Assembly (NCBI RefSeq): GCF_034479615.1
Contig: NZ_CP140255.1
Span: forward strand, 4,154,001-4,218,000
DNA length: 64,000 nt
Direction: 5' to 3'
Source: Vreelandella neptunia
GTDB lineage: Bacteria; Pseudomonadota; Gammaproteobacteria; Pseudomonadales; Halomonadaceae
Positions 1 to 64,000 of this stretch are shown here, piece by piece (positions within the stretch are counted from its first letter, which is position 1; each line of letters opens with the position of its first letter). The notes beneath the pieces are model-generated. The model did not search any database, was not told the origin of the DNA, and was given only the letters and a program-made list of their open reading frames with translations. The position numbers and the translations under genes were made by a program.

Positions 1-913
1 AGTAGAGCGGCAGAATCATAAAAGGCAGCAGAATATGCGTCATGGCAATGATCGTGCCCATCTTGTTGTGGATCATCTGCCAGCGAGCCTCATCGGCGAT
101 CACACCGAGGGCCACCATGACGTCATTGAGCACGCCCTGGGACTGCAGGATGGCGATCCAGGTGGTGGTGCGCACCAGCAGCGAGGTCCAGAACGGCAGC
201 AGCACCAGAATCATCAGCAGGTTGGAGTGACGCATCGGCAGATTCGCCAGCAGGAAGGCCACCGGAAAGCCGAGCACCAGCGTCAGCCCCGTGATGACGG
301 CGCTCATCCACAGCGTTCGCCAAAACAGCGTGGCGTGAATCTGCATATATTCCGGCACCTTGACGATCTCGCCGTCCGGGCTCAACTGGCGATCCATCGC
401 CGCCAGATAATACGACATCGTGTAAGGAGACGCCTCGCGCTGGATCAGCTTCCAGGTATCGAGCTCTCCCCAGGTATCGTTGACCTCAATGAGCGACTCA
501 CGATAGGGCGGCTCCAGTGTGCCGACGCGGCGCGCCGTGCGGCTGATGGTCGAACGCATGCCCGACTTTTCGTAGTTCAGTCGGCTGGACAGAAGCCCCA
601 GATTGCGTTCCTGCTGGCCTTCGCGGAGATCCTCGGCCAAGGCGGCAAAGACGGCTTCATCGGGTAACGACTCACCGTTCCAGCCTTCCAGCGCGGAAAC
701 GGTGCGGGATAAATGGGTAGACACTTCCGGGTTATCGACACTGCGCCAAAGCATTTCGAACAAGGGCATCAGAAAGGCGATAAACAGGAATACCAGTAGC
801 GGTGCCACCAGCAACAGCGCCTTGATTTTCGAGCGTCGCACGGTACGACGCAGACTGACCTTGAGCGGCACACCATCGGCCGTTGTCAGAGGAGCGGCAG
901 GCGGTTCGGACAC
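1..913 (-). CDS. ABC transporter permease, PotB-like (3' end outside window)
   Basis: Inner-membrane permease of a polyamine/opine-type ABC importer. The first 304 codons are present and the gene runs off the left edge. I chose a GTG start at 913, preceded by ACGGAGA about 8 bases upstream, because no in-frame ATG lies nearby. A short cytoplasmic N-terminus is followed by a first membrane helix (about residues 30-55, rich in Leu, Val and Phe). A long periplasmic region comes next, and then the helices of the binding-protein-dependent permease domain. A large loop between helix 1 and the core is usual in PotB-like proteins. It follows the substrate-binding protein gene on the same strand with a 90-base gap, so one operon is likely. 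A PotC-like partner is expected beyond the edge. The substrate cannot be read from sequence. Confidence 0.85.
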   Translation of the reverse strand, partial: MSEPPAAPLTTADGVPLKVSLRRTVRRSKIKALLLVAPLLVFLFIAFLMPLFEMLWRSVDNPEVSTHLSRTVSALEGWNGESLPDEAVFAALAEDLREGQQERNLGLLSSRLNYEKSGMRSTISRTARRVGTLEPPYRESLIEVNDTWGELDTWKLIQREASPYTMSYYLAAMDRQLSPDGEIVKVPEYMQIHATLFWRTLWMSAVITGLTLVLGFPVAFLLANLPMRHSNLLMILVLLPFWTSLLVRTTTWIAILQSQGVLNDVMVALGVIADEARWQMIHNKMGTIIAMTHILLPFMILPLY

Positions 914-1003
914 GTAGGTATCTCCGTCAGGCGAAAGAAGCGACCAGCAACGGTCGGCTATCGGCAGGCCGCCGCCCGATGGTCACCGGGCGGCGGCAGC
1001 GCC

Positions 1004-2113
1004 TTACTGGGACAGCCAGGCGTTGAAGCGCTGGGTCAGCTCATCGTTGTAGTCGGCCCAGAACAGGTCGTCTTTCTGCAGTGCCGTTGCGAAGTTCGGC
1101 CCGTAGGTCGGCATGTGCGGCGTCATCTCAATACCGGTTTCGGCATGGGTGGACACCAGCTCAGAGGAAGACTTGCGCGCCGGGCCATAGGAGATGTACT
1201 GGGCCTGATCAGCAAGGCGCTGGGTATCGGTGGCGAAATGCAGGTAATCCTTCACCTTGTCGAGCTTGCCGGTGGGCACAACCCAGCCATCCAGCTCGAA
1301 CACCTGCGCATCCCAAATGATCTCAAAGGGCTGGTCTTCGGTGACCATGGCATTGAAGATACGGCCATTATAGGCAGAGGCAAAGGCGACTTCCTGATCG
1401 GCTAGCAGCTGAGGCGGTTGGGCACCCTCTTCCCACCAGATGACTTCATCCTTGATGGTATCCAGCTTGGCGAAGGCACGCTGCACGCCTTCTTCGGTCT
1501 CAAGCATGGCGTAGACCTCATCACGATCGACGCCATCGGCGATCAAGGCCCATTCCATGTTGTTGATCGGCTTGCGCAGCAGGGCCCGCTTGCCGGGATA
1601 GTTTTCCAGGTCGAAGACATCCTCGATGGTGCTGGGCTGATCGTCCTCGGGGAACATCTCGCTGTTGAAGGCGACGATATTGGAATAGACGATAGAGGCC
1701 ACGAAGCAGTCACCCAAGGCACCGTCGACGAAGTCCTCGCTGGGCGGCGTGCCATCCGGCGCGTCGGCCAGCAGTTCATCATGGTCGAGCGGCTCGATAA
1801 GGCCTTCGGCACAGGCGATCATGGCATCGGCGGGAAGCATGTCGACCAGATCCCAGGTCACGTTGCCGGCCTGGGATTGCGCGCGCAGTCCGGCCAGGGC
1901 ATTACCGCTGCGGTCGATATTGACGATCTCGTCGCCGGTCTTCTCCATCCACGGCTTATCGTAGGCCTCGTGCTGGCTCATGCTGTAAGCACCGCCCCAG
2001 GACACAATGTTTAGCGTCTGCTGGGCATGGGCGCTGACCGCCACGGCCAGTGCCGAGACCCCCAGGGCAGCGACACCTGTCTTGACAATGCGATTGCTGA
2101 TGTTGATTTTCAT
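1004..2113 (-). CDS. ABC transporter periplasmic substrate-binding protein, PotD-like
   Basis: Periplasmic solute-binding protein of the spermidine/putrescine-type family, 369 residues. The start at 2113 is backed by GGAGA 7 bases upstream and by a clear signal peptide: basic MKINISNR, a hydrophobic stretch rich in Ala and Val, then cleavage near AHA-QQ. The mature protein opens with TLNIVSWGG, the usual first strand of this family, and continues as a type II periplasmic-binding fold. A longer frame reaching 2344 would overlap the ATPase gene and bury the signal peptide, so I rejected it. The gene lies between the ATPase and the permease on one strand. The ligand is unknown. The nearby betaine and C1 genes make a small cationic or quaternary amine attractive, but that is inference only. 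Confidence 0.88.
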   Translation of the reverse strand: MKINISNRIVKTGVAALGVSALAVAVSAHAQQTLNIVSWGGAYSMSQHEAYDKPWMEKTGDEIVNIDRSGNALAGLRAQSQAGNVTWDLVDMLPADAMIACAEGLIEPLDHDELLADAPDGTPPSEDFVDGALGDCFVASIVYSNIVAFNSEMFPEDDQPSTIEDVFDLENYPGKRALLRKPINNMEWALIADGVDRDEVYAMLETEEGVQRAFAKLDTIKDEVIWWEEGAQPPQLLADQEVAFASAYNGRIFNAMVTEDQPFEIIWDAQVFELDGWVVPTGKLDKVKDYLHFATDTQRLADQAQYISYGPARKSSSELVSTHAETGIEMTPHMPTYGPNFATALQKDDLFWADYNDELTQRFNAWLSQ

Positions 2114-2192
2114 AATAATTCTCCGTTTATTGTTGCCATCGCCGCCGACACCATTAGGTGCCGATAAACGGCGTACTTGACTGCCGTCCTGC

Positions 2193-3332
2193 TCATGCAT
2201 CCAGCGCGCGGCAATCGGAACTCGACCAGCCAACCTGAATGTGCTGGCCAGGACGCATAACGCCAAACCCTTGGGCATTGGGCGTTTTGAGAATAAATTC
2301 ATCATTGCCGCACACCGAAAGGCGCGTGCGCAGGTGGTCGCCAAGGTAGATGACCTCTTGCACCGTGGCGGTGAACTGGTTGTCGAACTGCTCTGCGGCG
2401 TCGTTGCGCATAATGCTGACCCGCTCGGGACGCAGCGATAGCGTCGTCCGCGAGCCCACGCCGCTCACCGCCACCGGTTTAGCAATCACGGTGTCGCCGC
2501 TGTCGAGTCGCACCTTGCAATTATCGCCGATGCGCTCGATGACCTCGCCAACCAGCCGATTGTTCTCGCCGATGAAATACGCCACGAAGGCATTTTCCGG
2601 TCGTTCGTAGAGTTCATCCGGTGAGGCCAACTGCTGCACAATGCCGTCGTTGAAGACCGCTATGCGGTCGGACATGGTCAGTGCCTCGGTCTGGTCGTGG
2701 GTGACGTAGATCATGGTTACCCCGAGGCGGGCGTGAATGCGCTTGATCTCATACTGCATCTCTTCGCGAAGATTCTTGTCCAGCGCGCCCAGCGGCTCAT
2801 CCATCAACACCAGCTCAGGCTCGAACACCAGCGCCCTGGCCAATGCCACGCGCTGCTGCTGGCCGCCGGAGAGCTGCGCAGGGCGGCGGTCACCAAACTC
2901 TTCAAGGCGCACCATGGCCAGTGCATTGGCGACTTTTTCCTTGATCTCCGCCTTGCTGAGGTGGCGCACCTCGAGCGGGAAAGCAAGGTTCTCGGCCACC
3001 GTCATGTGCGGGAACAGCGCATAGTTTTGAAAGACCATGCCAATGCCGCGCTTGTGCGGCGGCAAGCCACTGATCGGCTCGTCTTTGAGCAGAATCTCGC
3101 CGTGGGTAGGGGTTTCGAAGCCTGCCATCATCATCAGGCAGGTGGTCTTTCCGGAGCCCGAAGGCCCCAGCAGGGTGACGAATTCACCCTTTCGGATATC
3201 AAGATTGAAGTCCTTGACGACCAGTTCGACACCGTCATAGCTCTTCTGGACATTGACGAAGCGGGCAAAACTCGACGGCTCTTCCGTGGTTGCCGCACTC
3301 GCCTCCCCAGCGTCTGCAAGGGTCTCGTTCAT
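2193..3332 (-). CDS. ABC transporter ATP-binding protein, PotA-like
   Basis: Cytoplasmic ATPase that powers the adjacent importer, 379 residues. Walker A GPSGSGKTT lies near residue 56, the signature LSGGQQQRVALARAL in the middle third, and Walker B LVLMDEPLGALD just after it. The switch histidine is in IYVTHDQTEA. The C-terminal third is a TOBE-type regulatory domain, typical of PotA/MalK-type ATPases. Two ATGs lie 6 bases apart. I chose the second (3332) because ACGGGGA is then correctly spaced, while it abuts the first. The gene is first in an operon with the binding protein (80-base gap) and the permease. A terminator upstream separates it from the formate dehydrogenase genes, so it needs its own promoter in 3333-3560. 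Confidence 0.92.
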   Translation of the reverse strand: MNETLADAGEASAATTEEPSSFARFVNVQKSYDGVELVVKDFNLDIRKGEFVTLLGPSGSGKTTCLMMMAGFETPTHGEILLKDEPISGLPPHKRGIGMVFQNYALFPHMTVAENLAFPLEVRHLSKAEIKEKVANALAMVRLEEFGDRRPAQLSGGQQQRVALARALVFEPELVLMDEPLGALDKNLREEMQYEIKRIHARLGVTMIYVTHDQTEALTMSDRIAVFNDGIVQQLASPDELYERPENAFVAYFIGENNRLVGEVIERIGDNCKVRLDSGDTVIAKPVAVSGVGSRTTLSLRPERVSIMRNDAAEQFDNQFTATVQEVIYLGDHLRTRLSVCGNDEFILKTPNAQGFGVMRPGQHIQVGWSSSDCRALDA

Positions 3333-3560
3333 GCACATTCCCCGTTAAAAGTTCCGTTGCGCCAAGGTCAGTGCGCGACTCCACATACCTGCCCCACGCA
3401 CCCTTTGGAACTCTGTTGATTTATATTTTTTTACTAATGCTTGGTAACGACCATAAGGCGAGATTACATCGCATTACAATTTTTGAGGGGACAATTAGCG
3501 TTGAATATCAACCTGTCACAAGCGCAGCAACGTCAACTAGGGAAGCGGTTTGACCATGCC

Positions 3561-3599
3561 TGGAAATAAAAATGCCCATGGAATCTTCCTCCATGGGCA
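3561..3599 (-). terminator. Rho-independent terminator after the formate dehydrogenase genes
   Basis: Perfect 10-bp inverted repeat (TGCCCATGGA / TCCATGGGCA, arms 3573-3582 and 3590-3599, 7-base loop). On the minus strand it is followed at once by TTTTTATTT. It lies 22 bases past the alpha-subunit stop. The rest of 3333-3620 holds only the presumed promoter of the ABC operon. Confidence 0.85.
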
Positions 3600-3620
3600 G
3601 GGGTGGGGAGTCGTGATCGA

Positions 3621-6455
3621 TCAGGCCACGTCCGAGCGGCTCAGTCGGCAGGCGGCGTACTTGAACTCGGGAATTTTCCCGAACGGATCCAGCGCCGGAT
3701 TGGTGAGTAGATTCGCCGCCGCTTCGCCGTAACAGAAGGGCACGAAAACCATGCCTTCGGGCATTCCCGGGTCGGTTCTCGCCTTGAGGGTGATGGATCC
3801 TCGCCGGGTGGCAATGGTCAGATCATCGCCCGGGGCGATACCCAGTCGGATAAACTCAGCGGGCGCCAGGCTCGCCACGGCTTCCGGCTCCAGGTCATCG
3901 AGCACTTTGGCACGGCGGGTCATGGAACCCGTGTGCCAGTGCTCCAGCTGGCGACCGGTGGTCAGCACCGTAGGATAGTCGTTATCTACCGGCTCATCCG
4001 GTGGCAGCGGGCGCGTAGGCGCGAACTTCGCACGACCACTGACGGTTGGGAAGGCCTCGCTGAAGACCACGTCGTGCCCAGGTGCGTCCTCCGCTGGGCA
4101 GGGATAGGTCACCGACTGCTCGCGCTCCAAACGCTCCCAGGAAATATGGTCGAGAGAGGCCATGCCTTGTTTCATCTCGGCGAAGACGTCCCGTGGATGC
4201 TGGTAATTCCAGTCCAGGCCAAAGCGTTTGGCGATTTCCTGGATAATCCACCAGTCCGGCTTGGCCTGGCCCGGTAGCGGCAACGCCGCACGTCCCATCT
4301 GCACTTGCCGATTGGTGTTGGTGACGGTGCCGTTTTTCTCAGGCCAGGCGGATGCAGGCAGGATGACATCGGCAAACTGGGCAGTCTCCGTGACAAACAG
4401 ATCCTGCACCACCAGATGTTCCAGCTTGGCCAGGGCGGCCCGGGCATGGGCCAGATCCGGGTCGGACATCGCCGGGTTTTCGCCCTGGATATACATGCCG
4501 CGAATGGTGCCCGCGGTGATGGCATCCATGATTTCCACCACGGTGAGACCCGGCGTGGGATCCAGTTTGGTATTCCACAGCTCTTCGAACGCCGCACGAA
4601 CCTGATCATCATTGACCGGCTGGTAGTCGGGCATGACCATGGGAATCAGGCCGGCATCAGAAGCCCCTTGAACGTTGTTCTGCCCCCGCAAAGGGTGCAG
4701 GCCGGTGCCAGGGCGACCGGTCTGGCCGCAGGCCAAGGCCAGCGAGATCAGGCAGCGGGCGTTATCGGTACCGTGGGTGTGCTGGGAAATGCCCATGCCC
4801 CAGAAAATCATTGCCCGCTCGGCGTTGGCATATAGCCTGGCCACTTCGCGAATGGTCTCGGGCTCAACGCCGCACAGGCCGCTCATCGCTTCGGGGGTCA
4901 TGTCCACAGTATGCGTCTTCAATGCCTCAAAGCCTTCGGTATGCTCGGCGATATAGGCCGTGTCATAAAGCTCTTCGCTGATGATCACATTGAGAATGGC
5001 ATTAAACAGCGCCACATCGGCGCCGGGTGAAAAGCGCACGCTCAGGTGGGCATAGGCATCCAGCGACTGACCACGGGGGTCGAGAATCACTATCTTGGTA
5101 CCGCGTTTGGCGGCCTGTTTAAAGAAGGTGGCCGCCACCGGATGGTTTACCGCGGGATTACAGCCGGTAAGAATCACCACGTCGGCCTGGCTGGCCTGCA
5201 TAAAGGAGGCGGTTACCGAGCCTGAACCAATACACTCCATGAGTGCCGCCACGGAGCTTGCGTGGCATAAGCGGGTACAGTGATCCACATGGTTGGAGCC
5301 AAAGCCGGTACGCACCAGCTTCTGGAACAGCCACGCCTCTTCGTTGGAACACTTGGCGCTGCCGAACCCCGCCAGGGCATCAGGGCCATGGGCCGCTTTA
5401 AGGTTCACAAGCCCGCTGGCGGCAGCCTCCAGGGCTTCGTCCCAGCTCGCCTCGCGGAAATGCGTCAAGGGCTTGGCTGGGTCGAAGTCCGGGTCGATTC
5501 CTTTTGCGACACCCTCGCGACGAATCAGCGGAGTAACAAGCCGGGATGGATGGCGCGGATAGTCATAGCCGAAGCGGCCTTTAACGCATAGCCGGTTCTC
5601 GTTAGAGGGGCCGTCGCGGCCCTCCACATAAAGGATCTCATCGTCCTTGATATGGTAGGTGAGCTGACAGCCAACCCCGCAGTAGGGGCATACCGAGTCG
5701 ACCTTACGGTCGGCGACGGCAGAATCGCCGTGGCCCGCCTGATCGACCAGGGTAGCGGGCATCAGGGCGCCGGTGGGGCAGGCCTGAACGCACTCGCCAC
5801 AGGCCACGCAGGTGCTATCCCCCATAGGGTCGTCGAAATCAAACACGATCTTGGACGCCGCCCCCCGGTGAGCCAAGCCAATCACGTCGTTAACCTGTAC
5901 TTCGCGACAGGCGCGCACACACAGGTTGCACTCGATGCAGGCGTCAAGATTGACGCGCATGGCCGAGTGGCTGCTGTCCTGCGCCATGCTATCCGCCCGG
6001 GACGCCACATGGTGCACGGTGGGCGCCTCACGCTCTTCGCGCCTGGGCAGCTTGCGGCGCACCGCCGTGGCATCAATGGCGAGCTGGTCAGCCATGGCCC
6101 AGAAATGGCTTGAGCTGTCGGGGCTCGCTTCCCGCTCGGGCTGATCGACCACCAGCATTTCCATGACCATCTTGCGAGCGGTGTGCGCGCGTTCGGAGTT
6201 GGCGCTCTTGACCACCATACCGGGGGCCGCTTCGCGCAGACAGCTGGCGGCTAACGCCCGCTCGCCCTCGATTTCCACCATACAGGCGCGGCAGTTGCCG
6301 TCGGCGCGGTAGCCGCTGGCATCCTTGAAACACAGGTGGGGAATGGTCTCGCCGGCGCGCTTGGCTACCTGCCAGAGGCTTTCACCGGGGTAAGCGCTGA
6401 TTTCAACGCCGTCCAGCGTCAGGGTAAAGCGGTTGTTTGCGTTCTGTTCGCTCAT
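3621..6455 (-). CDS. NAD-dependent formate dehydrogenase alpha subunit (Mo/W-bis-MGD)
   Basis: Catalytic subunit of a soluble formate dehydrogenase, 944 residues, oxidising formate to CO2. An N-terminal [2Fe-2S] domain uses Cys42, 55, 58 and 72. A two-cluster ferredoxin domain uses Cys173/176/179/183 and 216/219/222/226. The molybdopterin domain begins with its own [4Fe-4S] site, Cys256/259/263/290, with Lys292 after it. The active-site pair is Cys397-His398 in RLCHASS, so this is a Cys enzyme and not selenocysteine. The C-terminal MGD-binding domain carries LTTGRQLEHWHTGSMTRR. No cysteine occurs between 72 and 173, so the NuoG-type Cys3His cluster is missing. It follows the beta subunit by 11 bases in one operon. 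The architecture resembles Methylobacterium FDH1. Whether Mo or W is used cannot be told. Confidence 0.93.
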   Translation of the reverse strand: MSEQNANNRFTLTLDGVEISAYPGESLWQVAKRAGETIPHLCFKDASGYRADGNCRACMVEIEGERALAASCLREAAPGMVVKSANSERAHTARKMVMEMLVVDQPEREASPDSSSHFWAMADQLAIDATAVRRKLPRREEREAPTVHHVASRADSMAQDSSHSAMRVNLDACIECNLCVRACREVQVNDVIGLAHRGAASKIVFDFDDPMGDSTCVACGECVQACPTGALMPATLVDQAGHGDSAVADRKVDSVCPYCGVGCQLTYHIKDDEILYVEGRDGPSNENRLCVKGRFGYDYPRHPSRLVTPLIRREGVAKGIDPDFDPAKPLTHFREASWDEALEAAASGLVNLKAAHGPDALAGFGSAKCSNEEAWLFQKLVRTGFGSNHVDHCTRLCHASSVAALMECIGSGSVTASFMQASQADVVILTGCNPAVNHPVAATFFKQAAKRGTKIVILDPRGQSLDAYAHLSVRFSPGADVALFNAILNVIISEELYDTAYIAEHTEGFEALKTHTVDMTPEAMSGLCGVEPETIREVARLYANAERAMIFWGMGISQHTHGTDNARCLISLALACGQTGRPGTGLHPLRGQNNVQGASDAGLIPMVMPDYQPVNDDQVRAAFEELWNTKLDPTPGLTVVEIMDAITAGTIRGMYIQGENPAMSDPDLAHARAALAKLEHLVVQDLFVTETAQFADVILPASAWPEKNGTVTNTNRQVQMGRAALPLPGQAKPDWWIIQEIAKRFGLDWNYQHPRDVFAEMKQGMASLDHISWERLEREQSVTYPCPAEDAPGHDVVFSEAFPTVSGRAKFAPTRPLPPDEPVDNDYPTVLTTGRQLEHWHTGSMTRRAKVLDDLEPEAVASLAPAEFIRLGIAPGDDLTIATRRGSITLKARTDPGMPEGMVFVPFCYGEAAANLLTNPALDPFGKIPEFKYAACRLSRSDVA

Positions 6456-6466
6456 GCTGGCCTCCT

Positions 6467-8185
6467 TTATCCCTTGACGATGACGTTCTGGGCGGCAAGT
6501 TCGCCGCGAAAATCCTTGAGCAGCCCCAGCACCGGGTTAGGCGCCGCCTGGCCGAGCCCGCAAATGGAGGCATCGATCATTACCTGGGAAAGCTGCGTCA
6601 TCAGCCCAGCATCCCATTCGTTGCGCTCAAGCAGGGAGAGCATTTTTTCCGTGCCCACCCGGCAGGGTGTGCATTGCCCACAGGACTCGTCAGCGAAGAA
6701 CGCCAGCAGATTGGTCGCGACCCCGCGCAGATCGTCCTGATCGGAGAGTACGATTACCGCCGCGGAACCGATAAAACAGCCGTGCTCCTGAAGGGTGTCA
6801 AAGTCGAGGGGGATATTGGCCTTGGCCGCCGGCAGAATGCCACCCGAGGCACCGCCGGGCAGATACGCCGCTAGTCGGTGGCCGTCAGCCATGCCGCCAC
6901 AATACTCGTCAACCAATTCGCTGAGCGTAATCCCCGCAGGCGCTAAATACACGCCTGGGCGCTTAACCCGGCCCGACACCGAGAAACTGCGCAGCCCTAC
7001 GCGGCCGTGGCGCCCCTGACTGGAGAAAGCCTCAGCGCCGCGCTGCCAGATCATCGGGATCCAGTAGACGGTCTCGACGTTATTGACCAGCGTTGGGCGG
7101 TCAAAGAGCCCCTTCTGAGCCACAAACGGAGGACGATGGCGGGGCTTGCCCGGCTTGCCTTCCAGGGACTCGATCATCGCCGACTCTTCGCCGCAGATAT
7201 AAGCCCCCGCGCCGCGGCGCAGCACGATGTAACCCGGCGTCACCAGGCCCGCGGCTTCAAGCTCGCCAATCGCCTCGCGCACCACGCTATGTAACGCTGG
7301 GTACTCATCGCGTAGGTAGATATACAGCGCCTCGGCGTCTACCGCCCAGGCACTGACCAAGGCCCCTTCAAGAAACTGGTGCGGTGAGCGCTCCAGGTAA
7401 TAGCGATCCTTGAAGGTACCGGGCTCGCCTTCGTCGGCGTTGATAGCGCAGTAGCGGGGGCCGGCCTCCTGGCGCACGAAATACCATTTTTTGAAGGTAG
7501 GGAAACCCGCGCCCCCCAAGCCGCGCAGATTGGCCTGCTGCATCGCTTCCATCAACGCTTCTACTGTAACGCTGCCGTCGCGACAGGCCTGGAGCAACGC
7601 CATACCGCCCTCGCGGCGATAGTCATCCAATCGCTGCCAGTCGACGGGATCCGGGTGAAAGTGGCCCTTTTCGATCACCGACGCGATCTGCGCCTGGGTG
7701 GCGAACGGCACATGGTGGTGGCCTACTTCGACTACCGGCGCCGTGTCGCAGCGCCCCATGCAGGGCGCCCTCAACACCCGTACCTGCTCGATATCCACGT
7801 TCGCTTCAAGCTGTGCCTTAAGCGCCTCAGCACCGGCCAACTGGCAGGTGAGGGAGTCGCAAACGCGAATGGTCACTGCCGGCGGCGGCAGCTGATCGTC
7901 GTGGACGACGTCAAAGTGGGCATAGAAAGTGGCCGTTTCGTAGACGGTCGCCATGGGCAAGTTCATGTAAGCCGCCAGGGCTCGCAAATCCGCCAGCAGT
8001 AGATGGCCTCGGGTGTCCTGAATGTTGTGTAAATGTTCAATGAGTAGGTCGCGGCGGCGCAGCGTGGCGTTCTGTCGTTCGTCGCCCAGCAGTTCACGCA
8101 ACCCCTCAAGAAGACTGGGATCGAGATCACGGCCGCGGGGCTTGCCGCGAAAGCGGCGCTTGGGGGTCACGGTCTGGACGGTCAT
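6467..8185 (-). CDS. Formate dehydrogenase beta subunit, fused NuoE-NuoF type (NADH/FMN)
   Basis: Diaphorase subunit that passes electrons from the alpha subunit to NAD+, 572 residues. The N-terminal third is a NuoE/24-kDa-like thioredoxin fold with a [2Fe-2S] site (CDSLTC and CMGRC). The remainder is NuoF-like, with FMN site GLGGAGFPTFKKW, NAD site GAGAYICGEES and [4Fe-4S] motif ESCGQCTPCRVGT. Gamma and beta subunits, separate in FdsGB enzymes, are therefore one chain, as in Methylobacterium FDH1. I chose the ATG at 8185 (MTVQTVTPKRRFRG). A GTG 54 bases upstream is possible, but it falls in the terminator of the preceding gene. First gene of the operon with the alpha subunit. Confidence 0.92.
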   Translation of the reverse strand: MTVQTVTPKRRFRGKPRGRDLDPSLLEGLRELLGDERQNATLRRRDLLIEHLHNIQDTRGHLLLADLRALAAYMNLPMATVYETATFYAHFDVVHDDQLPPPAVTIRVCDSLTCQLAGAEALKAQLEANVDIEQVRVLRAPCMGRCDTAPVVEVGHHHVPFATQAQIASVIEKGHFHPDPVDWQRLDDYRREGGMALLQACRDGSVTVEALMEAMQQANLRGLGGAGFPTFKKWYFVRQEAGPRYCAINADEGEPGTFKDRYYLERSPHQFLEGALVSAWAVDAEALYIYLRDEYPALHSVVREAIGELEAAGLVTPGYIVLRRGAGAYICGEESAMIESLEGKPGKPRHRPPFVAQKGLFDRPTLVNNVETVYWIPMIWQRGAEAFSSQGRHGRVGLRSFSVSGRVKRPGVYLAPAGITLSELVDEYCGGMADGHRLAAYLPGGASGGILPAAKANIPLDFDTLQEHGCFIGSAAVIVLSDQDDLRGVATNLLAFFADESCGQCTPCRVGTEKMLSLLERNEWDAGLMTQLSQVMIDASICGLGQAAPNPVLGLLKDFRGELAAQNVIVKG

Positions 8186-8226
8186 GGGGTACTCATTATT
8201 ATCTTGATCGGTTTTATACCGGATGA

Positions 8227-8254
8227 ACAAAAACGGCACCCCGCGGGGCGCCGT
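8227..8254 (-). terminator. Rho-independent terminator after formaldehyde dehydrogenase
   Basis: GC-rich hairpin ACGGCGCCCCGCGGGGTGCCGT (one mismatch) followed by TTTTTG on the minus strand. It separates the formaldehyde dehydrogenase transcript from the formate dehydrogenase operon, whose start lies about 40 bases downstream. Confidence 0.8.
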
Positions 8255-8293
8255 CTAGGGTCGCACTAACCTGCCCTAAGCCTGGGGTCAGGG

Positions 8294-8336
8294 CTTGTTA
8301 CTCAGGCCTTGTTGCTCAGTACTTACTTGCGCAGTA
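8294..8336. repeat. Three degenerate 14-15 bp tandem units
   Basis: Reading the plus strand: CTTGTTACTCAGGC, CTTGTTGCTCAGTA, CTTACTTGCGCAGTA, then a partial CTTCTT. They lie in the gap just past the formaldehyde dehydrogenase stop. No function is evident; replication slippage is the simplest origin. Confidence 0.5.
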
Positions 8337-8352
8337 CTTCTTAAATAAGCTA

Positions 8353-9543
8353 TTAAGCCACGCTGCCATGGGGGTCAATGACGAATTTCTTAGCAGCGCC
8401 GCCATCGAAGTCGGCATAGCCCTGGGGTGCCTGATCCAGAGTAATCATCTGGACATTCACCGCATCGGCAATATTGACCTTGCCAAACAGGATTGCCTGC
8501 ATCAACGGACGATGGTACTTCATCACCGGACACTGTCCAGTATGGAAGCTGTGAGACTTGGCCCAACCAAGACCAAAGCGCATGCTCAGAGCACCCTGCT
8601 TGGCGGCCTCGTCCTCCGCACCCGGGTCTTCGGTCACATAGAGGCCCGGAATGCCAATCTGGCCGCCCGCGCGGGTCAACGACATCGCCGAGTTGAGCAC
8701 CGTGGCAGGCGCTTCCTTACCGTGATTGCAGCCACAGGCGTGAGCTTCGAAGCCGACGCAGTCGACAAAGGCATCGACCTCACGCTCGCCGAGGATCACC
8801 TCGATCTTGTCGGCCATATCGCCGTCCTGGGTCAGGTCGATGGTCTCACAACCAAAGCTGCGCGCCTGGGCCAGACGCTCTTCGACCATATCGCCGACGA
8901 TCACACAGGCCGCCCCCAGCAGCTGAGCGGAAACCGCAGCCGCCAGACCTACGGGGCCAGCACCGGCAATATAGACAGTGCTGCCGGGGCCAACACCGGC
9001 AGTCACGCAGCCGTGGAACCCCGTGGGGAAGATATCGGAGAGCAGGGTCAGATCTTTGATCTTCTCCATGGCCTGATCGGCATCCGGGAACTTCAGCAGG
9101 TTAAAGTCGGCATAGGGAACCATGACATATTCGGTCTGGCCGCCTACCCAGCCGCCCATATCCACGTAGCCGTAGGCGGCGCCAGGACGGGCGGGATTGA
9201 CGTTGAGGCAGATACCGGTGCGGCCTTCTTTACAGTTGCGGCAGCGACCGCAGGCAATGTTGAACGGCACAGAAACCAGGTCGCCGGGTTGAATAAACTC
9301 GACGTCGCGACCGCACTCGACGACCAGGCCGGTGATTTCGTGACCAAGCACCAGGCCCGATGGTGCAGTGGTACGGCCGCGTACCATATGCTGGTCGCTG
9401 CCACAGATGTTAGTGGTAACTACCTTGAGAATCACGCCGTGATCGCATTTGCGATTGCCGAGGGCGAGTTCAGGATAGGCAATGGACTCAACGGCGACCT
9501 CTCCCGGCCCCTTGTAGACCACTCCGCGGTTGGCTGCATTCAT
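8353..9543 (-). CDS. fdhA: Glutathione-independent formaldehyde dehydrogenase (Zn, NAD)
   Basis: Zinc-dependent medium-chain dehydrogenase, 396 residues, close to the roughly 398 of Pseudomonas formaldehyde dismutase/dehydrogenase. It oxidises formaldehyde to formate with NAD and no thiol cofactor. Catalytic-zinc residues are in ICGSDQHMVRG and the GHE motif. The structural-zinc cysteines are in CGRCRNCKEGRTGIC. The Rossmann motif is GAGPVGLAAA, near residue 170. I chose the ATG at 9543 (MNAANRGVVYKG), with AGGAG 7 bases upstream. A frame extending 96 bases further has no ribosome site. It is transcribed away from the BCCT gene and toward the formate dehydrogenase operon. Its likely role is to clear formaldehyde from the methylated-glycine demethylases encoded nearby. 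The symbol is the Pseudomonas name, not the formate dehydrogenase fdhA. Confidence 0.93.
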   Translation of the reverse strand: MNAANRGVVYKGPGEVAVESIAYPELALGNRKCDHGVILKVVTTNICGSDQHMVRGRTTAPSGLVLGHEITGLVVECGRDVEFIQPGDLVSVPFNIACGRCRNCKEGRTGICLNVNPARPGAAYGYVDMGGWVGGQTEYVMVPYADFNLLKFPDADQAMEKIKDLTLLSDIFPTGFHGCVTAGVGPGSTVYIAGAGPVGLAAAVSAQLLGAACVIVGDMVEERLAQARSFGCETIDLTQDGDMADKIEVILGEREVDAFVDCVGFEAHACGCNHGKEAPATVLNSAMSLTRAGGQIGIPGLYVTEDPGAEDEAAKQGALSMRFGLGWAKSHSFHTGQCPVMKYHRPLMQAILFGKVNIADAVNVQMITLDQAPQGYADFDGGAAKKFVIDPHGSVA

Positions 9544-9644
9544 GGCTAGCTCCTGTGGCTTATTGTTCTGTTCATGATGGTTGATTGCGCTATCCCACCC
9601 TATCCCCTCCGCGCCTTGGGACTTACCCCAAAAAGGCACTCACA

Positions 9645-9681
9645 TATCTATTCAAGACATCCTAGCCAAGATGAATAGATA
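9645..9681. promoter_or_regulatory. Perfect 10-bp inverted repeat between the divergent fdhA and BCCT genes
   Basis: Arms TATCTATTCA (9645-9654) and TGAATAGATA (9672-9681) with a 17-base spacer, about midway in the 243-base divergent region. There is no T-run, so an operator for both promoters is more likely than a terminator. The regulator is unknown; an AraC or GntR-type protein would fit the arm spacing. Confidence 0.45.
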
Positions 9682-9786
9682 GAGGTCGCTTTCACGACAC
9701 TCCCCTTTTGCGACAGGCCCAACAATTCATAGCGTCGGCAATGTAATGCAACGCCGACATCTAACAAGAGCCACCAAGGAAACCCA

Positions 9787-11367
9787 ATGAAAAACAATGA
9801 CGACCCGGTTCTGTCGCCTGGACAGGACAATACCCAGATATTGGGGTTGGACTTTCATAACCCCGTTTTTCCGCTTTCCGCTCTAGCCATCTTACTGTTT
9901 ATTATCTACGCGCTGGTCTATCCAGATGCTGCTAATACTCACCTAGGGCTTGCCAAAAACTGGTCGATCGAACACTTCGACTGGCTGTTTATGATTGCTG
10001 GCAATATTTTTGTGGTGTTTTGCCTTGTACTGATCTGCCTGCCACTCGGGCGGATTCGACTAGGCGGCAAAGATGCAAAGCCGGAATACTCGCGCACCTC
10101 CTGGTTTGCCATGCTGTTTGCGGCGGGCATGGGCATCGGTTTGATGTTCTGGAGCGTTGCTGAGCCCGTAGCCTACTACACCGACTGGTATGGAACGCCC
10201 TTGAATGTACCGGCTGGGACGCCGGAGGGCGCCAGCGCCGCCATGGGGGCGACGATGTTCCACTGGGGTCTGCACCCCTGGGCCATTTATGGCGTGGTGG
10301 CACTCTCGCTGGCCTTCTTTTCCTATAACAAGGGCTTGCCGCTGACGCTTCGCTCCGCTTTCTACCCCATCCTAGGCGAGCGAACGCGTGGCTGGGCAGG
10401 TCATATCATCGATATTCTTGCCGTACTGGCCACCATTTTTGGCTTGGCTACCTCACTCGGGTTTGGCGCTACCCAGGCAGCTGGCGGCCTCGCCTATCTG
10501 TTCGATGTCCCTAATACCATAGGTACCCAGCTGGCAATTATCGTGGTGGTCACGGTAATTGCGCTGATCTCGGTATGGCGGGGTATCGACGGTGGCGTTA
10601 AGCTGTTCTCGAATATCAACATGGTCATCGCGGCGGTGCTGCTGCTGTTTGTGGTTGTGGCGGGGCCGACCCTGATGATTCTGACGGGAATTGGCACCAC
10701 GGCGCTGGACTACGTGAGCCACCTGCTGCCGCTGTCGAACTGGATTGGCCGCGAGGACGACACCTGGTACCACGGCTGGACCGTCTTCTATTGGGCTTGG
10801 TGGATCTCCTGGTCTCCGTTCGTCGGCATGTTCATTGCCCGCGTTTCCCGGGGACGCACGGTGCGTGAGTTCCTGATCGCGGTGCTGCTGGTACCCACAG
10901 TGGTCACTCTGGTGTGGATGAGCGCCTTTGGCGGCACGGCACTATTCCAGGCTGCAAACGGCGTAGGAGAACTGGCTAATGGCATTGGCGACGTTTCGCT
11001 TGCCATGTTCCATATGCTGGAACAGCTGCCCCTGACCAGCATCACGTCGACGCTGGCGATTATTCTGGTGCTGGTGTTCTTTATTACCTCGTCAGACTCC
11101 GGCTCGCTGGTCATCGACAACATCACCGCAGGTGGCAAGACCGATGCTCCCAAGAGCCAGCGGGTATTCTGGGCAACACTTGAAGGCGTGATTGCCGGCG
11201 TGCTGCTGTATGGCGGCGGAAGCACCGCACTTAGCGCACTGCAGGCGGGCGCAGTGGCTACGGGACTGCCCTTTACGTTGGTTCTCTTGCTGATGTGTTT
11301 CAGCCTCTATAAAGGGCTTCACAAGGAGTGGCAGCAGATCAACGCGGTGCCCAAAATCGCTAGCTAA
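9787..11367 (+). CDS. BCCT-family transporter (glycine betaine/choline/carnitine type)
   Basis: Inner-membrane secondary carrier, 526 residues with about 12 membrane helices. Family marks are the glycine-rich stretch GMGIGLMFWSVAEP and the tryptophan-rich segment FYWAWWISWSPFVGMFIARVSRGRT. The GMGIG pattern is the sodium-coupled, betaine-type version. The ATG at 9787 follows AAGGAAACCCA. There is no long regulatory C-terminal tail like that of BetP, so it looks like an uptake system for catabolism and not a strongly osmo-gated one. It is divergent from formaldehyde dehydrogenase and close to the dimethylglycine operon. Betaine, dimethylglycine or sarcosine are plausible substrates, inferred from context. 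Confidence 0.9.
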   Translation: MKNNDDPVLSPGQDNTQILGLDFHNPVFPLSALAILLFIIYALVYPDAANTHLGLAKNWSIEHFDWLFMIAGNIFVVFCLVLICLPLGRIRLGGKDAKPEYSRTSWFAMLFAAGMGIGLMFWSVAEPVAYYTDWYGTPLNVPAGTPEGASAAMGATMFHWGLHPWAIYGVVALSLAFFSYNKGLPLTLRSAFYPILGERTRGWAGHIIDILAVLATIFGLATSLGFGATQAAGGLAYLFDVPNTIGTQLAIIVVVTVIALISVWRGIDGGVKLFSNINMVIAAVLLLFVVVAGPTLMILTGIGTTALDYVSHLLPLSNWIGREDDTWYHGWTVFYWAWWISWSPFVGMFIARVSRGRTVREFLIAVLLVPTVVTLVWMSAFGGTALFQAANGVGELANGIGDVSLAMFHMLEQLPLTSITSTLAIILVLVFFITSSDSGSLVIDNITAGGKTDAPKSQRVFWATLEGVIAGVLLYGGGSTALSALQAGAVATGLPFTLVLLLMCFSLYKGLHKEWQQINAVPKIAS

Positions 11368-11377
11368 TCAACTCTAA

Positions 11378-11410
11378 ACCGCCCGCCTATTCGGCGGGCG
11401 GTTTTCTTTT
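11378..11410 (+). terminator. Rho-independent terminator after BCCT
   Basis: Perfect 10-bp stem ACCGCCCGCC / GGCGGGCGGT (11378-11387, 11393-11402) with a 5-base loop, followed by TTTCTTTT. It lies 10 bases past the BCCT stop. Confidence 0.9.
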
Positions 11411-11431
11411 GTGTCAACCGGGAGTAAGACA

Positions 11432-12319
11432 ATGCAGTCAAGCCCTTACCAGCGCGGTCTGCTCATGGTGGTTCTGGGCGTCGTGTTTCTCAGCTTTGAC
11501 GGTTTGCTAATACGTCTTGCGCGCGCCGACGGTTGGACCATCGTGTTCTGGCGCGGTTTATTGATGTTCTGCGTGCTGGGGCTTTTATGCTGGGCGGGCA
11601 AACGGTTGGCGACACTGAGCAGCAACCCGTTCTCCTCACTGGCCTCGGCGCTGCTGCTGGGCCTGATATCCAGCCTGTTTGTGCTGGCGGTCATGAACGC
11701 CAACGTGGCCAATGTGGTGGTAATCCTAAGTACAGCGCCGCTGTTTGCCGCGCTGTTTTCACGGATTTTCCTGGGCGAAAAAGTCGCGCTGCGAACCCTG
11801 GTGGCCATTGCTGTCTGCATGTTTGGAATGGGCCTAGTGTTCATGGGCGACGGGGCCATGGGAATGCTGGTAGGTAATCTTTATGCCTTGGCGGCCGCGG
11901 CAGCTATCGGCGGCAACCTGACCCTGCTGCGCCGCTATCCAGCGATTGATCCTATGACGGTGATTGCCGGTGGTGGGTTGCTCTCGGCGGCGGTTGCCCT
12001 GCCCATGGCCTCGCCGCTGGAGCTGGATGCCCAGCGTTATGGCGTACTGGCGCTGATGGGGCTGGTGCAGATGCCCTTAGCCACGGTGCTGATCAACAGC
12101 GCCACCCGCTACCTGCCGTCTACTGAGGTGGCGCTGTTTTATTTGGTCGAAACCGCATTGGGCACGCTGTGGGTGTGGTGGTTGTTAGCGGAGACACCCA
12201 CGACCTCGACACTACTCGGTGGTGGTGTGGTTATCCTGGTGCTGGTAGTGCATGCCTGGATAGGCTTGCGTCTGGAAAGACAGCGCCTGCGGCTTTATCC
12301 GGGCTTTACCGGTCAATAG
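11432..12319 (+). CDS. EamA/DMT-superfamily permease
   Basis: Inner-membrane drug/metabolite transporter, 295 residues, with ten predicted hydrophobic segments arranged as two EamA repeats (roughly residues 5-140 and 150-285). The start at 11432 (MQSSPYQRG) follows GGGAGTAAGACA. A GTG 21 bases upstream lies in the BCCT terminator tail and is unlikely. It sits between the BCCT terminator and a terminator facing the opposite way, so it is a single-gene unit, or fed by BCCT read-through. Members export amino acids or other metabolites. The substrate is not predictable here. Confidence 0.85.
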   Translation: MQSSPYQRGLLMVVLGVVFLSFDGLLIRLARADGWTIVFWRGLLMFCVLGLLCWAGKRLATLSSNPFSSLASALLLGLISSLFVLAVMNANVANVVVILSTAPLFAALFSRIFLGEKVALRTLVAIAVCMFGMGLVFMGDGAMGMLVGNLYALAAAAAIGGNLTLLRRYPAIDPMTVIAGGGLLSAAVALPMASPLELDAQRYGVLALMGLVQMPLATVLINSATRYLPSTEVALFYLVETALGTLWVWWLLAETPTTSTLLGGGVVILVLVVHAWIGLRLERQRLRLYPGFTGQ

Positions 12320-12344
12320 AAAAACCCACCTGAAAAAGGTGGGC
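12320..12344 (-). terminator. Terminator for the dgc/etf operon
   Basis: Stem CCCACCT / AGGTGGG (12325-12331, 12337-12343). On the minus strand it is followed by TTTTTC. It lies immediately past the stop of the convergent EamA gene and 37 bases past the etfB-like stop. Confidence 0.8.
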
Positions 12345-12380
12345 TTGAGTGATGGTTAGCGGCGTGATGCACAGGCTGGT

Positions 12381-13202
12381 TCAGCGCAGCACATCCTCTT
12401 CCTTGAGCAGCTTGTAGATCGCCTCGGCGCCCTGTTCGGGGGTAACGTCGGTGAGCACCTGCCCGCCTTTGCCCTCCGACTTGGAAGCTGCCGCCTTGAA
12501 GCGATCCCTGGCTGACGCAGCTTTAACGATTTTCAGACGCTTAGGCCGTTTACGTGCAGGGGCCAGATGCCACTGGGCCAGCTCGCTGTCGGCTTCGGAG
12601 GTAGTGGTCGTGATCGCAAAGGTGGCCCGGCGCGCCGGGCCGAAGGCACTCTGGCGCGCCACCGGCGCTGCCTCATCCACGCTAATGATGGCGGGCAGGC
12701 GCACCTTGAGACGGCGACGCTGGCCCCTTGGCAACGCCTGAAGCAGCGTTACCACGCCATTTTCCACCTTTTCTACCGACGCCAAACTATTAACCAATGG
12801 CCAACCGAGATGCTCTGCTAACGCATAGGGCAAAAGCCCAGAGCCTTCACCGCGCTCTGCCCGGGCGCCGGTGATCACGAGCTGAGGCGAGGTAGCGGCT
12901 AAATGTTCTACCAGGGGCAGAATGGCATCGCTGCCCTCGGGCTGTTCGAGCAGGGTCATGGACTCGAGCCCCATGCCCAGGTAGCCGCGCAGAGCCGCTT
13001 CGCTGCTATCGTCCTGGGAACCCGCGTGGAGCATGCTGATCCGGGTGCCCGGCAGCTCGGCCTCTATGGCCAGCGCAAGCTCCAGGCCCCGTGCGTCCTG
13101 TTCAGCACGCCTCGCACGGCCGGTGGTAGGGTGACGGCCGATGGAGACCAGCACCGCCACGTCGATTCCCTGTTGTTGCTTTTGGTGTAGATCAGGCTGC
13201 AT
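12381..13202 (-). CDS. Electron transfer flavoprotein beta subunit, dimethylglycine-pathway type
   Basis: EtfB-like subunit, 273 residues. With the EtfA-like partner it should carry electrons from dimethylglycine dehydrogenase toward the DgcB iron-sulfur protein or the quinone pool. An adenine-nucleotide alpha hydrolase-like fold spans most of the chain. It contains VAVLVSIGRHPTTGR near the N-terminus and an LVITGARAERGEGSGLLPYALAEHL segment typical of EtfB. Its start overlaps the end of the etfA-like gene by 11 bases, which implies translational coupling. The position matches PA5401 at the end of the Pseudomonas dgc operon. It is the last gene before the terminator. Confidence 0.85.
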   Translation of the reverse strand: MQPDLHQKQQQGIDVAVLVSIGRHPTTGRARRAEQDARGLELALAIEAELPGTRISMLHAGSQDDSSEAALRGYLGMGLESMTLLEQPEGSDAILPLVEHLAATSPQLVITGARAERGEGSGLLPYALAEHLGWPLVNSLASVEKVENGVVTLLQALPRGQRRRLKVRLPAIISVDEAAPVARQSAFGPARRATFAITTTTSEADSELAQWHLAPARKRPKRLKIVKAASARDRFKAAASKSEGKGGQVLTDVTPEQGAEAIYKLLKEEDVLR

Positions 13203-14472
13203 CGCGCTGCCCTCCCCGCTGCTGTTCCACCATGGCCACTAGCGCGGCCAGAATTTGCGTGCTGTCACCAATCACCGCCAGGTCGGCACGCTTGATGATG
13301 TCGCACCCCGGATCGAGATTGATCGCCACCACCTTGTCGCAGCGCTGAATGCCCTGCAGGTGCTGGATAGCGCCTGAAATACCCACCGCCATATAAACTC
13401 GGGCGGTTACCCAGGTGCCGGTAGCGCCCACCTGGCGATCGCGGGCCATAAAGCCGTCGTCTACCGCGACACGCGAGGCCCCTTCGGTAGCGCCGAGGAC
13501 TTTCGCAGCATGGTGGAAGGCGTCCCACTGCTTGACGCCGTTGCCACCGGAGAGGATGAACTCAGCCTCGGCCAGCGCCACGCCGGCGGGATCCACCGCC
13601 ACCTGTCCCAGGTCTTCAATGCGCGATAGAGTGGTGGGAATTGACGCTGTCAGAGTCAGGTGCTCGGCCGCATGCCGGGTCTCATCCACCGGCTCGGCGC
13701 ACTCGGCCAGCGCCAGGGCAACCCACGGCAGAGGGCGCTGGATATCCAGGCTCCCAGCGCCGCCACGGGCCGTGCAGCGCCAACCCAAAGAGGCCTCATT
13801 ATCCGCTTCCACCTGCCACACCCCAGTGGCAGCGCGTTCACCCAGACGTAAGGCAAGCCGCCGCCCCAGATCGGCTCCGCCCAGGGGTGAGTCTGGCAAT
13901 AGCCAGAAGCGCGGCGTCATCTCCCGCTCGACGGCGCTTAAAGCCGCCAGACGCGCTTCAGGCGCAAACCCTGCGTAAAACTCATCATCAAGATGCACGA
14001 CGCGATCGATACCGGCGTCGCCCAGCGCTTCTTCCTTATGCTCACCAAACAGGATCGCCACCACGGCGCCGGGCTGTTCGGCGTCGGCATCCGCCACGCG
14101 CCGGGCTAGGCCCAGCAGATCCTTGTCATGCCCGGAGAGACGCCCGCCGGTCAGGTCGGGCACCACGGCCACCAGGAAGGCGGGCTGATCAATGGTCACC
14201 GTGCGGCGGCTATCGCGGGCCGCCGTGGTGGCCGCGGTGGCCTGCCCCCCTTGCTGGAGGCCACTACGATCAATCCGTTTGACGCCATTGGGGCCGATAA
14301 AGCCGACGGCACGAGGATCTTTGCGCACCACGCCGCTGGGGCCCATCCATTCGCTGACCGCTCCGCCGGCCCTGTTTACACCCAGGGCGGCCAGCACGGC
14401 GGCGTTGTCGGGGTGCAGACGGTTTCGGGCGATCCACTCACGACGTGGGTCGCGGCGAATAATTTCACTCAT
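13192..14472 (-). CDS. Electron transfer flavoprotein alpha subunit, dimethylglycine-pathway type
   Basis: EtfA-like FAD-binding subunit, 426 residues. It is about 100 longer than ordinary EtfA because of an N-terminal extension with MGPSGVVRKDPR and FIGPNGVKRIDR, as in the PA5400 group. The C-terminal FAD domain carries LSGGNGVKQWDAFHHAAKVLGA, the pattern GDRQVGATGTWV, ISGAIQHLQGIQ and the INLDPGCDIIKRADL stretch. The ATG overlaps the dgcB stop by 4 bases (ATGA), so the two are coupled. It is a dedicated electron carrier for this operon, distinct from the housekeeping ETF. Confidence 0.88.
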   Translation of the reverse strand: MSEIIRRDPRREWIARNRLHPDNAAVLAALGVNRAGGAVSEWMGPSGVVRKDPRAVGFIGPNGVKRIDRSGLQQGGQATAATTAARDSRRTVTIDQPAFLVAVVPDLTGGRLSGHDKDLLGLARRVADADAEQPGAVVAILFGEHKEEALGDAGIDRVVHLDDEFYAGFAPEARLAALSAVEREMTPRFWLLPDSPLGGADLGRRLALRLGERAATGVWQVEADNEASLGWRCTARGGAGSLDIQRPLPWVALALAECAEPVDETRHAAEHLTLTASIPTTLSRIEDLGQVAVDPAGVALAEAEFILSGGNGVKQWDAFHHAAKVLGATEGASRVAVDDGFMARDRQVGATGTWVTARVYMAVGISGAIQHLQGIQRCDKVVAINLDPGCDIIKRADLAVIGDSTQILAALVAMVEQQRGGQRDAA

Positions 14473-16472
14473 ACGATCACCTCTTCAGCAGTCGTCGATG
14501 CAGTGGTGCGGCGGGATGCGCCGGACACATCGTCAGCGGAACGCTCAACCAGCGCATCGGCCACCAGTTCGGCGATATCGCGCACTTCGGCGCTGGCATC
14601 CACCACGCCTTCCAGCATGGCGGTACACTGCGGGCAGCCCACCGCCACCAGCTCAGCACCGCTCTCCTTGACATCGTTCATGCGCATATCGGGAATCCGC
14701 CGTTCACCGGGAATATCGGTAATCGGTGCCCCGCCGCCACCGCCGCAGCAGCGCGAGCGGAAGCCGGAGCGTTCCATCTCCTTGACCTCGATGCCCAGCG
14801 CCTTAAGCACGTTACGGGGGGCATCAAATTCACCGTTATAGCGCCCCAGGTAACACGGGTCGTGATAGGTAACGCTGCCACCTTTCCAAGGGGCAAAGGT
14901 CAACCGACCAGCATCAAATAGTTCGGCGATAAAGGTACTATGGTGACGTACCTCGTAATGTCCGCCTAGCTCTCCATACTCATTGCCCAGCACATGAAAG
15001 CTGTGGGGATCGCAGGTAACAATCTGCAGGAAGCGATACTTGGCCAGGGTGTCAATATTGCGCTTCGCCAGGGATTGGAACGTCGCCTCATCGCCCAGAC
15101 GCCGGGCCACGTCGCCGCTATCGCGCTCTTCGGTACCCAACACCGCGAAATCGACTTCAGCGGCGCGCAGCACTTTGACCAGTGCGCGCAAGGTGCGCTG
15201 GTTGCGCATATCAAAGGCGCCATCCCCTAGCCACAGCAGCACATCGACCTGCTTAATATCTGACATGAGCGGTAGGTTAAGATCCGCCGCCCAGTTGAGT
15301 CGCGAGCCAGGATCGAAACCACCGGGATTGTCGGTGGCGATCAAATTGTCGAGCACCTCGGCACCTTTATTGGGCGTTTTGCCGCGCTCCAGGGTCAGGT
15401 AGCGGCGCATATCGACAATCGCATCCACGTGTTCGATCATCATCGGACACTCTTCCACGCAGGCGCGGCAGGTCGTACACGACCAGAGCGTATCGGCGTC
15501 GACCAACGCTTTTCCTTCCAGCGCCACGATGGGCCCATGAGGAGAGCCTGCGTGCTCACCTACCGGCTTGCCAGGGTAAGGGGAACCGGCATAGGCGGCA
15601 TCGCTGCCCCCGGCCATACCCACCACCATGTCCTGGATCAGCTTCTTGGGGTTAAGCGGCTGACCGGCGGCAAATGCCGGGCACACCGCCTCGCAGCGAC
15701 CGCACTGCACGCAGGCGTCGAAGCCCAACAGCTGGTTCCAGGTAAAGTCGGCAGGCTTTTCCACGCCTAGAGGCGCCGCTTCATCCTCAAGGTTGAGCGC
15801 CTTGAGGCCCGTTGAGCGGCCAGCGCCGCCTTTTTTCGTGGAGAAGCGCTCGGCGCGGCGATGGAAAGCCAGATGCAGGGCACCGGCAAAGGCGTGCTTC
15901 ATGGGCCCGCCCCAGGTCATGCCAAAAAACATTTCCCCCAGGCCCCAGGCCACGACGCCCGCTAATACCAGCGCCAGCAGCCAACTACTGCCCCCTTCAA
16001 GCAAACCTTCGGGCAGCAGACCTACCGTGGGCAGCGTGATCAGGAAGACGCCTATCGAGAACGCCATCAGACTCTTGGGCAGGCGCATCCAGGGGCCCTT
16101 GGAGAGCCGGGCTGGAGGGTTAAGCCGCCGCCGTGCCACGAAGAGGCTACCAACGAACATGGAGGTGCTCGCCAGTAGCAGTAATCCGCCTAGCAATGGG
16201 TTGGCGATCCCCAGACCGTGCACCAGGATCATCAGCACGGCGGCGGCCACGAAGCCACCGGCGGTGGCCACGTGGGTGTTGGAGATCATTTTGTCGCGCC
16301 CCACCACATGGTGCAGATCCACCAAATAGCGGCGTGGCAGGGCCACCAATCCCTTGAACAGGTTCACCCGCGATGGGCGCCCCTGACGCCACAGGCGTAT
16401 ACGGCGTACAGCGCCGATTACTGCCAGGGCCAGGGCAGTAAAAATCAGTATCGGCAAGAGCGTTTCGAGCAT
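14469..16472 (-). CDS. dgcB: Dimethylglycine catabolism protein DgcB, membrane iron-sulfur oxidoreductase
   Basis: Partner of DgcA that receives its electrons, 667 residues. The N-terminal half has about six hydrophobic helices (residues 5-25 and 70-210), which anchor it to the inner membrane. A ferredoxin domain follows with CVQCGRCEAVCP and CTTCRACVEECP, both [4Fe-4S]. The C-terminal part is a CCG-type heterodisulfide reductase-like domain with DPCYLGRYNG, RCCGGGGGAP and GCPQC. I chose the ATG at 16472 (MLETLLP) with AGAGG 8 bases upstream. A GTG 9 bases earlier is possible. A palindromic repeat fills the 200-base gap from dgcA. The gene order is as in Pseudomonas PA5396-PA5401. Confidence 0.9.
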   Translation of the reverse strand: MLETLLPILIFTALALAVIGAVRRIRLWRQGRPSRVNLFKGLVALPRRYLVDLHHVVGRDKMISNTHVATAGGFVAAAVLMILVHGLGIANPLLGGLLLLASTSMFVGSLFVARRRLNPPARLSKGPWMRLPKSLMAFSIGVFLITLPTVGLLPEGLLEGGSSWLLALVLAGVVAWGLGEMFFGMTWGGPMKHAFAGALHLAFHRRAERFSTKKGGAGRSTGLKALNLEDEAAPLGVEKPADFTWNQLLGFDACVQCGRCEAVCPAFAAGQPLNPKKLIQDMVVGMAGGSDAAYAGSPYPGKPVGEHAGSPHGPIVALEGKALVDADTLWSCTTCRACVEECPMMIEHVDAIVDMRRYLTLERGKTPNKGAEVLDNLIATDNPGGFDPGSRLNWAADLNLPLMSDIKQVDVLLWLGDGAFDMRNQRTLRALVKVLRAAEVDFAVLGTEERDSGDVARRLGDEATFQSLAKRNIDTLAKYRFLQIVTCDPHSFHVLGNEYGELGGHYEVRHHSTFIAELFDAGRLTFAPWKGGSVTYHDPCYLGRYNGEFDAPRNVLKALGIEVKEMERSGFRSRCCGGGGGAPITDIPGERRIPDMRMNDVKESGAELVAVGCPQCTAMLEGVVDASAEVRDIAELVADALVERSADDVSGASRRTTASTTAEEVIV

Positions 16473-16505
16473 GGTACTCACCTCTTCTTTCGCGGCGGGG
16501 CTGTT

Positions 16506-16654
16506 CCGGCGGCAGACCTCTGCGAGGGCGCTGTAAACCCATCCCTGGGCGCTACTTTTGCCATCTGACCGCCATGGATGGCGGAAATGCCGTAAACGTA
16601 TGGAACTGTTTTACGGCCCTGGCAAAAGACCCTCGCTACGGCCTGCCCCCGGCG
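16506..16654. repeat. Intergenic palindromic repeat, long form (copy A)
   Basis: About 149 bases between dgcA and dgcB, related to the element at 19381-19475. Shared outer arms are CCGGCGGCAGACCTC-like on the left and ACGGCCTGCCCCCGGC-like on the right. Shared inner blocks are GCTACTTTTGCCAT and GGCAAAAGACCCTC. Between the inner blocks, copy A carries about 56 extra bases (16565-16620). These contain two further small hairpins, CCGCCAT/ATGGCGG and CCGTAAA/TTTACGG. If transcribed it would fold into a long branched hairpin within the dgc mRNA. Confidence 0.8.
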
Positions 16655-16672
16655 CCCCGGCTCTCGCTCAGG

Positions 16673-18745
16673 TCAAAAGTCCTTGCAGATTCGCAAGGCA
16701 TCGTAGATGGCCGCATGGGTATTACGCGGTGCCGTGCAGTCGCCTAGTCGGAACAGCAGGAAACCATCTCCTGACTCGCTCAGACAAGGCTGCGGCTGGA
16801 TTGCATAGAGTGCTTCCAGATCCACCTGCCCCCTGTTGCGGGACTGCTCTTTGAGGGCGTAGTAGAGCGCTTCATCAGGGCGCACGCCGTTCTCGACCAC
16901 TACCTGATCCACCACACGCTCTTCCAAAGCGCCGGTGTACTCATTTTCAAGCACCGCCACCAGTCCGTCGCCCTCGCGGTAAACCTTATGCAGCATCAGG
17001 TCGGAGGACATGATCACCTCCTTCTCGTAGAGGCTGCGGTAGTAGGTGGGGAAGGTGGTACCGCCCACCGCCGCGCCGGGCTTGATATCGTCGGTGACGA
17101 TCTCCACCTTGGCGCCCTTGTCGGCGAGAAAATCCGCCGCCGAGACGCCGGAGAATTCGCAAATGGCGTCATAAATCAGCACGTTCTTACCTGGCGCCAC
17201 TTTGCCTGAGAGAATATCCCAGGTGCTGACCACCAGGCTCTCCTCGGCATTCTCCGAGTAGCCCCACTCTGGGTGCTGGCTAAGGAAGGGCTGGCCACCG
17301 GTGGCAAGCACCACGATATCCGGGCGCAGATCGAGCAGCGTCGCCTCATCGGCGCGGGTGCCCAGACGCAGGTCGACTTTCAGCCGCGCCAGCTCCAGCT
17401 GGAACCAGCGGGTGATACCGGCGATCTGGTCACGTTGGGGTGCCTGGGCGGCAATCGTGATCTGCCCGCCCAAGGCGTCAGCGGCCTCAAACAGAGTGAC
17501 ATCGTGACCGCGTTCAGCGGCTACCCTAGCTGCCTCCATACCGCCGGGGCCACCGCCTACTACGACGACTTTGCGTTTGGCGCCCTCGGTTTTCTCAATG
17601 ATGTGGGGCAGCCCCATGTATTCACGGGATGTCGCGGCGTTTTGAATGCACAGTACGTCAAGCCCCTGGTACTGGCGGTCGATGCAGTAGTTAGCTCCCA
17701 CGCACTGCTTGATTTGATCAATCTGGCCCATCTTGATCTTGGCGATCAGGTGAGGGTCGGCAATATGTGCTCGGGTCATGCCCACCAGGTCGACGTAGCC
17801 CCCTTCGAGGATACGCTGGGCCTGATTGGGGTCTTTAATGTTCTGGGCGTGGATCACCGGGACGTTCACCACTTCCTTGATCCCCGCCGCCAGGTGTAGG
17901 AAAGGCTCCGGCGGGTAGGACATATTAGGGATAACGTTGGCCAGGGTGTTGTGAGTGTCGCAGCCAGAACCGATAACGCCGAAGAAGTCCACCATACCGG
18001 TGGCATCGTAGTAGGCGGCGATCTGCTTCATATCGTCGTGAGAAAGACCGTCCGGGTGGAACTCGTCGCCGCAAATGCGCATACCGACGCAGAAGTCGTC
18101 GCCCACTTCAGCACGCACGGCTTTAAGCACTTCCATACCGAAGCGCATACGATTCTCGAAGCTACCGCCCCACTCGTCCTCACGCTTGTTGACCCGTGGG
18201 CTCCAGAACTGATCGATCAAATGCTGGTGCACGGCAGAGAGCTCAACACCGTCGAGGCCCCCTTCCTTAGCCCGGCGTGCGGCCTGGGCAAAGTCGCCGA
18301 CAATACGCCAGATCTCTTCTTCCTCAATGGTCTTACAGGTCGAGCGGTGCACCGGCTCACGGATACCGGAGGGTGATACCAGGGTCGACCAGTCGAAACC
18401 GTCCCAGCGGGAGCGGCGCCCCATATGGGTAATCTGGATCATGATCTTGCCGCCATGCTTATGCACGGCATCGGCCAAATTCTGGAAGTGCGGAATAATG
18501 CGATCAGTAGACAGGTTTACCGAGCTCCACCAGCCCTGAGGGCTATCGATGGAGACCACCGATGAGCCACCACAAATACACAGGCCACAACCACCTTTGG
18601 CCTTCTCCTCGTAGTACCTGACGTAGCGCTCAGTAGTCATACCGCCGTCGGTGGCATGCACCTCGGCGTGAGCGGTGCTGACCACACGGTTGCGGATAGT
18701 CAGCTTACCGATCTCGATCGGCTCGAAAATTGCGTCGAATGCCAT
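16673..18745 (-). CDS. dgcA: Dimethylglycine dehydrogenase/demethylase DgcA (OYE-like flavoprotein)
   Basis: Oxidatively demethylates N,N-dimethylglycine to sarcosine plus formaldehyde, 690 residues. The N-terminal half is an Old-Yellow-Enzyme TIM barrel binding FMN. It has RNRVVSTAHAEVHA, the substrate-site region GVELSAVHQHLIDQFWSP and NKREDEWGGSFENR. A trimethylamine-dehydrogenase-like cluster motif follows with Cys348, 354 and 366. The position where a second ligand would stand (351) is Ala. The C-terminal third holds two dinucleotide folds, starting at VVVVGGGPGGMEAARVA (about 393). It is followed by dgcB and dedicated ETF genes, the order known from Pseudomonas. The start ATG at 18745 follows GAGGAGAGACAAAC. 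Confidence 0.93.
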   Translation of the reverse strand: MAFDAIFEPIEIGKLTIRNRVVSTAHAEVHATDGGMTTERYVRYYEEKAKGGCGLCICGGSSVVSIDSPQGWWSSVNLSTDRIIPHFQNLADAVHKHGGKIMIQITHMGRRSRWDGFDWSTLVSPSGIREPVHRSTCKTIEEEEIWRIVGDFAQAARRAKEGGLDGVELSAVHQHLIDQFWSPRVNKREDEWGGSFENRMRFGMEVLKAVRAEVGDDFCVGMRICGDEFHPDGLSHDDMKQIAAYYDATGMVDFFGVIGSGCDTHNTLANVIPNMSYPPEPFLHLAAGIKEVVNVPVIHAQNIKDPNQAQRILEGGYVDLVGMTRAHIADPHLIAKIKMGQIDQIKQCVGANYCIDRQYQGLDVLCIQNAATSREYMGLPHIIEKTEGAKRKVVVVGGGPGGMEAARVAAERGHDVTLFEAADALGGQITIAAQAPQRDQIAGITRWFQLELARLKVDLRLGTRADEATLLDLRPDIVVLATGGQPFLSQHPEWGYSENAEESLVVSTWDILSGKVAPGKNVLIYDAICEFSGVSAADFLADKGAKVEIVTDDIKPGAAVGGTTFPTYYRSLYEKEVIMSSDLMLHKVYREGDGLVAVLENEYTGALEERVVDQVVVENGVRPDEALYYALKEQSRNRGQVDLEALYAIQPQPCLSESGDGFLLFRLGDCTAPRNTHAAIYDALRICKDF

Positions 18746-18768
18746 GTTTGTCTCTCCTCGTACCCCAG

Positions 18769-19314
18769 TTAGCGGGCAGCGTCGGTCAGCGGCTGGACGG
18801 CGAAGATGCCTACATCACAGCCAGGTTCGGCTGCACTCTGCGTCTGCTCAGCAACGGTACGCAGTGAACTTCCGCGGGCAGCGAGGATTTGATCCATGGC
18901 ACCGGCGAACCAACCGGTGAACATGTACTCTTCCTTGTTCCCGGTTTTGCCAAGCTGGTAAACAAAAGCGCTGTGCTCAAGTCGTACTTGAGCAGTGCCC
19001 GAGTCGAGATCAATCTGTTCAGTAATGAATAGCCCCCAACCGCGCTGGGAAAGGCGGGTCATGTAGTGCTCAAATACCGCCTCTCCGCTAATGTCGTGTA
19101 GCTCGGCCTCTTTCTCACACCAGTGCCAGGCGCTCTTGTAGCCTGCGTGATAAAGAATTTCGGCATACTTCTCAGCACCTAGCGCCTCTTCTACGGCTAC
19201 GTGGTTATTGATAAAGAAGTGCCGTGGCACATAGAGCATAGGCAGAGCATCGGTCGTCCAGACACCTGTTTCGCTATCCACTTCGATGGGCAGTGCGGGG
19301 GCCAGTTTGGTCAC
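18769..19314 (-). CDS. DUF5943 protein of the dimethylglycine operon
   Basis: Small cytosolic protein of unknown role, 181 residues, corresponding by position to PA5397 in the Pseudomonas dgc operon. It has no signal peptide or membrane helix. The sequence (YVPRHFFINNHVAVEEALG, YHAGYKSAWHWCEKEAE, QRGWGLF) recalls V4R/4-vinyl-reductase-like small-molecule-binding domains. I chose a GTG at 19314 with GAGGA 8 bases upstream. A TTG 15 bases earlier would overlap that ribosome site. It lies 23 bases upstream of dgcA in the same operon. It could be an assembly factor or sensor for the pathway, but that is not shown. Confidence 0.8.
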   Translation of the reverse strand: MTKLAPALPIEVDSETGVWTTDALPMLYVPRHFFINNHVAVEEALGAEKYAEILYHAGYKSAWHWCEKEAELHDISGEAVFEHYMTRLSQRGWGLFITEQIDLDSGTAQVRLEHSAFVYQLGKTGNKEEYMFTGWFAGAMDQILAARGSSLRTVAEQTQSAAEPGCDVGIFAVQPLTDAAR

Positions 19315-19380
19315 GGTTGTATTCCTCAAATCTTGATTGTTATGGAGTAGCTAAGCAGCCGTTCTGCAAGGCGAGCGCCG

Positions 19381-19475
19381 CCGGGGATAGGCCGTAGAGG
19401 GGGTCTTTTGCCATGGATGGCAAAAGTAGCGTCCAGGGAGGGATTCACAGCGCCCCCTCGTAGGCCTATCGCCGG
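19381..19475. repeat. Intergenic palindromic repeat, short form (copy B)
   Basis: About 95 bases between the dipeptidase and DUF5943 genes. It is an almost complete palindrome. The outer arms are GATAGGCCGTAGAGGGGG and a near-complement ending GGCCTATC. The core is CTTTTGCCAT-GG-ATGGCAAAAG (19405-19426), a perfect 10-bp stem. The intervening sequence GTCCAGGGAGGGATTCACAGCG lies on one side only. It is the short relative of 16506-16654. I believe this repeat type is widespread in Halomonas genomes, but could not check. Confidence 0.85.
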
Positions 19476-19498
19476 TAAAGCCGCGTGAGTAGGACTCA

Positions 19499-20476
19499 TC
19501 AGCTCCCCCACACATCCTTGAGTACGCGCACCCAGTTCTCTCCCATGATCTTGCGCACCTGGGTCTCACTTAAGCCGCGCTTGAGGAGTGCCTCGGTGAG
19601 ATTGGGGAACTCCCCAATGGTGCGGATTCCTTTGGGATTGATGATCTTGCCAAAGTCAGTGAGACGACGGGCGTAGCCCTTGTCGTGGGTCAGCCACTCG
19701 AAAAACTCTTGACCATGCCCTTGGGTGAAATCGGTACCGATGCCGATAGCGTCCTCACCGACGATATTCATGACGTACTCGATCGCCTCGCAGTAGTCTT
19801 CGATGGTTGAGTCGATGCCCTTTTTGAGGAACGGCGCAAACATGGTGACACCAACAAAACCGCCGTGGTCGGCTATGAACTTCAGCTCTTGATCGGATTT
19901 GTTGCGCGGATGCTCTTTGAGGCCGGAGGGCAGGCAGTGGGAGTAGCAAACTGGCTTTTTGGACTCAAGAATGACCTCTTCAGAGGTCTTGGCACCGACG
20001 TGAGAAAGGTCGCACATGATGCCAACCCGGTTCATCTCGGCAACGATTTCGCGGCCGAAGCCAGACAGGCCGCCGTCACGCTCGTAGCAGCCGGTCCCCA
20101 CCAGATTCTGGGTGTTGTAGCACATCTGTACGATACCCACGCCCAGCTGTTTGAAGATCTCAACGTAGCCAATTTGGTCTTCAAAGGCATGGGCATTCTG
20201 AAAGCCGAAGATGATGCCGGTTTTGCCCTCTTCTTTGGCGCGAGTGATGTCAGCGGTGGTGCGAACAGGGCGCACCAGGTCACTACACTCCGCCATCAAC
20301 TGGTTGGACTTGACGATATTATCGACCGTGGCCTGAAAACCTTCCCACACTGAGACTGTGCAGTTGGCAGCGGTAAGACCGCCGCGACGCATGTCCTCAA
20401 GCAACTCACGATTCCATTTGGCGATGATCAGGCCATCAATGACGATAGCGTCATTGTGCAGTTCAGAGGGGGTCAT
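19499..20476 (-). CDS. Membrane-dipeptidase-like peptidase M19 of the dimethylglycine operon
   Basis: Zinc amidohydrolase of the renal dipeptidase family, 325 residues. It has no signal peptide, so it is cytosolic, unlike secreted M19 enzymes. Metal and active-site segments are visible: the N-terminal AIVIDGLI (where the family usually has D-x-H, here altered), MCDLSHVGAKTSEEVI, KPVCYSHCLPSGLKEHPRN and IGIGTDFTQGHG. It matches PA5396, first gene of the Pseudomonas dgc operon. The true substrate is unknown; an amide or imide of a methylated glycine is conceivable. The ATG at 20476 follows TTGGAGC. It heads the six-gene operon transcribed away from the gbdR terminator. Confidence 0.88.
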   Translation of the reverse strand: MTPSELHNDAIVIDGLIIAKWNRELLEDMRRGGLTAANCTVSVWEGFQATVDNIVKSNQLMAECSDLVRPVRTTADITRAKEEGKTGIIFGFQNAHAFEDQIGYVEIFKQLGVGIVQMCYNTQNLVGTGCYERDGGLSGFGREIVAEMNRVGIMCDLSHVGAKTSEEVILESKKPVCYSHCLPSGLKEHPRNKSDQELKFIADHGGFVGVTMFAPFLKKGIDSTIEDYCEAIEYVMNIVGEDAIGIGTDFTQGHGQEFFEWLTHDKGYARRLTDFGKIINPKGIRTIGEFPNLTEALLKRGLSETQVRKIMGENWVRVLKDVWGS

Positions 20477-20650
20477 AGCTAAGCTCCAACATTGGTTAAT
20501 GTAGCGAGCATAGCGCTGACGTTGGGTTTAGCTGCTCTTGGAAACGACGGCGGAAATTCCAAAAGCGTCATGATGTCGAGAACACGACCACTACCCACGC
20601 ACCCGCTAACCTTTGTAGAGGAGGAGGAGTACTTTAGTGATAGCAGCTAC

Positions 20651-20685
20651 TAAAAAACCTGCTGCCCGGAGGTGGGCAACAGGTT
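20651..20685 (-). terminator. Terminator of the gbdR-like gene
   Basis: Stem AACCTGTTGCCC / GGGCAGCAGGTT (one mismatch), followed on the minus strand by TTTTTTAG. It lies 26 bases past the regulator stop. The remaining 20477-20650 should contain the dgc operon promoter. Confidence 0.85.
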
Positions 20686-20710
20686 TGAAATAGTGGCGAC
20701 GAAGTACCTA

Positions 20711-21856
20711 TCAGCGCAGTAGCGGCACGCTGGCAAAGGTAGGCTCACCCTGGGCATGGGCAAGCGCCTGCTGGGCACTCGAAAGAGGTTCGCTTTTGTA
20801 AGGCTCACCCCCCCATCGCTGAATTAACGATGGCGACTTAGCAAGGTTACTTCCTTGCCGGTCATGCACCCCCAAGCGCTCATTTCTCGGCGGTACACCA
20901 AAGTATTCACGATAACACTTGGAAAAATGGGGCGTGGACACAAAACCGCAAACAGAGGCAATCTCGATAATCGACAAGGGCGTTTGTTTGAGCAATTGCC
21001 GCGCGCGCACCAAACGCAGCTTGAGGTAATAGCGAGATGGTGAGCAAAGCAAATAACGCTGGAACAACCGCTCCAACTGGCGCCGTGAAACATTCACATA
21101 GCTTGCCAGTTCATCGAGCTCGATGGGCTCTTCCAGGTTGGATTCCATCAACGCCACAATCTCTAACAACTTAGGCTGAGTGGTGCCCAACACGTGCTTC
21201 AGAGGTACCCGCTGCTGATCCTGCTCGTTACGCACGCGTTCATAGATAAACATCTCGGAGATGCCTGCCGAAAGCTCGCGCCCATGGTCGTGAGCAATCA
21301 GGTTGAGCATCATATCGAGCGGCGCAGTGCCGCCAGAAGCGGTAAATCGATCACGATCAATAGAGAAAAGGTGCGGCGTCAGAATGACGTTGGGGAACGC
21401 CTCCTGCATGGATGCCAAACACTCCCAGTGCACACTGGTTTGATAGTGATCCAGCAATCCCGCCTGACCTAGCGCCCAACTGCCCGTACATACCGAGCCT
21501 AAGCGTTTTAACTGACGCGACTGCGACTGAAGCCAGCGCACATGCTCGCGATTGACACTGTGATGAGGGCCAACCCCGCCACAAACAACCACCCACTCAA
21601 GCGATAGAGGGGTATGCATAGAGGCATCCGGCGTCACCTGCAGCCCATCACTGGCGCGCACGGGCAGCCCGTCTTGGGTCAGGGTGTACCAGCGATACAG
21701 CTCGCGCCCAGCCAGTTGATTAGCCATCCGCAAAGGGTCTATTGCCGATGCCAGAGAAATCAGTGTGAAATTATCTAACAGTAGAAAGCCAAGGGTTTGC
21801 GGTTCGCCCGCACGATTGGTATTTGCTGTCGGGTCTTTTGCTTGATTTGATGTCAT
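20711..21856 (-). CDS. gbdR: GbdR-like AraC-family activator with DJ-1/PfpI sensor domain
   Basis: Cytosolic transcription factor, 381 residues. The N-terminal GATase-1/DJ-1-like domain (about 20-200) has GFLLLDNFTLISLASAIDPLRMAN and VCGGVG, with the nucleophile-elbow equivalent GSVCTGSWALGQAGLLD. The C-terminal double helix-turn-helix (about 235-330) has ELASYVNVSRRQLERLFQRYL and IASVCGFVSTPHFSKCYREYFG. In Pseudomonas, GbdR senses glycine betaine and dimethylglycine and activates gbc, dgc and sox genes. Its position just upstream of the dgc operon supports the same job. I chose the ATG at 21856 with GGAGGG 7 bases upstream. A GTG 18 bases earlier is not supported. Confidence 0.88.
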   Translation of the reverse strand: MTSNQAKDPTANTNRAGEPQTLGFLLLDNFTLISLASAIDPLRMANQLAGRELYRWYTLTQDGLPVRASDGLQVTPDASMHTPLSLEWVVVCGGVGPHHSVNREHVRWLQSQSRQLKRLGSVCTGSWALGQAGLLDHYQTSVHWECLASMQEAFPNVILTPHLFSIDRDRFTASGGTAPLDMMLNLIAHDHGRELSAGISEMFIYERVRNEQDQQRVPLKHVLGTTQPKLLEIVALMESNLEEPIELDELASYVNVSRRQLERLFQRYLLCSPSRYYLKLRLVRARQLLKQTPLSIIEIASVCGFVSTPHFSKCYREYFGVPPRNERLGVHDRQGSNLAKSPSLIQRWGGEPYKSEPLSSAQQALAHAQGEPTFASVPLLR

Positions 21857-22266
21857 GGTTTTACCCTCCGTCACCTTTACATCATCGATTTTTTTCTTAT
21901 TAGTATATAGGTGTCGCTGGCGTCTTTTAGTTTCCTATCACAGCAGTGAATACTCACTTGTGCAGGGGTGGCATTGCTCTTTGGTCGTATATTGGCATGA
22001 ACAGGACGGAAAGCGACAACACTATCACGCGAATCTGGCGATCAGTCGCAAATGCAACACTGGAGGTCGCTTCCGAAACCATTGAGAGGGGAGGAAAGAT
22101 ACGCCTTGTAGGCGGTGTGGGAACAGAGCGCCTTGGTAATGGCGTCGTTAGCCTGCGAAGCGTCTCAGTAGGCAGTCTCCGTACATAATGAGCGGCAGAC
22201 AATCGGCTAAACGACTGTCATCGCGCCTGCAAATGCCGGTGCGCTCCGAGCAACCGGCTCCTTTAT
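21857..22266. other. 410-base region between gbdR and the TRAP genes
   Basis: No convincing gene. It should contain the gbdR promoter on its left side. A weak hairpin GCCGGT/ACCGGC (22235-22240, 22253-22258) lies just past the TRAP large-subunit stop, without a good T-run. Short plus-strand frames here have no ribosome sites and biased composition, so I dismissed them. Confidence 0.5.
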
Positions 22267-23571
22267 TCAGCCTGCCATAAAATGAGGTAGCCAAAGCGCC
22301 ACTTGAGGCCAAATACTTATGATAAGCGCAGCAACACACATTAGCAGGAAGAAGGGCAACGAGGCCCACGCAACCCGGCTGATGCTTTCGCCTGTCAGAC
22401 TCTGTAACACAAATAGATTAAAACCAACCGGTGGCGTGATTTGGCCCAGTTCGATCATGATAATCAGGAAAATACCGAACCAAATTGGATCGAATCCTGC
22501 GAGCAGGACAATCGGCAGCGTGATCGGCAGGCTCATGACGGTGATGGAAATACCATCCAGAAACAGTCCCAATAAAATATAAAACACGGCCAATGCCAGC
22601 AGTAATAACATTGGGCTCAGGTTCTGTGCAGCAATCCAGCTAGCCAGCTCTCGCGGCAAGTGCAGATACCCCATCGCCGTTGATAACAGCATGGCTGTCA
22701 CCAGCAGGCTGCATACCATAATGGTCGTCATCAGGGTTCCTCGAAAAGCCTCGATGAGCAAGGAAATATTGATTTGCCGCTCAATAGCCAGCAGAACCAA
22801 GGTAGCGGTCACGCCCACGGCAGCAGCCTCTGAGGGGGTCGCGATACCGCTGTAAATCGAGCCAATAACGATGAAAATCAGCACCAAAATGGGCAATAGC
22901 AGTAACAGTGACTGTAACAGCGTTTGTCCGGGAATTTCCTGCTTTGGAGCAAGCGAGGGGTTCTTCCACGCACACAGAATAATGTATCCACTATAAAGGG
23001 CGGCGATCAGCAGGCCTGGAACGACGCCAGCCATGAACAGTTGGCTTATCGATACTTCAGCCTGGACACCGTACACAATCATGACGATCGATGGAGGAAT
23101 GAGTAAACCCAAGCTGCCTGCGCCAGCAAGTGAGCCGATCGACAGGTTGCGGTTATAACCTCGCGCTTTTAGCTCTTGGGTCGTGATTTTACCGATGGTT
23201 GCAGTGGTTGCCGCGCTGGAGCCGCTAACCGCTGCGAATAATGTGCACCCCAGAACATTGGTATGCAGTATGCCGCCTGGCAGGTGGCTAGTAATGGGCA
23301 CCAGCCCCTTGAACAAACGCTCGGAGAGATTGGAGCGAAAGATCAACTCCCCCATAAGAATAAACAACGGGATTGCTGAAAGCTCCCAGCTATTGCTGGC
23401 GCGATACAGAATACGGGAAAAAATCAGGCCGATTCGATCCGCGTCAAAGTCCCCAAGCAGCCAGAGCGAGCCTATGGAAACCGCCAGCATCGAGGCAAAA
23501 ATCCAAGTTCCCATCGACAGGAAAAACAGCAGTAGAGCAGCAACGCCGACGGCAACCCAAAAAATCTCCAT
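22267..23571 (-). CDS. TRAP transporter large permease, DctM-like (first system)
   Basis: Sodium-driven TRAP importer large membrane subunit, 434 residues with about 12 helices. Family marks are SAIPLFILMGELI, the glycine-rich SGSSAATTATIGKIT, GSLGLLIPPSIVMIVYG and GQITPPVGFNLFVLQ. The ATG at 23571 is 24 bases after the small-subunit stop. It is last in a dctP-dctQ-dctM operon. The substrate is unknown, and no substrate-specific enzyme is in the operon. The amidase operon lies upstream on the same strand and could supply or use the same compound. Confidence 0.92.
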   Translation of the reverse strand: MEIFWVAVGVAALLLFFLSMGTWIFASMLAVSIGSLWLLGDFDADRIGLIFSRILYRASNSWELSAIPLFILMGELIFRSNLSERLFKGLVPITSHLPGGILHTNVLGCTLFAAVSGSSAATTATIGKITTQELKARGYNRNLSIGSLAGAGSLGLLIPPSIVMIVYGVQAEVSISQLFMAGVVPGLLIAALYSGYIILCAWKNPSLAPKQEIPGQTLLQSLLLLLPILVLIFIVIGSIYSGIATPSEAAAVGVTATLVLLAIERQINISLLIEAFRGTLMTTIMVCSLLVTAMLLSTAMGYLHLPRELASWIAAQNLSPMLLLLALAVFYILLGLFLDGISITVMSLPITLPIVLLAGFDPIWFGIFLIIMIELGQITPPVGFNLFVLQSLTGESISRVAWASLPFFLLMCVAALIISIWPQVALWLPHFMAG

Positions 23572-23595
23572 GATCGCTACCTTGTCAGTTTGTGG

Positions 23596-24111
23596 TTATG
23601 GGGCGTTTGCTAAATAACGCGAGCGTAGTAAAACGATCTTGATTGCGCGGACGACCAGGGTTAGCGAGATTAACCACATGCCAATAAGAACCGCGCCCTC
23701 CGGCAACCAGATAGGGGTTTCAGCAAGGGTATCGCTGGTAACACCCCGGCTATAGCTGCGCTGTACGTTTTGCAACCAGAATAGGGAGATCCAGATAAAG
23801 CAGCTTGCCGTTATCACGCTGCTGAATAGCTCCAGCGGCCAGTGGTATTTCTGGGGAACGCGATCCAGGATCAGGGAGACCCGAATCAGACCTCCCCTTT
23901 CAAGGACATAGGGCAGGCCTAAAAACGTCATGATGGCGACGGCATAGCCGATGTATTCATCCATGATAAAGGTGGACTTACCCAGCGACCGCAGAAGTAT
24001 CTCCAGCATGATATGGCCCAGCATATAGATGATCAGAACCACGGCAATCAATGCGCCGACACGGTTCAGCAGCATCGAAAGGCGCTCGGCAAATCGAAAT
24101 AAGCCCATCAT
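23596..24111 (-). CDS. TRAP transporter small permease, DctQ-like (first system)
   Basis: Small four-helix membrane subunit, 171 residues, that docks the large permease to the binding protein. Hydrophobic segments lie near residues 15-40, 48-65, 90-110 and 130-155. The segment RGGLIRVSLILDRVP is the usual loop after helix 2. It overlaps the binding-protein gene by 4 bases (ATGA), so the two are translationally coupled. Confidence 0.88.
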   Translation of the reverse strand: MMGLFRFAERLSMLLNRVGALIAVVLIIYMLGHIMLEILLRSLGKSTFIMDEYIGYAVAIMTFLGLPYVLERGGLIRVSLILDRVPQKYHWPLELFSSVITASCFIWISLFWLQNVQRSYSRGVTSDTLAETPIWLPEGAVLIGMWLISLTLVVRAIKIVLLRSRYLANAP

Positions 24112-25127
24112 TCACCCCGGAACTGGCCCAAGATCTCCTGGCCCCTATCACCTGCAGATTCCAGCCAATTCTCCACAACGCTGGAGGCTGCCTGAGCAAG
24201 GGCATCGGTAAGCGCGGGCGAAACGGCATCATTGATAGTGACATCATGCTGACTGAGTGTTTGGTAGTTTTCAGCGGTGCGGGTTTCGACCGTTTCCCAG
24301 TTATGCAGGTCGGTCAGCCGGGCTGCTTCAAGAATGGCGTCCTGCTGCTCGGCACTTAATGCATCAAACACGCTCTTGTTCATATGAACCATGTTGAGCG
24401 GAATAGCATATTGAATGGCGGCAAAGTGATCCTGGTGCTCCCAGAAACTGCCATTGGCGCCGGCTTCGGCCGAGGTGAGAACAGCGGTAATTCCCCCGGT
24501 CGCCAACTGTGGAACCACATCCCCCCAGGAAAGGCTGACAGGGGCGGCCCCCACATTGCGGAAAGTTTCGGTTCCGTTACGATCAAAGGTGCGTATCTTC
24601 AGATTACTTAAATCAGCTTGGTCGTTGATGGCATTTTTTGACCAGATGCCACTGGGCGGCCAAGGCGAAGCATAGAGCAATATCTGATCATTCTCTTCGA
24701 ACACGGCTTCGTAATGGGGTTTAGCGATTTCATAAAGGCGGCGCGCATCTTCAATGTCTTCGACGATAAAAGGGAGTGAGGAAAGCAGGAAAATGGAATC
24801 AATACCGCTCATGGTGCCAGACAGCGTATCGGCCATTTCAATCGCGCCATCGGCCACCGCGTAAAAATGGTCTCCGGAATTAAAGCCAAGCGCGCCGCCC
24901 GTATGCAGCGTGATGTTTACGTCATCGTTGGTAAGTTCGCGTACGCTATCGATAAAATACGCATCGCCCTGGGCATGTATCGAATTAGCGTTATATTCGT
25001 TGGAAAAGTCCATATTCACTGACTGGGAATAGGCTTGCCCGCTAACAAAACAGGCGCCTAAAACAACAGCGACACTGAAAATACTTTTAATATTACACTG
25101 GGCAGGGTGTTGTGAATTATGTGCCAT
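24108..25127 (-). CDS. TRAP transporter periplasmic solute-binding protein, DctP-like (first system)
   Basis: Periplasmic ligand receptor, 339 residues. The signal peptide is long: a 14-residue polar start, then KSIFSVAVVLGACFVSGQAYSQ, cleaved near AYSQ-S. The mature domain has the DctP pattern of alternating lobes. The conserved arginine that usually binds a carboxylate is likely in LKIRTFDRNGTETFRNVGAAPVSL. AGGA lies 9 bases before the ATG at 25127. First gene of the operon. The ligand is predicted to be an organic acid because of the family arginine; its identity is unknown. Confidence 0.88.
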   Translation of the reverse strand: MAHNSQHPAQCNIKSIFSVAVVLGACFVSGQAYSQSVNMDFSNEYNANSIHAQGDAYFIDSVRELTNDDVNITLHTGGALGFNSGDHFYAVADGAIEMADTLSGTMSGIDSIFLLSSLPFIVEDIEDARRLYEIAKPHYEAVFEENDQILLYASPWPPSGIWSKNAINDQADLSNLKIRTFDRNGTETFRNVGAAPVSLSWGDVVPQLATGGITAVLTSAEAGANGSFWEHQDHFAAIQYAIPLNMVHMNKSVFDALSAEQQDAILEAARLTDLHNWETVETRTAENYQTLSQHDVTINDAVSPALTDALAQAASSVVENWLESAGDRGQEILGQFRGE

Positions 25128-25243
25128 CAGGAAAGTCCTAGCGTTGGATAAACACTTTTAGACTAACCAAATGTGCAAAAGCGGCCGCCATCAATACGAC
25201 CTGTAGTTACTCTTATACGCCCTGAAACAGCCATTCCCTGACC

Positions 25244-25286
25244 AACTTATCCCCACCGCCTAGCTGGCAAGGGGTGGGGATAAGTT
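25244..25286. promoter_or_regulatory. Perfect 14-bp inverted repeat upstream of the TRAP operon
   Basis: Arms AACTTATCCCCACC (25244-25257) and GGTGGGGATAAGTT (25273-25286), with a 15-base spacer. It lies about 120 bases before the dctP start and 60 bases past the amidase stop. It has no T-run in either direction. It could be an intrinsic hairpin that stops or processes the amidase transcript, or a regulator site for the TRAP promoter. Confidence 0.5.
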
Positions 25287-25344
25287 ATCAACGCCTGCTT
25301 TGTAACGACCACGGCTGCCTTACAGCCAATCTCACCACTGTGTT

Positions 25345-26799
25345 TTATCGCGCCATTGCATTGACGGGTGGCAGCTTATTTGCCCAAGGGTGCGAGCTTT
25401 CCAACTGAGCGGCTAATGAAAGCAGCGTGCTCTCGTCCCCAAACCGAGCGGCAAAATGGCTGCCTATTGGCAGGCTGTCACTGGTCCAATATAACGGTAC
25501 TGACATGGCCGGCTGACCGGTCGCGTTAAAAATAGCCGTAAAGGGTGAGTAGCTATGGAATTGGTTAATGATGTCCTCAAGGCACAGGGTATCGTCAAAG
25601 GCATCCAGTTCCCCAATGAGCGGCGGCTTACGCGTCAGGGTCGGGGTTAGAATCAGGTCGTAGTCCTCCATAAAACCTGCCAGCGAACGGCCTAGGGCAT
25701 GCATGTATTCAATGGCGGCGACGTAGGTTGTTGCGTCGATCCGGCCCTTCTCCCTCAACATCACTCTGGTACGGGGCTCCAGTTCGCTATCCATTACAGG
25801 GGATCCACGCATCTCACCGAGGGTATTTATAAAATTCTGTGTATTGGGCGCGATGATGCTGAAGGTATTATGAATGAACTCAGGTAAGTTCACCGGCAGC
25901 GTTACCGATTCGACACGATGCCCCAGTGACTCGCACAACTTGGCAGTAAGCTGGACAGCTTCTCGAGCTTCGGCACCCGACTCCCAGGGCGTCATGCTTT
26001 CCACCAGTGCGATACGCAGCGTACCAGGCGATCTTCCTACGGCGCTCAAAAATGAGCTTCGTTGTTCCGGAGCGGCATAGGGTGCGCCTAGATCAGCACC
26101 GCTGGTAGCATCGAGTAACGCTGCGCTGTCGCGTACAGACACTGTCATCGCATGGGGCGTTCCCATGCCTCCCCAGCCCTCGCCCACCATCGGGCCTGAT
26201 GGCATTCTGCCCCGCGTGGGCTTAAGGCCAAAAATGCCGCTGCAAGATGCCGGCACCCGGAGGGAGCCGCCGCCATCATTGCCGTGTGCAAAAGGCACCA
26301 CTCTTGACGCCACCAGAGCAGCGGCCCCGCCACTCGAGCCCCCTACGCTTCTCTCCAGATTCCAGGGGTTACGGGTAGCCCCAAACCGGCTGGACTCAGT
26401 CGTGTAAGAAGTGCCGAATTCAGGCGAGGTACTAGTGCCCACAAAGATGCAGCCCGCCCGGCGCAGCCGCGCTACGGCCTCAGAATCGATTTCCGCGCGC
26501 GCCTCTCCCAAAGCAAAGGAGCCGCTGGCCATCCTGGCGCCATTAAGAGGCGAAAAAAGATCTTTCACAAAGGTAGGCACACCGCAAAATGGCTGCTGCG
26601 TATCGATCTCTCCTTTAGCAGCATTCAGCGCTTGCTCATATAGCGGCTCTGCTAATGCATTGAGTTTAGGATTGACGGCTTCCAAACGTTCGATGACCGC
26701 CTCTACCAGTTCAGTCGACTTGACTTCTTTTTGCCGCACCTTATCAGCCAGGCCAACGCCATCCTGGCTATCCATTATCGTGTGAATATCGCGTGTCAT
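25345..26799 (-). CDS. Amidase-signature family hydrolase
   Basis: Cytosolic amide hydrolase, 484 residues, with the Ser-cisSer-Lys triad. The lysine is in CGVPTFVKDLF (about 75). The glycine/serine signature is GGSSGGAAALVASRVVPFAHGNDGGGSLR (about 150-180). The triad serines lie in GGSSGG and in the DGGGSLR segment. There is no signal peptide. The substrate cannot be told from the signature, since the family includes aryl-amide, indoleacetamide and urea-derivative hydrolases. The gene is 7 bases after an MFS transporter gene and downstream of an outer-membrane protein and an AraC regulator, all on one strand. This suggests a self-contained uptake-and-hydrolysis unit. Confidence 0.9.
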   Translation of the reverse strand: MTRDIHTIMDSQDGVGLADKVRQKEVKSTELVEAVIERLEAVNPKLNALAEPLYEQALNAAKGEIDTQQPFCGVPTFVKDLFSPLNGARMASGSFALGEARAEIDSEAVARLRRAGCIFVGTSTSPEFGTSYTTESSRFGATRNPWNLERSVGGSSGGAAALVASRVVPFAHGNDGGGSLRVPASCSGIFGLKPTRGRMPSGPMVGEGWGGMGTPHAMTVSVRDSAALLDATSGADLGAPYAAPEQRSSFLSAVGRSPGTLRIALVESMTPWESGAEAREAVQLTAKLCESLGHRVESVTLPVNLPEFIHNTFSIIAPNTQNFINTLGEMRGSPVMDSELEPRTRVMLREKGRIDATTYVAAIEYMHALGRSLAGFMEDYDLILTPTLTRKPPLIGELDAFDDTLCLEDIINQFHSYSPFTAIFNATGQPAMSVPLYWTSDSLPIGSHFAARFGDESTLLSLAAQLESSHPWANKLPPVNAMAR

Positions 26800-26806
26800 T
26801 TTAATA

Positions 26807-28024
26807 TCACTTATGAGCTGTGGTAGTTAAAGGAGAAGTGCCGCTCTGCTTGGCAAACAAGGCGTAAATTAACCAAACTGCCCCTAACCCAAAACCGATG
26901 ACTGCCAGCATGGCAATCGCATGCGTCAGGGTGCCGGTCAGCGAAATCAGCAGTGCCACACATAAAGGACTCACAAACTGGCCTAAATAAAGGCAGGAGG
27001 TGAACCCGCCCATTCCCCGCCCATTTTGGCGCTTGTTTAACGCATTCATTACCGGGGTAATCGCATTGGGGACTAACAACCCTGCGCCTAAACCATGTAT
27101 GACCACCGCAACAAGAATCCCTGTAAGTGAGCCGGCGTTGATAAGGAGCATAAGCCCCGAGGACATGAACACGAGTAGCAAGGCGTTGGTGCATTTAATA
27201 CCGATGGTTCTCCTGATAAGCGGCCACACCAGGGCGCCCATGAGCGATGCCAACAAGCCGGCGCCTGTCGCCATGCCAATCAGCGTGCTTGACATAATAC
27301 CAAGCTGAACCATTAGTCTCGGCGTTTGCACTGGCACAACAAAGCTCAACACCATGCCACCAAAAATCAACAGGTAACCGACCACCAAAGCAACCACATC
27401 AATGCGTTTGTTATCGGGCTCAACCCCCTGTTCCGAACGCGAAACAGGCTCCCATAGCAGCTTCATCATGGGTATAACGAGCAGTAGAGGAAGCAGGTAA
27501 AGGTAGAAAGGCGTACGCCAGGATTGCTCACCCAAAGCGCCACCAATAACAAAGAACACAGACCCCACAAGCGCAATAGAGATTACCTGAGCGTTGATAT
27601 AACGGAGCCTGCGCTCACCCTGCCAATAGTCGGCAATTAACGCCGTACAACAGGTCATCACCATGGCTTCGCTAATACCAAAAAGAAAGCGGGCAATAAC
27701 GATCGACTGAAGATCATTGAGAAGCGCGGGTGCAGCGCCTAGCAGCGCATAAAGCAATGTAGCAAAGATCAGAATAAGCTTTCGACCAAAGCCGTCCGCC
27801 AGCCAACCCGCCAAAGGCGCGAATATGGCAATGGCTAATGCCGGGCCGGTGATCGCCAGCGGTGCAAGCACCTCGACGCGAGGTTCGCTGGCCGCAAACT
27901 CCGCGATCAGTTTCGGTATGATGGGCGCCACCATGACGGATCCCATGATGGTCAGGCTGCTACCCAGCACCAACACCGCCCCTTGAGACCGCCCCGCTTC
28001 CCGGGTTAAAGGTATATTGCTCAT
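26807..28024 (-). CDS. MFS transporter (uptake or efflux, upstream of amidase)
   Basis: Twelve-helix major-facilitator carrier, 405 residues. The helix 2-3 loop motif is GWLADGFGRKLILIFATLL, and the central loop (about residues 190-210) is short. The N-terminal region GSSLTIMGSVMVAPIIPKL resembles the Bcr/AraJ-like efflux group, although many catabolic uptake carriers look the same. AGGGGG precedes the ATG at 28024. It lies 10 bases after the outer-membrane protein gene and 7 before the amidase, so the three are cotranscribed. Confidence 0.88.
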   Translation of the reverse strand: MSNIPLTREAGRSQGAVLVLGSSLTIMGSVMVAPIIPKLIAEFAASEPRVEVLAPLAITGPALAIAIFAPLAGWLADGFGRKLILIFATLLYALLGAAPALLNDLQSIVIARFLFGISEAMVMTCCTALIADYWQGERRLRYINAQVISIALVGSVFFVIGGALGEQSWRTPFYLYLLPLLLVIPMMKLLWEPVSRSEQGVEPDNKRIDVVALVVGYLLIFGGMVLSFVVPVQTPRLMVQLGIMSSTLIGMATGAGLLASLMGALVWPLIRRTIGIKCTNALLLVFMSSGLMLLINAGSLTGILVAVVIHGLGAGLLVPNAITPVMNALNKRQNGRGMGGFTSCLYLGQFVSPLCVALLISLTGTLTHAIAMLAVIGFGLGAVWLIYALFAKQSGTSPLTTTAHK

Positions 28025-28034
28025 TAGAACCCCC

Positions 28035-28967
28035 TCAGAAACTGAATGACGTTGTTAAAGCAATGTTGTAGCCCTCGGTACGGTTCTGGGCACCAAACTC
28101 CTTATAAGCATGGAGTTTGATCGGCGGAATCGACGACCCTGGGTCAAAGAAGCCAATGGCAGGTCCAGCAGCAAAGACCGAAGCACGATTACCGCCTTCC
28201 AATCCTGGGGCATCATCATCGGTAATTTGCTGGTAGTGATAGCCACCGACACCGACTGTCCACGGACCAACACGCTTGCCAACCGCGAACTCATGGCGAT
28301 ACTCAGTACCACTCCGATAGTCGGTATCTTTATTACGCGTATTAAAGTCAAGCTGGAAAGAAGAAGAGACCTCATACCCCTGTTCGCTGACATAGGTAAA
28401 CGCCGCTTGAGGCGTAAATGCCCAGCGATTTAATCCGGGAGAGACGAGACGCTCTGAGTCGTAGTCTCCTGTAGGCGTCTGAATCTGGAGTTGGGCAAAG
28501 ATCGACAGGTTAGGGCTTGGTGTCCACTGCAGTAACATTGGTAAAATCTGGATATCCGCCAGTTCAAAGACATCTGCTTCGTCACTGAACAGCGTCATTC
28601 CGCCACGCTCTACCTGCAGATCGGCGTCCATTTTGAAAAAAGGGGCGACTGCCCCAAAGCCGTACCGAGCGCCTAGCACTTTTTGATCCGTCATATAGAT
28701 ATAGGCAAGCGAGAGCGAAAGGACATCTAACGAGAAATCATTACCCGTATCATTTCCATCGTTATCCTTTTGGGCATCCGTTGAGTAATACGCCGTTCTA
28801 AAACCCAGGGTTCCATTGTCGGTTGTGGGTGGTAGGTAGCCTGCGCCAAAATCAAGCAATCCCATTGCGGTCGTCGGCGAGCCATTCTCGGTTGCCAGGG
28901 AAGCCGCTGAATAGCCGAAGGTTAGTGTCAATAAAATGCGGGTTAGCATTGTTTTTCTTGGAGTCAT
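28035..28967 (-). CDS. SphA/MetA-pathway-type outer membrane protein
   Basis: Predicted outer-membrane beta-barrel, 310 residues. It has an N-terminal signal (LTRILLTLTFGYSAASLA), alternating amphipathic strands and a terminal Phe (TTSFSF), the usual barrel-insertion signal. It resembles the 'MetA-pathway of phenol degradation' family found beside aromatic catabolic genes. TDNGTLGFRTAYYSTDAQKD, with its Asp-rich loop, could bind a cation. Function by analogy: a channel for a hydrophobic or aromatic substrate. It starts 60 bases after the AraC gene and leads into MFS and amidase. Confidence 0.8.
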   Translation of the reverse strand: MTPRKTMLTRILLTLTFGYSAASLATENGSPTTAMGLLDFGAGYLPPTTDNGTLGFRTAYYSTDAQKDNDGNDTGNDFSLDVLSLSLAYIYMTDQKVLGARYGFGAVAPFFKMDADLQVERGGMTLFSDEADVFELADIQILPMLLQWTPSPNLSIFAQLQIQTPTGDYDSERLVSPGLNRWAFTPQAAFTYVSEQGYEVSSSFQLDFNTRNKDTDYRSGTEYRHEFAVGKRVGPWTVGVGGYHYQQITDDDAPGLEGGNRASVFAAGPAIGFFDPGSSIPPIKLHAYKEFGAQNRTEGYNIALTTSFSF

Positions 28968-29027
28968 GATATTGCCTCTATGTCTCTGAATGAGCCATTT
29001 CAGCTTATGACGACCCCAACAAGGGCG

Positions 29028-30023
29028 TTATCCGAGATTGGCAAACTTGCTTTTTGTTCTGCTGCGCGTATCCGAGGGGCGTTCCCCAAATAGGTTGCGG
29101 TACTCCGAGGTAAAGTGGCCCAAATGCCAGAACCCCCACTCTGCGGCAATATCCTGGATCTGCTTCTCTTCACCCCAAGTGCATAACGTTTTATGAACAG
29201 CATTGAGCCGGAGAATACGTAGGAACGACACTGGGCTAATGCCAAGTACATCCTGAAAACAGTATTGAAGCTTTCTTCGACTGGCCCCTACATGGTTGCA
29301 TAAGTCCATGATGGAGAAGGGAGTGTCGCTATGCTCAATCGCGTAAATTCGAGCGCGATCAACCATCTGCTTTTTTCGTGTCGATGAAATGGGAGGCAAA
29401 CAAGCCGTTTCACACGCATCCAGAAGGTGCAACAACAGTAAATCCTGAGCATTTTTCTTGTGTACCGGTTTTACGAGTTTTCCCTGCTTACTTAACAAGA
29501 AGATTCGCTCAGTGGCCTGGGCTATCACTTTCTGGCCTTGCGGATTATCGAAGGGGAAGAAATAGGGAGAACAGCCTGGCTCAAATGCCAAATTTTGCTT
29601 AACTATATACTCAATTAGCAAATCCTTTTGCACACTTAAGTTAAACACTCTCAACCCCGCAGGTGTTCTTAATTCAGGTAAATTCTGGGAATCGGAGACA
29701 AGAAGCCCGGGGGATGTAAAAACATTGCCGAGACAAACCAGGTCGGATGGGCTTTGATTAGTTGAAACACTAAAACAAATTGAGTTTTTAAAGGCTTCTC
29801 CACTTTTAATCATCGCCTGATTGGTTTTATCTTCGATAATTTGAATATTAGGTAGCTGTAATTGACACACTTGCCCTAAAAACTTACCGGCCGACACCTG
29901 TTCATAATTGAGCGTCCACCCGCTGGGCGTCTGTGCATGCTCAATTATATCGTGGGTTTGGCACTCGAAGAACGCGCCACTGGTTGCAGGTTCTTGGATA
30001 AGCAATTGCTCAACGCTCATCAT
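29028..30023 (-). CDS. AraC-family regulator (EutR-like) upstream of the SphA/MFS/amidase genes
   Basis: Transcription factor, 331 residues. The N-terminal part (about 1-215) is an uncharacterised effector domain of the type seen in EutR-like regulators. The C-terminal HTH (about 230-325) has IMDLCNHVGASRRKLQYCFQDVLGISP and IQDIAAEWGFWHLGHFTSEYRNLFGERPSDTR. AAGGAGA precedes the double ATG. It is immediately upstream of the outer-membrane protein gene on the same strand and likely activates it. It resembles the regulator at 35823-36734 in architecture. Confidence 0.88.
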   Translation of the reverse strand: MMSVEQLLIQEPATSGAFFECQTHDIIEHAQTPSGWTLNYEQVSAGKFLGQVCQLQLPNIQIIEDKTNQAMIKSGEAFKNSICFSVSTNQSPSDLVCLGNVFTSPGLLVSDSQNLPELRTPAGLRVFNLSVQKDLLIEYIVKQNLAFEPGCSPYFFPFDNPQGQKVIAQATERIFLLSKQGKLVKPVHKKNAQDLLLLHLLDACETACLPPISSTRKKQMVDRARIYAIEHSDTPFSIMDLCNHVGASRRKLQYCFQDVLGISPVSFLRILRLNAVHKTLCTWGEEKQIQDIAAEWGFWHLGHFTSEYRNLFGERPSDTRSRTKSKFANLG

Positions 30024-30791
30024 GACTCTCCTTGACCGTAAGGTTATTGTAAGTTTTTTTAGTCAAGCAACTTACGCGCCATATTAACGGATTAGCTTTA
30101 TATAATAAGAATATTTAACGCACATTCATCTTAGATATAAAGTATTTAAGCCGTAGATTCTTGTTGATACTTGCCAGCATTTTTGCTCTAGAGTGCTGTA
30201 TGCAGAGCTCAGGATGCATGGCTCACTCCAGGACAATGACTCCACAACTTCCCGCAGATGTTGTGTGCACCTTAATTGCGCATTCCAAACCCAATTAGCA
30301 GGAACTCCCACTGCTTGCCTCGAACGGCTCAGGTTCCGAAACCCCGCTTGATGCACTTCCAGAATAATCGCAACCTTAAAGCTGAAGTACAGATCACTGG
30401 TAAGGTTTATGGTATGTCGATAATCACATCTATTACTTTATAACATCTTTATTTTCAAACAACTACACGAAATACAAGGTGTGTAAAGACGTAACATTAC
30501 TTTCTTACCAATGAGTCACCAATTGCTTTTTTAGGTAAAGGCAATACCAAGACTCAAGTCATAAACCGCATTAAATATGCATGAAAAATAATGTAGAAAG
30601 TTCCGTATTCTCCTGTTACTCAGATCTACTTTTTTACAACTACAGGCTACCTGAATCAAGTTTTTGGCACGCTAAGACAAGAAACAAATATAGGCAAATG
30701 AGAAAAAGGACAAAATCGATTTTTATAAATAAAACGATAAAACCCGTTCTCATATATTTAAAACTTAAAAATCAACATATTAGGAGGCCTT
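30024..30791. other. AT-rich 768-base gap without a recognisable gene
   Basis: It separates the minus-strand AraC gene from the plus-strand glutamyltransferase gene. The right half (30360-30790) is strongly AT-rich, with short frames lacking ribosome sites. The middle (30170-30360) is of ordinary composition and has an open minus-strand frame of 76 codons whose product I do not recognise. I saw no riboswitch or tRNA. It must hold the promoters of both flanking genes. It may be degraded sequence at the edge of an acquired segment. Confidence 0.5.
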
Positions 30792-32402
30792 ATGTTCGGG
30801 GATTCACTTTACTATCCTAACTCGTCACGCCGCATGGTAAGCATGAGCAATCAAGGGATGGTTGCAACGTCTCAGCCCATAGCGGCTCAAGTTGGGCTGG
30901 AAATCCTTAAAAACGGCGGAAATGCCGTTGATGCAGCTATCGCGACAGCCGCAGCTCTTACCGTTGTTGAACCTACATCAAATGGTATCGGCGGAGATGC
31001 ATTCGCCATCGTTTGGATAGATGGTGAAATGCATGGCTTAAACGCTAGCGGCAAGTCACCAGCGTCAATTTCAATTGATGCTGTTAAAGCACTGGGCCAT
31101 AAGGAAATGCCCTTGCATGGTATGGTTCCCATTACGGTTCCGGGGGCTCCTGCCGCCTGGATTGGACTATCAAAACGGTTTGGAAACCTTCCGTTTAAAG
31201 AGTTGTTAACGCCTGCCATTGAAATAGCCCGTCGCGGCTTTCCCGTGTCTCCCACCGTTCATCAACTGTGGGAAGAAGCCTATGACGAGTACAAGGTTTA
31301 CCAAGACCCAATATTTGACGCTTGGTATGCAACCTTTGCTCCCAATGGAAAAGCCCCATGTCCCGGTGAAGTTTGGAAGTCGGAAGATCATGCAAACACT
31401 CTCACCTTGATCGCAGAGACAGAGGCAAAGGCTTTTTACCAAGGGGAACTGGCAAACGAGATAGAAACTTTTTGTCAAAACAGTGGAGGGTTCCTAAGAA
31501 AAGATGACCTCATGAAAATGACCCCTGAGTGGGTAAGCCCTATATCTACCCGCTTTCGTGGTTACGACATTTGGGAGATCCCTCCCAATGGTAGTGGCAT
31601 CATCGCTCTACAAGCACTAGCCATGTTAGATAGCCTGTCTGAGAAAGTCTCAGGTGATCCTGTAGAGACTTTGCATCAGCGTATAGAAGCCACAAAACTT
31701 GCATATTCTGACGGCTTAAAGTTCGTCACTGAACACTCAGCAATGGGAGTAAGCGTAGAGGATTTACTCTTACCGAGTTACTTAGAAAAAAGAAAAGAGT
31801 TGATTAGCCAGGAAGCAATTGACCCAGTCAATGGTAACCCCATCACAGGTGGCACGGTTTACTTAGCCACAGCAGATAAAGATGGCAACATGGTGTCGTT
31901 CATTCAAAGTAATTTTAAAAACTTCGGTTCCGGAGTGGTGGTACCAGGGACAGGCATCAGCCTGCAAAACAGAGGGTGGTCATTTTCGCTAGACTCCAAT
32001 CACTATAACTCACTACAACCTGGCAAGAGAACTTATCACACTATTATACCTGGATTTATAACTAAAGCGGGAAAGGCTATCGGCCCATTTGGCGTCATGG
32101 GTGGTTTTATGCAGCCCCAAGGCCATGTTCAATTATTAGCAGGTATGTTTGTAGATGGTTTAAACCCCCAAGCTGCGCTAGATACTCCTCGATGGAAATG
32201 GGTTAAAGGCAAAACAATTGAAGTAGAGCCTCACTTTCCAGACCACCTGGCTCAAGCTCTTTCGAGGCGCGGGCACCATATAATCAAGAGTACGGATTCA
32301 ATCACGTTTGGAAGAGGTCAGGTTATCTTACGAGACCCCAACACGGGCGTACTTTATGGGGGGACTGAGCCTAGAACCGACAGTTCTTTAGCAGTTTGGT
32401 AG
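30792..32402 (+). CDS. Gamma-glutamyltransferase family protein, cytosolic (YwrD-like)
   Basis: Ntn-hydrolase of the gamma-glutamyltranspeptidase family, 536 residues, made as a precursor that self-cleaves before a threonine. The likely nucleophile is Thr355 in ITGGTVYLATADKDGN. The N-terminal part has GGNAVDAAIATAAALTVVEP and SNGIGGDAF, and the small-subunit part has FGVMGGFMQPQGH. It has no signal peptide, unlike periplasmic Ggt, so it acts in the cytosol. An excellent AGGAGG lies 5 bases before the ATG. Its codon use is clearly more AT-rich than that of neighbours. It is followed after 68 bases by an NRAMP-like permease gene. A role on a gamma-glutamyl compound or other acylated amine imported by that permease is inferred. 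Confidence 0.88.
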   Translation: MFGDSLYYPNSSRRMVSMSNQGMVATSQPIAAQVGLEILKNGGNAVDAAIATAAALTVVEPTSNGIGGDAFAIVWIDGEMHGLNASGKSPASISIDAVKALGHKEMPLHGMVPITVPGAPAAWIGLSKRFGNLPFKELLTPAIEIARRGFPVSPTVHQLWEEAYDEYKVYQDPIFDAWYATFAPNGKAPCPGEVWKSEDHANTLTLIAETEAKAFYQGELANEIETFCQNSGGFLRKDDLMKMTPEWVSPISTRFRGYDIWEIPPNGSGIIALQALAMLDSLSEKVSGDPVETLHQRIEATKLAYSDGLKFVTEHSAMGVSVEDLLLPSYLEKRKELISQEAIDPVNGNPITGGTVYLATADKDGNMVSFIQSNFKNFGSGVVVPGTGISLQNRGWSFSLDSNHYNSLQPGKRTYHTIIPGFITKAGKAIGPFGVMGGFMQPQGHVQLLAGMFVDGLNPQAALDTPRWKWVKGKTIEVEPHFPDHLAQALSRRGHHIIKSTDSITFGRGQVILRDPNTGVLYGGTEPRTDSSLAVW

Positions 32403-32470
32403 AGGTTGTAAGTAAGCGCCAAATACCCAGCATGTATTGAATGCAACTCACCACCGGAAGAGTAAAAGCC

Positions 32471-33784
32471 ATGACTTATAAAGACTATACAGAAAAAGAG
32501 CCAAAAAGTAGAGGGAGAGATTGGAGCTCGAGCCTCAAATCCCTAGGGCCCGGTCTACTCTTCGCAGGGGCTGCAGTAGGCACGTCTCATATTGTCCAAT
32601 CCACACGAGCTGGTGCCGAGTATGGCCTAGCTCTTCTGCCCGTTATTATCTTGGCTATTGTCCTTAAATATCCCGCCTTCTGGTTTGGCCCCTTTTATGT
32701 AGGAACAACAGGCAATTCGCTCATTGAAGGTTACCAAAAGACATTTGGAAAGCCAGTTGTAGGTCTTTTTATCCTATTACAAGCGCCCATTATGACAATG
32801 ATTACTGCCGCTATGGCAATCACCACGGCAGGGATAGCTGGGAGCATTTTTTCAATCTCACTTGAAGCCTCTTTCATCGGAACCACACTAATATTAGCGT
32901 GCTCTCTGCTGACATTTTTTGGAGGATACAAGGTAATTGAAAAATTAAATAAATTTTTCATTATCACCCTTTCCCTAGGGACTTTAACTGCGACAGCACT
33001 CGTTCTACCCAACATTCAATGGAGCTTTTCCACAAGCGATACGCCACTTTTTTTTAGTCTTGCTACTTTTGCCACTATTATAGCAGTGACAGGGCTAATG
33101 CCATCCGACATAACGCTTTCAATCAACAACTCACTCTGGTCAGCAGCAAAAAATAAGACACAAGGTCGAAAGCGCTCAGTATTAGAAGAAAAAATCGACT
33201 TCAATTCCGGCTATATTGGCACTGCGGTTTTGGCCGTGTGTTTTTTACTGATGGGATCGGGGTTACTGCATGGGCAAAATGTTGATCTTTCAGGAGGAGC
33301 AGTAGGATTCGCCAGCCAGGTTATTTCTATTTATTCTTCATTGCTAGGTAAGTGGATAGGGTACCTAGTCGCCTTATCTATGTTAGCCGTTATGTTTACC
33401 ACATTAATGGCTGTATTGGATGGCTTCCCTAGGATTTTGACAGCTTCTTATTTCGCAATAACAAACTCCTCAGGGGACGATCATGAGACAAGATCTATTG
33501 ACAAAAGCCTACCATTCTTTTTTATCTTGTTATCGATCGCAACGTTGGCATCGCTTGTTATAAATTTCATGATGGGTGAATTCATCACATTCATGAACTT
33601 TGTGATGACACTCGTATTTATCGCAAGTCCCATTTTAGCCACCCTAAATCATTTCACTGTCAATGGAAAAACAGTTGAAAAGCATAAGCGTCCAGGCAGG
33701 CTGATGAATTACTGGAGCCTACTTGCAATCATTTCACTAACGCTTCTTTCAATTGGTTTTTTTTATGTCAGACTATTCCTCTAA
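32471..33784 (+). CDS. NRAMP-like permease lacking the canonical metal-binding motifs
   Basis: Inner-membrane carrier with a LeuT-like fold, 437 residues and about 11 helices. It aligns by pattern with NRAMP proteins at the first helix (LGPGLLFAGAAVGTSH). However, the helix-1 DPGN motif is replaced by GTSHIV, and the helix-6 MPH motif is MPSDITLSINNS. The residues that bind Mn or Fe are therefore absent. I chose the start at 32471 (MTYKDYTEKE) with GGAAGAG upstream. A start 30 bases earlier lacks a site. It is AT-rich like the preceding gene and probably in the same operon. It may carry a non-metal substrate, but that is unproven. Confidence 0.82.
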   Translation: MTYKDYTEKEPKSRGRDWSSSLKSLGPGLLFAGAAVGTSHIVQSTRAGAEYGLALLPVIILAIVLKYPAFWFGPFYVGTTGNSLIEGYQKTFGKPVVGLFILLQAPIMTMITAAMAITTAGIAGSIFSISLEASFIGTTLILACSLLTFFGGYKVIEKLNKFFIITLSLGTLTATALVLPNIQWSFSTSDTPLFFSLATFATIIAVTGLMPSDITLSINNSLWSAAKNKTQGRKRSVLEEKIDFNSGYIGTAVLAVCFLLMGSGLLHGQNVDLSGGAVGFASQVISIYSSLLGKWIGYLVALSMLAVMFTTLMAVLDGFPRILTASYFAITNSSGDDHETRSIDKSLPFFFILLSIATLASLVINFMMGEFITFMNFVMTLVFIASPILATLNHFTVNGKTVEKHKRPGRLMNYWSLLAIISLTLLSIGFFYVRLFL

Positions 33785-33957
33785 CCGCTTAATGACGGCA
33801 GCTTGCTGGCGACACTATCTCTGCCCAAGAAAGCCTAATGGCGAGCTCACGGGCCATGACTTTCAGCCATTGCCTTTTTCTGGGTCAAATTCAAAATGAA
33901 TACAGGCCTGTTCGAGCCGGATATGAGCGATTAAAGGCTACACCCGCCATTCAAGAT

Positions 33958-33993
33958 AAAGAGCGCGCCCCTTATTAGTGGCGCGCTCTTTAT
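33958..33993. terminator. Bidirectional terminator between the NRAMP-like and GMC genes
   Basis: Perfect stem AGAGCGCGCC / GGCGCGCTCT with a roughly 10-base loop and A/T-rich tails on both sides, between convergent genes. The stretch 33785-33957 before it holds no recognised gene. Confidence 0.75.
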
Positions 33994-34010
33994 TGCGGAT
34001 GGTGCGTTGT

Positions 34011-35633
34011 TTATTGAGCGGCAATCAACAGATCCGCAGCTTTTTCAGCCACCGCAATGGTCGGGGCATTGGTGTTCCCCCGGGGTAAACGCGGGAAAAC
34101 GGAGCAGTCGATAACGCGAAGACCCTCAATGCCATGGACACGCAGATCAAGATCCACCACTGAGCGCTCGGCATCAGGGCCCATTCGGCAGGTGCCTACC
34201 GGATGGTAAGTCGTTTTGCAGTATTGGCGGATAAACCCTTCAAGCGCCTCCTGGCTCCCGGCCACCCCCGCCTCTAGCAACTGACGCGCTTGTGGAGGGG
34301 AGAAAACCTCGTCAATAATGCTAGAGAGCGCAGGCGTTTCAAGAAACGCGAGCCCGGCGCGCAGCGAGCGCACCTGGTGCTGTAGGTCTTCAGGCGCCTC
34401 GAGGAAGTTGGCGTTGATCATCACCTTGCGGTCATGATGGGGGCCGCTGAGACGCACATTACCACGGGAAGCCGGTTGGAGATGGCCCACCTTAAGCGTG
34501 ATGCCATGAGTGCGACCTTTACCAATACCGTTAGGGTCATCCCAAGTATCGAGTACCGGCATGAAATGGATCTGGGTATCGGGGCGCCCCTCGTTGGCCG
34601 TATCCAGAAAGGCCCCACCTTCCAGCACGTTCGAGGTCATAAGCCCTTGGCGATAAAGCAGCCACTCGGCACCGTGGCGCAATGCCTTGATTCCGACATC
34701 TTCACCGTACAGCGAATTAGGTGTTTTCAAGGTGGCGTTGATCGACATGTGGAGATGATCCTGGAGGTTGTCGCCAACGGGCAGATCTCTCAGACACTCA
34801 ATCCCCAGCTCTTCCAAATGCGTCCGTGGGCCGATGCCCGAATGCATCAGGATCTTGGGGCTGCCAATCGCACCGGCGCTCAGAATAACCTGCTGGCGTG
34901 CATGTAACGTTAGGGCCCCCTTCTTGAGCTGGCGAGTAACCACTCCCGTGGCCCGACCGCTTTCGATGATCACGCGGTCTACTTCAGTGTCGGTCAGAAT
35001 GGTCAGACGCGGGTGATGCCGCAGGCCGCTCAGATAGGCCTTGGAACTGCTGTAACGCTCGCCGTTGAAAGTGGTCGTCTGATAATAGCCGACGCCTTGG
35101 CGACCGTTGTCATTAAAATCGTTAACGTATGGCAGGCCGACCTCCTGCCCGGCGCGGATGAAGGCCTGGGACAGCGGGTGGCGATAGCGATTTTCACTCA
35201 CCTTGAGCGGCCCCTGGGTACCGTGCAACGGATTGGATAATGATTCGTTACCCTCACTGCGCACAAAGTAAGGCAGCAAATCGTTGAACCCCCAGCCCTC
35301 ACAGCCTTCGTCACGCACCCAGCCATCATAGTCTTCACGATGACCACGGATATAGACCATACCGTTAACAGAGCTACTGCCGCCCACCAGCTTGCCTTGC
35401 GCGATCGACATAGAGCGATCCTGCGTCGCGGCATGGGGCGTGGTCATGTAAGGCCAGGTTCGCGTGGGAATGACTTTGCCAACCGCTGCTGGCATGCGAA
35501 TCAGCGGACTCGAGTCCTGGCCACCGGCTTCGATAAGCGCCACGCGGCCTTGGGTTTGCTCAATAAGCCGATGGGCAATCACACAGCCAGCCGAGCCCGC
35601 GCCAATAATGATGTAGTCGTACTGCTCTTGCAT
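34011..35633 (-). CDS. GMC-family FAD-dependent alcohol dehydrogenase (choline dehydrogenase-like)
   Basis: Glucose-methanol-choline oxidoreductase, 540 residues, oxidising a primary alcohol to an aldehyde. The FAD motif is YIIIGAGSAGCVIAHRL at the N-terminus, and the first GMC signature is GKLVGGSSSVNGMVYIRGHREDYD. The catalytic His lies in YHPVGTCRMG, and the partner Asn in GNTNAPTIAVAEKAADL at the C-terminus. AGGAG precedes the ATG at 35633. An AraC regulator gene lies upstream on the same strand. A FeaR/FeaB-like pair lies next door, so an aryl-ethanol such as tyrosol or phenylethanol is a possible substrate. Choline or another alcohol remains possible. Confidence 0.9.
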   Translation of the reverse strand: MQEQYDYIIIGAGSAGCVIAHRLIEQTQGRVALIEAGGQDSSPLIRMPAAVGKVIPTRTWPYMTTPHAATQDRSMSIAQGKLVGGSSSVNGMVYIRGHREDYDGWVRDEGCEGWGFNDLLPYFVRSEGNESLSNPLHGTQGPLKVSENRYRHPLSQAFIRAGQEVGLPYVNDFNDNGRQGVGYYQTTTFNGERYSSSKAYLSGLRHHPRLTILTDTEVDRVIIESGRATGVVTRQLKKGALTLHARQQVILSAGAIGSPKILMHSGIGPRTHLEELGIECLRDLPVGDNLQDHLHMSINATLKTPNSLYGEDVGIKALRHGAEWLLYRQGLMTSNVLEGGAFLDTANEGRPDTQIHFMPVLDTWDDPNGIGKGRTHGITLKVGHLQPASRGNVRLSGPHHDRKVMINANFLEAPEDLQHQVRSLRAGLAFLETPALSSIIDEVFSPPQARQLLEAGVAGSQEALEGFIRQYCKTTYHPVGTCRMGPDAERSVVDLDLRVHGIEGLRVIDCSVFPRLPRGNTNAPTIAVAEKAADLLIAAQ

Positions 35634-35822
35634 ATTGTTGCTCCTGCCCGGGGTCGATACGTGCCGGGGTAGGCGTTAGCCTATGAAGCACAACACCACA
35701 AGAATTGACGCTTTGCGCCAATGGCTTGACTATCGCTGACATGGCTTTTTATTTATTAATTAACAGCGAATTAGCCGTTAGTGCTTTAGTCGAACAAACC
35801 AGCGTTACGGTCTGACGAAGGA

Positions 35823-36734
35823 CTAGGGACTATGGGCGCGCTTACGGGTATCGGAAGGTAGTTCTTTGAACAAGCGGCAGTACTCACGGCTAAAGTAGCT
35901 ATGGTGGAAAAACCCTTGAAGAGCCGCCGCATCCGCCACCCCGAGCCATGGTTCTTGCAAAAGGGAACGGCGAACGGCGTTAAGCCGCAAGGCACGCAGG
36001 TAGTGCACCGGCGACTGCCCCGTTTCAGCCTGGAAACTGTATTGAAGGGTGCGCCGGGAAATATTCAGTTGGTTGCAAAGCGTCATGATCGACGGTGGAT
36101 CCTCCGCTTGGGCCTTGGTCAAGGTATGGCAGCGATCCACTATATAGCGCCGGGTTCGGTAACACTCCTCATCGTGTTTTAGCGACCTTATGTCGTTATT
36201 GAGTAATAAATCTATCCCCTCTTCCACCTGCTGCAAGAGCACCCTTTGAAGTGCGGGCGTTGGCTCTACGTTAGCCTGCTCCATCCGCAGATAGTTGGTC
36301 ATGGCCTGCCACTGTTGGCGTACGGCAACCAAACATTGTGCGGGCACTTCCAGCGTACGCAAGCGCTGGTCATCGCGCTCCAGCCAGCCATAGCGGCTGC
36401 GGTCAACGGACACCACCATAAGATCGTAGTGAGCAGATGCCACGCTCCAGAACTGCTCGCAGCGCGGTAAGACCGTGACCGTATCAGATCGGTAAATCGA
36501 ATTATTTGGCCAATGGATAGGAATAACGAGATGCCACTGATGAGGGGGAAACTGCATTGATTGGGATATGGCTAAATTAGCACTTTCACGAACAAGTCGT
36601 ATCTGCTCTCCGGCGATGTCCACAATATCACCCGAAAATCGCCCTTCCTGGACTTGGTCAAACTCCTGCTGCCAGCCCGCCAGACTTAGAGCGTGCTCGG
36701 TAACATCCCCACAATGCTTAAGGGTAACGGTCAT
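35823..36734 (-). CDS. AraC-family regulator (EutR-like) upstream of the GMC oxidoreductase
   Basis: Transcription factor, 303 residues. The N-terminal two-thirds is an effector domain without a recognised ligand motif. The C-terminal HTH (about 200-295) contains IMTLCNQLNISRRTLQYSFQAETGQSPVHYLRAL and VADAAALQGFFHHSYFSREYCRLFKELPSDTRKR. It lies 190 bases upstream of the GMC gene on the same strand and is divergent from the FeaR-like gene. It probably controls the GMC enzyme. Confidence 0.87.
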   Translation of the reverse strand: MTVTLKHCGDVTEHALSLAGWQQEFDQVQEGRFSGDIVDIAGEQIRLVRESANLAISQSMQFPPHQWHLVIPIHWPNNSIYRSDTVTVLPRCEQFWSVASAHYDLMVVSVDRSRYGWLERDDQRLRTLEVPAQCLVAVRQQWQAMTNYLRMEQANVEPTPALQRVLLQQVEEGIDLLLNNDIRSLKHDEECYRTRRYIVDRCHTLTKAQAEDPPSIMTLCNQLNISRRTLQYSFQAETGQSPVHYLRALRLNAVRRSLLQEPWLGVADAAALQGFFHHSYFSREYCRLFKELPSDTRKRAHSP

Positions 36735-36898
36735 AAAGATAGCCCACGTAGTTCATGTTGTTAGCCGGGGCGAGTCCAGCCGCCATTATAACCTTACTCA
36801 TTTTTTGAATAATAAAAGGTAGTGTATCTGCTTACTTTTGCCTAGAGTATAGGCATAGTCATTAAAATGTTAACAAAATTAAAAATGAGGAAAACCTC

Positions 36899-37846
36899 AT
36901 GCAAACAGCGAACACAACAACACGCTCTTTTGATGCTTGGTTAGCCGCATTGCGTGACGTATGTGGCAGTTTTGACTCCAAACCGGAATGGCGGCAACGC
37001 TTTCAAGGCAGTGTTTCTAAACGCCATCAGGCGGGGATCGAAATTGCAGGTATCACCACTAACGTCGAGCGTATCTTCCATCGTCAGCCGCCTTCAACAA
37101 GCGATGAAACGGAACACTGCTTCCTGGTCGTCCAGAAACAGGGGCAGGCCACCCTGGTGCAAAATAACCAGCAACTCAAAATGCGCCCAGGCGAAATGGC
37201 GCTGCTGGATTCTGCGAAAGCGTGCGAAATACTGCCCCATGGCCTGATTGAGCACGACTCTTTCCACTTGCCCCGTGAAGAGTTGACACGGCATTTTGGG
37301 GAGCAGCCTATCCCCTTTATGAAAATTTCGGCTAACTGCGCTAGTGGCCAGATATTGCAGCTGATCGTTAGCCGCATGGTCACAGGGCAAATTACCGCCA
37401 CTGAAACCGAATCGATCAGCCATAGCGTCACCAACTCATTAATTTCCCTGCTACCCGCGATCTACCAAAACCAGCAACCCTCAGCGATGCTTTTGGAACA
37501 GGCAGGCGATACCCTTTATGAGTGCATTTTGCGCTTCATTGACCATCACTTGCATGAAGATGAACTGGGCCCAGCCCTGATGGCAAAGCAGTTTCATATT
37601 TCAACCCGCCAGCTCTACCGACTTTTCGAACAGCACGACGAATCCGTCTGTCGCTACGTACAGTATCAACGCCTGGAACGCTGCGCGGAGGAGCTTGCCA
37701 GCCAGCAGAAATGCCAACAGTCGATCACCCAGATTGCTTATAAATGGGGCTTCACTGACTCTGCCCACTTCAGCCGTTCATTCAAGCGTCGCTTCAACAG
37801 CTCGCCCCGGGAATACCGGCGAATGAGTTTAAACAACGCTAGCTAG
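36899..37846 (+). CDS. feaR: FeaR-like AraC-family activator
   Basis: Transcription factor of 315 residues. It has an AraC-binding-like N-terminal domain (VVQKQGQATLVQNNQQLKMRPGEMALLDSA, about 80-110) and a C-terminal HTH (MAKQFHISTRQLYRLFEQH, then ITQIAYKWGFTDSAHFSRSFKRRFNSSPREYRR). E. coli FeaR has the same layout and activates tynA and feaB, for arylethylamine and arylacetaldehyde oxidation. A FeaB-like dehydrogenase gene converges on it, 42 bases away. GAGG lies about 10 bases before the ATG. No amine oxidase gene is in the window. The symbol rests on overall similarity and neighbour. Confidence 0.75.
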   Translation: MQTANTTTRSFDAWLAALRDVCGSFDSKPEWRQRFQGSVSKRHQAGIEIAGITTNVERIFHRQPPSTSDETEHCFLVVQKQGQATLVQNNQQLKMRPGEMALLDSAKACEILPHGLIEHDSFHLPREELTRHFGEQPIPFMKISANCASGQILQLIVSRMVTGQITATETESISHSVTNSLISLLPAIYQNQQPSAMLLEQAGDTLYECILRFIDHHLHEDELGPALMAKQFHISTRQLYRLFEQHDESVCRYVQYQRLERCAEELASQQKCQQSITQIAYKWGFTDSAHFSRSFKRRFNSSPREYRRMSLNNAS

Positions 37847-37854
37847 CCGATAAG

Positions 37855-37890
37855 CAGCGCCTGCTGCGGTACAGGCGCTGTTGTCGTTTT
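37855..37890 (+). terminator. Terminator of the feaR-like gene
   Basis: Stem CAGCGCCTG / CAGGCGCTG (37855-37863, 37872-37880) followed by TTGTCGTTTT. It lies between convergent feaR and feaB; the T-rich side serves the plus strand. Confidence 0.7.
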
Positions 37891-39379
37891 AGTAAGCGAT
37901 ACAAATGGACTTAAGCTTGGTATAGGAGTAGATCGCTTCCTGCCCAAACTCTTTACCAATGCCTGACTGTTTAAAGCCACCGAATGGCAGGCTGGGATCC
38001 AGGGTCACATGGGTGTTCACCCAAACGGTGCCCGCTTCAATCTCTGGCGTTAAGCGCATCGCTTCGGACAAACTCTCTGTCCATAGGCTGGCGGCTAGCC
38101 CCAGCTCGCTGTCGTTAACCATAGCCAGCGCCTCATTCACATCATCAAACGGAATCACTGTCAGGATCGGCCCAAACGCTTCCTCACGCACAATATCGAA
38201 CGTTTGCTTGGCGTCACTGATGATGACCGGCGAAACATAGAAGCCCTCTTCGGGCACCTGGACGCCGTAATGTACGTTGGCGCCCTGAGCTTTGGCGCGC
38301 TCAAGATGCTGCAGGATACTGCGCTGATGGCGTTGCGAAACCACAGGGTTGACCTGCGCCTGAGGATCCATACCTGGGCCTACAGACATCTGGTCAACCA
38401 CGCTGCGCAACCGGCTGCAGAATTCATCGTGCAGGCTACGGTGCACGTAAAAGCGTGACGCGGCGGCACACACCTGACCTTGATTAAGCAATCCGCCCAT
38501 GAGCGCACCGTTGACCGCTTTCTCGATATCCGCATCTGCCAACACCAGCATGGGGTTTTTGCCACCCAGCTCCAGCGAGAATGAGGCCATATGATCAACC
38601 GCGGCATGACCAATCACTTTACCCACCTCAGTACTGCCGGTGAAAGTGACTTTGTCCACATCCGCATGGCCCGCTAAATGCTGCCCCACCACCGAGCCTG
38701 ACCCCAGGATCACATTGAATACGCCCTTAGGCACACCCGCTTCAACGGCAAGTTCAGCCAGCCGAAGTACGGAAAGCGGAGTCTCAGAAGCAGGTTTTAC
38801 AACCACAGAGCATCCGGCGGCCAGCGCTGGGATCGCTTTCCACAGCGCTATCATCATGGGGAAATTCCACGGCACGATCGCAGCGACGACACCAACAGGC
38901 TGGCGGAGGGTATAGGCGTTAAAGTTAGCGCCTTCAGGCATGCCAATCGACACGTCGCCGGTCTTGCCTTCCAGCTTCGTGGTCCAGCCCGCCATGTAGC
39001 GGATAAAATCAACTGAAAAGCCGGCATCGACGGCCCTGGAGATATTGATCGACTTCCCTTGGTTGAGCGTTTCAATCTGGGCAAGCTCTTCGCTGTGCTG
39101 TTCAACGAGGTCAGCAAATTTAAGCAAAATGCGCTCCCGTTGCGCCGGGCTCATACCTCGCCAGCGCCGATCATCAAAGCTGCCCTTGGTGATAGCGACC
39201 GCTTCGTCTGCCAGCGCCACATCGCCCTGGGCCACCGTGCTTAATTGACTGCCATCCGCCGGGTTAATAATGGCAATAGGATTTCCCTGCTCACGAAATC
39301 CTCCATCAATGAAAGACCCACGGGCACGCTGTAAAAAAGCCTCTACGTCAGGTAACGCTACGATTAACTTATTAGTCAT
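37889..39379 (-). CDS. feaB: Phenylacetaldehyde (arylacetaldehyde) dehydrogenase, FeaB-like
   Basis: NAD-dependent aldehyde dehydrogenase, 496 residues, close to the E. coli FeaB length. It oxidises phenylacetaldehyde or 4-hydroxyphenylacetaldehyde to the acid. N-terminal and internal segments match FeaB closely (RERILLKFADLVEQHSEELAQIETLNQGKSI; VSRAH-like block). Catalytic features are GSTEVGK (NAD), ELGGKNP with the general-base Glu, and Cys in NQGQVCAAASR. I chose the ATG at 39379 (MTNKLIVALPDVEAFL) with AGAGGA 7 bases upstream. A TTG 36 bases earlier is not supported. The product would feed the homoprotocatechuate pathway 8 kb away. Confidence 0.87.
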   Translation of the reverse strand: MTNKLIVALPDVEAFLQRARGSFIDGGFREQGNPIAIINPADGSQLSTVAQGDVALADEAVAITKGSFDDRRWRGMSPAQRERILLKFADLVEQHSEELAQIETLNQGKSINISRAVDAGFSVDFIRYMAGWTTKLEGKTGDVSIGMPEGANFNAYTLRQPVGVVAAIVPWNFPMMIALWKAIPALAAGCSVVVKPASETPLSVLRLAELAVEAGVPKGVFNVILGSGSVVGQHLAGHADVDKVTFTGSTEVGKVIGHAAVDHMASFSLELGGKNPMLVLADADIEKAVNGALMGGLLNQGQVCAAASRFYVHRSLHDEFCSRLRSVVDQMSVGPGMDPQAQVNPVVSQRHQRSILQHLERAKAQGANVHYGVQVPEEGFYVSPVIISDAKQTFDIVREEAFGPILTVIPFDDVNEALAMVNDSELGLAASLWTESLSEAMRLTPEIEAGTVWVNTHVTLDPSLPFGGFKQSGIGKEFGQEAIYSYTKLKSICIAY

Positions 39380-39479
39380 ATCAAAATCCTCTTGATCAAT
39401 ATTCAAAACGCTCAACCAATGGATGGCATGTAGCCCTCACGTGGGCACTGCCACCCAAGTTCTCCTCGCGTTTGTTACC

Positions 39480-40817
39480 TCAGAAATTAAATCCCAGCAG
39501 TAATTGGGTATACAGGTTAGCGCTGTCTCTGCCGATCTGGCTGCCACCGCCTGCGGCAGAAGTATCCGGGTCATAACGCCCGATCAAAGGCATCACCCAC
39601 CAGCGTTCACTGGGCGCCCAAAAAGCGTAAAGATTGACCTCCTGCCCATCCACGTTGGGGCCTGCTTCGCTAGACAGGGTATGGAAGTCGTAAAGCATAG
39701 CGCCCAGACTCAAGCTGTCCGATGGTGTAAGCGTCACGTTAAGCTGCTGGACGCGGGAGTTCGAATTGAAGGGGCCGGCATAGTTGGCCGCCACCTCTCC
39801 CTGAAACCAGGTGCCCAACGCTCGGCCGTTACCATAGAATAACGGGTCGTACTGATCGGAGAAGCGGCTGAACCGGTAGCTAACGCTAGGCGTCCATGGC
39901 GCGTCTGAGAATGTCCAGCCTGCTTCCAGGTACCAGGCATTTTCGTCCTCTGAACTACCATTTCGCTGTAGTGCGTACTCACCAGAAAGAAACAGGTTTT
40001 CGACACCGACATTGCCTTGCCCCCGCACGCTATAGACCTTAACGTTTTCGCGGTCAGGGTAGAGAAAAGCATAGTCGTCGTCCGTACTCAGTACATCAAG
40101 ATAGGTAACGCCAAGCGTGCCGTTGTCGGTCACACGCTCAAAATTCGCAATCCCCAGCGCCGGTTTGGCCTGAGCTGGATTGTCTGACTCCAGCCACATA
40201 ACATCCCCGCGCCAGCCTTGCTCGCCCCCCAAGCGTAGAACAGCGGTTTTTTCAAACGCTTGTCGCCCAGCTAAATAGTAGGCACCTCCCCGGTCTAGGT
40301 CGCCACCTAGCACACCCTCACCAAAGCTGAGGGCATCCCCGGAAATCAAAAAACCATCGCCGAGCTGGATACGCTGACGGCCCAGTGAGAAATCAAGGCC
40401 GTCTTCACCCAGGGCGGCCACGGTATCGCCTGATTTCCAGCCGACATAAAGATTTTCAAGTCGCGTTTTGCGCTCGTCCCCGGTCGTAAAGCCAGCCGCG
40501 TCTCCTTGACCAAGCGTCGCGCTGGACACCCAGGCCACATTGGCATAAAGCGAGCTGCGTTGAAGCGAATGGGCGGCGTCCAGGCCGTATTTGGCGTACC
40601 CCTCCTGCCAGTCTCGCCCGCCAGCCTTGCTCGTTTCGGACTGCGCATAGCCCTGTTGACTATGAAAGGCGCCCACCACCACCTCAACGTTGGCCTCTAT
40701 GTGGGTAGTCTCGTTATCGACCAGCTCAGCGGCACGGGCGCTGTTTAACGAAGCGGTTAGCGCGCCAGTGGCAATAGCGGTCACAGGCAGCAAGGCGGAA
40801 TAGCGTAGCTTCATCAT
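39480..40817 (-). CDS. Alginate-export-type outer-membrane porin
   Basis: Predicted outer-membrane channel, 445 residues. It has a signal peptide (cleavage near ARA-AE) and many short amphipathic strands. It ends in LLLGFNF, with the terminal Phe of barrel proteins. The pattern (SLGRQRIQLGDGFLISGDALSF, WTPSVSYRFSRFSDQYDPLFYG) is that of the alginate_exp family, often found with aromatic catabolic genes. It begins after a strong terminator of the TRAP operon, so it has its own promoter in 40818-40978. It lies 100 bases upstream of feaB, with which it may be cotranscribed. Substrate: probably an aromatic acid or alcohol, inferred. Confidence 0.8.
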   Translation of the reverse strand: MMKLRYSALLPVTAIATGALTASLNSARAAELVDNETTHIEANVEVVVGAFHSQQGYAQSETSKAGGRDWQEGYAKYGLDAAHSLQRSSLYANVAWVSSATLGQGDAAGFTTGDERKTRLENLYVGWKSGDTVAALGEDGLDFSLGRQRIQLGDGFLISGDALSFGEGVLGGDLDRGGAYYLAGRQAFEKTAVLRLGGEQGWRGDVMWLESDNPAQAKPALGIANFERVTDNGTLGVTYLDVLSTDDDYAFLYPDRENVKVYSVRGQGNVGVENLFLSGEYALQRNGSSEDENAWYLEAGWTFSDAPWTPSVSYRFSRFSDQYDPLFYGNGRALGTWFQGEVAANYAGPFNSNSRVQQLNVTLTPSDSLSLGAMLYDFHTLSSEAGPNVDGQEVNLYAFWAPSERWWVMPLIGRYDPDTSAAGGGSQIGRDSANLYTQLLLGFNF

Positions 40818-40978
40818 GAAGAGATCCCTTGTTATTTTGCACGGCTTGCTTGGATATTAGGCACTGCGTATTGGTTAACCTGACTCAGATTATTCAGTCA
40901 CGCAGAGCATCTCTTGTCATTGTTTGACGAAAAACTGCCTCTCCTTGCCTGCGTCCTTTACTGGCGACCATGGGGAAC

Positions 40979-41002
40979 AAAAAAACCGGCGCTGAGGCCG
41001 GT
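40979..41002 (-). terminator. Terminator of the second TRAP operon
   Basis: Stem ACCGGC / GCCGGT (40985-40990, 40997-41002) followed on the minus strand by TTTTTTT, 50 bases past the DctM-like stop. Confidence 0.85.
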
Positions 41003-41052
41003 ATAAAGGTTGGATGGAAGCGCGCTAAAGCAGCGTGGTTTTCATAGCCATG

Positions 41053-42372
41053 CTATAGCCACACCAAGGAGAGAGCGGGGACAAATACGACAATCGCAAT
41101 ACGCACCACGTCCGCCCCAATAAACGGCAAGATACCTCGATTGACGGTGGCCAAAGACGCGCCTCTGCTATATTTCTGCACGATAAACAAATTCATGCCC
41201 ATCGGCGGTGTTATCAGGCCAATCTCCACCACCATCAGCGCGACGATACCGAACCAAATTGACTTTGCACTGGCGTCCAGACCAAATAGCTCCAGCCCCA
41301 TGACAATGGGGTAAAAGATAGGGATGGTTAACATGATCATAGACAGCGAATCCATCACACAGCCCAGCAGCAGATATATAAGCAAGATGATCAGCAGCAC
41401 CGCCAGCGGTGCCAAACCGCTGCTGAGTATCCACTCTGCCAGCGTACTCGGTAACTGCCCCAGCGCCAGGCCGCTGTTCAACAGGTCAGCGCCGATTACT
41501 ACCAGATAGATCATGGCGGTCGCTTCCGCCGTCCCTACCAGGCTTTTATAGACTCCTTGCCAGCGCATGCCTCCACGCCATAGGGCATACAGACCACAGG
41601 CCGCCGCCCCAATGGAAGCGGCTTCGGTTAAATTTGCCCACCCCCCATACAGCCCAAAGATGACAACGACAAAGATAACCAGTATCGGCGCAATGTCGCG
41701 CAAACTGATTAACCGCTCGGCCCAGGAGTGGCGAGGGGCTCTGGCAACACCACGCATCGTCCTGATGGCCATGATACGAATAACCAGCAGATAGCCTGCC
41801 ACCGCTAACAGCCCAGGCACGATCGCCGCCATAAAGAGCGCCGCAATCGATTCCTGGGTCAGTACCGCATAAACGATTAACGGCACAGAAGGGGGAATCA
41901 GGATGCCCAGGGTGCCGGCTGCTGCCACGGTACCCGTCGCGAGGCGCTGTCCATAGTGATAGCGCTCCAACTCTGGAAGAGCCACTTGACTCATGGTAGT
42001 GGCGGTCGCCAAAGAGGAGCCGCAAATGGCACCGAAGCCTGCACAAGCACCGGCCGCCGACATCGCCAAACCACCTCGCCAGTGGCCTATCCAACTAGCA
42101 CAGGCCCGGAACAAGGCAGCGGATAAACCGCCGTGAATGGCAAACTGGCCCATCAAGATGAAAATCGGAATGACCGCCAGGTCATAGCTGGAGAAACGGG
42201 CGTAGACCAAATTGTTAAGCGTAAAGAGCAGTGACCGGGTATCACCGCCATTCACTAACCAGTAACAGATCGCACCGGCCACCAGCATGGCGACCCCAAC
42301 GTGCCATCGCACCCCCAGCATCACCAATAAGATGCCCAGCGAGATAGCACCTATTTCAAGGCCGCCCATCAT
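41053..42372 (-). CDS. TRAP transporter large permease, DctM-like (second system)
   Basis: Large membrane subunit, 439 residues, about 12 helices. It shows LAVIPIFILMGQFAIHGG, CAGFGAICGSSLATATTMSQVA, GTLGILIPPSVPLIVYAV and GLITPPMGMNLFIVQK. The ATG at 42372 overlaps the small-subunit stop (ATGA) with GGGGGA upstream. A frame reaching 42492 would run through the small-subunit gene and is not used. The operon lies between the aromatic porin/feaB genes and the monooxygenase. It most likely imports an aromatic acid such as hydroxyphenylacetate, by context. Confidence 0.92.
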   Translation of the reverse strand: MMGGLEIGAISLGILLVMLGVRWHVGVAMLVAGAICYWLVNGGDTRSLLFTLNNLVYARFSSYDLAVIPIFILMGQFAIHGGLSAALFRACASWIGHWRGGLAMSAAGACAGFGAICGSSLATATTMSQVALPELERYHYGQRLATGTVAAAGTLGILIPPSVPLIVYAVLTQESIAALFMAAIVPGLLAVAGYLLVIRIMAIRTMRGVARAPRHSWAERLISLRDIAPILVIFVVVIFGLYGGWANLTEAASIGAAACGLYALWRGGMRWQGVYKSLVGTAEATAMIYLVVIGADLLNSGLALGQLPSTLAEWILSSGLAPLAVLLIILLIYLLLGCVMDSLSMIMLTIPIFYPIVMGLELFGLDASAKSIWFGIVALMVVEIGLITPPMGMNLFIVQKYSRGASLATVNRGILPFIGADVVRIAIVVFVPALSLVWL

Positions 42373-42875
42373 AGACTGTCCCCCTCTGACGCTGCCGCTT
42401 CCACATCGTGAGCAACGCAGTAAATGCCCTGATAAAGCGCGCACATGCCCAGCATGGCAATGCCAGGAAGCATGGCTGCCTGAGGAATCCACTGAGGGAT
42501 ACCAAGCTGAACGCTTTGGGCGTTATAGGTCAGGCTGTCGAGCGCTAACAGAGCCGTTCGCCAAACCAAGAGCCCGCTCACCAGAGCGAGCACTAAATGG
42601 GCAATCGCCAACAGGACGCGGTTAAATAGCGCTGGCAAGAACGTTCCGACGATATCCACGCGGATATGACGGTCGTTGATCTCACACAGCGGAAGAAAGC
42701 AGGCCACTGCGACAGCAATCAACATTTGCAGCAACTCAATATCCCCTGATATGGGGGCTGACCAAAGTCGCCGCCCTAACATCGACAGCAGAGAAATACC
42801 GATGGCCGACAGCAGTAACACACCGCCTGCCATCGCCATCGCAATGGCTAACCGTCTCAGTACTATTCTTGTCAT
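42369..42875 (-). CDS. TRAP transporter small permease, DctQ-like (second system)
   Basis: Small four-helix subunit, 168 residues. After helix 2 it carries the typical CEINDRHIRVDIVGTFLP loop. I chose the ATG at 42875 (MTRIVLRR) with GGAGAGGG just upstream, not a TTG 12 bases earlier. It ends by overlapping the large-subunit start. Confidence 0.88.
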   Translation of the reverse strand: MTRIVLRRLAIAMAMAGGVLLLSAIGISLLSMLGRRLWSAPISGDIELLQMLIAVAVACFLPLCEINDRHIRVDIVGTFLPALFNRVLLAIAHLVLALVSGLLVWRTALLALDSLTYNAQSVQLGIPQWIPQAAMLPGIAMLGMCALYQGIYCVAHDVEAAASEGDSL

Positions 42876-42902
42876 CACCCTCTCCAAACGGCTCGACTCG
42901 CC

Positions 42903-43985
42903 CTACTGATCTGACGCTTTCAGGCGTAGGTCTGGAACCTGCTCGTCAACCATTGCGGCAAGCGCCTCCGCCAAGGCGCGACGATCAATACCGTCGTCGC
43001 TATTGTCCATCCACTCGGTAGCGATACCGCGCGTCGCTGAGTTCATTTCCTGCCAAGCCGCATCGTCCAGGGTGATAATCGTATGCGCCGGGTCAGCTTC
43101 AATGCTGCTTCGAGCGTCGCTGATGGCCGCATCCCAGGCGCTGCCGAAGCGTTCGGAGAGCACCTCACCGCTGAGCGAGTCAAGCACCTCCCGCGCCTCA
43201 TCCGGCAAGCGGTCATAGCTGCGTTGATTCATCAACAGCGCCAGCACAGTCACGGTGGCAGTCGCCTGGTCGTCGGCATTTTCGGTGTGATAAAAAGTCA
43301 CTTCATTTAGCTTGGTCGGTGGCACCACTTCCCATCCGGCCGTAGCTCCATCGATAACGCCTTTGGCCAGCGTATCGGCGATCTGTGCGGGCGGCATGCT
43401 GACTGCTGAGGCCCCCATTTCATCGATAATCCTGGATGCCATACGCGTAGGCGATCTGAGCCGTTGGCCACTCATACTCTCAAGGTTACGAATTGGGGTT
43501 TCCCGCGTATGGAGCACGCTGCCACCATCACTGTGCACCGCTAAGACTTTATAATCTTCAAAGTCTTCCGCAGCGTGCTCTTGGGAGAACTGCCAGGCAA
43601 TGCGGCTCGCTTCAACGCCACCAGAAGGCAGTACAAAAGGCAGTTCCATCGCCTCGCTGCGAGGGAAACGACCAGCGGAGTACCCCAACGCCGTCCATGC
43701 GATATCAACCACGCCGTTACGAACGGTATCGGCAAGCTGGGCGGGCGTTCCCCCCAGTTGCATTGAGGGGTATATCTGACAGCGCAGCTCACCCTCAGAT
43801 TGGGCCTCAAGATCTTCGCACCATGGTTCAATGACCTGCTGCTGAGCATTCGACATAGCAGGCAAGAAATGCATGATTCTTAAGGTTGTTGCCGCTTGAG
43901 CGGGCAGCGACGCGGCCATGGAAGCCACCACAGCTACGCCAAGGCTGAGACGTAGGCGACGGGGCAGGAACGGGGATTGAGGCAT
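42903..43985 (-). CDS. TRAP transporter periplasmic solute-binding protein, DctP-like (second system)
   Basis: Periplasmic receptor, 360 residues, with signal peptide (RRLRLSLGVAVVASMAASLPAQA-A). The ligand-carboxylate arginine is likely in LESMSGQRLRSPTRMASRIIDEMGA. I chose the ATG at 43985 (MPQSPFLPRR) with GGAGAAAG. First gene of the operon. Upstream are two AT-rich palindromes that resemble the operator-like motif of the hpa promoter region. This suggests joint control and an aromatic-acid ligand, inferred. Confidence 0.88.
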   Translation of the reverse strand: MPQSPFLPRRLRLSLGVAVVASMAASLPAQAATTLRIMHFLPAMSNAQQQVIEPWCEDLEAQSEGELRCQIYPSMQLGGTPAQLADTVRNGVVDIAWTALGYSAGRFPRSEAMELPFVLPSGGVEASRIAWQFSQEHAAEDFEDYKVLAVHSDGGSVLHTRETPIRNLESMSGQRLRSPTRMASRIIDEMGASAVSMPPAQIADTLAKGVIDGATAGWEVVPPTKLNEVTFYHTENADDQATATVTVLALLMNQRSYDRLPDEAREVLDSLSGEVLSERFGSAWDAAISDARSSIEADPAHTIITLDDAAWQEMNSATRGIATEWMDNSDDGIDRRALAEALAAMVDEQVPDLRLKASDQ

Positions 43986-44049
43986 GACTTTCTCCATTAC
44001 TTATTATAGATACCAGAGGTTTATTGGGGTGGTCACTGCTAAATCATCA

Positions 44050-44071
44050 TTTTGTTAATATATAAACAAAA
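44050..44071. promoter_or_regulatory. Palindrome upstream of the second TRAP operon (site 1)
   Basis: TTTTGTT / AACAAAA arms (44050-44056, 44065-44071) enclosing a core TTAAT-at-ATAAA. The core differs at one position from the TTAAT-NN-ATTAA motif found three times before hpaF. It lies 65 bases before the dctP start. Confidence 0.5.
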
Positions 44072-44115
44072 ATAAGTGAGAGCGGGAAGCCATCCGTTAG
44101 TCGTAGACAATTAAA

Positions 44116-44139
44116 ATATTGTTAATATTTTAACAATAT
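44116..44139. promoter_or_regulatory. Perfect 10-bp palindrome upstream of the second TRAP operon (site 2)
   Basis: ATATTGTTAA-TATT-TTAACAATAT. The core TTAAT-at-TTTAA is one mismatch from the hpaF-region motif. Likely a repressor or activator site; HpaR is a candidate. Confidence 0.55.
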
Positions 44140-44186
44140 CACAATCAACATCTTTAAAATAATCTAACGATGCCCCTTAAACGTGA

Positions 44187-44213
44187 AGGAGCCAGCGCTT
44201 AGCGCTGGCTCCT
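44187..44213. other. GC-rich perfect palindrome at the left edge of the IS30-family element
   Basis: AGGAGCCAGCGCT-T-AGCGCTGGCTCCT, 13-bp arms and a one-base loop. The outer two bases on the right may belong to the insertion element. Before insertion it would have been the hairpin past the monooxygenase gene on the minus strand, perhaps its terminator (weak T-tail CCTTCACGTTT). Confidence 0.7.
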
Positions 44214-45311
44214 GGATTCAACTAGTAAGTGCAGCACCTGCGGTTTCTAGTGCTCCTAAGTATTCGCCTAAGAACACCTGCGCTGGGGTTCGGTATCCCA
44301 GTCGCTTCCTTGGTCTATCGTTTAGCTTATTGACGACACTTCGTAGCTCGGCATTGGTCACTTTGCGAAAGTCAGTACCTTTAGGAAAATACTGCCTAAT
44401 CAGACCATTGGTGTTTTCATTAGTACCACGCTGGCATGAGCGGTACGGGTCGCAAAAATAGGTCTTAGCCGAGACGGCCTTGGCAACTTTCCGGTGCTCA
44501 GCGAATTCCGACCCATTATCCAAAGTGATGGAGTGCACTGCCCCTCGGCGTGGTGCCAATAACCGCGTCATTGCCTGAGCCGTTCTAGTGGCGGTGATTG
44601 TTGGCAGCCGCGCTGCCAAGAGGTAGCCACTGCGTCTTTCGACCAGGGTCACCAGTCCAGATTCTTTGTGGCCCTTAAGCACCGTGTCGCCTTCCCAATG
44701 GCCGATATGGCGCCGTTCTTCCACCTTGGCAGGGCGCTGCTCAATGCCTACTCGGTGCGGGATTTTGCCTAACCCCGCCCGCTTAGCCAATTGGCGCTGA
44801 TAGCGCCGCTGGCGTGGCAGTCGGAGCCGTTTCCATAAGGTTCCACCGTGCTTCTTGTCGTCCCAGATTAACGCATAGATCCATTGATGGCTTACGCAGA
44901 CCCCGTTGGCATTGGCCATGAAGCCACTGATTTGCTGAGGGCTCCATTCGTCCATCAATTGGTCAGTGACCCAGCGAATCAGGCTGGGCAGCCGCTTCGT
45001 CACTTTCCAGGCAGTGCGTCGACGCTGATCACTTGCCGATTGAGCCTGTTCAGGCGCATAACCACTGGTCAGACCGTTGCGCTTTATCTCGCGACTAATG
45101 GTACTGCTATGGACACCAATCGCCTTAGCTATCTTTCGCTGGCTAATGCCGGTCTCAAGATAGGCAAAAATTTGGTATCGTTGGCTCTGGGTCAGTTGTC
45201 GGTATCCCATGCTCTGCTTCACTTTGGTAGGTAAGGCAGAGAGGGTACCGGCGCTGACCCTCCTGCCTCTACCTTGTGGTCCAAAGTGCTGCGGTTATTC
45301 TATGAATCCAG
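44212..45311 (-). mobile_element. Intact IS30-family insertion sequence
   Basis: About 1.1 kb with one full transposase. Imperfect terminal repeats start CTGGATTCA at the left and end TGAATCCAG at the right. Over 27 positions read inward from TGGATTCA, 20 match, including the blocks TGGATTCA and GCAGCAC. With these ends the flanks give a possible 4-base duplication GCTC (44208-44211, 45312-45315). If the ends are one base further out, the duplication is CT, as is more usual for the family. It separates the monooxygenase gene from the second TRAP operon. Confidence 0.88.
44218..45222 (-). CDS. IS30-family transposase
   Basis: DDE transposase, 334 residues, apparently intact. The N-terminal HTH is LTQSQRYQIFAYLETGISQRKIAKAIGVHSSTISREIKRN. 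The catalytic aspartates are in HWEGDTVLKGH and TLDNGSEFAEH, and the glutamate is in GTNENTNGLIRQYFPKG. The stop codon falls inside the left terminal repeat. The start is GTG at 45222 (MKQSMGYRQL) or ATG at 45210; the first matches the family N-terminus. There is no frameshift or internal stop, so the element may be active. Confidence 0.92.
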   Translation of the reverse strand: MKQSMGYRQLTQSQRYQIFAYLETGISQRKIAKAIGVHSSTISREIKRNGLTSGYAPEQAQSASDQRRRTAWKVTKRLPSLIRWVTDQLMDEWSPQQISGFMANANGVCVSHQWIYALIWDDKKHGGTLWKRLRLPRQRRYQRQLAKRAGLGKIPHRVGIEQRPAKVEERRHIGHWEGDTVLKGHKESGLVTLVERRSGYLLAARLPTITATRTAQAMTRLLAPRRGAVHSITLDNGSEFAEHRKVAKAVSAKTYFCDPYRSCQRGTNENTNGLIRQYFPKGTDFRKVTNAELRSVVNKLNDRPRKRLGYRTPAQVFLGEYLGALETAGAALTS

Positions 45312-45345
45312 GCTCACAGGCGGGATCATTCTGAGCGGCTACTAT

Positions 45346-47232
45346 TCATACGCCAACGGTGAAGATGGGTTTAAAGAAAGCGGCGAGCTCTTCGGTGGCC
45401 GATAGCGGCAGAACATGGGCCACATATTGATCAGGGCGAACCACTACCACGGCACCATGACGGTCAATGCTACGCGCACTGAAAATATCGTCGTCCGGGA
45501 GACACCCGAAAACATTTTCTAAATTGACCAGCGCAAAGGGGCCGACTTCCGGCTTGAAAGCTTCAGGCACCCGTGTGATATCAATCTCCTCGTGCGGCTG
45601 CTGATAGATCACCTTGACATCAAACCAGGTACTCACGCCCTCAGTCTGCGGCGCCACCTGCAGCGGCGATTGTGGTGACGTCTTCAACCACGTGGCAAAT
45701 TCATCGATGGCCGAAGGCGTATCGACTGCCGCTGAGTCGGCAAATACATACAGACGCCAGCGCCCATCGGCTTCAGCCAGATGCCCCAGCTGCAGCGGGT
45801 TAGCGTCACACACTCGGATCGCTGGCGCCGACTTAAAGCGTTTGCCGACTGGAAACCCAGCGGCAAGGGCTTGATAGGTTGTCTCCCCAATGATCATCGA
45901 TGGCTGATATTCCGTCATAAAGCCAGCGGGGAACTCAATGGTCCGCATGTAGAAATCTTCCAGCTCGGACGGGTCTTCAAACTCCTCCGGGCGCTTGGCC
46001 ATCATCGACGACCACTGTTTATCAAAGTCGATTAAGTTTTTAGCCACCACCTGGCGCTCGGCGGAGTAGGTAGATAACAGGCTGGCGGGGCTGACGCCGG
46101 TCAATACATGGCCTAGCTTCCAACCTAGGTTGAAACCATCCTGCATGGAAACATTCATGCCCTGCCCGGCCTTGGCACTGTGGGTGTGGCAGGCATCGCC
46201 AGTAATGAAAACCCGGGGCAGGCGACCAGCATCCGGATTCTCGACGTCATCGAAGCGGTCACTGAGGCGATGCCCCACTTCGTAAACGCTGTGCCAGGCC
46301 ACATGGCGTACATCCAGTTGGTAGGGGTGCATGATTTCATTGGCTTTGGCGATGATGGTGTCAATCGGCGTTTCGCGCACTTTATTGCTGCCATCCGCCG
46401 GCACTTCACCGAGATCCACGTACATTCTGAACAAGTGACCACCTTCGCGGGGAATAAGTAGAATACTGCCCCCCGAGTGCGACTGAATGGCACATTTCGT
46501 ACGGATATCGGGAAAGTCGGTGACCGCCAGTACATCCATGACCCCCCAGGCATGATTCGCCTGATCACCCGCCAGGGTGCAACCAATAGCTGAGCGTACA
46601 CCGCTGCGCGCCCCATCACACCCGACTACGTATTTAGCCCGTACCGTTCGGCTAAGCCCCTCCTGCTCACCCGCGGTATGGCGTAACGTCACCGTGACCG
46701 GGTACTCATCATTTTCAGCGATATGCAGGCTATCAAAAGCAAAACCATAATCGGGACGAATGCGCGCAGGCCCGTTCATGGCGGCTTCGGCGAGATAATC
46801 AAGCACCCTTGCCTGATTAACGATTAGGTGAGGAAACTCGCTAATACCCGCAGGATCGTCAGGGGTACGCGCGGTGCGCGTAATGCAAGTCGGCTGACTG
46901 ATATCCGGCTTCCAAAACGCCATCTCGGTGATGCGATAGGCTTCGGCAGTGATGCGATCAGCAAAACCAAAGGCTTGAAATGTTTCAACGCTGCGCGCCT
47001 GAATGCCATCTGCATGCCCAATTTCAAGTCGCCCCGCCCGTCTTTCGACAATGCGCGTTGTTACCTCGGGGAATTGAGCCAGCTGGGCCGCCATAATCAT
47101 GCCAGCAGGCCCGGTGCCCACAATCAGTACATCCACTTCCTCAGGCAGCGATGCCGCACGGCTTACACCGCTACCCGCTGCAGGTTTGATACGTGGGTCG
47201 TGGGAAACATAGCCATAGTGGTGGAACTGCAT
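45346..47232 (-). CDS. MobA-like flavin aromatic monooxygenase (3-hydroxybenzoate 4-monooxygenase family)
   Basis: Single-component FAD/NAD(P)H hydroxylase of phenolic acids, 628 residues. It has FAD motif VDVLIVGTGPAGMIMAAQLA, CDGARSGVRSAIG (the DG motif, where FAD and NAD(P)H meet) and FITGDACHTHSAKAGQGMNVSMQDGFNLGWKL. A C-terminal thioredoxin-like dimerisation domain follows, ending VVVRPDQYVAHVLPL. The N-terminus MQFHHYGY and many later blocks recall Comamonas MobA, which para-hydroxylates 3-hydroxybenzoate to protocatechuate. I chose the ATG at 47232 with GAGG 8 bases upstream. It is divergent from the hpa genes, and no HpaBC is present. It may therefore make homoprotocatechuate from 3- or 4-hydroxyphenylacetate, but the substrate is inferred. 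Confidence 0.85.
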   Translation of the reverse strand: MQFHHYGYVSHDPRIKPAAGSGVSRAASLPEEVDVLIVGTGPAGMIMAAQLAQFPEVTTRIVERRAGRLEIGHADGIQARSVETFQAFGFADRITAEAYRITEMAFWKPDISQPTCITRTARTPDDPAGISEFPHLIVNQARVLDYLAEAAMNGPARIRPDYGFAFDSLHIAENDEYPVTVTLRHTAGEQEGLSRTVRAKYVVGCDGARSGVRSAIGCTLAGDQANHAWGVMDVLAVTDFPDIRTKCAIQSHSGGSILLIPREGGHLFRMYVDLGEVPADGSNKVRETPIDTIIAKANEIMHPYQLDVRHVAWHSVYEVGHRLSDRFDDVENPDAGRLPRVFITGDACHTHSAKAGQGMNVSMQDGFNLGWKLGHVLTGVSPASLLSTYSAERQVVAKNLIDFDKQWSSMMAKRPEEFEDPSELEDFYMRTIEFPAGFMTEYQPSMIIGETTYQALAAGFPVGKRFKSAPAIRVCDANPLQLGHLAEADGRWRLYVFADSAAVDTPSAIDEFATWLKTSPQSPLQVAPQTEGVSTWFDVKVIYQQPHEEIDITRVPEAFKPEVGPFALVNLENVFGCLPDDDIFSARSIDRHGAVVVVRPDQYVAHVLPLSATEELAAFFKPIFTVGV

Positions 47233-47363
47233 AATATCTACCTCGTAAACGTGATGGCTTGGCATTTTTCTATACTGGATCAGGCAAACACTCGTGAGGA
47301 TGTGTTTTACACAGCCTTCATTGTACTTTTCATAAATACCCCACCTACCTTAGTCGACAACCA

Positions 47364-47375
47364 TTAATAAATTAA
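47364..47375. promoter_or_regulatory. Operator-like motif TTAAT-NN-ATTAA, copy 1
   Basis: TTAAT-aa-ATTAA, perfect 5-bp arms, in the 438-base divergent region between the monooxygenase and hpaF. Copy 2 begins exactly 21 bases later, two helical turns. Its position 130 bases before the monooxygenase start suggests control of that promoter. Confidence 0.55.
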
Positions 47376-47384
47376 AAAATATTG

Positions 47385-47396
47385 TTAATCTATTAA
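47385..47396. promoter_or_regulatory. Operator-like motif TTAAT-NN-ATTAA, copy 2
   Basis: TTAAT-ct-ATTAA, within GTTAATCTATTAAT. It shares a 14-base pattern GTTAAT-NN-ATTAAT with copy 3 at the hpaF promoter. Confidence 0.6.
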
Positions 47397-47540
47397 TACA
47401 ATTCACAGCGGCAGTGTTAAAAAACCATCTACAAGAGATGGAGGTCTATGTCTTCGTGCTAAAAAAGGAGTCCGTGAATTTTCAATTTTCGCTCTCTTGG
47501 CTATACAAAAGGCTATGCGAAAGGCTATGTAAAATTCATC

Positions 47541-47570
47541 TTGACAGGCGCCTTTATTTTTTCGTTAATA
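47541..47570 (+). promoter_or_regulatory. Sigma70-type promoter of the hpa operon
   Basis: Consensus -35 box TTGACA (47541-47546). A -10 candidate GTTAAT (17-base spacer) or TTAATA (18-base spacer) lies at 47564-47570. The operator-like palindrome overlaps the -10 box. The leader to hpaF would be about 95 bases. The rest of 47233-47670 is AT-rich with no gene. Confidence 0.65.
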
Positions 47571-47582
47571 CATTAATGAAAA
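47559..47582. promoter_or_regulatory. Operator-like palindrome over the hpaF -10 box, copy 3
   Basis: TTTTCGTTAAT-AC-ATTAATGAAAA, 11-bp arms with one mismatch, containing TTAAT-ac-ATTAA (47565-47576). The size, symmetry and promoter overlap fit a MarR-family repressor. HpaR, encoded at the end of this cluster, is the obvious candidate. Confidence 0.65.
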
Positions 47583-47670
47583 TAAGCGTGTCATTTTAAA
47601 AACCACTGCGCTACTCAGGTCAGACTGCTTCTATGCGCTAGATAGCCCAGTATTTTCAAGGAGTTACAAC

Positions 47671-48054
47671 GTGCCACACCTGCATATCGAGTATTCGCCC
47701 GAGGTGGCAACACTGGTTAACGTACAAGATGTATGCCTGGCCGCCCACAAGGCAATGAAAGAGAGCGGTATTTTTCCTATCGCGGGTATCCGGGTACGCG
47801 CCTTCGCCGCAGACCACTGCATCGTTGCCGATGACCACCCCGACAACAATTTTATGGCCATGACGCTCTCTGTGGGCGCAGGCCGAGAACGGAGTGCGCT
47901 TAAAGCTGCCGGCGACCTGGTGTTTGCAGGCGTACAGCAAGCTCTGGCCCAGCCGCTCGCCACGCCCTACTTCGCCTTATCACTGGAAATCCGCGAAATC
48001 AGCGCCGATTTGAGTTGGAAAGACACGCCTATTCACTCCCGACTGTCGTCATAA
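47671..48054 (+). CDS. hpaF: 5-carboxymethyl-2-hydroxymuconate delta-isomerase
   Basis: Isomerase of the homoprotocatechuate meta-cleavage path, 127 residues, of the tautomerase superfamily. It should act through an N-terminal proline exposed after Met removal: PHLHIEYSPEV matches the family start. It works after HpaE, shifting the double bond before decarboxylation. A GTG start with AAGGAG 7 bases upstream is clear. It is first in the operon, downstream of a TTGACA promoter, and followed by hpaE after 14 bases. Confidence 0.9.
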   Translation: MPHLHIEYSPEVATLVNVQDVCLAAHKAMKESGIFPIAGIRVRAFAADHCIVADDHPDNNFMAMTLSVGAGRERSALKAAGDLVFAGVQQALAQPLATPYFALSLEIREISADLSWKDTPIHSRLSS

Positions 48055-48068
48055 CAGGAGCCTTCACT

Positions 48069-49577
48069 ATGAGCACTTTGCAAGACAACATCGCCCGGGC
48101 GCAGCAGTATATGCAGCGCTTTAAAGAGCAAGGGGTACTCAACCACATCAACGGTGAGTCGGTACCCGCACAGTCGGGAGCCACCTTCGACACTATTTCT
48201 CCCGTTGACCTCAAGCCCTTAGCCAGCGTTGCCCGTGGTGGCAGCGAAGATATCGACCGCGCCGTCAAAGCCTCTCAGGAAGCCTTTAAAACCTGGAGTA
48301 AAACGCCAGGTAAAGAGCGCCGCGCTATTCTGATCAAGGTGGCCGAAGCCATCGAAGCCCGTGCAGAAGAGATCGCCTTCACGGAGTGCATGGATACCGG
48401 CCAAGCGCTGCGTTTTATGTCGAAGGCAGCTATTCGTGGTGCGGCTAATTTTCGCTACTTCGCAGACAAAGCCCCCGAGGCCGAGGATGGCCTGGCCCTG
48501 CGTAACGACACCCAAATGAACGTAACCTCCAAGCGCCCGCTTGGCCCAGTGGGAGTGATCACACCGTGGAACACGCCGTTTATGCTCTCCACCTGGAAGA
48601 TAGCGCCCGCCCTGGCGTCCGGCTGCACAGTGGTACACAAACCCGCCGAATTTTCGCCGATGACAGCCAAGCTGCTTGTTGAGATCGCAGAAGAAGCCGG
48701 GTTACCGAAGGGCGTACTCAATCTGGTCAATGGTTTCGGCGAGGACGCGGGTAAAGCGCTAACAGAGCACAAAGGCATCAAGGCAGTGGCCTTTGTGGGT
48801 GAAAGTCGCACCGGGCAAATGATCATGGCCCAGGCAGCTCCCACGCTGAAGCGCTTCCATTTCGAGCTCGGCGGTAAAAATCCTGTCATTATTTTTGACG
48901 ACGCGGATATTGAGCGTGCGATAGAAGCCGCCACCTTCATGATCTACTCGCTCAACGGTGAGCGCTGCACGTCCTCTTCACGCCTGTTGGTGCAAGACAC
49001 TATCTACGGCGAGGTCACTCGCCGCGTTGCCGACATCGCCAACAACGTCAAGGTCGGCCACCCTCTTGACCCGGACACCGTCGTCGGCCCGCTGATTCAC
49101 CCTGAGCACGAGAAAAAAGTGCTGTCCTATTTTGACAAGGCTCGCGCCCAAGGCGCCACCATTGCGGCCGGTGGCGAAAAGGTCGGCGAAGAGGGCTGCT
49201 TCGTGCGCCCAACGCTATTTACCCAGGCCAACAACGATATGGCCATCGCCCAGGAAGAGATTTTTGGCCCGGTGCTGACCGCCATTCCGTTCACAGACGA
49301 GGACGACGCTCTGCGCATCGCCAACGATACCGAGTACGGCCTGGCTGCCTACCTGTGGACCAATGGCCTCAACCGCGCCATGCGTTTAACCGATCAGCTT
49401 GAAGCCGGCATGATGTGGGTCAACTCCGAGAACGTGCGCCATTTGCCCGCACCCTTTGGTGGCGTTAAGTCCTCCGGCATTGGCAGGGACGGCGGGGACT
49501 GGTCTTTCGACTTTTATATGGAGACCGTCAACGTATCCTTCCCGCGCAAGGTGCATCAGGTTCCGAAACTCGGCTAA
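48069..49577 (+). CDS. hpaE: 5-carboxymethyl-2-hydroxymuconate-semialdehyde dehydrogenase
   Basis: NAD-dependent aldehyde dehydrogenase, 502 residues, oxidising the ring-cleavage semialdehyde to the dicarboxylic acid. NPVIIFDDADIER follows ELGGKNP, which holds the general-base Glu. The nucleophile Cys is in NGERCTSSSR. EEIFGPVLTAIPF and AAYLWTNGLNRAMRLT near the C-terminus are characteristic of HpaE. I chose the ATG at 48069 (MSTLQDNIARAQQYM) with AGGAG 9 bases upstream. The 54-base longer frame would run into hpaF. Confidence 0.93.
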   Translation: MSTLQDNIARAQQYMQRFKEQGVLNHINGESVPAQSGATFDTISPVDLKPLASVARGGSEDIDRAVKASQEAFKTWSKTPGKERRAILIKVAEAIEARAEEIAFTECMDTGQALRFMSKAAIRGAANFRYFADKAPEAEDGLALRNDTQMNVTSKRPLGPVGVITPWNTPFMLSTWKIAPALASGCTVVHKPAEFSPMTAKLLVEIAEEAGLPKGVLNLVNGFGEDAGKALTEHKGIKAVAFVGESRTGQMIMAQAAPTLKRFHFELGGKNPVIIFDDADIERAIEAATFMIYSLNGERCTSSSRLLVQDTIYGEVTRRVADIANNVKVGHPLDPDTVVGPLIHPEHEKKVLSYFDKARAQGATIAAGGEKVGEEGCFVRPTLFTQANNDMAIAQEEIFGPVLTAIPFTDEDDALRIANDTEYGLAAYLWTNGLNRAMRLTDQLEAGMMWVNSENVRHLPAPFGGVKSSGIGRDGGDWSFDFYMETVNVSFPRKVHQVPKLG

Positions 49578-49640
49578 TTAATGCCCGAGACGACACCTCT
49601 GGCTCACACCGCTTGTTTAGATGGTACATGGAGAAACACA

Positions 49641-50621
49641 ATGCCCACACCAGCCCCTAACTTATATCCTGAATTCAACATTATACGCTTAAGCCATGTT
49701 GTATTCGGCGTGACCGATCTGGCCAAGAGCCGCCACTTTTATGTGGATACGCTCGGCCTTCAGGTCACCGACGAAGACGACCAGCGCATCTATCTACGGG
49801 CCATGGAAGAGCGCGGCCACCATTGCATGGTGCTCGAAAAAAGCGCTGAAGCTAACGTTCAGGCGCTCTCTTTCAAGGTTTTTGATGAGAGCGAATTAGA
49901 CAAGGCGTACGCATGGTTTGAGCAGCAGGGTAAGCCCGTCGAGTGGGTAGAACGCCCCTATCAAGGTCGCACGCTGCGCACCGTGGACTGCTTTGACACC
50001 CCTATCGAGTTTTATTACCAGATGGAACGGCTAGCGCCTATCCATCAACAGTACGCTCTCTACCGGGGTGTCAAACCGCTACGCATCGACCACTTCAACC
50101 TGTTTTCTACCAGTGTCGATGACGCCGTGGCGTTCTATAACAGCATGGGATTCCGGGTCACTGAATATACCGAGGATGAAGAGAGCGGCAAGCTATGGGC
50201 GGCCTGGATGCATCGTAAGGGAGGTGTCCACGATATCGCCTTCACTAACGGTGAAGGCCCGCGCCTGCACCACACTGCATTCTGGGTGCCCACGCCACTC
50301 AATATCATCGATTTGTGCGACCTGATGGCCACCACCGGTTACGTCAGCAATATCGAACGTGGGCCCGGTCGCCACGGCATCTCCAATGCATTTTTCCTGT
50401 ACATCCTCGACCCGGATGGCCACCGCATCGAAATCTACTGCTCTGATTATCAGACCGTTGACCCGGATCTAGAACCAATCAAGTGGGACTTGAAAGACCC
50501 CCAGCGGCAAACGCTATGGGGGGCGCCAGCGCCGCGCTCCTGGTTTGAGCACGGCTCGCTGTTTAAGGGTGTCGAGACCAAAGCATCTCAGCTAAAGGCC
50601 ACGCCGATCATCGCCCCTTAA
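49641..50621 (+). CDS. 3,4-dihydroxyphenylacetate 2,3-dioxygenase, type I (VOC fold)
   Basis: Extradiol dioxygenase of the vicinal-oxygen-chelate superfamily, 326 residues in two tandem domains (about 14-130 and 148-270). It opens homoprotocatechuate next to the hydroxyls. Expected Fe(II)/Mn(II) ligands are His151 (RIDHFNLF), His210 (GPRLHHTAFW) and Glu264 (GHRIEIY). The acid-base His is in GRHGISNAFF. The pattern is that of Brevibacterium HPCD and Arthrobacter MndD. I chose the ATG at 49641 with GGAGA 7 bases upstream. A second, unrelated enzyme for the same reaction is encoded at 53434. I left the symbol empty because hpaD is best kept for that one. Confidence 0.88.
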   Translation: MPTPAPNLYPEFNIIRLSHVVFGVTDLAKSRHFYVDTLGLQVTDEDDQRIYLRAMEERGHHCMVLEKSAEANVQALSFKVFDESELDKAYAWFEQQGKPVEWVERPYQGRTLRTVDCFDTPIEFYYQMERLAPIHQQYALYRGVKPLRIDHFNLFSTSVDDAVAFYNSMGFRVTEYTEDEESGKLWAAWMHRKGGVHDIAFTNGEGPRLHHTAFWVPTPLNIIDLCDLMATTGYVSNIERGPGRHGISNAFFLYILDPDGHRIEIYCSDYQTVDPDLEPIKWDLKDPQRQTLWGAPAPRSWFEHGSLFKGVETKASQLKATPIIAP

Positions 50622-50691
50622 CAGCGCCTGGTTGCATCTTCCAGGTTTCGCAGCAAACGGCCCGGCTCAGCCGGGCCCAGGAGAATATGTC

Positions 50692-51582
50692 ATGAGTGCA
50701 CCCCTGCCCCCACGGCTGGCCGCTTTTCACGCTAATGGCGCGGATCGTTACGGCGTTGTTACCGCTGACGGGATCATTGATCTACTGCCAGAGTTTGGTC
50801 ATCGGTTCAAAGGTCTTAAAGAAGTTATTGAAGCGGGCGCGATCGACGAACTGTTGAACGCCGCAGAAGGCCGCCGCCCAAGCTATCGTGAAGAAGATGT
50901 CACTTATCTGATTCCCATCGCCAACCCTGAGAAACTGATCTGTGTCGGCGTTAATTTTCCGTCACGTAATGAAGAGTATAAAGACGGCCAGGCCGCCCCC
51001 AGCAAGCCTTCCTTGTTCATTCGCTTCCCGCGCAGTTTTGTCGGCCATCGCCAGAACCTGGTACGCCCTCCCGAGAGCGAGCAGCTCGACTATGAAGGTG
51101 AAGTGACCATCGTTATCGGCAAGGGCGGCCGGCGTATTTCAAAAGAGAAGGCTTACGAGCATATTGCCGCGCTTACCCTATGCAACGAGGGCACCATTCG
51201 TGATTGGGTACGACATGCCAAATTCAACGTCACCCAGGGGAAGAACTTTGACGCCACCGGCGCTATCGGGCCATGGCTGGTGCCGTTCCATAACGCCTCT
51301 CAGTTAGACGATATAGAGCTGACCACCCGGGTCAACGGCGAAGTACGCCAGAACGACCGCACCTCGCGCATGATGTTCGATTTTCGCTATATCGTGAACT
51401 ACGTCTCCACGTTTACCACCCTGGTGCCCGGCGACGTTATCGTCTGTGGTACGCCTACCGGCGCCGGTGCGCGCTTCGATCCCCCTATCTGGCTGAAGCC
51501 TGGCGATGTCATTGAGGTCGAAGCGGAAGGCATCGGCAAACTGGTCAACGGCGTGGAGGATGAGAAAAATGCCATTAACTGA
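50692..51582 (+). CDS. hpaG: Fumarylacetoacetase-family isomerase/decarboxylase of the Hpa pathway
   Basis: Single FAH domain, 296 residues. E. coli HpaG is about 430, with two such domains. In the pathway the family does OPET decarboxylation and/or HHDD isomerisation. Metal-site segments are EQLDYEGEVTIVIG and KNFDATGAIGPWLVP, with GDVIVCGTPTGAGARFDPP near the C-terminus. I chose the ATG at 50692 with GGAGA 8 bases upstream. The first 60 or so residues are a small N-terminal domain. It overlaps hpaH by 14 bases. Which half-reaction it performs is not certain. Confidence 0.85.
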   Translation: MSAPLPPRLAAFHANGADRYGVVTADGIIDLLPEFGHRFKGLKEVIEAGAIDELLNAAEGRRPSYREEDVTYLIPIANPEKLICVGVNFPSRNEEYKDGQAAPSKPSLFIRFPRSFVGHRQNLVRPPESEQLDYEGEVTIVIGKGGRRISKEKAYEHIAALTLCNEGTIRDWVRHAKFNVTQGKNFDATGAIGPWLVPFHNASQLDDIELTTRVNGEVRQNDRTSRMMFDFRYIVNYVSTFTTLVPGDVIVCGTPTGAGARFDPPIWLKPGDVIEVEAEGIGKLVNGVEDEKNAIN

Positions 51583-52366
51583 CGCCCAGATATCCGCTGC
51601 CGCCGAAGCACTTCTGGCGGCGGAAAAAAACCGCGAGCAGATCGGCCTACTGTCGCGCCAATATCCCGACATGACGCTGGATGATGCCTATGCCATCCAG
51701 GCGGCTCAGCTACAAAAAAAGACCGAGCATGACGTCATTGGCTGGAAAATCGGCCTGACTTCCAAGGTAATGCAGGATGCCCTGGGGATCGATACACCTG
51801 ATAGCGGCGTGCTGTATGACTACATGCGCTTTTCGACAGGGGCCGTGATTGCCAAGGATCACTTTATTCAACCCCGCATTGAAGCTGAAATAGCCTTCGT
51901 CATGAAAGCGCCCCTGGAAGGTGAAGTAACCCGAGAGGACGTGCTGGCGGCCACGGATTACGTTGTGCCCTCGCTGGAGATTCTGGATACGCGCATCGTT
52001 CGTCAGGATGCTGCTACCGGCCAGACACGCCTGATTGTCGATACGGTATCCGACAATGCGGCCAATGCGGGCATTGTGCTTGGCAACGAGCGTCACTTGC
52101 CGACGGCTTTTGACCTGCGCTGGGTGGGTGCCATCGTCAAGAAAGATGGCAACGTCGTGGCCACCGGCCTGGGAGCGGGCGTGCTGGACGATCCGGTAAC
52201 CGGGTTAGTCTGGCTGGCCCGCCGCATGGCCACTTATGGCCAACGTATTGAAGCAGGGCAAGTGGTGCTGTCGGGCTCTTTTATCGGCCCGGTGGAATGC
52301 CCTTCCGGCAGCGACATTGACGCCGACTTTGGCCCCTTTGGAACGGTGAAGCTGCGCTTCGATTAA
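51569..52366 (+). CDS. hpaH: 2-oxohept-3-ene-1,7-dioate hydratase
   Basis: Hydratase of the HpaH/MhpD family, 265 residues. It adds water to 2-oxohept-3-enedioate to give 4-hydroxy-2-oxoheptanedioate. Mg-site residues are expected in IQPRIEAEIAFVMK. Other family blocks are GWKIGLTSKVMQDALGI and LEILDTRIV. I chose the ATG at 51569 (MPLTDAQISAAAEALL) with GGAGG within the end of hpaG, so translation is coupled. It converges on hpaA, 22 bases away. Confidence 0.92.
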   Translation: MPLTDAQISAAAEALLAAEKNREQIGLLSRQYPDMTLDDAYAIQAAQLQKKTEHDVIGWKIGLTSKVMQDALGIDTPDSGVLYDYMRFSTGAVIAKDHFIQPRIEAEIAFVMKAPLEGEVTREDVLAATDYVVPSLEILDTRIVRQDAATGQTRLIVDTVSDNAANAGIVLGNERHLPTAFDLRWVGAIVKKDGNVVATGLGAGVLDDPVTGLVWLARRMATYGQRIEAGQVVLSGSFIGPVECPSGSDIDADFGPFGTVKLRFD

Positions 52367-52388
52367 AGGATGCCTCGTCAACGCCTGC

Positions 52389-53288
52389 TCACGACTGGCT
52401 AAGCTGATGGTGGCGGTAATTTGAGGGAGTGGTATCGGCATGACGAGCAAAGAAGCGACAAAAGTAGGCGGGATCCTGGAAGCCCAACTGGTAGCCAATC
52501 TCGTTGACGGTCATACCGGTAAAGGTCAGCATCCGGCGAGCTTCCTGCATCAGCCGCTCATGCACCAGCCGCTTACTGGGCACCCCAGCGATACGACGGC
52601 ACACGCTATTGAGCCGCGCCTCGGTCACGTTAAGGGCCGAGGCGTACGCCGACAGCGTCCAGTGCGCTTTGAAGTGGGCTTCGATTTCCAGATTGAAGCG
52701 GTGAAACAGCATCAGCTCGTCATGCCGTGCATGCTGCGCTTTGAGGGAGTTGGCCGAAAGCCGAAACAGGCTGATAAACAGCAACCGCGTCAGGGTCGTC
52801 AGCGCCACGTCACGCCCTTTACGCTCGGCAGCAAACTCCGCCCCCAGCTCATCGAAAAGCCGCTCAATGCGGGCAACCTCATGGCGGGCCTCCGAGCTGA
52901 CGTGGCCGGTGGCAACGCAAACGGGCGTAATCTGCCCAATACTGCCAAGGTCAGGGCACTCATCAAGCAGCGACCATACCAGTTGCTGGCGCACCGTCAG
53001 CACATGGCCATCGCTGCCCTCTTCGGTGGTGAACGAATGGGGAATTCCGGGCGGCGTCAAAAAGAACATCGGCCCTTGCTGATGATACTGCCGGTTATCC
53101 AGGTAAACCCTGACCATGCCGCTGTTGATGTAGTGCACCTGAAAAAAGCGGTCATGGTGGTGAACCGGCATGTTGCGCCCGAAGAAGTCAGCCATCGGCC
53201 TGAGGGCATCGTAATGCACCGCCGCGTCAGCATACCGCTGATCGTACTCCTGACCGATCGTGATATTGGGAATGGGGGTCAACGCCAT
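52389..53288 (-). CDS. hpaA: 4-hydroxyphenylacetate catabolism activator HpaA (AraC family)
   Basis: Transcription factor, 299 residues. The N-terminal cupin (about 35-100) has MPVHHHDRFFQVHYINSG and FFLTPPGIPHSFTTEEGSDGHVL, a metal-binding-like histidine set. The C-terminal HTH has LSAYASALNVTEARLNSVCRRIAGVPSKRLVHERL and VNEIGYQLGFQDPAYFCRFFARHADTTPSNYR. It is the only minus-strand gene in the hpa cluster. It converges on hpaH and is divergent from the type III dioxygenase gene, which it may activate. Confidence 0.9.
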   Translation of the reverse strand: MALTPIPNITIGQEYDQRYADAAVHYDALRPMADFFGRNMPVHHHDRFFQVHYINSGMVRVYLDNRQYHQQGPMFFLTPPGIPHSFTTEEGSDGHVLTVRQQLVWSLLDECPDLGSIGQITPVCVATGHVSSEARHEVARIERLFDELGAEFAAERKGRDVALTTLTRLLFISLFRLSANSLKAQHARHDELMLFHRFNLEIEAHFKAHWTLSAYASALNVTEARLNSVCRRIAGVPSKRLVHERLMQEARRMLTFTGMTVNEIGYQLGFQDPAYFCRFFARHADTTPSNYRHHQLSQS

Positions 53289-53337
53289 GTGTCTGCTCCT
53301 GGGTGGGCGCGTCTTAACCCTAAACGCTGTTCATATA

Positions 53338-53349
53338 TTAACAAACTAA
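53338..53349. promoter_or_regulatory. Degenerate operator-like motif between hpaA and the type III dioxygenase
   Basis: TTAAC-aa-ACTAA, two mismatches from TTAAT-NN-ATTAA, in the 145-base divergent promoter region. Support is weak but the place is right. Confidence 0.3.
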
Positions 53350-53433
53350 CGAGGCAACTCTCCATGGCGACAAGCCACCCGCTGGAGATAGCCACTCGTA
53401 TTTCAAGCGCCACGCCGCACTGAGAGGAATAAA

Positions 53434-54288
53434 ATGGGCGAAATTGTTTTAGCCGCCAAGGTGACCCATGTCCCTTCGATGTACCTATCCGAACAGCCTG
53501 GCCAACACCACGGCTGCCGGGCTGAGGCCATTGCCGGGCACAAGGAGATCGGCCGTCGCGCCCGCGAATTAGGCGCAGACGTTGCGCTGGTGTTCGATAC
53601 CCACTGGCTGGTCAACAGTGGGTATCACATTAACTGCAGCAATCACTTTGAAGGTATCTATACCAGCAACGAACTGCCCCACTTTATTCAAGACATGGCC
53701 TACAACTACGCAGGCTGCCCCGACCTCGGCGAGCTGATCGCCACGGAAGCGAACCGCTCAGACATTCGTACCATGGCGCACAATATCAAAAGCCTGAAGC
53801 TTGAGTACGGCACCCTGGTACCTATGCGCTATATGCACATGGGAGTCCCTGAGGAGCAGGCGCTCAAAGTGGTGTCGATTGCGGCCTGGGATGCCTGGCA
53901 CGACCTGAATGAAAGCATCAAATTTGGCGAAGCCATACGCCGCGCCATCAAGGTCAGCAATCACAACGTCATGGTGTTGGCCTCAGGGTCTCTTTCCCAC
54001 CGCTTTAGTGATAACAGCGATGCAATGGAAAACATGCACCGCTGGACGCGTGAATTTGACCGCCAGATGGATATACGTGTGGTTGAGATGTGGCGGCAGG
54101 GGCACTTCAAAGAATTCCGCACCATGCTGCCGGAATATGCCCAGCACTGCTACGGCGAAGGCGGTATGCATGATACCGCCATGCTGCTTGGCGTATTAGG
54201 CGAAGAGTACGACACGCCTGCCGAAATACTCACTGAGCCTTTTGGCAGTTCTGGCACCGGCCAAATCAACGCGATCTTTCCCCTTTAG
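53434..54288 (+). CDS. hpaD: 3,4-dihydroxyphenylacetate 2,3-dioxygenase, type III (LigB fold)
   Basis: Extradiol dioxygenase of the LigB superfamily, 284 residues, colinear with E. coli HpaD/HpcB. Shared blocks are [62 protein letters not shown] and [10 protein letters not shown]. Iron ligands are expected from the N-terminal His in THVPSM and the His in DTHWLV, plus a Glu. AGAGGA is 8 bases before the ATG. It starts a second transcription unit (hpaD, hpaI, gabD-like, hpaR). It is unrelated in fold to the dioxygenase at 49641, though the expected reaction is the same. Confidence 0.92.
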
Positions 54289-54370
54289 GCAGTCTCGAGG
54301 TAACCGTCTGGCTGGTTCGGCGCCCGGGGCGGTAACGAGAGCCACTCATTACACAAGCAGGAGATATGGC

Positions 54371-55183
54371 ATGGAGATACCTACCAATACGTTCAAGCAG
54401 GCGTTAGCCAATAATGAGCCGCAAATTGGTCTATGGCTGGGGCTAGCCAATGGATACTGTGCGGAGCTCTCTGCCAATGCGGGCTTCGACTGGCTATTAA
54501 TCGACGGCGAGCATGCCCCCAACGACCTGCGCACAATACTGGCTCAGCTGCAGGCCGTCGCGCCTTACCAAGCTCACCCCATCGTGCGTCCGCCGGTCGG
54601 CGACACCGCGCTGATCAAGCAGTATCTGGATATCGGCGTACAAACGCTATTGATCCCCATGGTCGATAGCGCCGAACAGGCCCGCGAGTTGGTACGTGCC
54701 ACTCGCTATCCGCCAGAAGGCATTCGCGGCGTCGGCAGTGCACTGGCACGCGCTTCGCGCTGGAACAGCATCCCCGGCTACCTGGATAAAGCGGATAACG
54801 AAATCTGCCTGTTAGTACAGATCGAAACCCAGGAAGGCCTTAAGCACCTTGATGAAATTGCCGCCGTCGAAGGGGTGGATGGGGTGTTCCTCGGCCCCGC
54901 CGACCTCAGCGCATCCCTAGGGCATCGCGGTAACCCGGGTCACGAAACGGTGCAAAACGCCATTGAAGACGCCATCCAGCGCATTCAGCAGTCAGGCAAA
55001 GCGGCCGGCATTTTATCGGCAGACCGCCAGCTCGCAGCACGCTATCTAACCTTAGGTTGCACCTTTGTCGCCGTCGGCGTCGACACCAGCGTCTTGATGA
55101 ACTCACTGAAAGCGTTGGCCAGCAGCTTTAAAGACGACGGTGATACCGCACCAGCGGCGGCCACGCCCCCGTCGGTTTACTAA
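54371..55183 (+). CDS. hpaI: 4-hydroxy-2-oxoheptanedioate aldolase
   Basis: Class II metal-dependent aldolase, 270 residues, splitting 4-hydroxy-2-oxoheptanedioate into pyruvate and succinic semialdehyde. Family marks are [14 protein letters not shown] (catalytic His), [25 protein letters not shown] (metal Glu) and [15 protein letters not shown] (metal Asp). I chose the ATG at 54371 ([12 protein letters not shown]) with AGGAGA 9 bases upstream. A longer frame overlapping hpaD was rejected. The last 15 residues are a low-complexity Ala/Pro tail. The next gene consumes its succinic semialdehyde. Confidence 0.93.
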
Positions 55184-55238
55184 CGTCACCTATCACCGCT
55201 TTTTTAACCCACTGCCTATTTTACGTTAGGAATCATTC

Positions 55239-56690
55239 ATGAAACTGCACGACTCACGCCTACTGCGCCAACACGCTTTTATCAATGGCCAGTGGGTCAG
55301 CGCCGATAACGGCGAAACCTTCAGCGTCACCAGTCCCGCGGACAACACGCCGATCACCGACGTTGCCCGGGTTGGAGGCGTGGAAACACGCCGGGCAATA
55401 GAAGCCGCTGAAGCCGCGCTGCCAGCCTGGCGCGATAAAACGGCGAAGGAGCGCGCCGCTATTCTTCGCCAATGGTTCACCTTGATGCATGAACACAAAG
55501 AAGACTTGGCCCGCCTGTTGAGCTGGGAGCAGGGTAAGCCGCTTGCCGAGAGCCGAGGCGAGATCGACTACGGCGCCAGCTTTATCGAGTGGTTTGCCGA
55601 AGAAGGCAAACGCGTTTATGGCGATGTCATCCCTAACGATAAACCGGGTCGTCGCCTCGTCGTCATCAAACAGCCGGTGGGGGTAGTTGCCGCCATTACG
55701 CCGTGGAATTTCCCGGTGGCAATGATTACCCGCAAAGCTGGCCCAGCCCTGGCAGCCGGCTGTACCATGGTGCTCAAACCCGCCTCCGAAACGCCACTTT
55801 CGGCGCTGGCCTTGGCCGAACTTGGCGAACGGGCGGGTATCCCAGCAGGTGTGTTTAATGTGGTTACCGGCCGCGCCGGCGCTATCGGCAGCGAACTCAC
55901 TCAACATGCAAGCGTGCGGAAACTGTCGTTTACCGGCTCCACGGAAATCGGCCGTCAGCTAATGGAAGAGTGCGCCGGTACGATTAAAAAAGTCAGTATG
56001 GAGCTGGGCGGCAATGCCCCCTTTATCGTCTTTGACGACGCCAACCTGGATGATGCCGTTGAAGGCGCTCTGGCGTCCAAATTCCGCAACAGCGGGCAAA
56101 CCTGTGTCTGCACAAACCGCTTTCTGGTTCATGATGCTGTCTATGATGCCTTCAGTGAGAAATTGGTCGCCGCCGTTCGTAAACTGAAGGTTGCACCCGC
56201 AGAGGAAGAAGGTGCCCAGCAAGGCCCGCTTATTAATCTAAAAGCGGTCGATAAAGTGAAAAGCCATATTGAAAATGCGCTAAGCCAGGGCGCTAAAGTG
56301 TTATGCGGCGGACAATCCCACGCTTTGGGCGGTAACTTCTTTGAACCCACCGTGCTCGGCGATGCCACGCCAGCCATGGATGTCGCCAACGAAGAGACCT
56401 TTGGCCCCCTGGCGCCGCTGTTTCGCTTTGGTACAGAAGCAGAAGCGATAGCCATGGCCAACGACACTCCCTTTGGTCTCGCCGCCTACGTTTATACGCA
56501 AAACATTGGCCGTTGCTGGCGTGTAGGGGAGGCTCTTGAGTATGGTATGGTAGGAATTAACGAAGGTATTATCTCGACGGAAGTGGCTCCTTTTGGCGGC
56601 ATCAAGGCCTCTGGCGTTGGCCGGGAAGGATCTCATTACGGTATTGAAGATTATCTCGAAATTAAATATATGTGCATGGGCATTAAGTAA
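55239..56690 (+). CDS. gabD: Succinate-semialdehyde dehydrogenase
   Basis: NAD(P)-dependent dehydrogenase, 483 residues, turning the succinic semialdehyde from HpaI into succinate. GabD-type features are LLRQHAFINGQWV at the N-terminus, GSTEIGRQLM, MELGGNAPFIVFDDA with the general-base Glu, and NSGQTCVCTNR with the nucleophile Cys. The C-terminus is APFGGIKASGVGREGSHYGIEDYLEIKY. AGGAA lies before the ATG at 55239. Placement after hpaI completes the pathway into the TCA cycle. Confidence 0.93.
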   Translation: MKLHDSRLLRQHAFINGQWVSADNGETFSVTSPADNTPITDVARVGGVETRRAIEAAEAALPAWRDKTAKERAAILRQWFTLMHEHKEDLARLLSWEQGKPLAESRGEIDYGASFIEWFAEEGKRVYGDVIPNDKPGRRLVVIKQPVGVVAAITPWNFPVAMITRKAGPALAAGCTMVLKPASETPLSALALAELGERAGIPAGVFNVVTGRAGAIGSELTQHASVRKLSFTGSTEIGRQLMEECAGTIKKVSMELGGNAPFIVFDDANLDDAVEGALASKFRNSGQTCVCTNRFLVHDAVYDAFSEKLVAAVRKLKVAPAEEEGAQQGPLINLKAVDKVKSHIENALSQGAKVLCGGQSHALGGNFFEPTVLGDATPAMDVANEETFGPLAPLFRFGTEAEAIAMANDTPFGLAAYVYTQNIGRCWRVGEALEYGMVGINEGIISTEVAPFGGIKASGVGREGSHYGIEDYLEIKYMCMGIK

Positions 56691-56745
56691 TACTCCCAGT
56701 GCCACCAGGCAGCTTGTCCTGGTGGCTATTTAGAAAAGGCAACGA

Positions 56746-57201
56746 ATGGCACGCCCTACTCCCTCCTTAACGTTGGCGTTGATGCAAGCCCGTGAGTCCG
56801 CGATGGACTTCTTCAGGCCCCATCTCAACCGCCACAATATAACCGAACAGCAGTGGCGAGTGATTCGCATCCTGTGGCAGTCGGAAGATCAAACCCTGGA
56901 AAGCCACCGGCTGGCGAAACTCGCCTGTATACTGCCACCCAGTTTGACTGGCGTGCTGGTTAGACTTGAACAGAATGGCCTGGTGGAACGCTGGAAACCT
57001 GCCACCGACCAGCGCCGCCTGTGCGTCACGCTAACCGGAAAAGGCAATGCGCTATTCGAGGAAATGAAAGTTGAAATGATCAGTCAGTACAAGAAGATTC
57101 AGCGAGCGCTGGGGGAGGAGAAGTACCGTACCCTGATGAGCCTGCTGAAAGAAGTGCAAGAGCTTAATCCAGATCAACTGCCTTCCGACCCTGATACTTA
57201 A
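56746..57201 (+). CDS. hpaR: Homoprotocatechuate operon repressor HpaR (MarR family)
   Basis: Winged-helix MarR regulator, 151 residues. It has an N-terminal helix with FFRPHLNRHNITEQQWRVIRIL, recognition region LAKLACILPPSLTGVLVRLEQNGLVERWKPATDQRR, and a C-terminal dimer helix. It closely resembles HpaR, which represses the meta-cleavage operon until hydroxyphenylacetates bind. It is the last gene of the second hpa unit, 55 bases after gabD. The palindromes near hpaF and the second TRAP operon are candidate sites for it. Confidence 0.9.
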   Translation: MARPTPSLTLALMQARESAMDFFRPHLNRHNITEQQWRVIRILWQSEDQTLESHRLAKLACILPPSLTGVLVRLEQNGLVERWKPATDQRRLCVTLTGKGNALFEEMKVEMISQYKKIQRALGEEKYRTLMSLLKEVQELNPDQLPSDPDT

Positions 57202-57232
57202 CGTTCAATGGTAAGTTATCATCACGGCTGCG

Positions 57233-57268
57233 GGCCCTTTTATGCAATCCTCACTGCTTAAAAGGGCC
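57233..57268. terminator. Possible hairpin terminator between convergent hpaR and PAS genes
   Basis: Perfect 10-bp arms GGCCCTTTTA / TAAAAGGGCC with a 16-base loop. It has no good T-run, so it is weak by the usual rule, but it lies where both transcripts should end. Confidence 0.4.
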
Positions 57269-57290
57269 TCCTTGTCTAAACGGCTCACCG

Positions 57291-58250
57291 TTAAACGTTT
57301 TGCTGCTCCTGAGATTCCAAGACTTCTTGAATGCGTTTCGTGGCATCCTGCGTTTGGTTGGCCAGTTTTTTGACTTCATCGGCGACGACCGAAAAGCCCC
57401 TGCCTGCCTCGCCTGCCCGTGCCGCTTCAACCGCAGCATTGAGCGCCAGTAGATTGGTTTGAGTGGCAATCTGGCTGATCACATCCACCACCTCTGACAC
57501 CTGGTGGTAGGTCTTCTGATTGTTAACCACGATGGTTTCATGGGCAGACTTGGCCGACCGCTCATCCTCAATGTTACGAACCGCGCCAATGACGCGTAAC
57601 AGTTGACCATCTTCGCCCCTGATCGCGCGGCCACGCTCCCTAAACCAGCAATAGCCATGGCGTTTATGGTACATACGGAATTCTTCTACATATTCGCCCG
57701 AGCCTGATGGCGAGAGAACTTCCCTTTCAAACGCTGCTAAAATATTGGGCAAATCATCTGGATGGGTGATATTCGCCTGGCTGTCCATCCCATTAGGCAG
57801 CTCCTCCCGGGTATAGCCCAAGAGGCTCCTAAACTGATCAGTGATGACCATCTCACTTGCCGGATCTTCTACATCACCGTGGTAGACGATAAAGTCCCAT
57901 ACGCCTTCGGTGAGCGTCAGTTGTATCATCTCCCATACCCTTTGCTCCCCCGTCAAGCGTTGGCACTCTGCTTCCAGCGAGCGAATACGGTCGTCTTTTT
58001 GGCGGACAAGCTCTGCATGGTGCCTTTCCATTTCTGTGAGGCTTTGCGACGCTGAGGCCAACTCGTTGGCAAGCGCATTTTCTGACTCGGATTTACGGTC
58101 AATAAATGATTGGATGGTTGAAAACAGGTCTGAATTGCGACGTAGTTCACTAAAAATGGAGCTATCAATGGCGCCTTGGCCACCCTCTAACTGACCAAAA
58201 AAACCCAGAATGTCATCCGCTAGCCTTTTGGAAGATCTTATATTTAACAT
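57291..58250 (-). CDS. PAS domain protein with minimal chemoreceptor signalling tip
   Basis: Cytosolic sensor, 319 residues, with no membrane helix. A predicted coiled coil (about 50-105) precedes a PAS_3-type domain (about 110-235: [65 protein letters not shown]). The C-terminus is only about 75 residues of methyl-accepting chemoreceptor hairpin ([40 protein letters not shown]). The methylation helices are missing, yet the CheA/CheW-contact tip is intact. It converges on hpaR, and no chemotaxis genes are near. It may signal to CheA in response to redox or an aromatic ligand. Confidence 0.85.
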
Positions 58251-58526
58251 TATCGCTACCCTCTCCAGATTTGGCGCACGAAAGCAGCACCTTATCGTCG
58301 GTTTTCATGCACCGAGTGATCACGGTGGGTAGCATTACTGTGAGCATTGAAGTCGAGAGTTTCTTGTTTATAGGTGACAATCATTTGTACCCTTCTGCCA
58401 GAAGGTCGAGACAAAAACCACCCATCCCCCTGAATGTGCACGCCCCCCGTTGAGGCGTACTGCCCCGCTCAATCTGCTTCCTCACCTAGCGTTTTGCCGG
58501 TGTGCCGGCGTCAAAGCGCTGCATTA

Positions 58527-59975
58527 CTACTCCCCATAAGGCCCCAGGAAAGGTATTTTGTTTACGCTCGTAATCGCAGGGTCATCTAAAGCAATAAAGC
58601 GAAGCTCAATGGGCTGGCTGGGCTGAGTCAGGTCGGCCGCCTCTACCGTTAACCCTAGGCGTAGGCTGCGCGTCTCGTTTGCCAGCACCTCGATCGTGTC
58701 CATACCCTGTAGGCGAAGCCCTGGTAATCCCGCTACCGATAACGCATAGCGATGTGCCTGGCCATCTTGATTGCGCAGCGTCACGTTGTAGTAATTGATA
58801 ATGCGACCCTCGGCCGTGCTTTCAAACAATGTCTGGCGGTCGCGCACAACATCGACATCGATGGGCACACGGGAATTCAAGAAACCGACCAATAACACCA
58901 CCATAGAGAGTAGCGCCGCTGAGTAAGCCAGCAGCTGAGGTCGCCAAAAGCGGGTCGTTTTACCCTCCAGCTCGCGCTCGGTGGTGTAACGAATCAGCCC
59001 CAGCGGTTTATCGATCCGCGCCATCACGCTATCGCAGGCATCGATACACGCCGCGCAGCCAATACACTCGTACTGTAATCCATCGCGAATATCGATACCG
59101 GTGGGGCATACCTGAACGCAGAGTTCACAGTCGATGCAGTCACCGGCCCGAGTTGCCTCTACGCCCTTTTGAGGCGAGTTCCGACGCGGCTCGCCGCGGG
59201 CGGCATCGTAGGAAACAATCAGCGTATTGGCATCAAACATCGCCGACTGGAAGCGCGCATAGGGGCACATATGCAGACAAACCTGATGGCGAAGCCAACC
59301 GGCATTCAAGTAGGTAAACAGGGTAAAGAAACCGATCCAGAACAGCGCCAAAAGGTGCATATCCAGAGTAAACACATCCACTACTAACGCTCTTATCGGC
59401 GTGAAGTAACCAACAAAGGCTATTCCCGTTGCCAGCGCAATCAGTAACCAAGCCGCATGTTTGGCGGTTTTGCGCCATAGCGTATCCAAACTTCGGGGCG
59501 ATTTATCGCGCCGAATGCGACGGTGCCGTGGCCCTTCCAGGCGATGCTCGAACCAGATAAACAGAAACGTCCAAACGCTTTGCGGGCAGCTGTAGCCACA
59601 CCACACACGCCCCGCCACCACCGTGATCAAAAACAACCCAAAGGCGCACAGCACCAAAATCCAGGTGAGTAAGATAAAGTCCTGGGGGTAAAACGTCGCC
59701 GCAAACAGGTGGAACTCCTGGGCAGAGAGGTCAAACCACACCAGCGGCCGGTCACCCCAGTTGATCCACGGCAAACCGAAATAAAGCGCCATCAACAGCC
59801 AGTTAGAAAAACGCCGGATACGCTGGAAAAAACCGCCTATTTCCCGCACATAAATATGCCCCAGCTTAGTGGAGTGAGAGTTAGGCGGTTTATTATTGGA
59901 AGGCTTAGAGGAGGGCGATTGGTACTCAACCGCCGCCTCCGTGGCCAGGTCTTGCAGTGGAATGCGTTGCGTCAT
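58527..59975 (-). CDS. ccoG: Cytochrome c oxidase accessory protein CcoG (FixG/RdxA)
   Basis: Membrane-bound polyferredoxin-like protein, 482 residues, needed for copper reduction during cbb3 oxidase assembly. It has about four or five membrane helices between residues 50 and 220, plus one near 345-365. Cysteine motifs are VWCGYSCPQSVWT and two [4Fe-4S] sites CIDCELCVQVCPTGIDI and CIGCAACIDACD. The C-terminal FixG Ig-like domain lies in the last 110 residues. It stands alone here without ccoNOQP or ccoHIS. It is divergent from the MocR gene. The 58251-58526 gap before it holds no gene. Confidence 0.93.
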   Translation of the reverse strand: MTQRIPLQDLATEAAVEYQSPSSKPSNNKPPNSHSTKLGHIYVREIGGFFQRIRRFSNWLLMALYFGLPWINWGDRPLVWFDLSAQEFHLFAATFYPQDFILLTWILVLCAFGLFLITVVAGRVWCGYSCPQSVWTFLFIWFEHRLEGPRHRRIRRDKSPRSLDTLWRKTAKHAAWLLIALATGIAFVGYFTPIRALVVDVFTLDMHLLALFWIGFFTLFTYLNAGWLRHQVCLHMCPYARFQSAMFDANTLIVSYDAARGEPRRNSPQKGVEATRAGDCIDCELCVQVCPTGIDIRDGLQYECIGCAACIDACDSVMARIDKPLGLIRYTTERELEGKTTRFWRPQLLAYSAALLSMVVLLVGFLNSRVPIDVDVVRDRQTLFESTAEGRIINYYNVTLRNQDGQAHRYALSVAGLPGLRLQGMDTIEVLANETRSLRLGLTVEAADLTQPSQPIELRFIALDDPAITSVNKIPFLGPYGE

Positions 59976-60194
59976 ACCGAGATCCAGAAAAGAGGGAGTA
60001 GAGGTCTATGCGGTCGAGGGACGTCATCGAATTAGCCGCTACTATGCCTTTCTGGCCGACAACTAAAACAGACGCAGTTTTAGAGAAAAAAGCCATATCA
60101 GTTGGTAACTACCGCCGAATATGGCGCTATCTGATATGCTTTTAATTAAGAGTATCGAAGCTGTTTATTACCCTACGCACCGACGGTTTATGCC

Positions 60195-61604
60195 ATGAAA
60201 CGCTACGAACAGTTTGCCGATGAGATAGCCACGTTGATTCGCCAAGGCGTGCTTGGCCCTGGGGAGCGTATTCCTTCGGTGCGTCAGGCGAGCCGACACC
60301 ACGGCATCAGCCCCTCTACGGTGTTTCAGGCTTACTACTTACTGGAAAACCAAGGGCTTATCACTGCACGGGCACGCTCGGGCTATTTTGTGCGCGAACA
60401 CGCCCGACGCTTGCTGGACGAACCCCGCGTAACGCTGCAGCCCACCGCCCCGGCAGAGGTAGAAGTCAGCGAGTTGGTGTTCTCGGTGCTTGACTCGCTT
60501 CAGGATGACCAAACGGTGCCCTTTGGCTCGGCTTTTCCCAGCCCTGAGCTGTTTCCGCTTTCGCGCTTGAGTATCAGCATGACCCGGGGGCTGCGGGCGC
60601 TTTCGCCCCAGCAGGTGGTGGCCGATATGACCACCGGGCATACTGACCTGTGTCGGCAAATTGCCCTGCGCTACATGCTGGGCGGCATTCAACTGCCGAT
60701 GGAAGAGCTGGTGATTACCAATGGCGCGATGGAGGGGCTTAACTTGGCCCTGCAGTGTGTTACCGAGCCGGGCGACCTGGTGGCGATTGAGTCCCCAGCG
60801 TTTTATGCCAGCCTGCAAGTGTTGGAGCGGTTGAAACTGCGCGCGGTGGAGATTCCGGTTCACCCACGGGAGGGGATCGACCTGGAGGTGCTGTCAGAGC
60901 GACTAGAGACACTGCCGATCAAAGCCTGCTGGTTTATGAGCCACCTGCAAAACCCAATCGGCGCCAGCCTGAGTAAAGAGCGCAAGCAAGCGCTTTATCA
61001 GCTGTTAAAACAGCACCAAATACCCATGCTAGAGGATGATGTGTATGCCGAGCTGTACTTTGGCAGCACGCCGCCTGCGCCCGTAAAAGCCTTCGATGAT
61101 GAGGGTTTGGTCATCCACTGCAGCTCCTTCTCAAAGTGCTTGGCACCCGGCTACCGGGTGGGCTGGGTGGCAGGCGGTCGCTATGCCCAGGCTATCTCGC
61201 GGCTCAAACTAATGACCACGATTTCACCTTCCGTGCCCGCTCAGGCAGCCATCGCAGACTATTTGCAGCACGGCGGTTATGACCGCCATTTGCGTAAGCT
61301 CCGCCATGCCCTGGAAGCCCAGCAAAGCAGCATGCTGGCAGCGGCGGATCGCTACTTTCCTGCCCATACCCGTATTACCCGCCCTGCGGGCGGCTACTTT
61401 TTATGGGCGGAGTTTCCCGAGCAAGTGGATTCGCTGCGACTCTTCAATACGGCGCTCGAACATGGTGTGAGCTTAGCGCCAGGCCCGATCTTTTCCGCGA
61501 CCCAGCAGTTTCGAAACTGCGTGCGCTTAAGCTATGGCCACCCCTGGACGCCACGCAGCGAGCGCGGCATGGAAACACTAGGCAAGCTATTAACCCTCTT
61601 TTAA
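60195..61604 (+). CDS. MocR-family regulator: GntR HTH fused to PLP aminotransferase fold
   Basis: Transcription factor, 469 residues. The N-terminal GntR winged helix (about 1-70) has IRQGVLGPGERIPSVRQASRHHGISPSTVFQAYYLLENQGLI. The remaining 370 residues are a class I aminotransferase fold, with the PLP lysine in SSFSKCLAPGYRVGW and the ring-stacking region in ITNGAMEGLNLAL. Relatives include PdxR and GabR. It is divergent from ccoG and converges on an MFS gene. The target is unknown; the LysE-type exporter and MFS genes nearby are candidates. Confidence 0.92.
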   Translation: MKRYEQFADEIATLIRQGVLGPGERIPSVRQASRHHGISPSTVFQAYYLLENQGLITARARSGYFVREHARRLLDEPRVTLQPTAPAEVEVSELVFSVLDSLQDDQTVPFGSAFPSPELFPLSRLSISMTRGLRALSPQQVVADMTTGHTDLCRQIALRYMLGGIQLPMEELVITNGAMEGLNLALQCVTEPGDLVAIESPAFYASLQVLERLKLRAVEIPVHPREGIDLEVLSERLETLPIKACWFMSHLQNPIGASLSKERKQALYQLLKQHQIPMLEDDVYAELYFGSTPPAPVKAFDDEGLVIHCSSFSKCLAPGYRVGWVAGGRYAQAISRLKLMTTISPSVPAQAAIADYLQHGGYDRHLRKLRHALEAQQSSMLAAADRYFPAHTRITRPAGGYFLWAEFPEQVDSLRLFNTALEHGVSLAPGPIFSATQQFRNCVRLSYGHPWTPRSERGMETLGKLLTLF

Positions 61605-61659
61605 CGTGAACATCCAACGCAGCCTTTCGCCAAGCGCCTAGGCTGGCTAGCCGCACACG

Positions 61660-62949
61660 TCAGCTAAGGGTCTCGGCATCTTCAGCAACAGGTTCGATGG
61701 GGTCACCGTTTTCATCCAGCAACTGATGATCGTAAGCGGCCTGGAGGCCAGTATCTTCAGCCTCTGTCGGTTGCAGCTCTTCTTCCTCTGTCAAATAGTC
61801 GATATGGCCCGGATAAAGCGGTGATAGCACCGCGACCAGAATGCCGACCACCGAAAAGATCGCAAACGCATCCGCATACCCAAGCCTGTCGACCAGCACA
61901 CCAGTCACCGGCGAGCCCACCGCCTGCCCAAGCGCGCAGGCCATAAAAGGTAATACCGGCCCCATCGATAGCCGCCCAGGCAGCAGCCGGATGCCGGTCA
62001 TCAGGTACAGTCCTGTCAAACTCATGTAGGCAAGACCGAAAACCATCGCGGAAAACATCGCCAGCGCTAATTGACCAGGGCTAGCGGCCAGCAACACCAA
62101 GCTTGAAGACAGCATCATCAACATCAATGCCTGGGTAATGGGTGGGTTATTTCGGTCGGCTAAATCACTTATTACAGCGCCGCCGAGCCCGGCGACCCCT
62201 ACCGCGAACCATAACCAACCGGTGTGTCCTGGGGACAACGCGCCAAGGGTAACCGCCAGATCCGGAGCAAAAAGCCAGTACGGCGCAGATACAAAGCCCA
62301 TGGCGAAGGCAAAAATCGTCAGCCGAATGAGGCGCGACCATTGCGACCTAGTGATGGGCGGTGGTGGTGCAGCGTTGGCTGGAATGACTCGTGACACGGA
62401 AGGGATGAAGTACCATGCCGCCACGACTCCCATAGCGGTAAGCGCAGCAAATATCGTGTAGGTCAGTCGCCATGCATCCGACAAGAACACAACGGTCGGT
62501 ACCGCCACGATGATACCGATGCTAGTACCGGCATTCATAATCGAGCTGACCCGCCCATGCATTGCGCGGCTCACCAGCGCCTGCATTGCAGCGGTCAGCG
62601 CGGGCATCATTAAACCGGTGCAGATACCGCAGATAAATACACCCATACCCAGCGATAGCGCGTCTGACGACTGGCTGATCAATGCTAAACCGCCAACACC
62701 GAAAGACCCAGAGAGAATGGCTAAGTTACGCGCACCGAGCCGATCAGCGGCAAGCGGCGCGACCAGTGTGGAAAGCACAAAACTAATAAACGGCAGCGCC
62801 CCGATAATGCCGACCAGGTAAGACGTCAGCGAAAGCTCGGCACTGATAGAAGGTACAAACAGACCAAAGGCAAAACGCGCAAGCCCGTAACTGATCGCCA
62901 CCAGCGCGGCTCCAAATAGGGCAAACCCCATGCTCGACAACGCTTTCAT
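61660..62949 (-). CDS. MFS transporter (YbfB/YjiJ-like)
   Basis: Twelve-helix carrier, 429 residues. The first helix pattern GFALFGAALVAISYGLARFAFGLFVP is typical of the YbfB/YjiJ or CynX-like group. The loop 2-3 motif is APLAADRLGARNLAIL. An acidic cytosolic tail of about 50 residues (EEEELQPTEAEDTG...) follows the last helix and is unusual in length. It converges on the MocR gene with a 55-base gap and no clear hairpin. Its substrate is unknown. Confidence 0.88.
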   Translation of the reverse strand: MKALSSMGFALFGAALVAISYGLARFAFGLFVPSISAELSLTSYLVGIIGALPFISFVLSTLVAPLAADRLGARNLAILSGSFGVGGLALISQSSDALSLGMGVFICGICTGLMMPALTAAMQALVSRAMHGRVSSIMNAGTSIGIIVAVPTVVFLSDAWRLTYTIFAALTAMGVVAAWYFIPSVSRVIPANAAPPPPITRSQWSRLIRLTIFAFAMGFVSAPYWLFAPDLAVTLGALSPGHTGWLWFAVGVAGLGGAVISDLADRNNPPITQALMLMMLSSSLVLLAASPGQLALAMFSAMVFGLAYMSLTGLYLMTGIRLLPGRLSMGPVLPFMACALGQAVGSPVTGVLVDRLGYADAFAIFSVVGILVAVLSPLYPGHIDYLTEEEELQPTEAEDTGLQAAYDHQLLDENGDPIEPVAEDAETLS

Positions 62950-63185
62950 ACGGAGCCCTCCACTGCCATTGATTGCATGTATACAAGGTCGCTATGAGCA
63001 TTGTCGTCGCAACTTCCGCTATGAGCAATGCAGATTTTGAACAGCTAGCGGGTAACCTCCAGTGATCATCTGGGCGATAAGTGGAGTTAAGCAGGCAGCC
63101 TTTGTTGAATGACCGCTTTCAGACTTAAGGAAGCCACCACCAAGCACTACCAGCCATCTCTGCTTTCCTTCACATAGGTGAGAAA
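62950..63185. other. Divergent promoter region of the MFS and LysE genes
   Basis: No gene or hairpin recognised here. With the small frame at 63186 excluded, it should hold both promoters. Confidence 0.4.
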
Positions 63186-63275
63186 ATGAACACTGAACAT
63201 AATTGCCACGCGGCGTTCCAGGGCTTACAACTATACGGCGAGATAAAGTTAATAATTCACCAACAGGAAGATTAG
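63186..63275 (+). CDS. Possible 29-residue leader peptide before lysE-like gene
   Basis: ATG preceded by AGGTGAGAAA, stop 4 bases before the next start. The product is MNTEHNCHAAFQGLQLYGEI and nine more residues. I know no homologue. The good ribosome site and tight spacing suggest translational coupling, but a frame this short can arise by chance. Confidence 0.3.
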   Translation: MNTEHNCHAAFQGLQLYGEIKLIIHQQED

Positions 63276-63279
63276 CGCT

Positions 63280-63900
63280 ATGTCGATTGAGCTTTGGCTA
63301 TCGTTTGTGTTGGCTTCGTTTTTGGTCATCGCGTCCCCCGGCCCCGCCGTTGCTCTACTGGTAGTGACCGGCATCAATCAAGGCCGCAAAGCTGCTCTGG
63401 CGATGTTGCCTGGCTTTTTCTTGGGTGACCTGGTGGCGATGTCACTTTCGTTTGCAGGCGTAGGCGCGCTGCTGATGGCATCGGCGGAGCTATTCGCCAT
63501 GGTTAAATGGCTAGGGGTTCTCTATCTGCTTTACCTAGGCATCAAGATGTGGCGTGAATCCGGCCAGTTAAATGACCTGGAAGCCTCTGGGGTGAACGTT
63601 CAGCAAGGTACCGCAAAGGCATTTTGGGTGACGCTGCTAAACCCCAAAAGCATTCTATTCTTCATGGCATTCATGCCGCAGTTTATTAACCAAACCCAGC
63701 CTCTGGCGCCCCAGTTGGCGATTCTGTTTGCTACGTTTCTTGTGATCGGTGTCATCTCAGACCTCGGCTACACACTGTTGTCGACCACTAGCCGACAACT
63801 AATGACCGCCAATTTTCGCCGCCTGCTACACCGTTGCGGTGCAGGTAGTTTGATTGGCGCGGGGGTATTGATGACCTTAATGCGCCGCCCGACGGGTTAA
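63280..63900 (+). CDS. LysE/RhtB-family amino-acid exporter
   Basis: Inner-membrane exporter, 206 residues, about six helices. The family start is ELWLSFVLASFLVIASPGPAVALLVVTGINQG, which includes the conserved SPGP. Later blocks are LGVLYLLYLGIKMWRE and LLNPKSILFFMAFMPQF. GGAAG precedes the ATG at 63280. Members export lysine, homoserine, threonine or similar compounds. The specific substrate is unknown. Confidence 0.9.
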   Translation: MSIELWLSFVLASFLVIASPGPAVALLVVTGINQGRKAALAMLPGFFLGDLVAMSLSFAGVGALLMASAELFAMVKWLGVLYLLYLGIKMWRESGQLNDLEASGVNVQQGTAKAFWVTLLNPKSILFFMAFMPQFINQTQPLAPQLAILFATFLVIGVISDLGYTLLSTTSRQLMTANFRRLLHRCGAGSLIGAGVLMTLMRRPTG

Positions 63901-63952
63901 TATTAATTTGGGATGTAACAATATCTCTGTCGCTTTATATCAGGAGTGATCA

Positions 63953-64000
63953 GTGACTGACGAAACCCCGTCAGGAACTGATCGACTTACCCCGGATGCA
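63953..64000 (+). CDS. Start of an unidentified gene (truncated by window edge)
   Basis: GTG start with AGGAG 7 bases upstream, open for 16 codons to the edge (MTDETPSGTDRLTPDA). It is too short to identify. It lies 52 bases after the LysE-like gene on the same strand. Confidence 0.5.
   Translation, partial: MTDETPSGTDRLTPDA

Follow-up and report, generated by a model that had tools for sequence, protein, structure and literature searches.

A MobA-like monooxygenase as a probable 4-hydroxyphenylacetate 3-hydroxylase beside the hpa genes of Vreelandella neptunia

4-Hydroxyphenylacetate is a product of tyrosine, and its usual starting enzyme is the two-protein HpaBC. The stretch of DNA analysed here (64 kb, hereafter the window), from the halophilic bacterium Vreelandella neptunia, carries hpa genes with a MobA-like monooxygenase gene beside them, which raises the question of how homoprotocatechuate is supplied to this pathway. 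The monooxygenase is likely to be a single-component class A 4-hydroxyphenylacetate 3-hydroxylase that forms homoprotocatechuate and replaces HpaBC, and its close relatives would suit a like vacancy in many actinobacteria. We infer this functional class from the context and distribution of the gene, and with it the putative substrate, position of hydroxylation, cofactor use and regulation.

The monooxygenase gene and the hpa locus

The monooxygenase gene was confirmed as real and occupies positions 45346-47232 of the minus strand (628 codons). Its frame ends at 45346 and the listed open reading frame starts at 47265; the start was placed at the methionine at 47232, from which homologues align. 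The 628 aa protein scored 1013.3 bits against NCBIfam PRK08294 (phenol 2-monooxygenase, cut-off 560) and comprises FAD_binding_3 (PF01494, 214.8 bits, residues 32-403) followed by Phe_hydrox_dim (PF07976, 160.8 bits, residues 440-624). This domain order and the PRK08294 score place it in the phenol hydroxylase/MobA subgroup of class A flavoprotein monooxygenases. A Pfam scan of the protein returned only these two domains, and not HpaB_N (PF11794). The closest solved structure is 2dkh, MobA of Comamonas testosteroni (635 bits), and as 306 of 621 aligned residues (49%) are identical, the fold is in little doubt. The description of the protein as a MobA-like, single-chain FAD hydroxylase, made earlier in a sequence-only reading of the window, is borne out.

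The hpa meta-cleavage pathway is represented in the window by HpaD (of two kinds), HpaE and HpaI above their family cut-offs, and by HpaH, HpaF and HpaG matched below them. On the plus strand, an hpaF gene for a 5-carboxymethyl-2-hydroxymuconate isomerase-like protein (47671-48054; NF011605, 76 bits, below the cut-off of 215) is followed by hpaE, encoding 5-carboxymethyl-2-hydroxymuconate semialdehyde dehydrogenase (48069-49577; TIGR02299, 752.6 bits, cut-off 638), an hpaD of the VOC (glyoxalase-fold) kind (49581-50621; TIGR02295, 423.9 bits, cut-off 321), a gene for an HpaG-like protein of the fumarylacetoacetate hydrolase family (50632-51582; PF01557; TIGR02303, 179.8 bits, below the cut-off of 276) and hpaH, for 2-oxohept-4-ene-1,7-dioate hydratase (51575-52366; TIGR02312, 348.8 bits, 2.7 bits below the cut-off). 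Beyond hpaA, a minus-strand gene for an AraC-type regulator of 4-hydroxyphenylacetate catabolism (52389-53288; TIGR02297, 395.8 bits, cut-off 275), the plus strand carries a second hpaD, of the LigB kind and unrelated to the first (53434-54288; TIGR02298, 435 bits, cut-off 316), hpaI, for 4-hydroxy-2-oxoheptanedioate aldolase (54371-55183; TIGR02311, 422.9 bits, cut-off 369), and a succinate-semialdehyde dehydrogenase gene (55239-56690; NF008415, 833.9 bits, cut-off 828). On the other side of the monooxygenase gene lie, on the minus strand, genes for the TRAP transporter solute-binding protein DctP (42903-43997; PF03480), possibly for uptake of the substrate acid, and for a phenylacetaldehyde dehydrogenase-like protein (FeaB/StyD; 37889-39415; best family NF045735, 616 bits, below the cut-off of 850), and, on the plus strand, that for the AraC-type regulator FeaR (36899-37846; NF007243, 309 bits, cut-off 199). 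In nine halomonad loci, an hpaF homologue adjoins the monooxygenase gene in all nine, a FeaB/StyD-like homologue (at least 73%) is near it in eight, and a DctP homologue in six.

The monooxygenase gene and hpaF are divergent and, as had been proposed, share a regulatory region of 438 bp (47233-47670), with blocks conserved in the window and eight of the nine halomonad loci (the alignment left out L006). One block, TTGTACTTTTCATAAAT (47321-47337), close to the monooxygenase start, varies by no more than two changes across the nine sequences aligned and has a single match in the window. Two operator-like palindromes, both matches of GTTAATNNRTKAA, also lie here: GTTAATCTATTAA (47384-47396, plus strand) on the monooxygenase side, and GTTAATACATTAA (47564-47576, plus strand) on the hpaF side, directly 3' of a TTGACA box. 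A third (53330-53342, minus strand) lies between hpaA and the LigB-type hpaD. These are the only three matches of GTTAATNNRTKAA in the 64-kb window, against 0.06 expected, and all are at hpa promoters; at the third position, a strict match was found in only two of the other halomonad loci (L001 and L006). An operon running from the monooxygenase through TRAP and porin genes to feaB was set aside; a palindrome seen by eye after the monooxygenase gene in L001, GAGCCAGCGCTAAGCGCTGGCTC, could end transcription. The monooxygenase gene is probably its own transcription unit.

A search of the whole genome for hpaBC, which the sequence-only reading had suggested, returned no match of HpaB_N (PF11794) in the host (4.95 Mb, one contig, 99.99% complete); in a control search the same model was positive in six of 14 genomes, E. 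coli included. PF08028, whose fold is that of the C2-type hydroxylase of Acinetobacter, gave nine matches in the host genome. Seven of them were set aside as candidates for such a hydroxylase: the six that were scanned fell best into acyl-CoA dehydrogenase-type families, none above a curated cut-off, and one was an acyl-CoA dehydrogenase by eye. The other two are 560 and about 600 aa long.

Distribution in halomonads and actinobacteria

Relatives with an identity of 64% or above occur in thirteen of 151 halomonad-family genomes, and in all 13 HpaE exceeds its cut-off and the relative lies beside or inside the hpa genes. HpaB above cut-off was found in none of the 22 HpaE genomes of this set. 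The hpa-linked clade is missing from nine of the 22, which counts against the main reading: in six a 44-45% homologue is all there is, and three have neither such a homologue nor HpaB, so there are other entries to the pathway. In one genome (G144), a 64% relative is inside the operon, in the order hpaE-G-H-I-monooxygenase-D-SSADH-hpaR, which adjoins an aldehyde dehydrogenase and an indolepyruvate decarboxylase-like enzyme (478 bits, below the cut-off of 946). These neighbours plausibly form a route from tyrosine to 4-hydroxyphenylacetate, and HpaB had no match in this genome. V. neptunia HM116 (L002) also has the monooxygenase and hpa genes and no HpaB match. Excerpts of PMC8058095 report conversion of 4-hydroxyphenylacetate to 3,4-dihydroxyphenylacetate by three other Halomonas and by Halomonas neptunia, in a strain that may differ from HM116; two further species said to form it could not be picked out among the matches. 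Halomonad homologues of about 50% (L098-L114) were counted as another group and left aside: hpa genes were lacking from their short flanks and, apart from weak paralogue matches, from wider stretches around six of them (L161-L166). A scan of 274 genomes of the class gave four matches at 46-50% besides the host genome.

Among 149 Micrococcaceae genomes, the relative is present in 138 and HpaD in 135, with both in 132 of the 135; such co-occurrence counts are raw and include kinship among the genomes. The three HpaD genomes without the relative all carry HpaB, two of them within 8 kb of HpaD. HpaB above cut-off is absent from 96 of the 132 and present in 36, and within 20 kb of HpaD the relative is found in 53 genomes, HpaB in 10 and both in none. 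Other counts speak against the main reading. Proximity of the relative to HpaD does not go with significantly less HpaB (HpaB in 11/53 genomes with the relative near HpaD versus 25/79 of the others among the 132, p 0.23), and many Arthrobacter have both enzymes. Six of the 138 genomes have the relative without HpaD above cut-off, and 41 have two or more matches of it. Where the gene is beside hpa in actinobacteria (31 genomes), 21 also have HpaB above cut-off somewhere, one as a 44-residue piece. In seven genomes (G199, G478, G509, G521, G582, G604 and G610) the relative is retained beside an HpaB that lies within 15 kb of HpaD, though HpaB of G521 is in pieces; neither enzyme, then, may be a plain replacement for the other.

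The pairing with hpa genes recurs in halomonads, in Arthrobacter and its kin, and in Gordonia and Rhodococcus. Together with the lack of HpaB in the host and the conserved regulatory region common to the gene and hpaF, it supports the earlier suggestion that the monooxygenase stands in place of HpaBC, and with it the reading as a new entry step. Between halomonads and Micrococcaceae, the monooxygenases are 71-74% identical and the hpa proteins 32-52%, so the monooxygenase appears to have moved separately from hpa. The relative also occurs on plasmids, one of Paenarthrobacter aurescens TC1 and one of Rhodococcus NBC_00297, together with hpa genes, an aldehyde dehydrogenase (annotated in TC1 as phenylacetaldehyde dehydrogenase) and a copper/primary-amine oxidase. 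Neighbours of this kind in some relatives suggest tyrosine- or tyramine-derived 4-hydroxyphenylacetate as the substrate. Two results count against the main reading: the host genome has no copper amine oxidase, and just three of 80 loci have an amine oxidase of the TC1 type close to the gene. At two actinobacterial loci without hpa (L010 and L020), the neighbours gave no pathway clue.

Active site and candidate substrates

Asp75, His135, Lys247, Leu258, Ile260, Tyr271 and Tyr317 of MobA are conserved in the monooxygenase (P0001) and in all 80 loci checked. According to excerpts of PMC3546652, Asp75 and Tyr271 hold the phenol and His135 and Lys247 the carboxylate. The carboxylate anchors are identical to those of MobA and cannot tell 3-hydroxybenzoate from the hydroxyphenylacetates. 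The hpa-linked clade and MobA are fixed differently at 97 positions, including N256S and V257I in the substrate strand, and MobA H120 is T, A, S or G in the clade. In a quick tree, with long branches flagged, the monooxygenase does not group with C. testosteroni MobA: the latter joins L181, the former halomonads and actinobacteria.

In the proposed reaction, the acid side chain would be held by the His/Lys pair that binds carboxylate in MobA, and the Asp/Tyr pair would hold the phenol. The bound FAD would be reduced by NAD(P)H, the C4a-hydroperoxyflavin would hydroxylate the carbon ortho to the phenol, and the resulting 3,4-dihydroxyphenylacetate (homoprotocatechuate) would enter the adjacent meta-cleavage genes. 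The sequence-only reading had MobA hydroxylating para to the phenol, which is wrong, since the carbon it attacks, C4 of 3-hydroxybenzoate, stands ortho to the hydroxyl and para to the carboxyl group. It had also offered two substrates, 3-hydroxyphenylacetate or, by a changed position, the 4-isomer. Genomic context favours the 4-isomer, and the change of position can be dropped: both isomers would give homoprotocatechuate by the ortho-hydroxylation usual in the family, so the 4-isomer needs no new chemistry.

It is unlikely that the enzyme is instead a 3-hydroxyphenylacetate 4-hydroxylase, which would keep the MobA position on a substrate with one more methylene and feed hpa while the 4-isomer is handled otherwise. 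All MobA residues for the phenol and carboxylate of a meta-isomer are kept, and genomes with both HpaB and the relative could split the isomers between the enzymes. However, 96 of the 132 Micrococcaceae genomes with HpaD and the relative have no HpaB above cut-off, in a group for which excerpts of PMC2991359 and PMC3534580 report use of tyrosine or 4-hydroxyphenylacetate, and the neighbours in some relatives would deliver the 4-isomer from tyrosine or tyramine. With the 4-isomer as the main substrate, some secondary activity on 3-hydroxyphenylacetate is likely.

A substrate one step earlier or a related phenol (tyramine, tyrosol, 4-hydroxyphenylacetaldehyde or 4-hydroxyphenylpyruvate), with the side chain oxidised after hydroxylation, is less probable still. 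The amine oxidase and aldehyde dehydrogenase genes found next to some relatives would suit it, as would the conversion of tyrosol to hydroxytyrosol by Halomonas HTB24 (a reference title in PMC8058095), but the His135/Lys247 carboxylate pair, unchanged in every member checked, fits an acid. Very improbable, too, is an ordinary MobA that turns 3-hydroxybenzoate into protocatechuate for the chromosomal pca genes, near hpa by accident. In its favour are the 49% identity and the active-site residues common with MobA, and a protocatechuate sink in the host, protocatechuate 3,4-dioxygenase (pcaH above cut-off, with a second match adjoining), which also counts against the 4-hydroxyphenylacetate reading. 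Against it, Arthrobacter Rue61a, whose gene content lay outside the comparison, grows on 4-hydroxyphenylacetate and not on 3-hydroxybenzoate according to excerpts of PMC3534580. The pca genes are about 517 kb away, the pairing recurs with hpa proteins of 32-52% identity and takes a third form where the gene is within the operon, and the clade stands apart from MobA on long branches with its 97 differently fixed positions. That hpa is fed by ready-made homoprotocatechuate (from dopamine, hydroxytyrosol or similar), with no hydroxylase needed and the monooxygenase unrelated, is the most improbable: tyramine is not the only amine that the neighbouring FeaB and FeaR could serve, dopamine being another, and three of the 22 HpaE halomonads have neither enzyme, but the common conserved promoter region, the operator-like sites and the repeated hpa pairing argue otherwise.

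Significance and comparison with known systems

Returning to the 4-hydroxyphenylacetate reading, we lean towards a wider view: that Micrococcaceae hydroxylate 4-hydroxyphenylacetate at C3 mainly with a single-component flavin enzyme, whose gene is the one missing from their tyrosine/homoprotocatechuate pathway. On this view, the gene spread without hpa into halomonads, where it took the place of HpaBC by joining, under a common operator, an hpa cluster that had evolved separately. In the parts of the open-licence literature covered, no single-component hydroxyphenylacetate hydroxylase of the phenol hydroxylase/MobA family was found. If correct, a textbook entry reaction of aromatic catabolism would gain another, unrelated solution, and a simpler one, because no separate reductase is needed. 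A protein whose relatives occur in 138 of the 149 Micrococcaceae genomes sampled would gain a function. A gap in print would also be filled: according to excerpts of PMC2991359, Arthrobacter arilaitensis uses tyrosine, and the gene for its 4-hydroxyphenylacetate 3-monooxygenase had not been located. A one-protein, catechol-forming hydroxylase that takes phenylacetates could help to make hydroxytyrosol-type compounds.

The monooxygenase resembles MobA (2dkh) in fold family, length, Phe_hydrox_dim and the Asp75/Tyr271 and His135/Lys247 pairs, and ortho-hydroxylation is expected of it; it differs in being only 49% identical, in belonging to a separate clade and in adjoining hpa genes. With HpaBC it shares the pathway position and the proposed reaction, whereas HpaB (PF11794) is of another protein family and relies on a second protein, the flavin reductase HpaC, in place of the one FAD protein here. 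The proposed reaction is also that of the C2-type 4-hydroxyphenylacetate hydroxylase of Acinetobacter baumannii, which differs in its acyl-CoA dehydrogenase fold and two components. Excerpts of PMC12915361 describe two fungal enzymes, PhhA of A. niger (a 4-hydroxybenzoate 3-hydroxylase that clusters with phenol hydroxylase and MobA) and TvMNX4 (a p-coumarate 3-hydroxylase, 38.6% identical to phenol hydroxylase), that hydroxylate para-substituted phenols ortho to the hydroxyl. This chemistry counts in favour of the 4-hydroxyphenylacetate reading, although both enzymes act on benzoate or cinnamate substrates and are likened to the monooxygenase by description.

The monooxygenase gene and its cluster

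The single-chain FAD monooxygenase P0001 (628 aa) is encoded on the minus strand at 45346-47232, exactly where the sequence-only reading had placed it. Profile scans assign it to the phenol hydroxylase/MobA branch of the class A flavoprotein monooxygenases, and its closest solved structure is Comamonas testosteroni MobA (2dkh; 306 identities over 621 aligned residues), in agreement with its description as MobA-like. The two-component hydroxylase HpaBC is missing from the window, as first noticed, and HpaB is likewise missing from the whole genome, a single 4.95-Mb contig. HpaE, two unrelated HpaD proteins, HpaI, HpaA and succinate-semialdehyde dehydrogenase (SSADH) in the window cluster passed curated cut-offs; HpaH fell 2.7 bits short, and HpaF and HpaG matched their families with scores under the cut-off. 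In this halomonad, homoprotocatechuate formation very probably starts with a single-component flavin hydroxylase in place of HpaBC.

The two homoprotocatechuate 2,3-dioxygenases are VOC-type (49581-50621) and LigB-type (53434-54288), each above its own NCBIfam cut-off. In the stretches fetched for nine halomonad loci (L001-L009), both types occur in L001, L002, L007 and L008, the VOC type alone in L003, L004, L005 and L009, and the LigB type alone in L006. Elsewhere in the host genome, two intradiol dioxygenase-like genes (L151 and L152, G000:C1:4656980 and 4663621) have identical scores and lie 6.6 kb apart, which suggests a recent duplication.

The proposal that the monooxygenase gene and the divergent hpaF (47671-48054, plus strand) share a regulatory region was borne out by blocks in the 438-bp interval that are conserved between the window and eight of the nine halomonad loci, L006 being left out of the comparison. 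Two blocks are copies of the palindrome GTTAATNNRTKAA, whose pattern has three matches in the 64-kb window against 0.06 expected. Two lie in this interval; the third, at 53330-53342 in the gap that separates hpaA from the LigB-type hpaD, is the independent match, because the pattern was derived from the first two. Strict matches were found in the monooxygenase-hpaF region of 7 of the 9 halomonad loci (exceptions L006 and L007) and at the hpaA/LigB-type hpaD site in L001 and L006 only. The conserved blocks and recurring palindrome support the idea that the monooxygenase gene and hpaF are controlled together, via a putative operator.

AT-rich, operator-like palindromes (GTTAAAATATTAAC and the TTTATATATTAACAAA stretch) also occur at 44000-44200, upstream of the TRAP transporter genes, as in L001; L006 has a strict palindrome match at 12103, immediately ahead of its TRAP genes. 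An insertion element at 44211-45312, presumably IS30-like, has 27-nt imperfect inverted ends and, at 44218-45222, a transposase frame that encodes HTH_38 and rve domains. It sits inside a palindrome 3' of the monooxygenase gene that is uninterrupted in the close relative L001.

Neighbourhood and distribution of relatives

A protein-level search of the collected genomes returned 221 loci, of which the best 80 were kept: 9 halomonad (76-98% identity to P0001) and 71 actinobacterial (71-74%, nearly all from Arthrobacter and kin). The gene is divergent from hpaF and hpa genes in all nine halomonad loci, and hpa genes adjoin it in the fetched stretches of 31 of the 71 actinobacterial loci, where several stretches are so short that the other 40 may include false negatives. 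The actinobacterial order is SSADH-hpaI-hpaH-hpaD-hpaE-gntR-hpaG, and in most of these loci the monooxygenase gene adjoins hpaG and is divergent from it. A third arrangement, in the halomonad genome G144, lies on one strand (hpaE-hpaG-hpaH-hpaI-[monooxygenase]-hpaD-SSADH-hpaR; relative 64% identical). Divergent from it are genes for an aldehyde dehydrogenase and for a thiamine-diphosphate enzyme most similar to the indolepyruvate decarboxylase family (478 bits against a cut-off of 946), and the whole reads as a putative tyrosine-to-homoprotocatechuate route; the HpaB_N (PF11794) search of the family's genomes gave no match in G144. Plasmid pTC2 of Paenarthrobacter aurescens TC1 carries a relative with hpa genes, phenylacetaldehyde dehydrogenase and a copper or primary-amine oxidase, and a Rhodococcus plasmid carries one with hpa genes, aldehyde dehydrogenase and such an oxidase; both read as candidate tyramine routes. 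Such neighbours are not widespread: in the stretches fetched for the best 80 of 221 loci, the TC1-type amine oxidase occurs in three (L055, L068 and L076) and a close homologue (71% or more) of the TC1 phenylacetaldehyde dehydrogenase in eight.

A scan of 151 genomes from the host's family found HpaE over its cut-off in 22, a relative of 64% identity or more in 13, and HpaB_N over its cut-off in four. All 13 fall within the 22 HpaE genomes (Fisher p = 2.5e-13, uncorrected for shared ancestry), and none of the four does. The nine HpaE genomes outside the P0001 clade all belong to two other genera: six carry just a 44-45% homologue and three neither this nor HpaB over cut-off; seven ORFs scanned beside the hpa genes in two of the nine included no hydroxylase. 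Four genomes of these two genera (G028, G026, G067 and G004; L169, L171, L173 and L177) have diverged hpa clusters with HpaE 46-60% identical to that of the window, and neither HpaB over cut-off nor a close relative of P0001. The four genomes with HpaB (G016, G037, G010 and G117; L081-L084) have no HpaE over cut-off, so HpaB there may serve another purpose, or homoprotocatechuate may be left to accumulate.

The same replacement of HpaBC probably extends to many Micrococcaceae. Of 149 genomes from the Arthrobacter sp. C2 family (taken as Micrococcaceae), 138 had a relative with an E-value of 1e-100 or lower (56-75% identity among the matches listed), and 41 had at least two matches; HpaD exceeded its cut-off in 135 and HpaB_N in 42. 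Relative and HpaD occur together in 132, the relative alone in 6, HpaD alone in 3 and neither in 8 (Fisher p = 9e-8), and 96 of the 132 lack HpaB over cut-off. All three genomes with HpaD alone (G490, G568 and G584) have HpaB, within 8 kb of HpaD in two. Within 20 kb of HpaD lies the relative in 53 genomes, HpaB in 10 and both in none; in G613, where HpaB is 3.6 kb from HpaD, the relative has an in-frame stop.

However, a simple swap is countered by HpaB over cut-off somewhere in 21 of the 31 actinobacterial genomes whose gene adjoins hpa genes (one match a 44-residue piece; 10 without), as in 6 of 10 further actinobacterial genomes and none of 9 halomonads. Relative, HpaD and HpaB coexist in 36 of the 132 Micrococcaceae genomes, genomes with the relative near HpaD do not carry HpaB significantly less often than the others (11/53 vs 25/79, p = 0.23), and seven genomes with HpaB within 15 kb of HpaD retain the relative. 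In bacteria with both, the enzymes may overlap or split the isomers.

Phylogeny and proposed transfer

A 111-protein tree places the halomonad sequences together on one side of a branch (SH-aLRT 99), with the actinobacterial ones adjacent; the G144 protein branches just outside (88) and MobA is far away, with the protein of locus L181. The deeper joins are unsure, as the method was quick and a meeting of long branches was flagged. Actinobacterial genes adjoining hpa genes interleave with those elsewhere, and so probably encode the same enzyme. A class-wide sample of 274 genomes added four at 46-50% identity and no close relatives. Together with the presence of relatives in 13 of 151 halomonads and 138 of 149 Micrococcaceae, this suggests that halomonads acquired the gene from actinobacteria, a direction that is inferred. 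Between actinobacteria and the window the hpa proteins are only 32-52% identical, whereas the monooxygenases reach 71-74%; the gene therefore moved independently of the hpa genes.

Substrate and comparison with MobA

PMC8058095 reports conversion of 4-hydroxyphenylacetate to 3,4-dihydroxyphenylacetate in Halomonas neptunia, H. alkaliantarctica, H. sulfidaeris and Halomonas sp. HTB24, other Halomonas forming homogentisate instead. In Vreelandella neptunia HM116 (L002), which may not be the strain phenotyped, the gene and hpa genes are present and HpaB gave no match. Arthrobacter Rue61a is described as growing on 4-hydroxyphenylacetate, homoprotocatechuate and tyrosine and not on 3-hydroxybenzoate (PMC3534580); for A. 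arilaitensis Re117, PMC2991359 records homoprotocatechuate genes and tyrosine use, and a 4-hydroxyphenylacetate 3-monooxygenase that its authors did not locate. The substrate is likely 4-hydroxyphenylacetate.

MobA had been said to attack para to the phenol; as its substrate and product names imply, it hydroxylates C4 of 3-hydroxybenzoate, which is actually ortho to the phenol and para to the carboxylate. Ortho-hydroxylation is the usual reaction of the phenol hydroxylase group, so 3-hydroxyphenylacetate (at C4) and 4-hydroxyphenylacetate (at C3) would both give homoprotocatechuate by unaltered chemistry, differing in side-chain seating alone, and the suggested change of position for the 4-isomer is unnecessary. 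Ortho-hydroxylating fungal relatives described in PMC12915361 include PhhA on 4-hydroxybenzoate, from the clade of MobA, and TvMNX4 on p-coumarate. The enzyme family is already known; titles and abstract openings in the open-licence literature gave no role for a MobA-like hydroxylase as the entry to homoprotocatechuate.

In MobA, Asp75 and Tyr271 contact the phenol, His135 and Lys247 the carboxylate (review, PMC3546652); Leu258 and Ile260 stack, His120 is at the tunnel mouth and Tyr317 lies against the flavin (same source). All of these except His120 are conserved in P0001 and the best 80 of 221 loci. His120 is replaced by T, A, S or G in these sequences and Asn256-Val257 by Ser-Ile, the G144 relative retaining Asn256 as in MobA, and 97 positions are invariant across the clade (83 sequences) yet different in MobA and L181. 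Without singling out one compound, the sequence thus predicts a pocket, slightly altered in shape from that of MobA, that takes a phenol carrying an acidic side chain.
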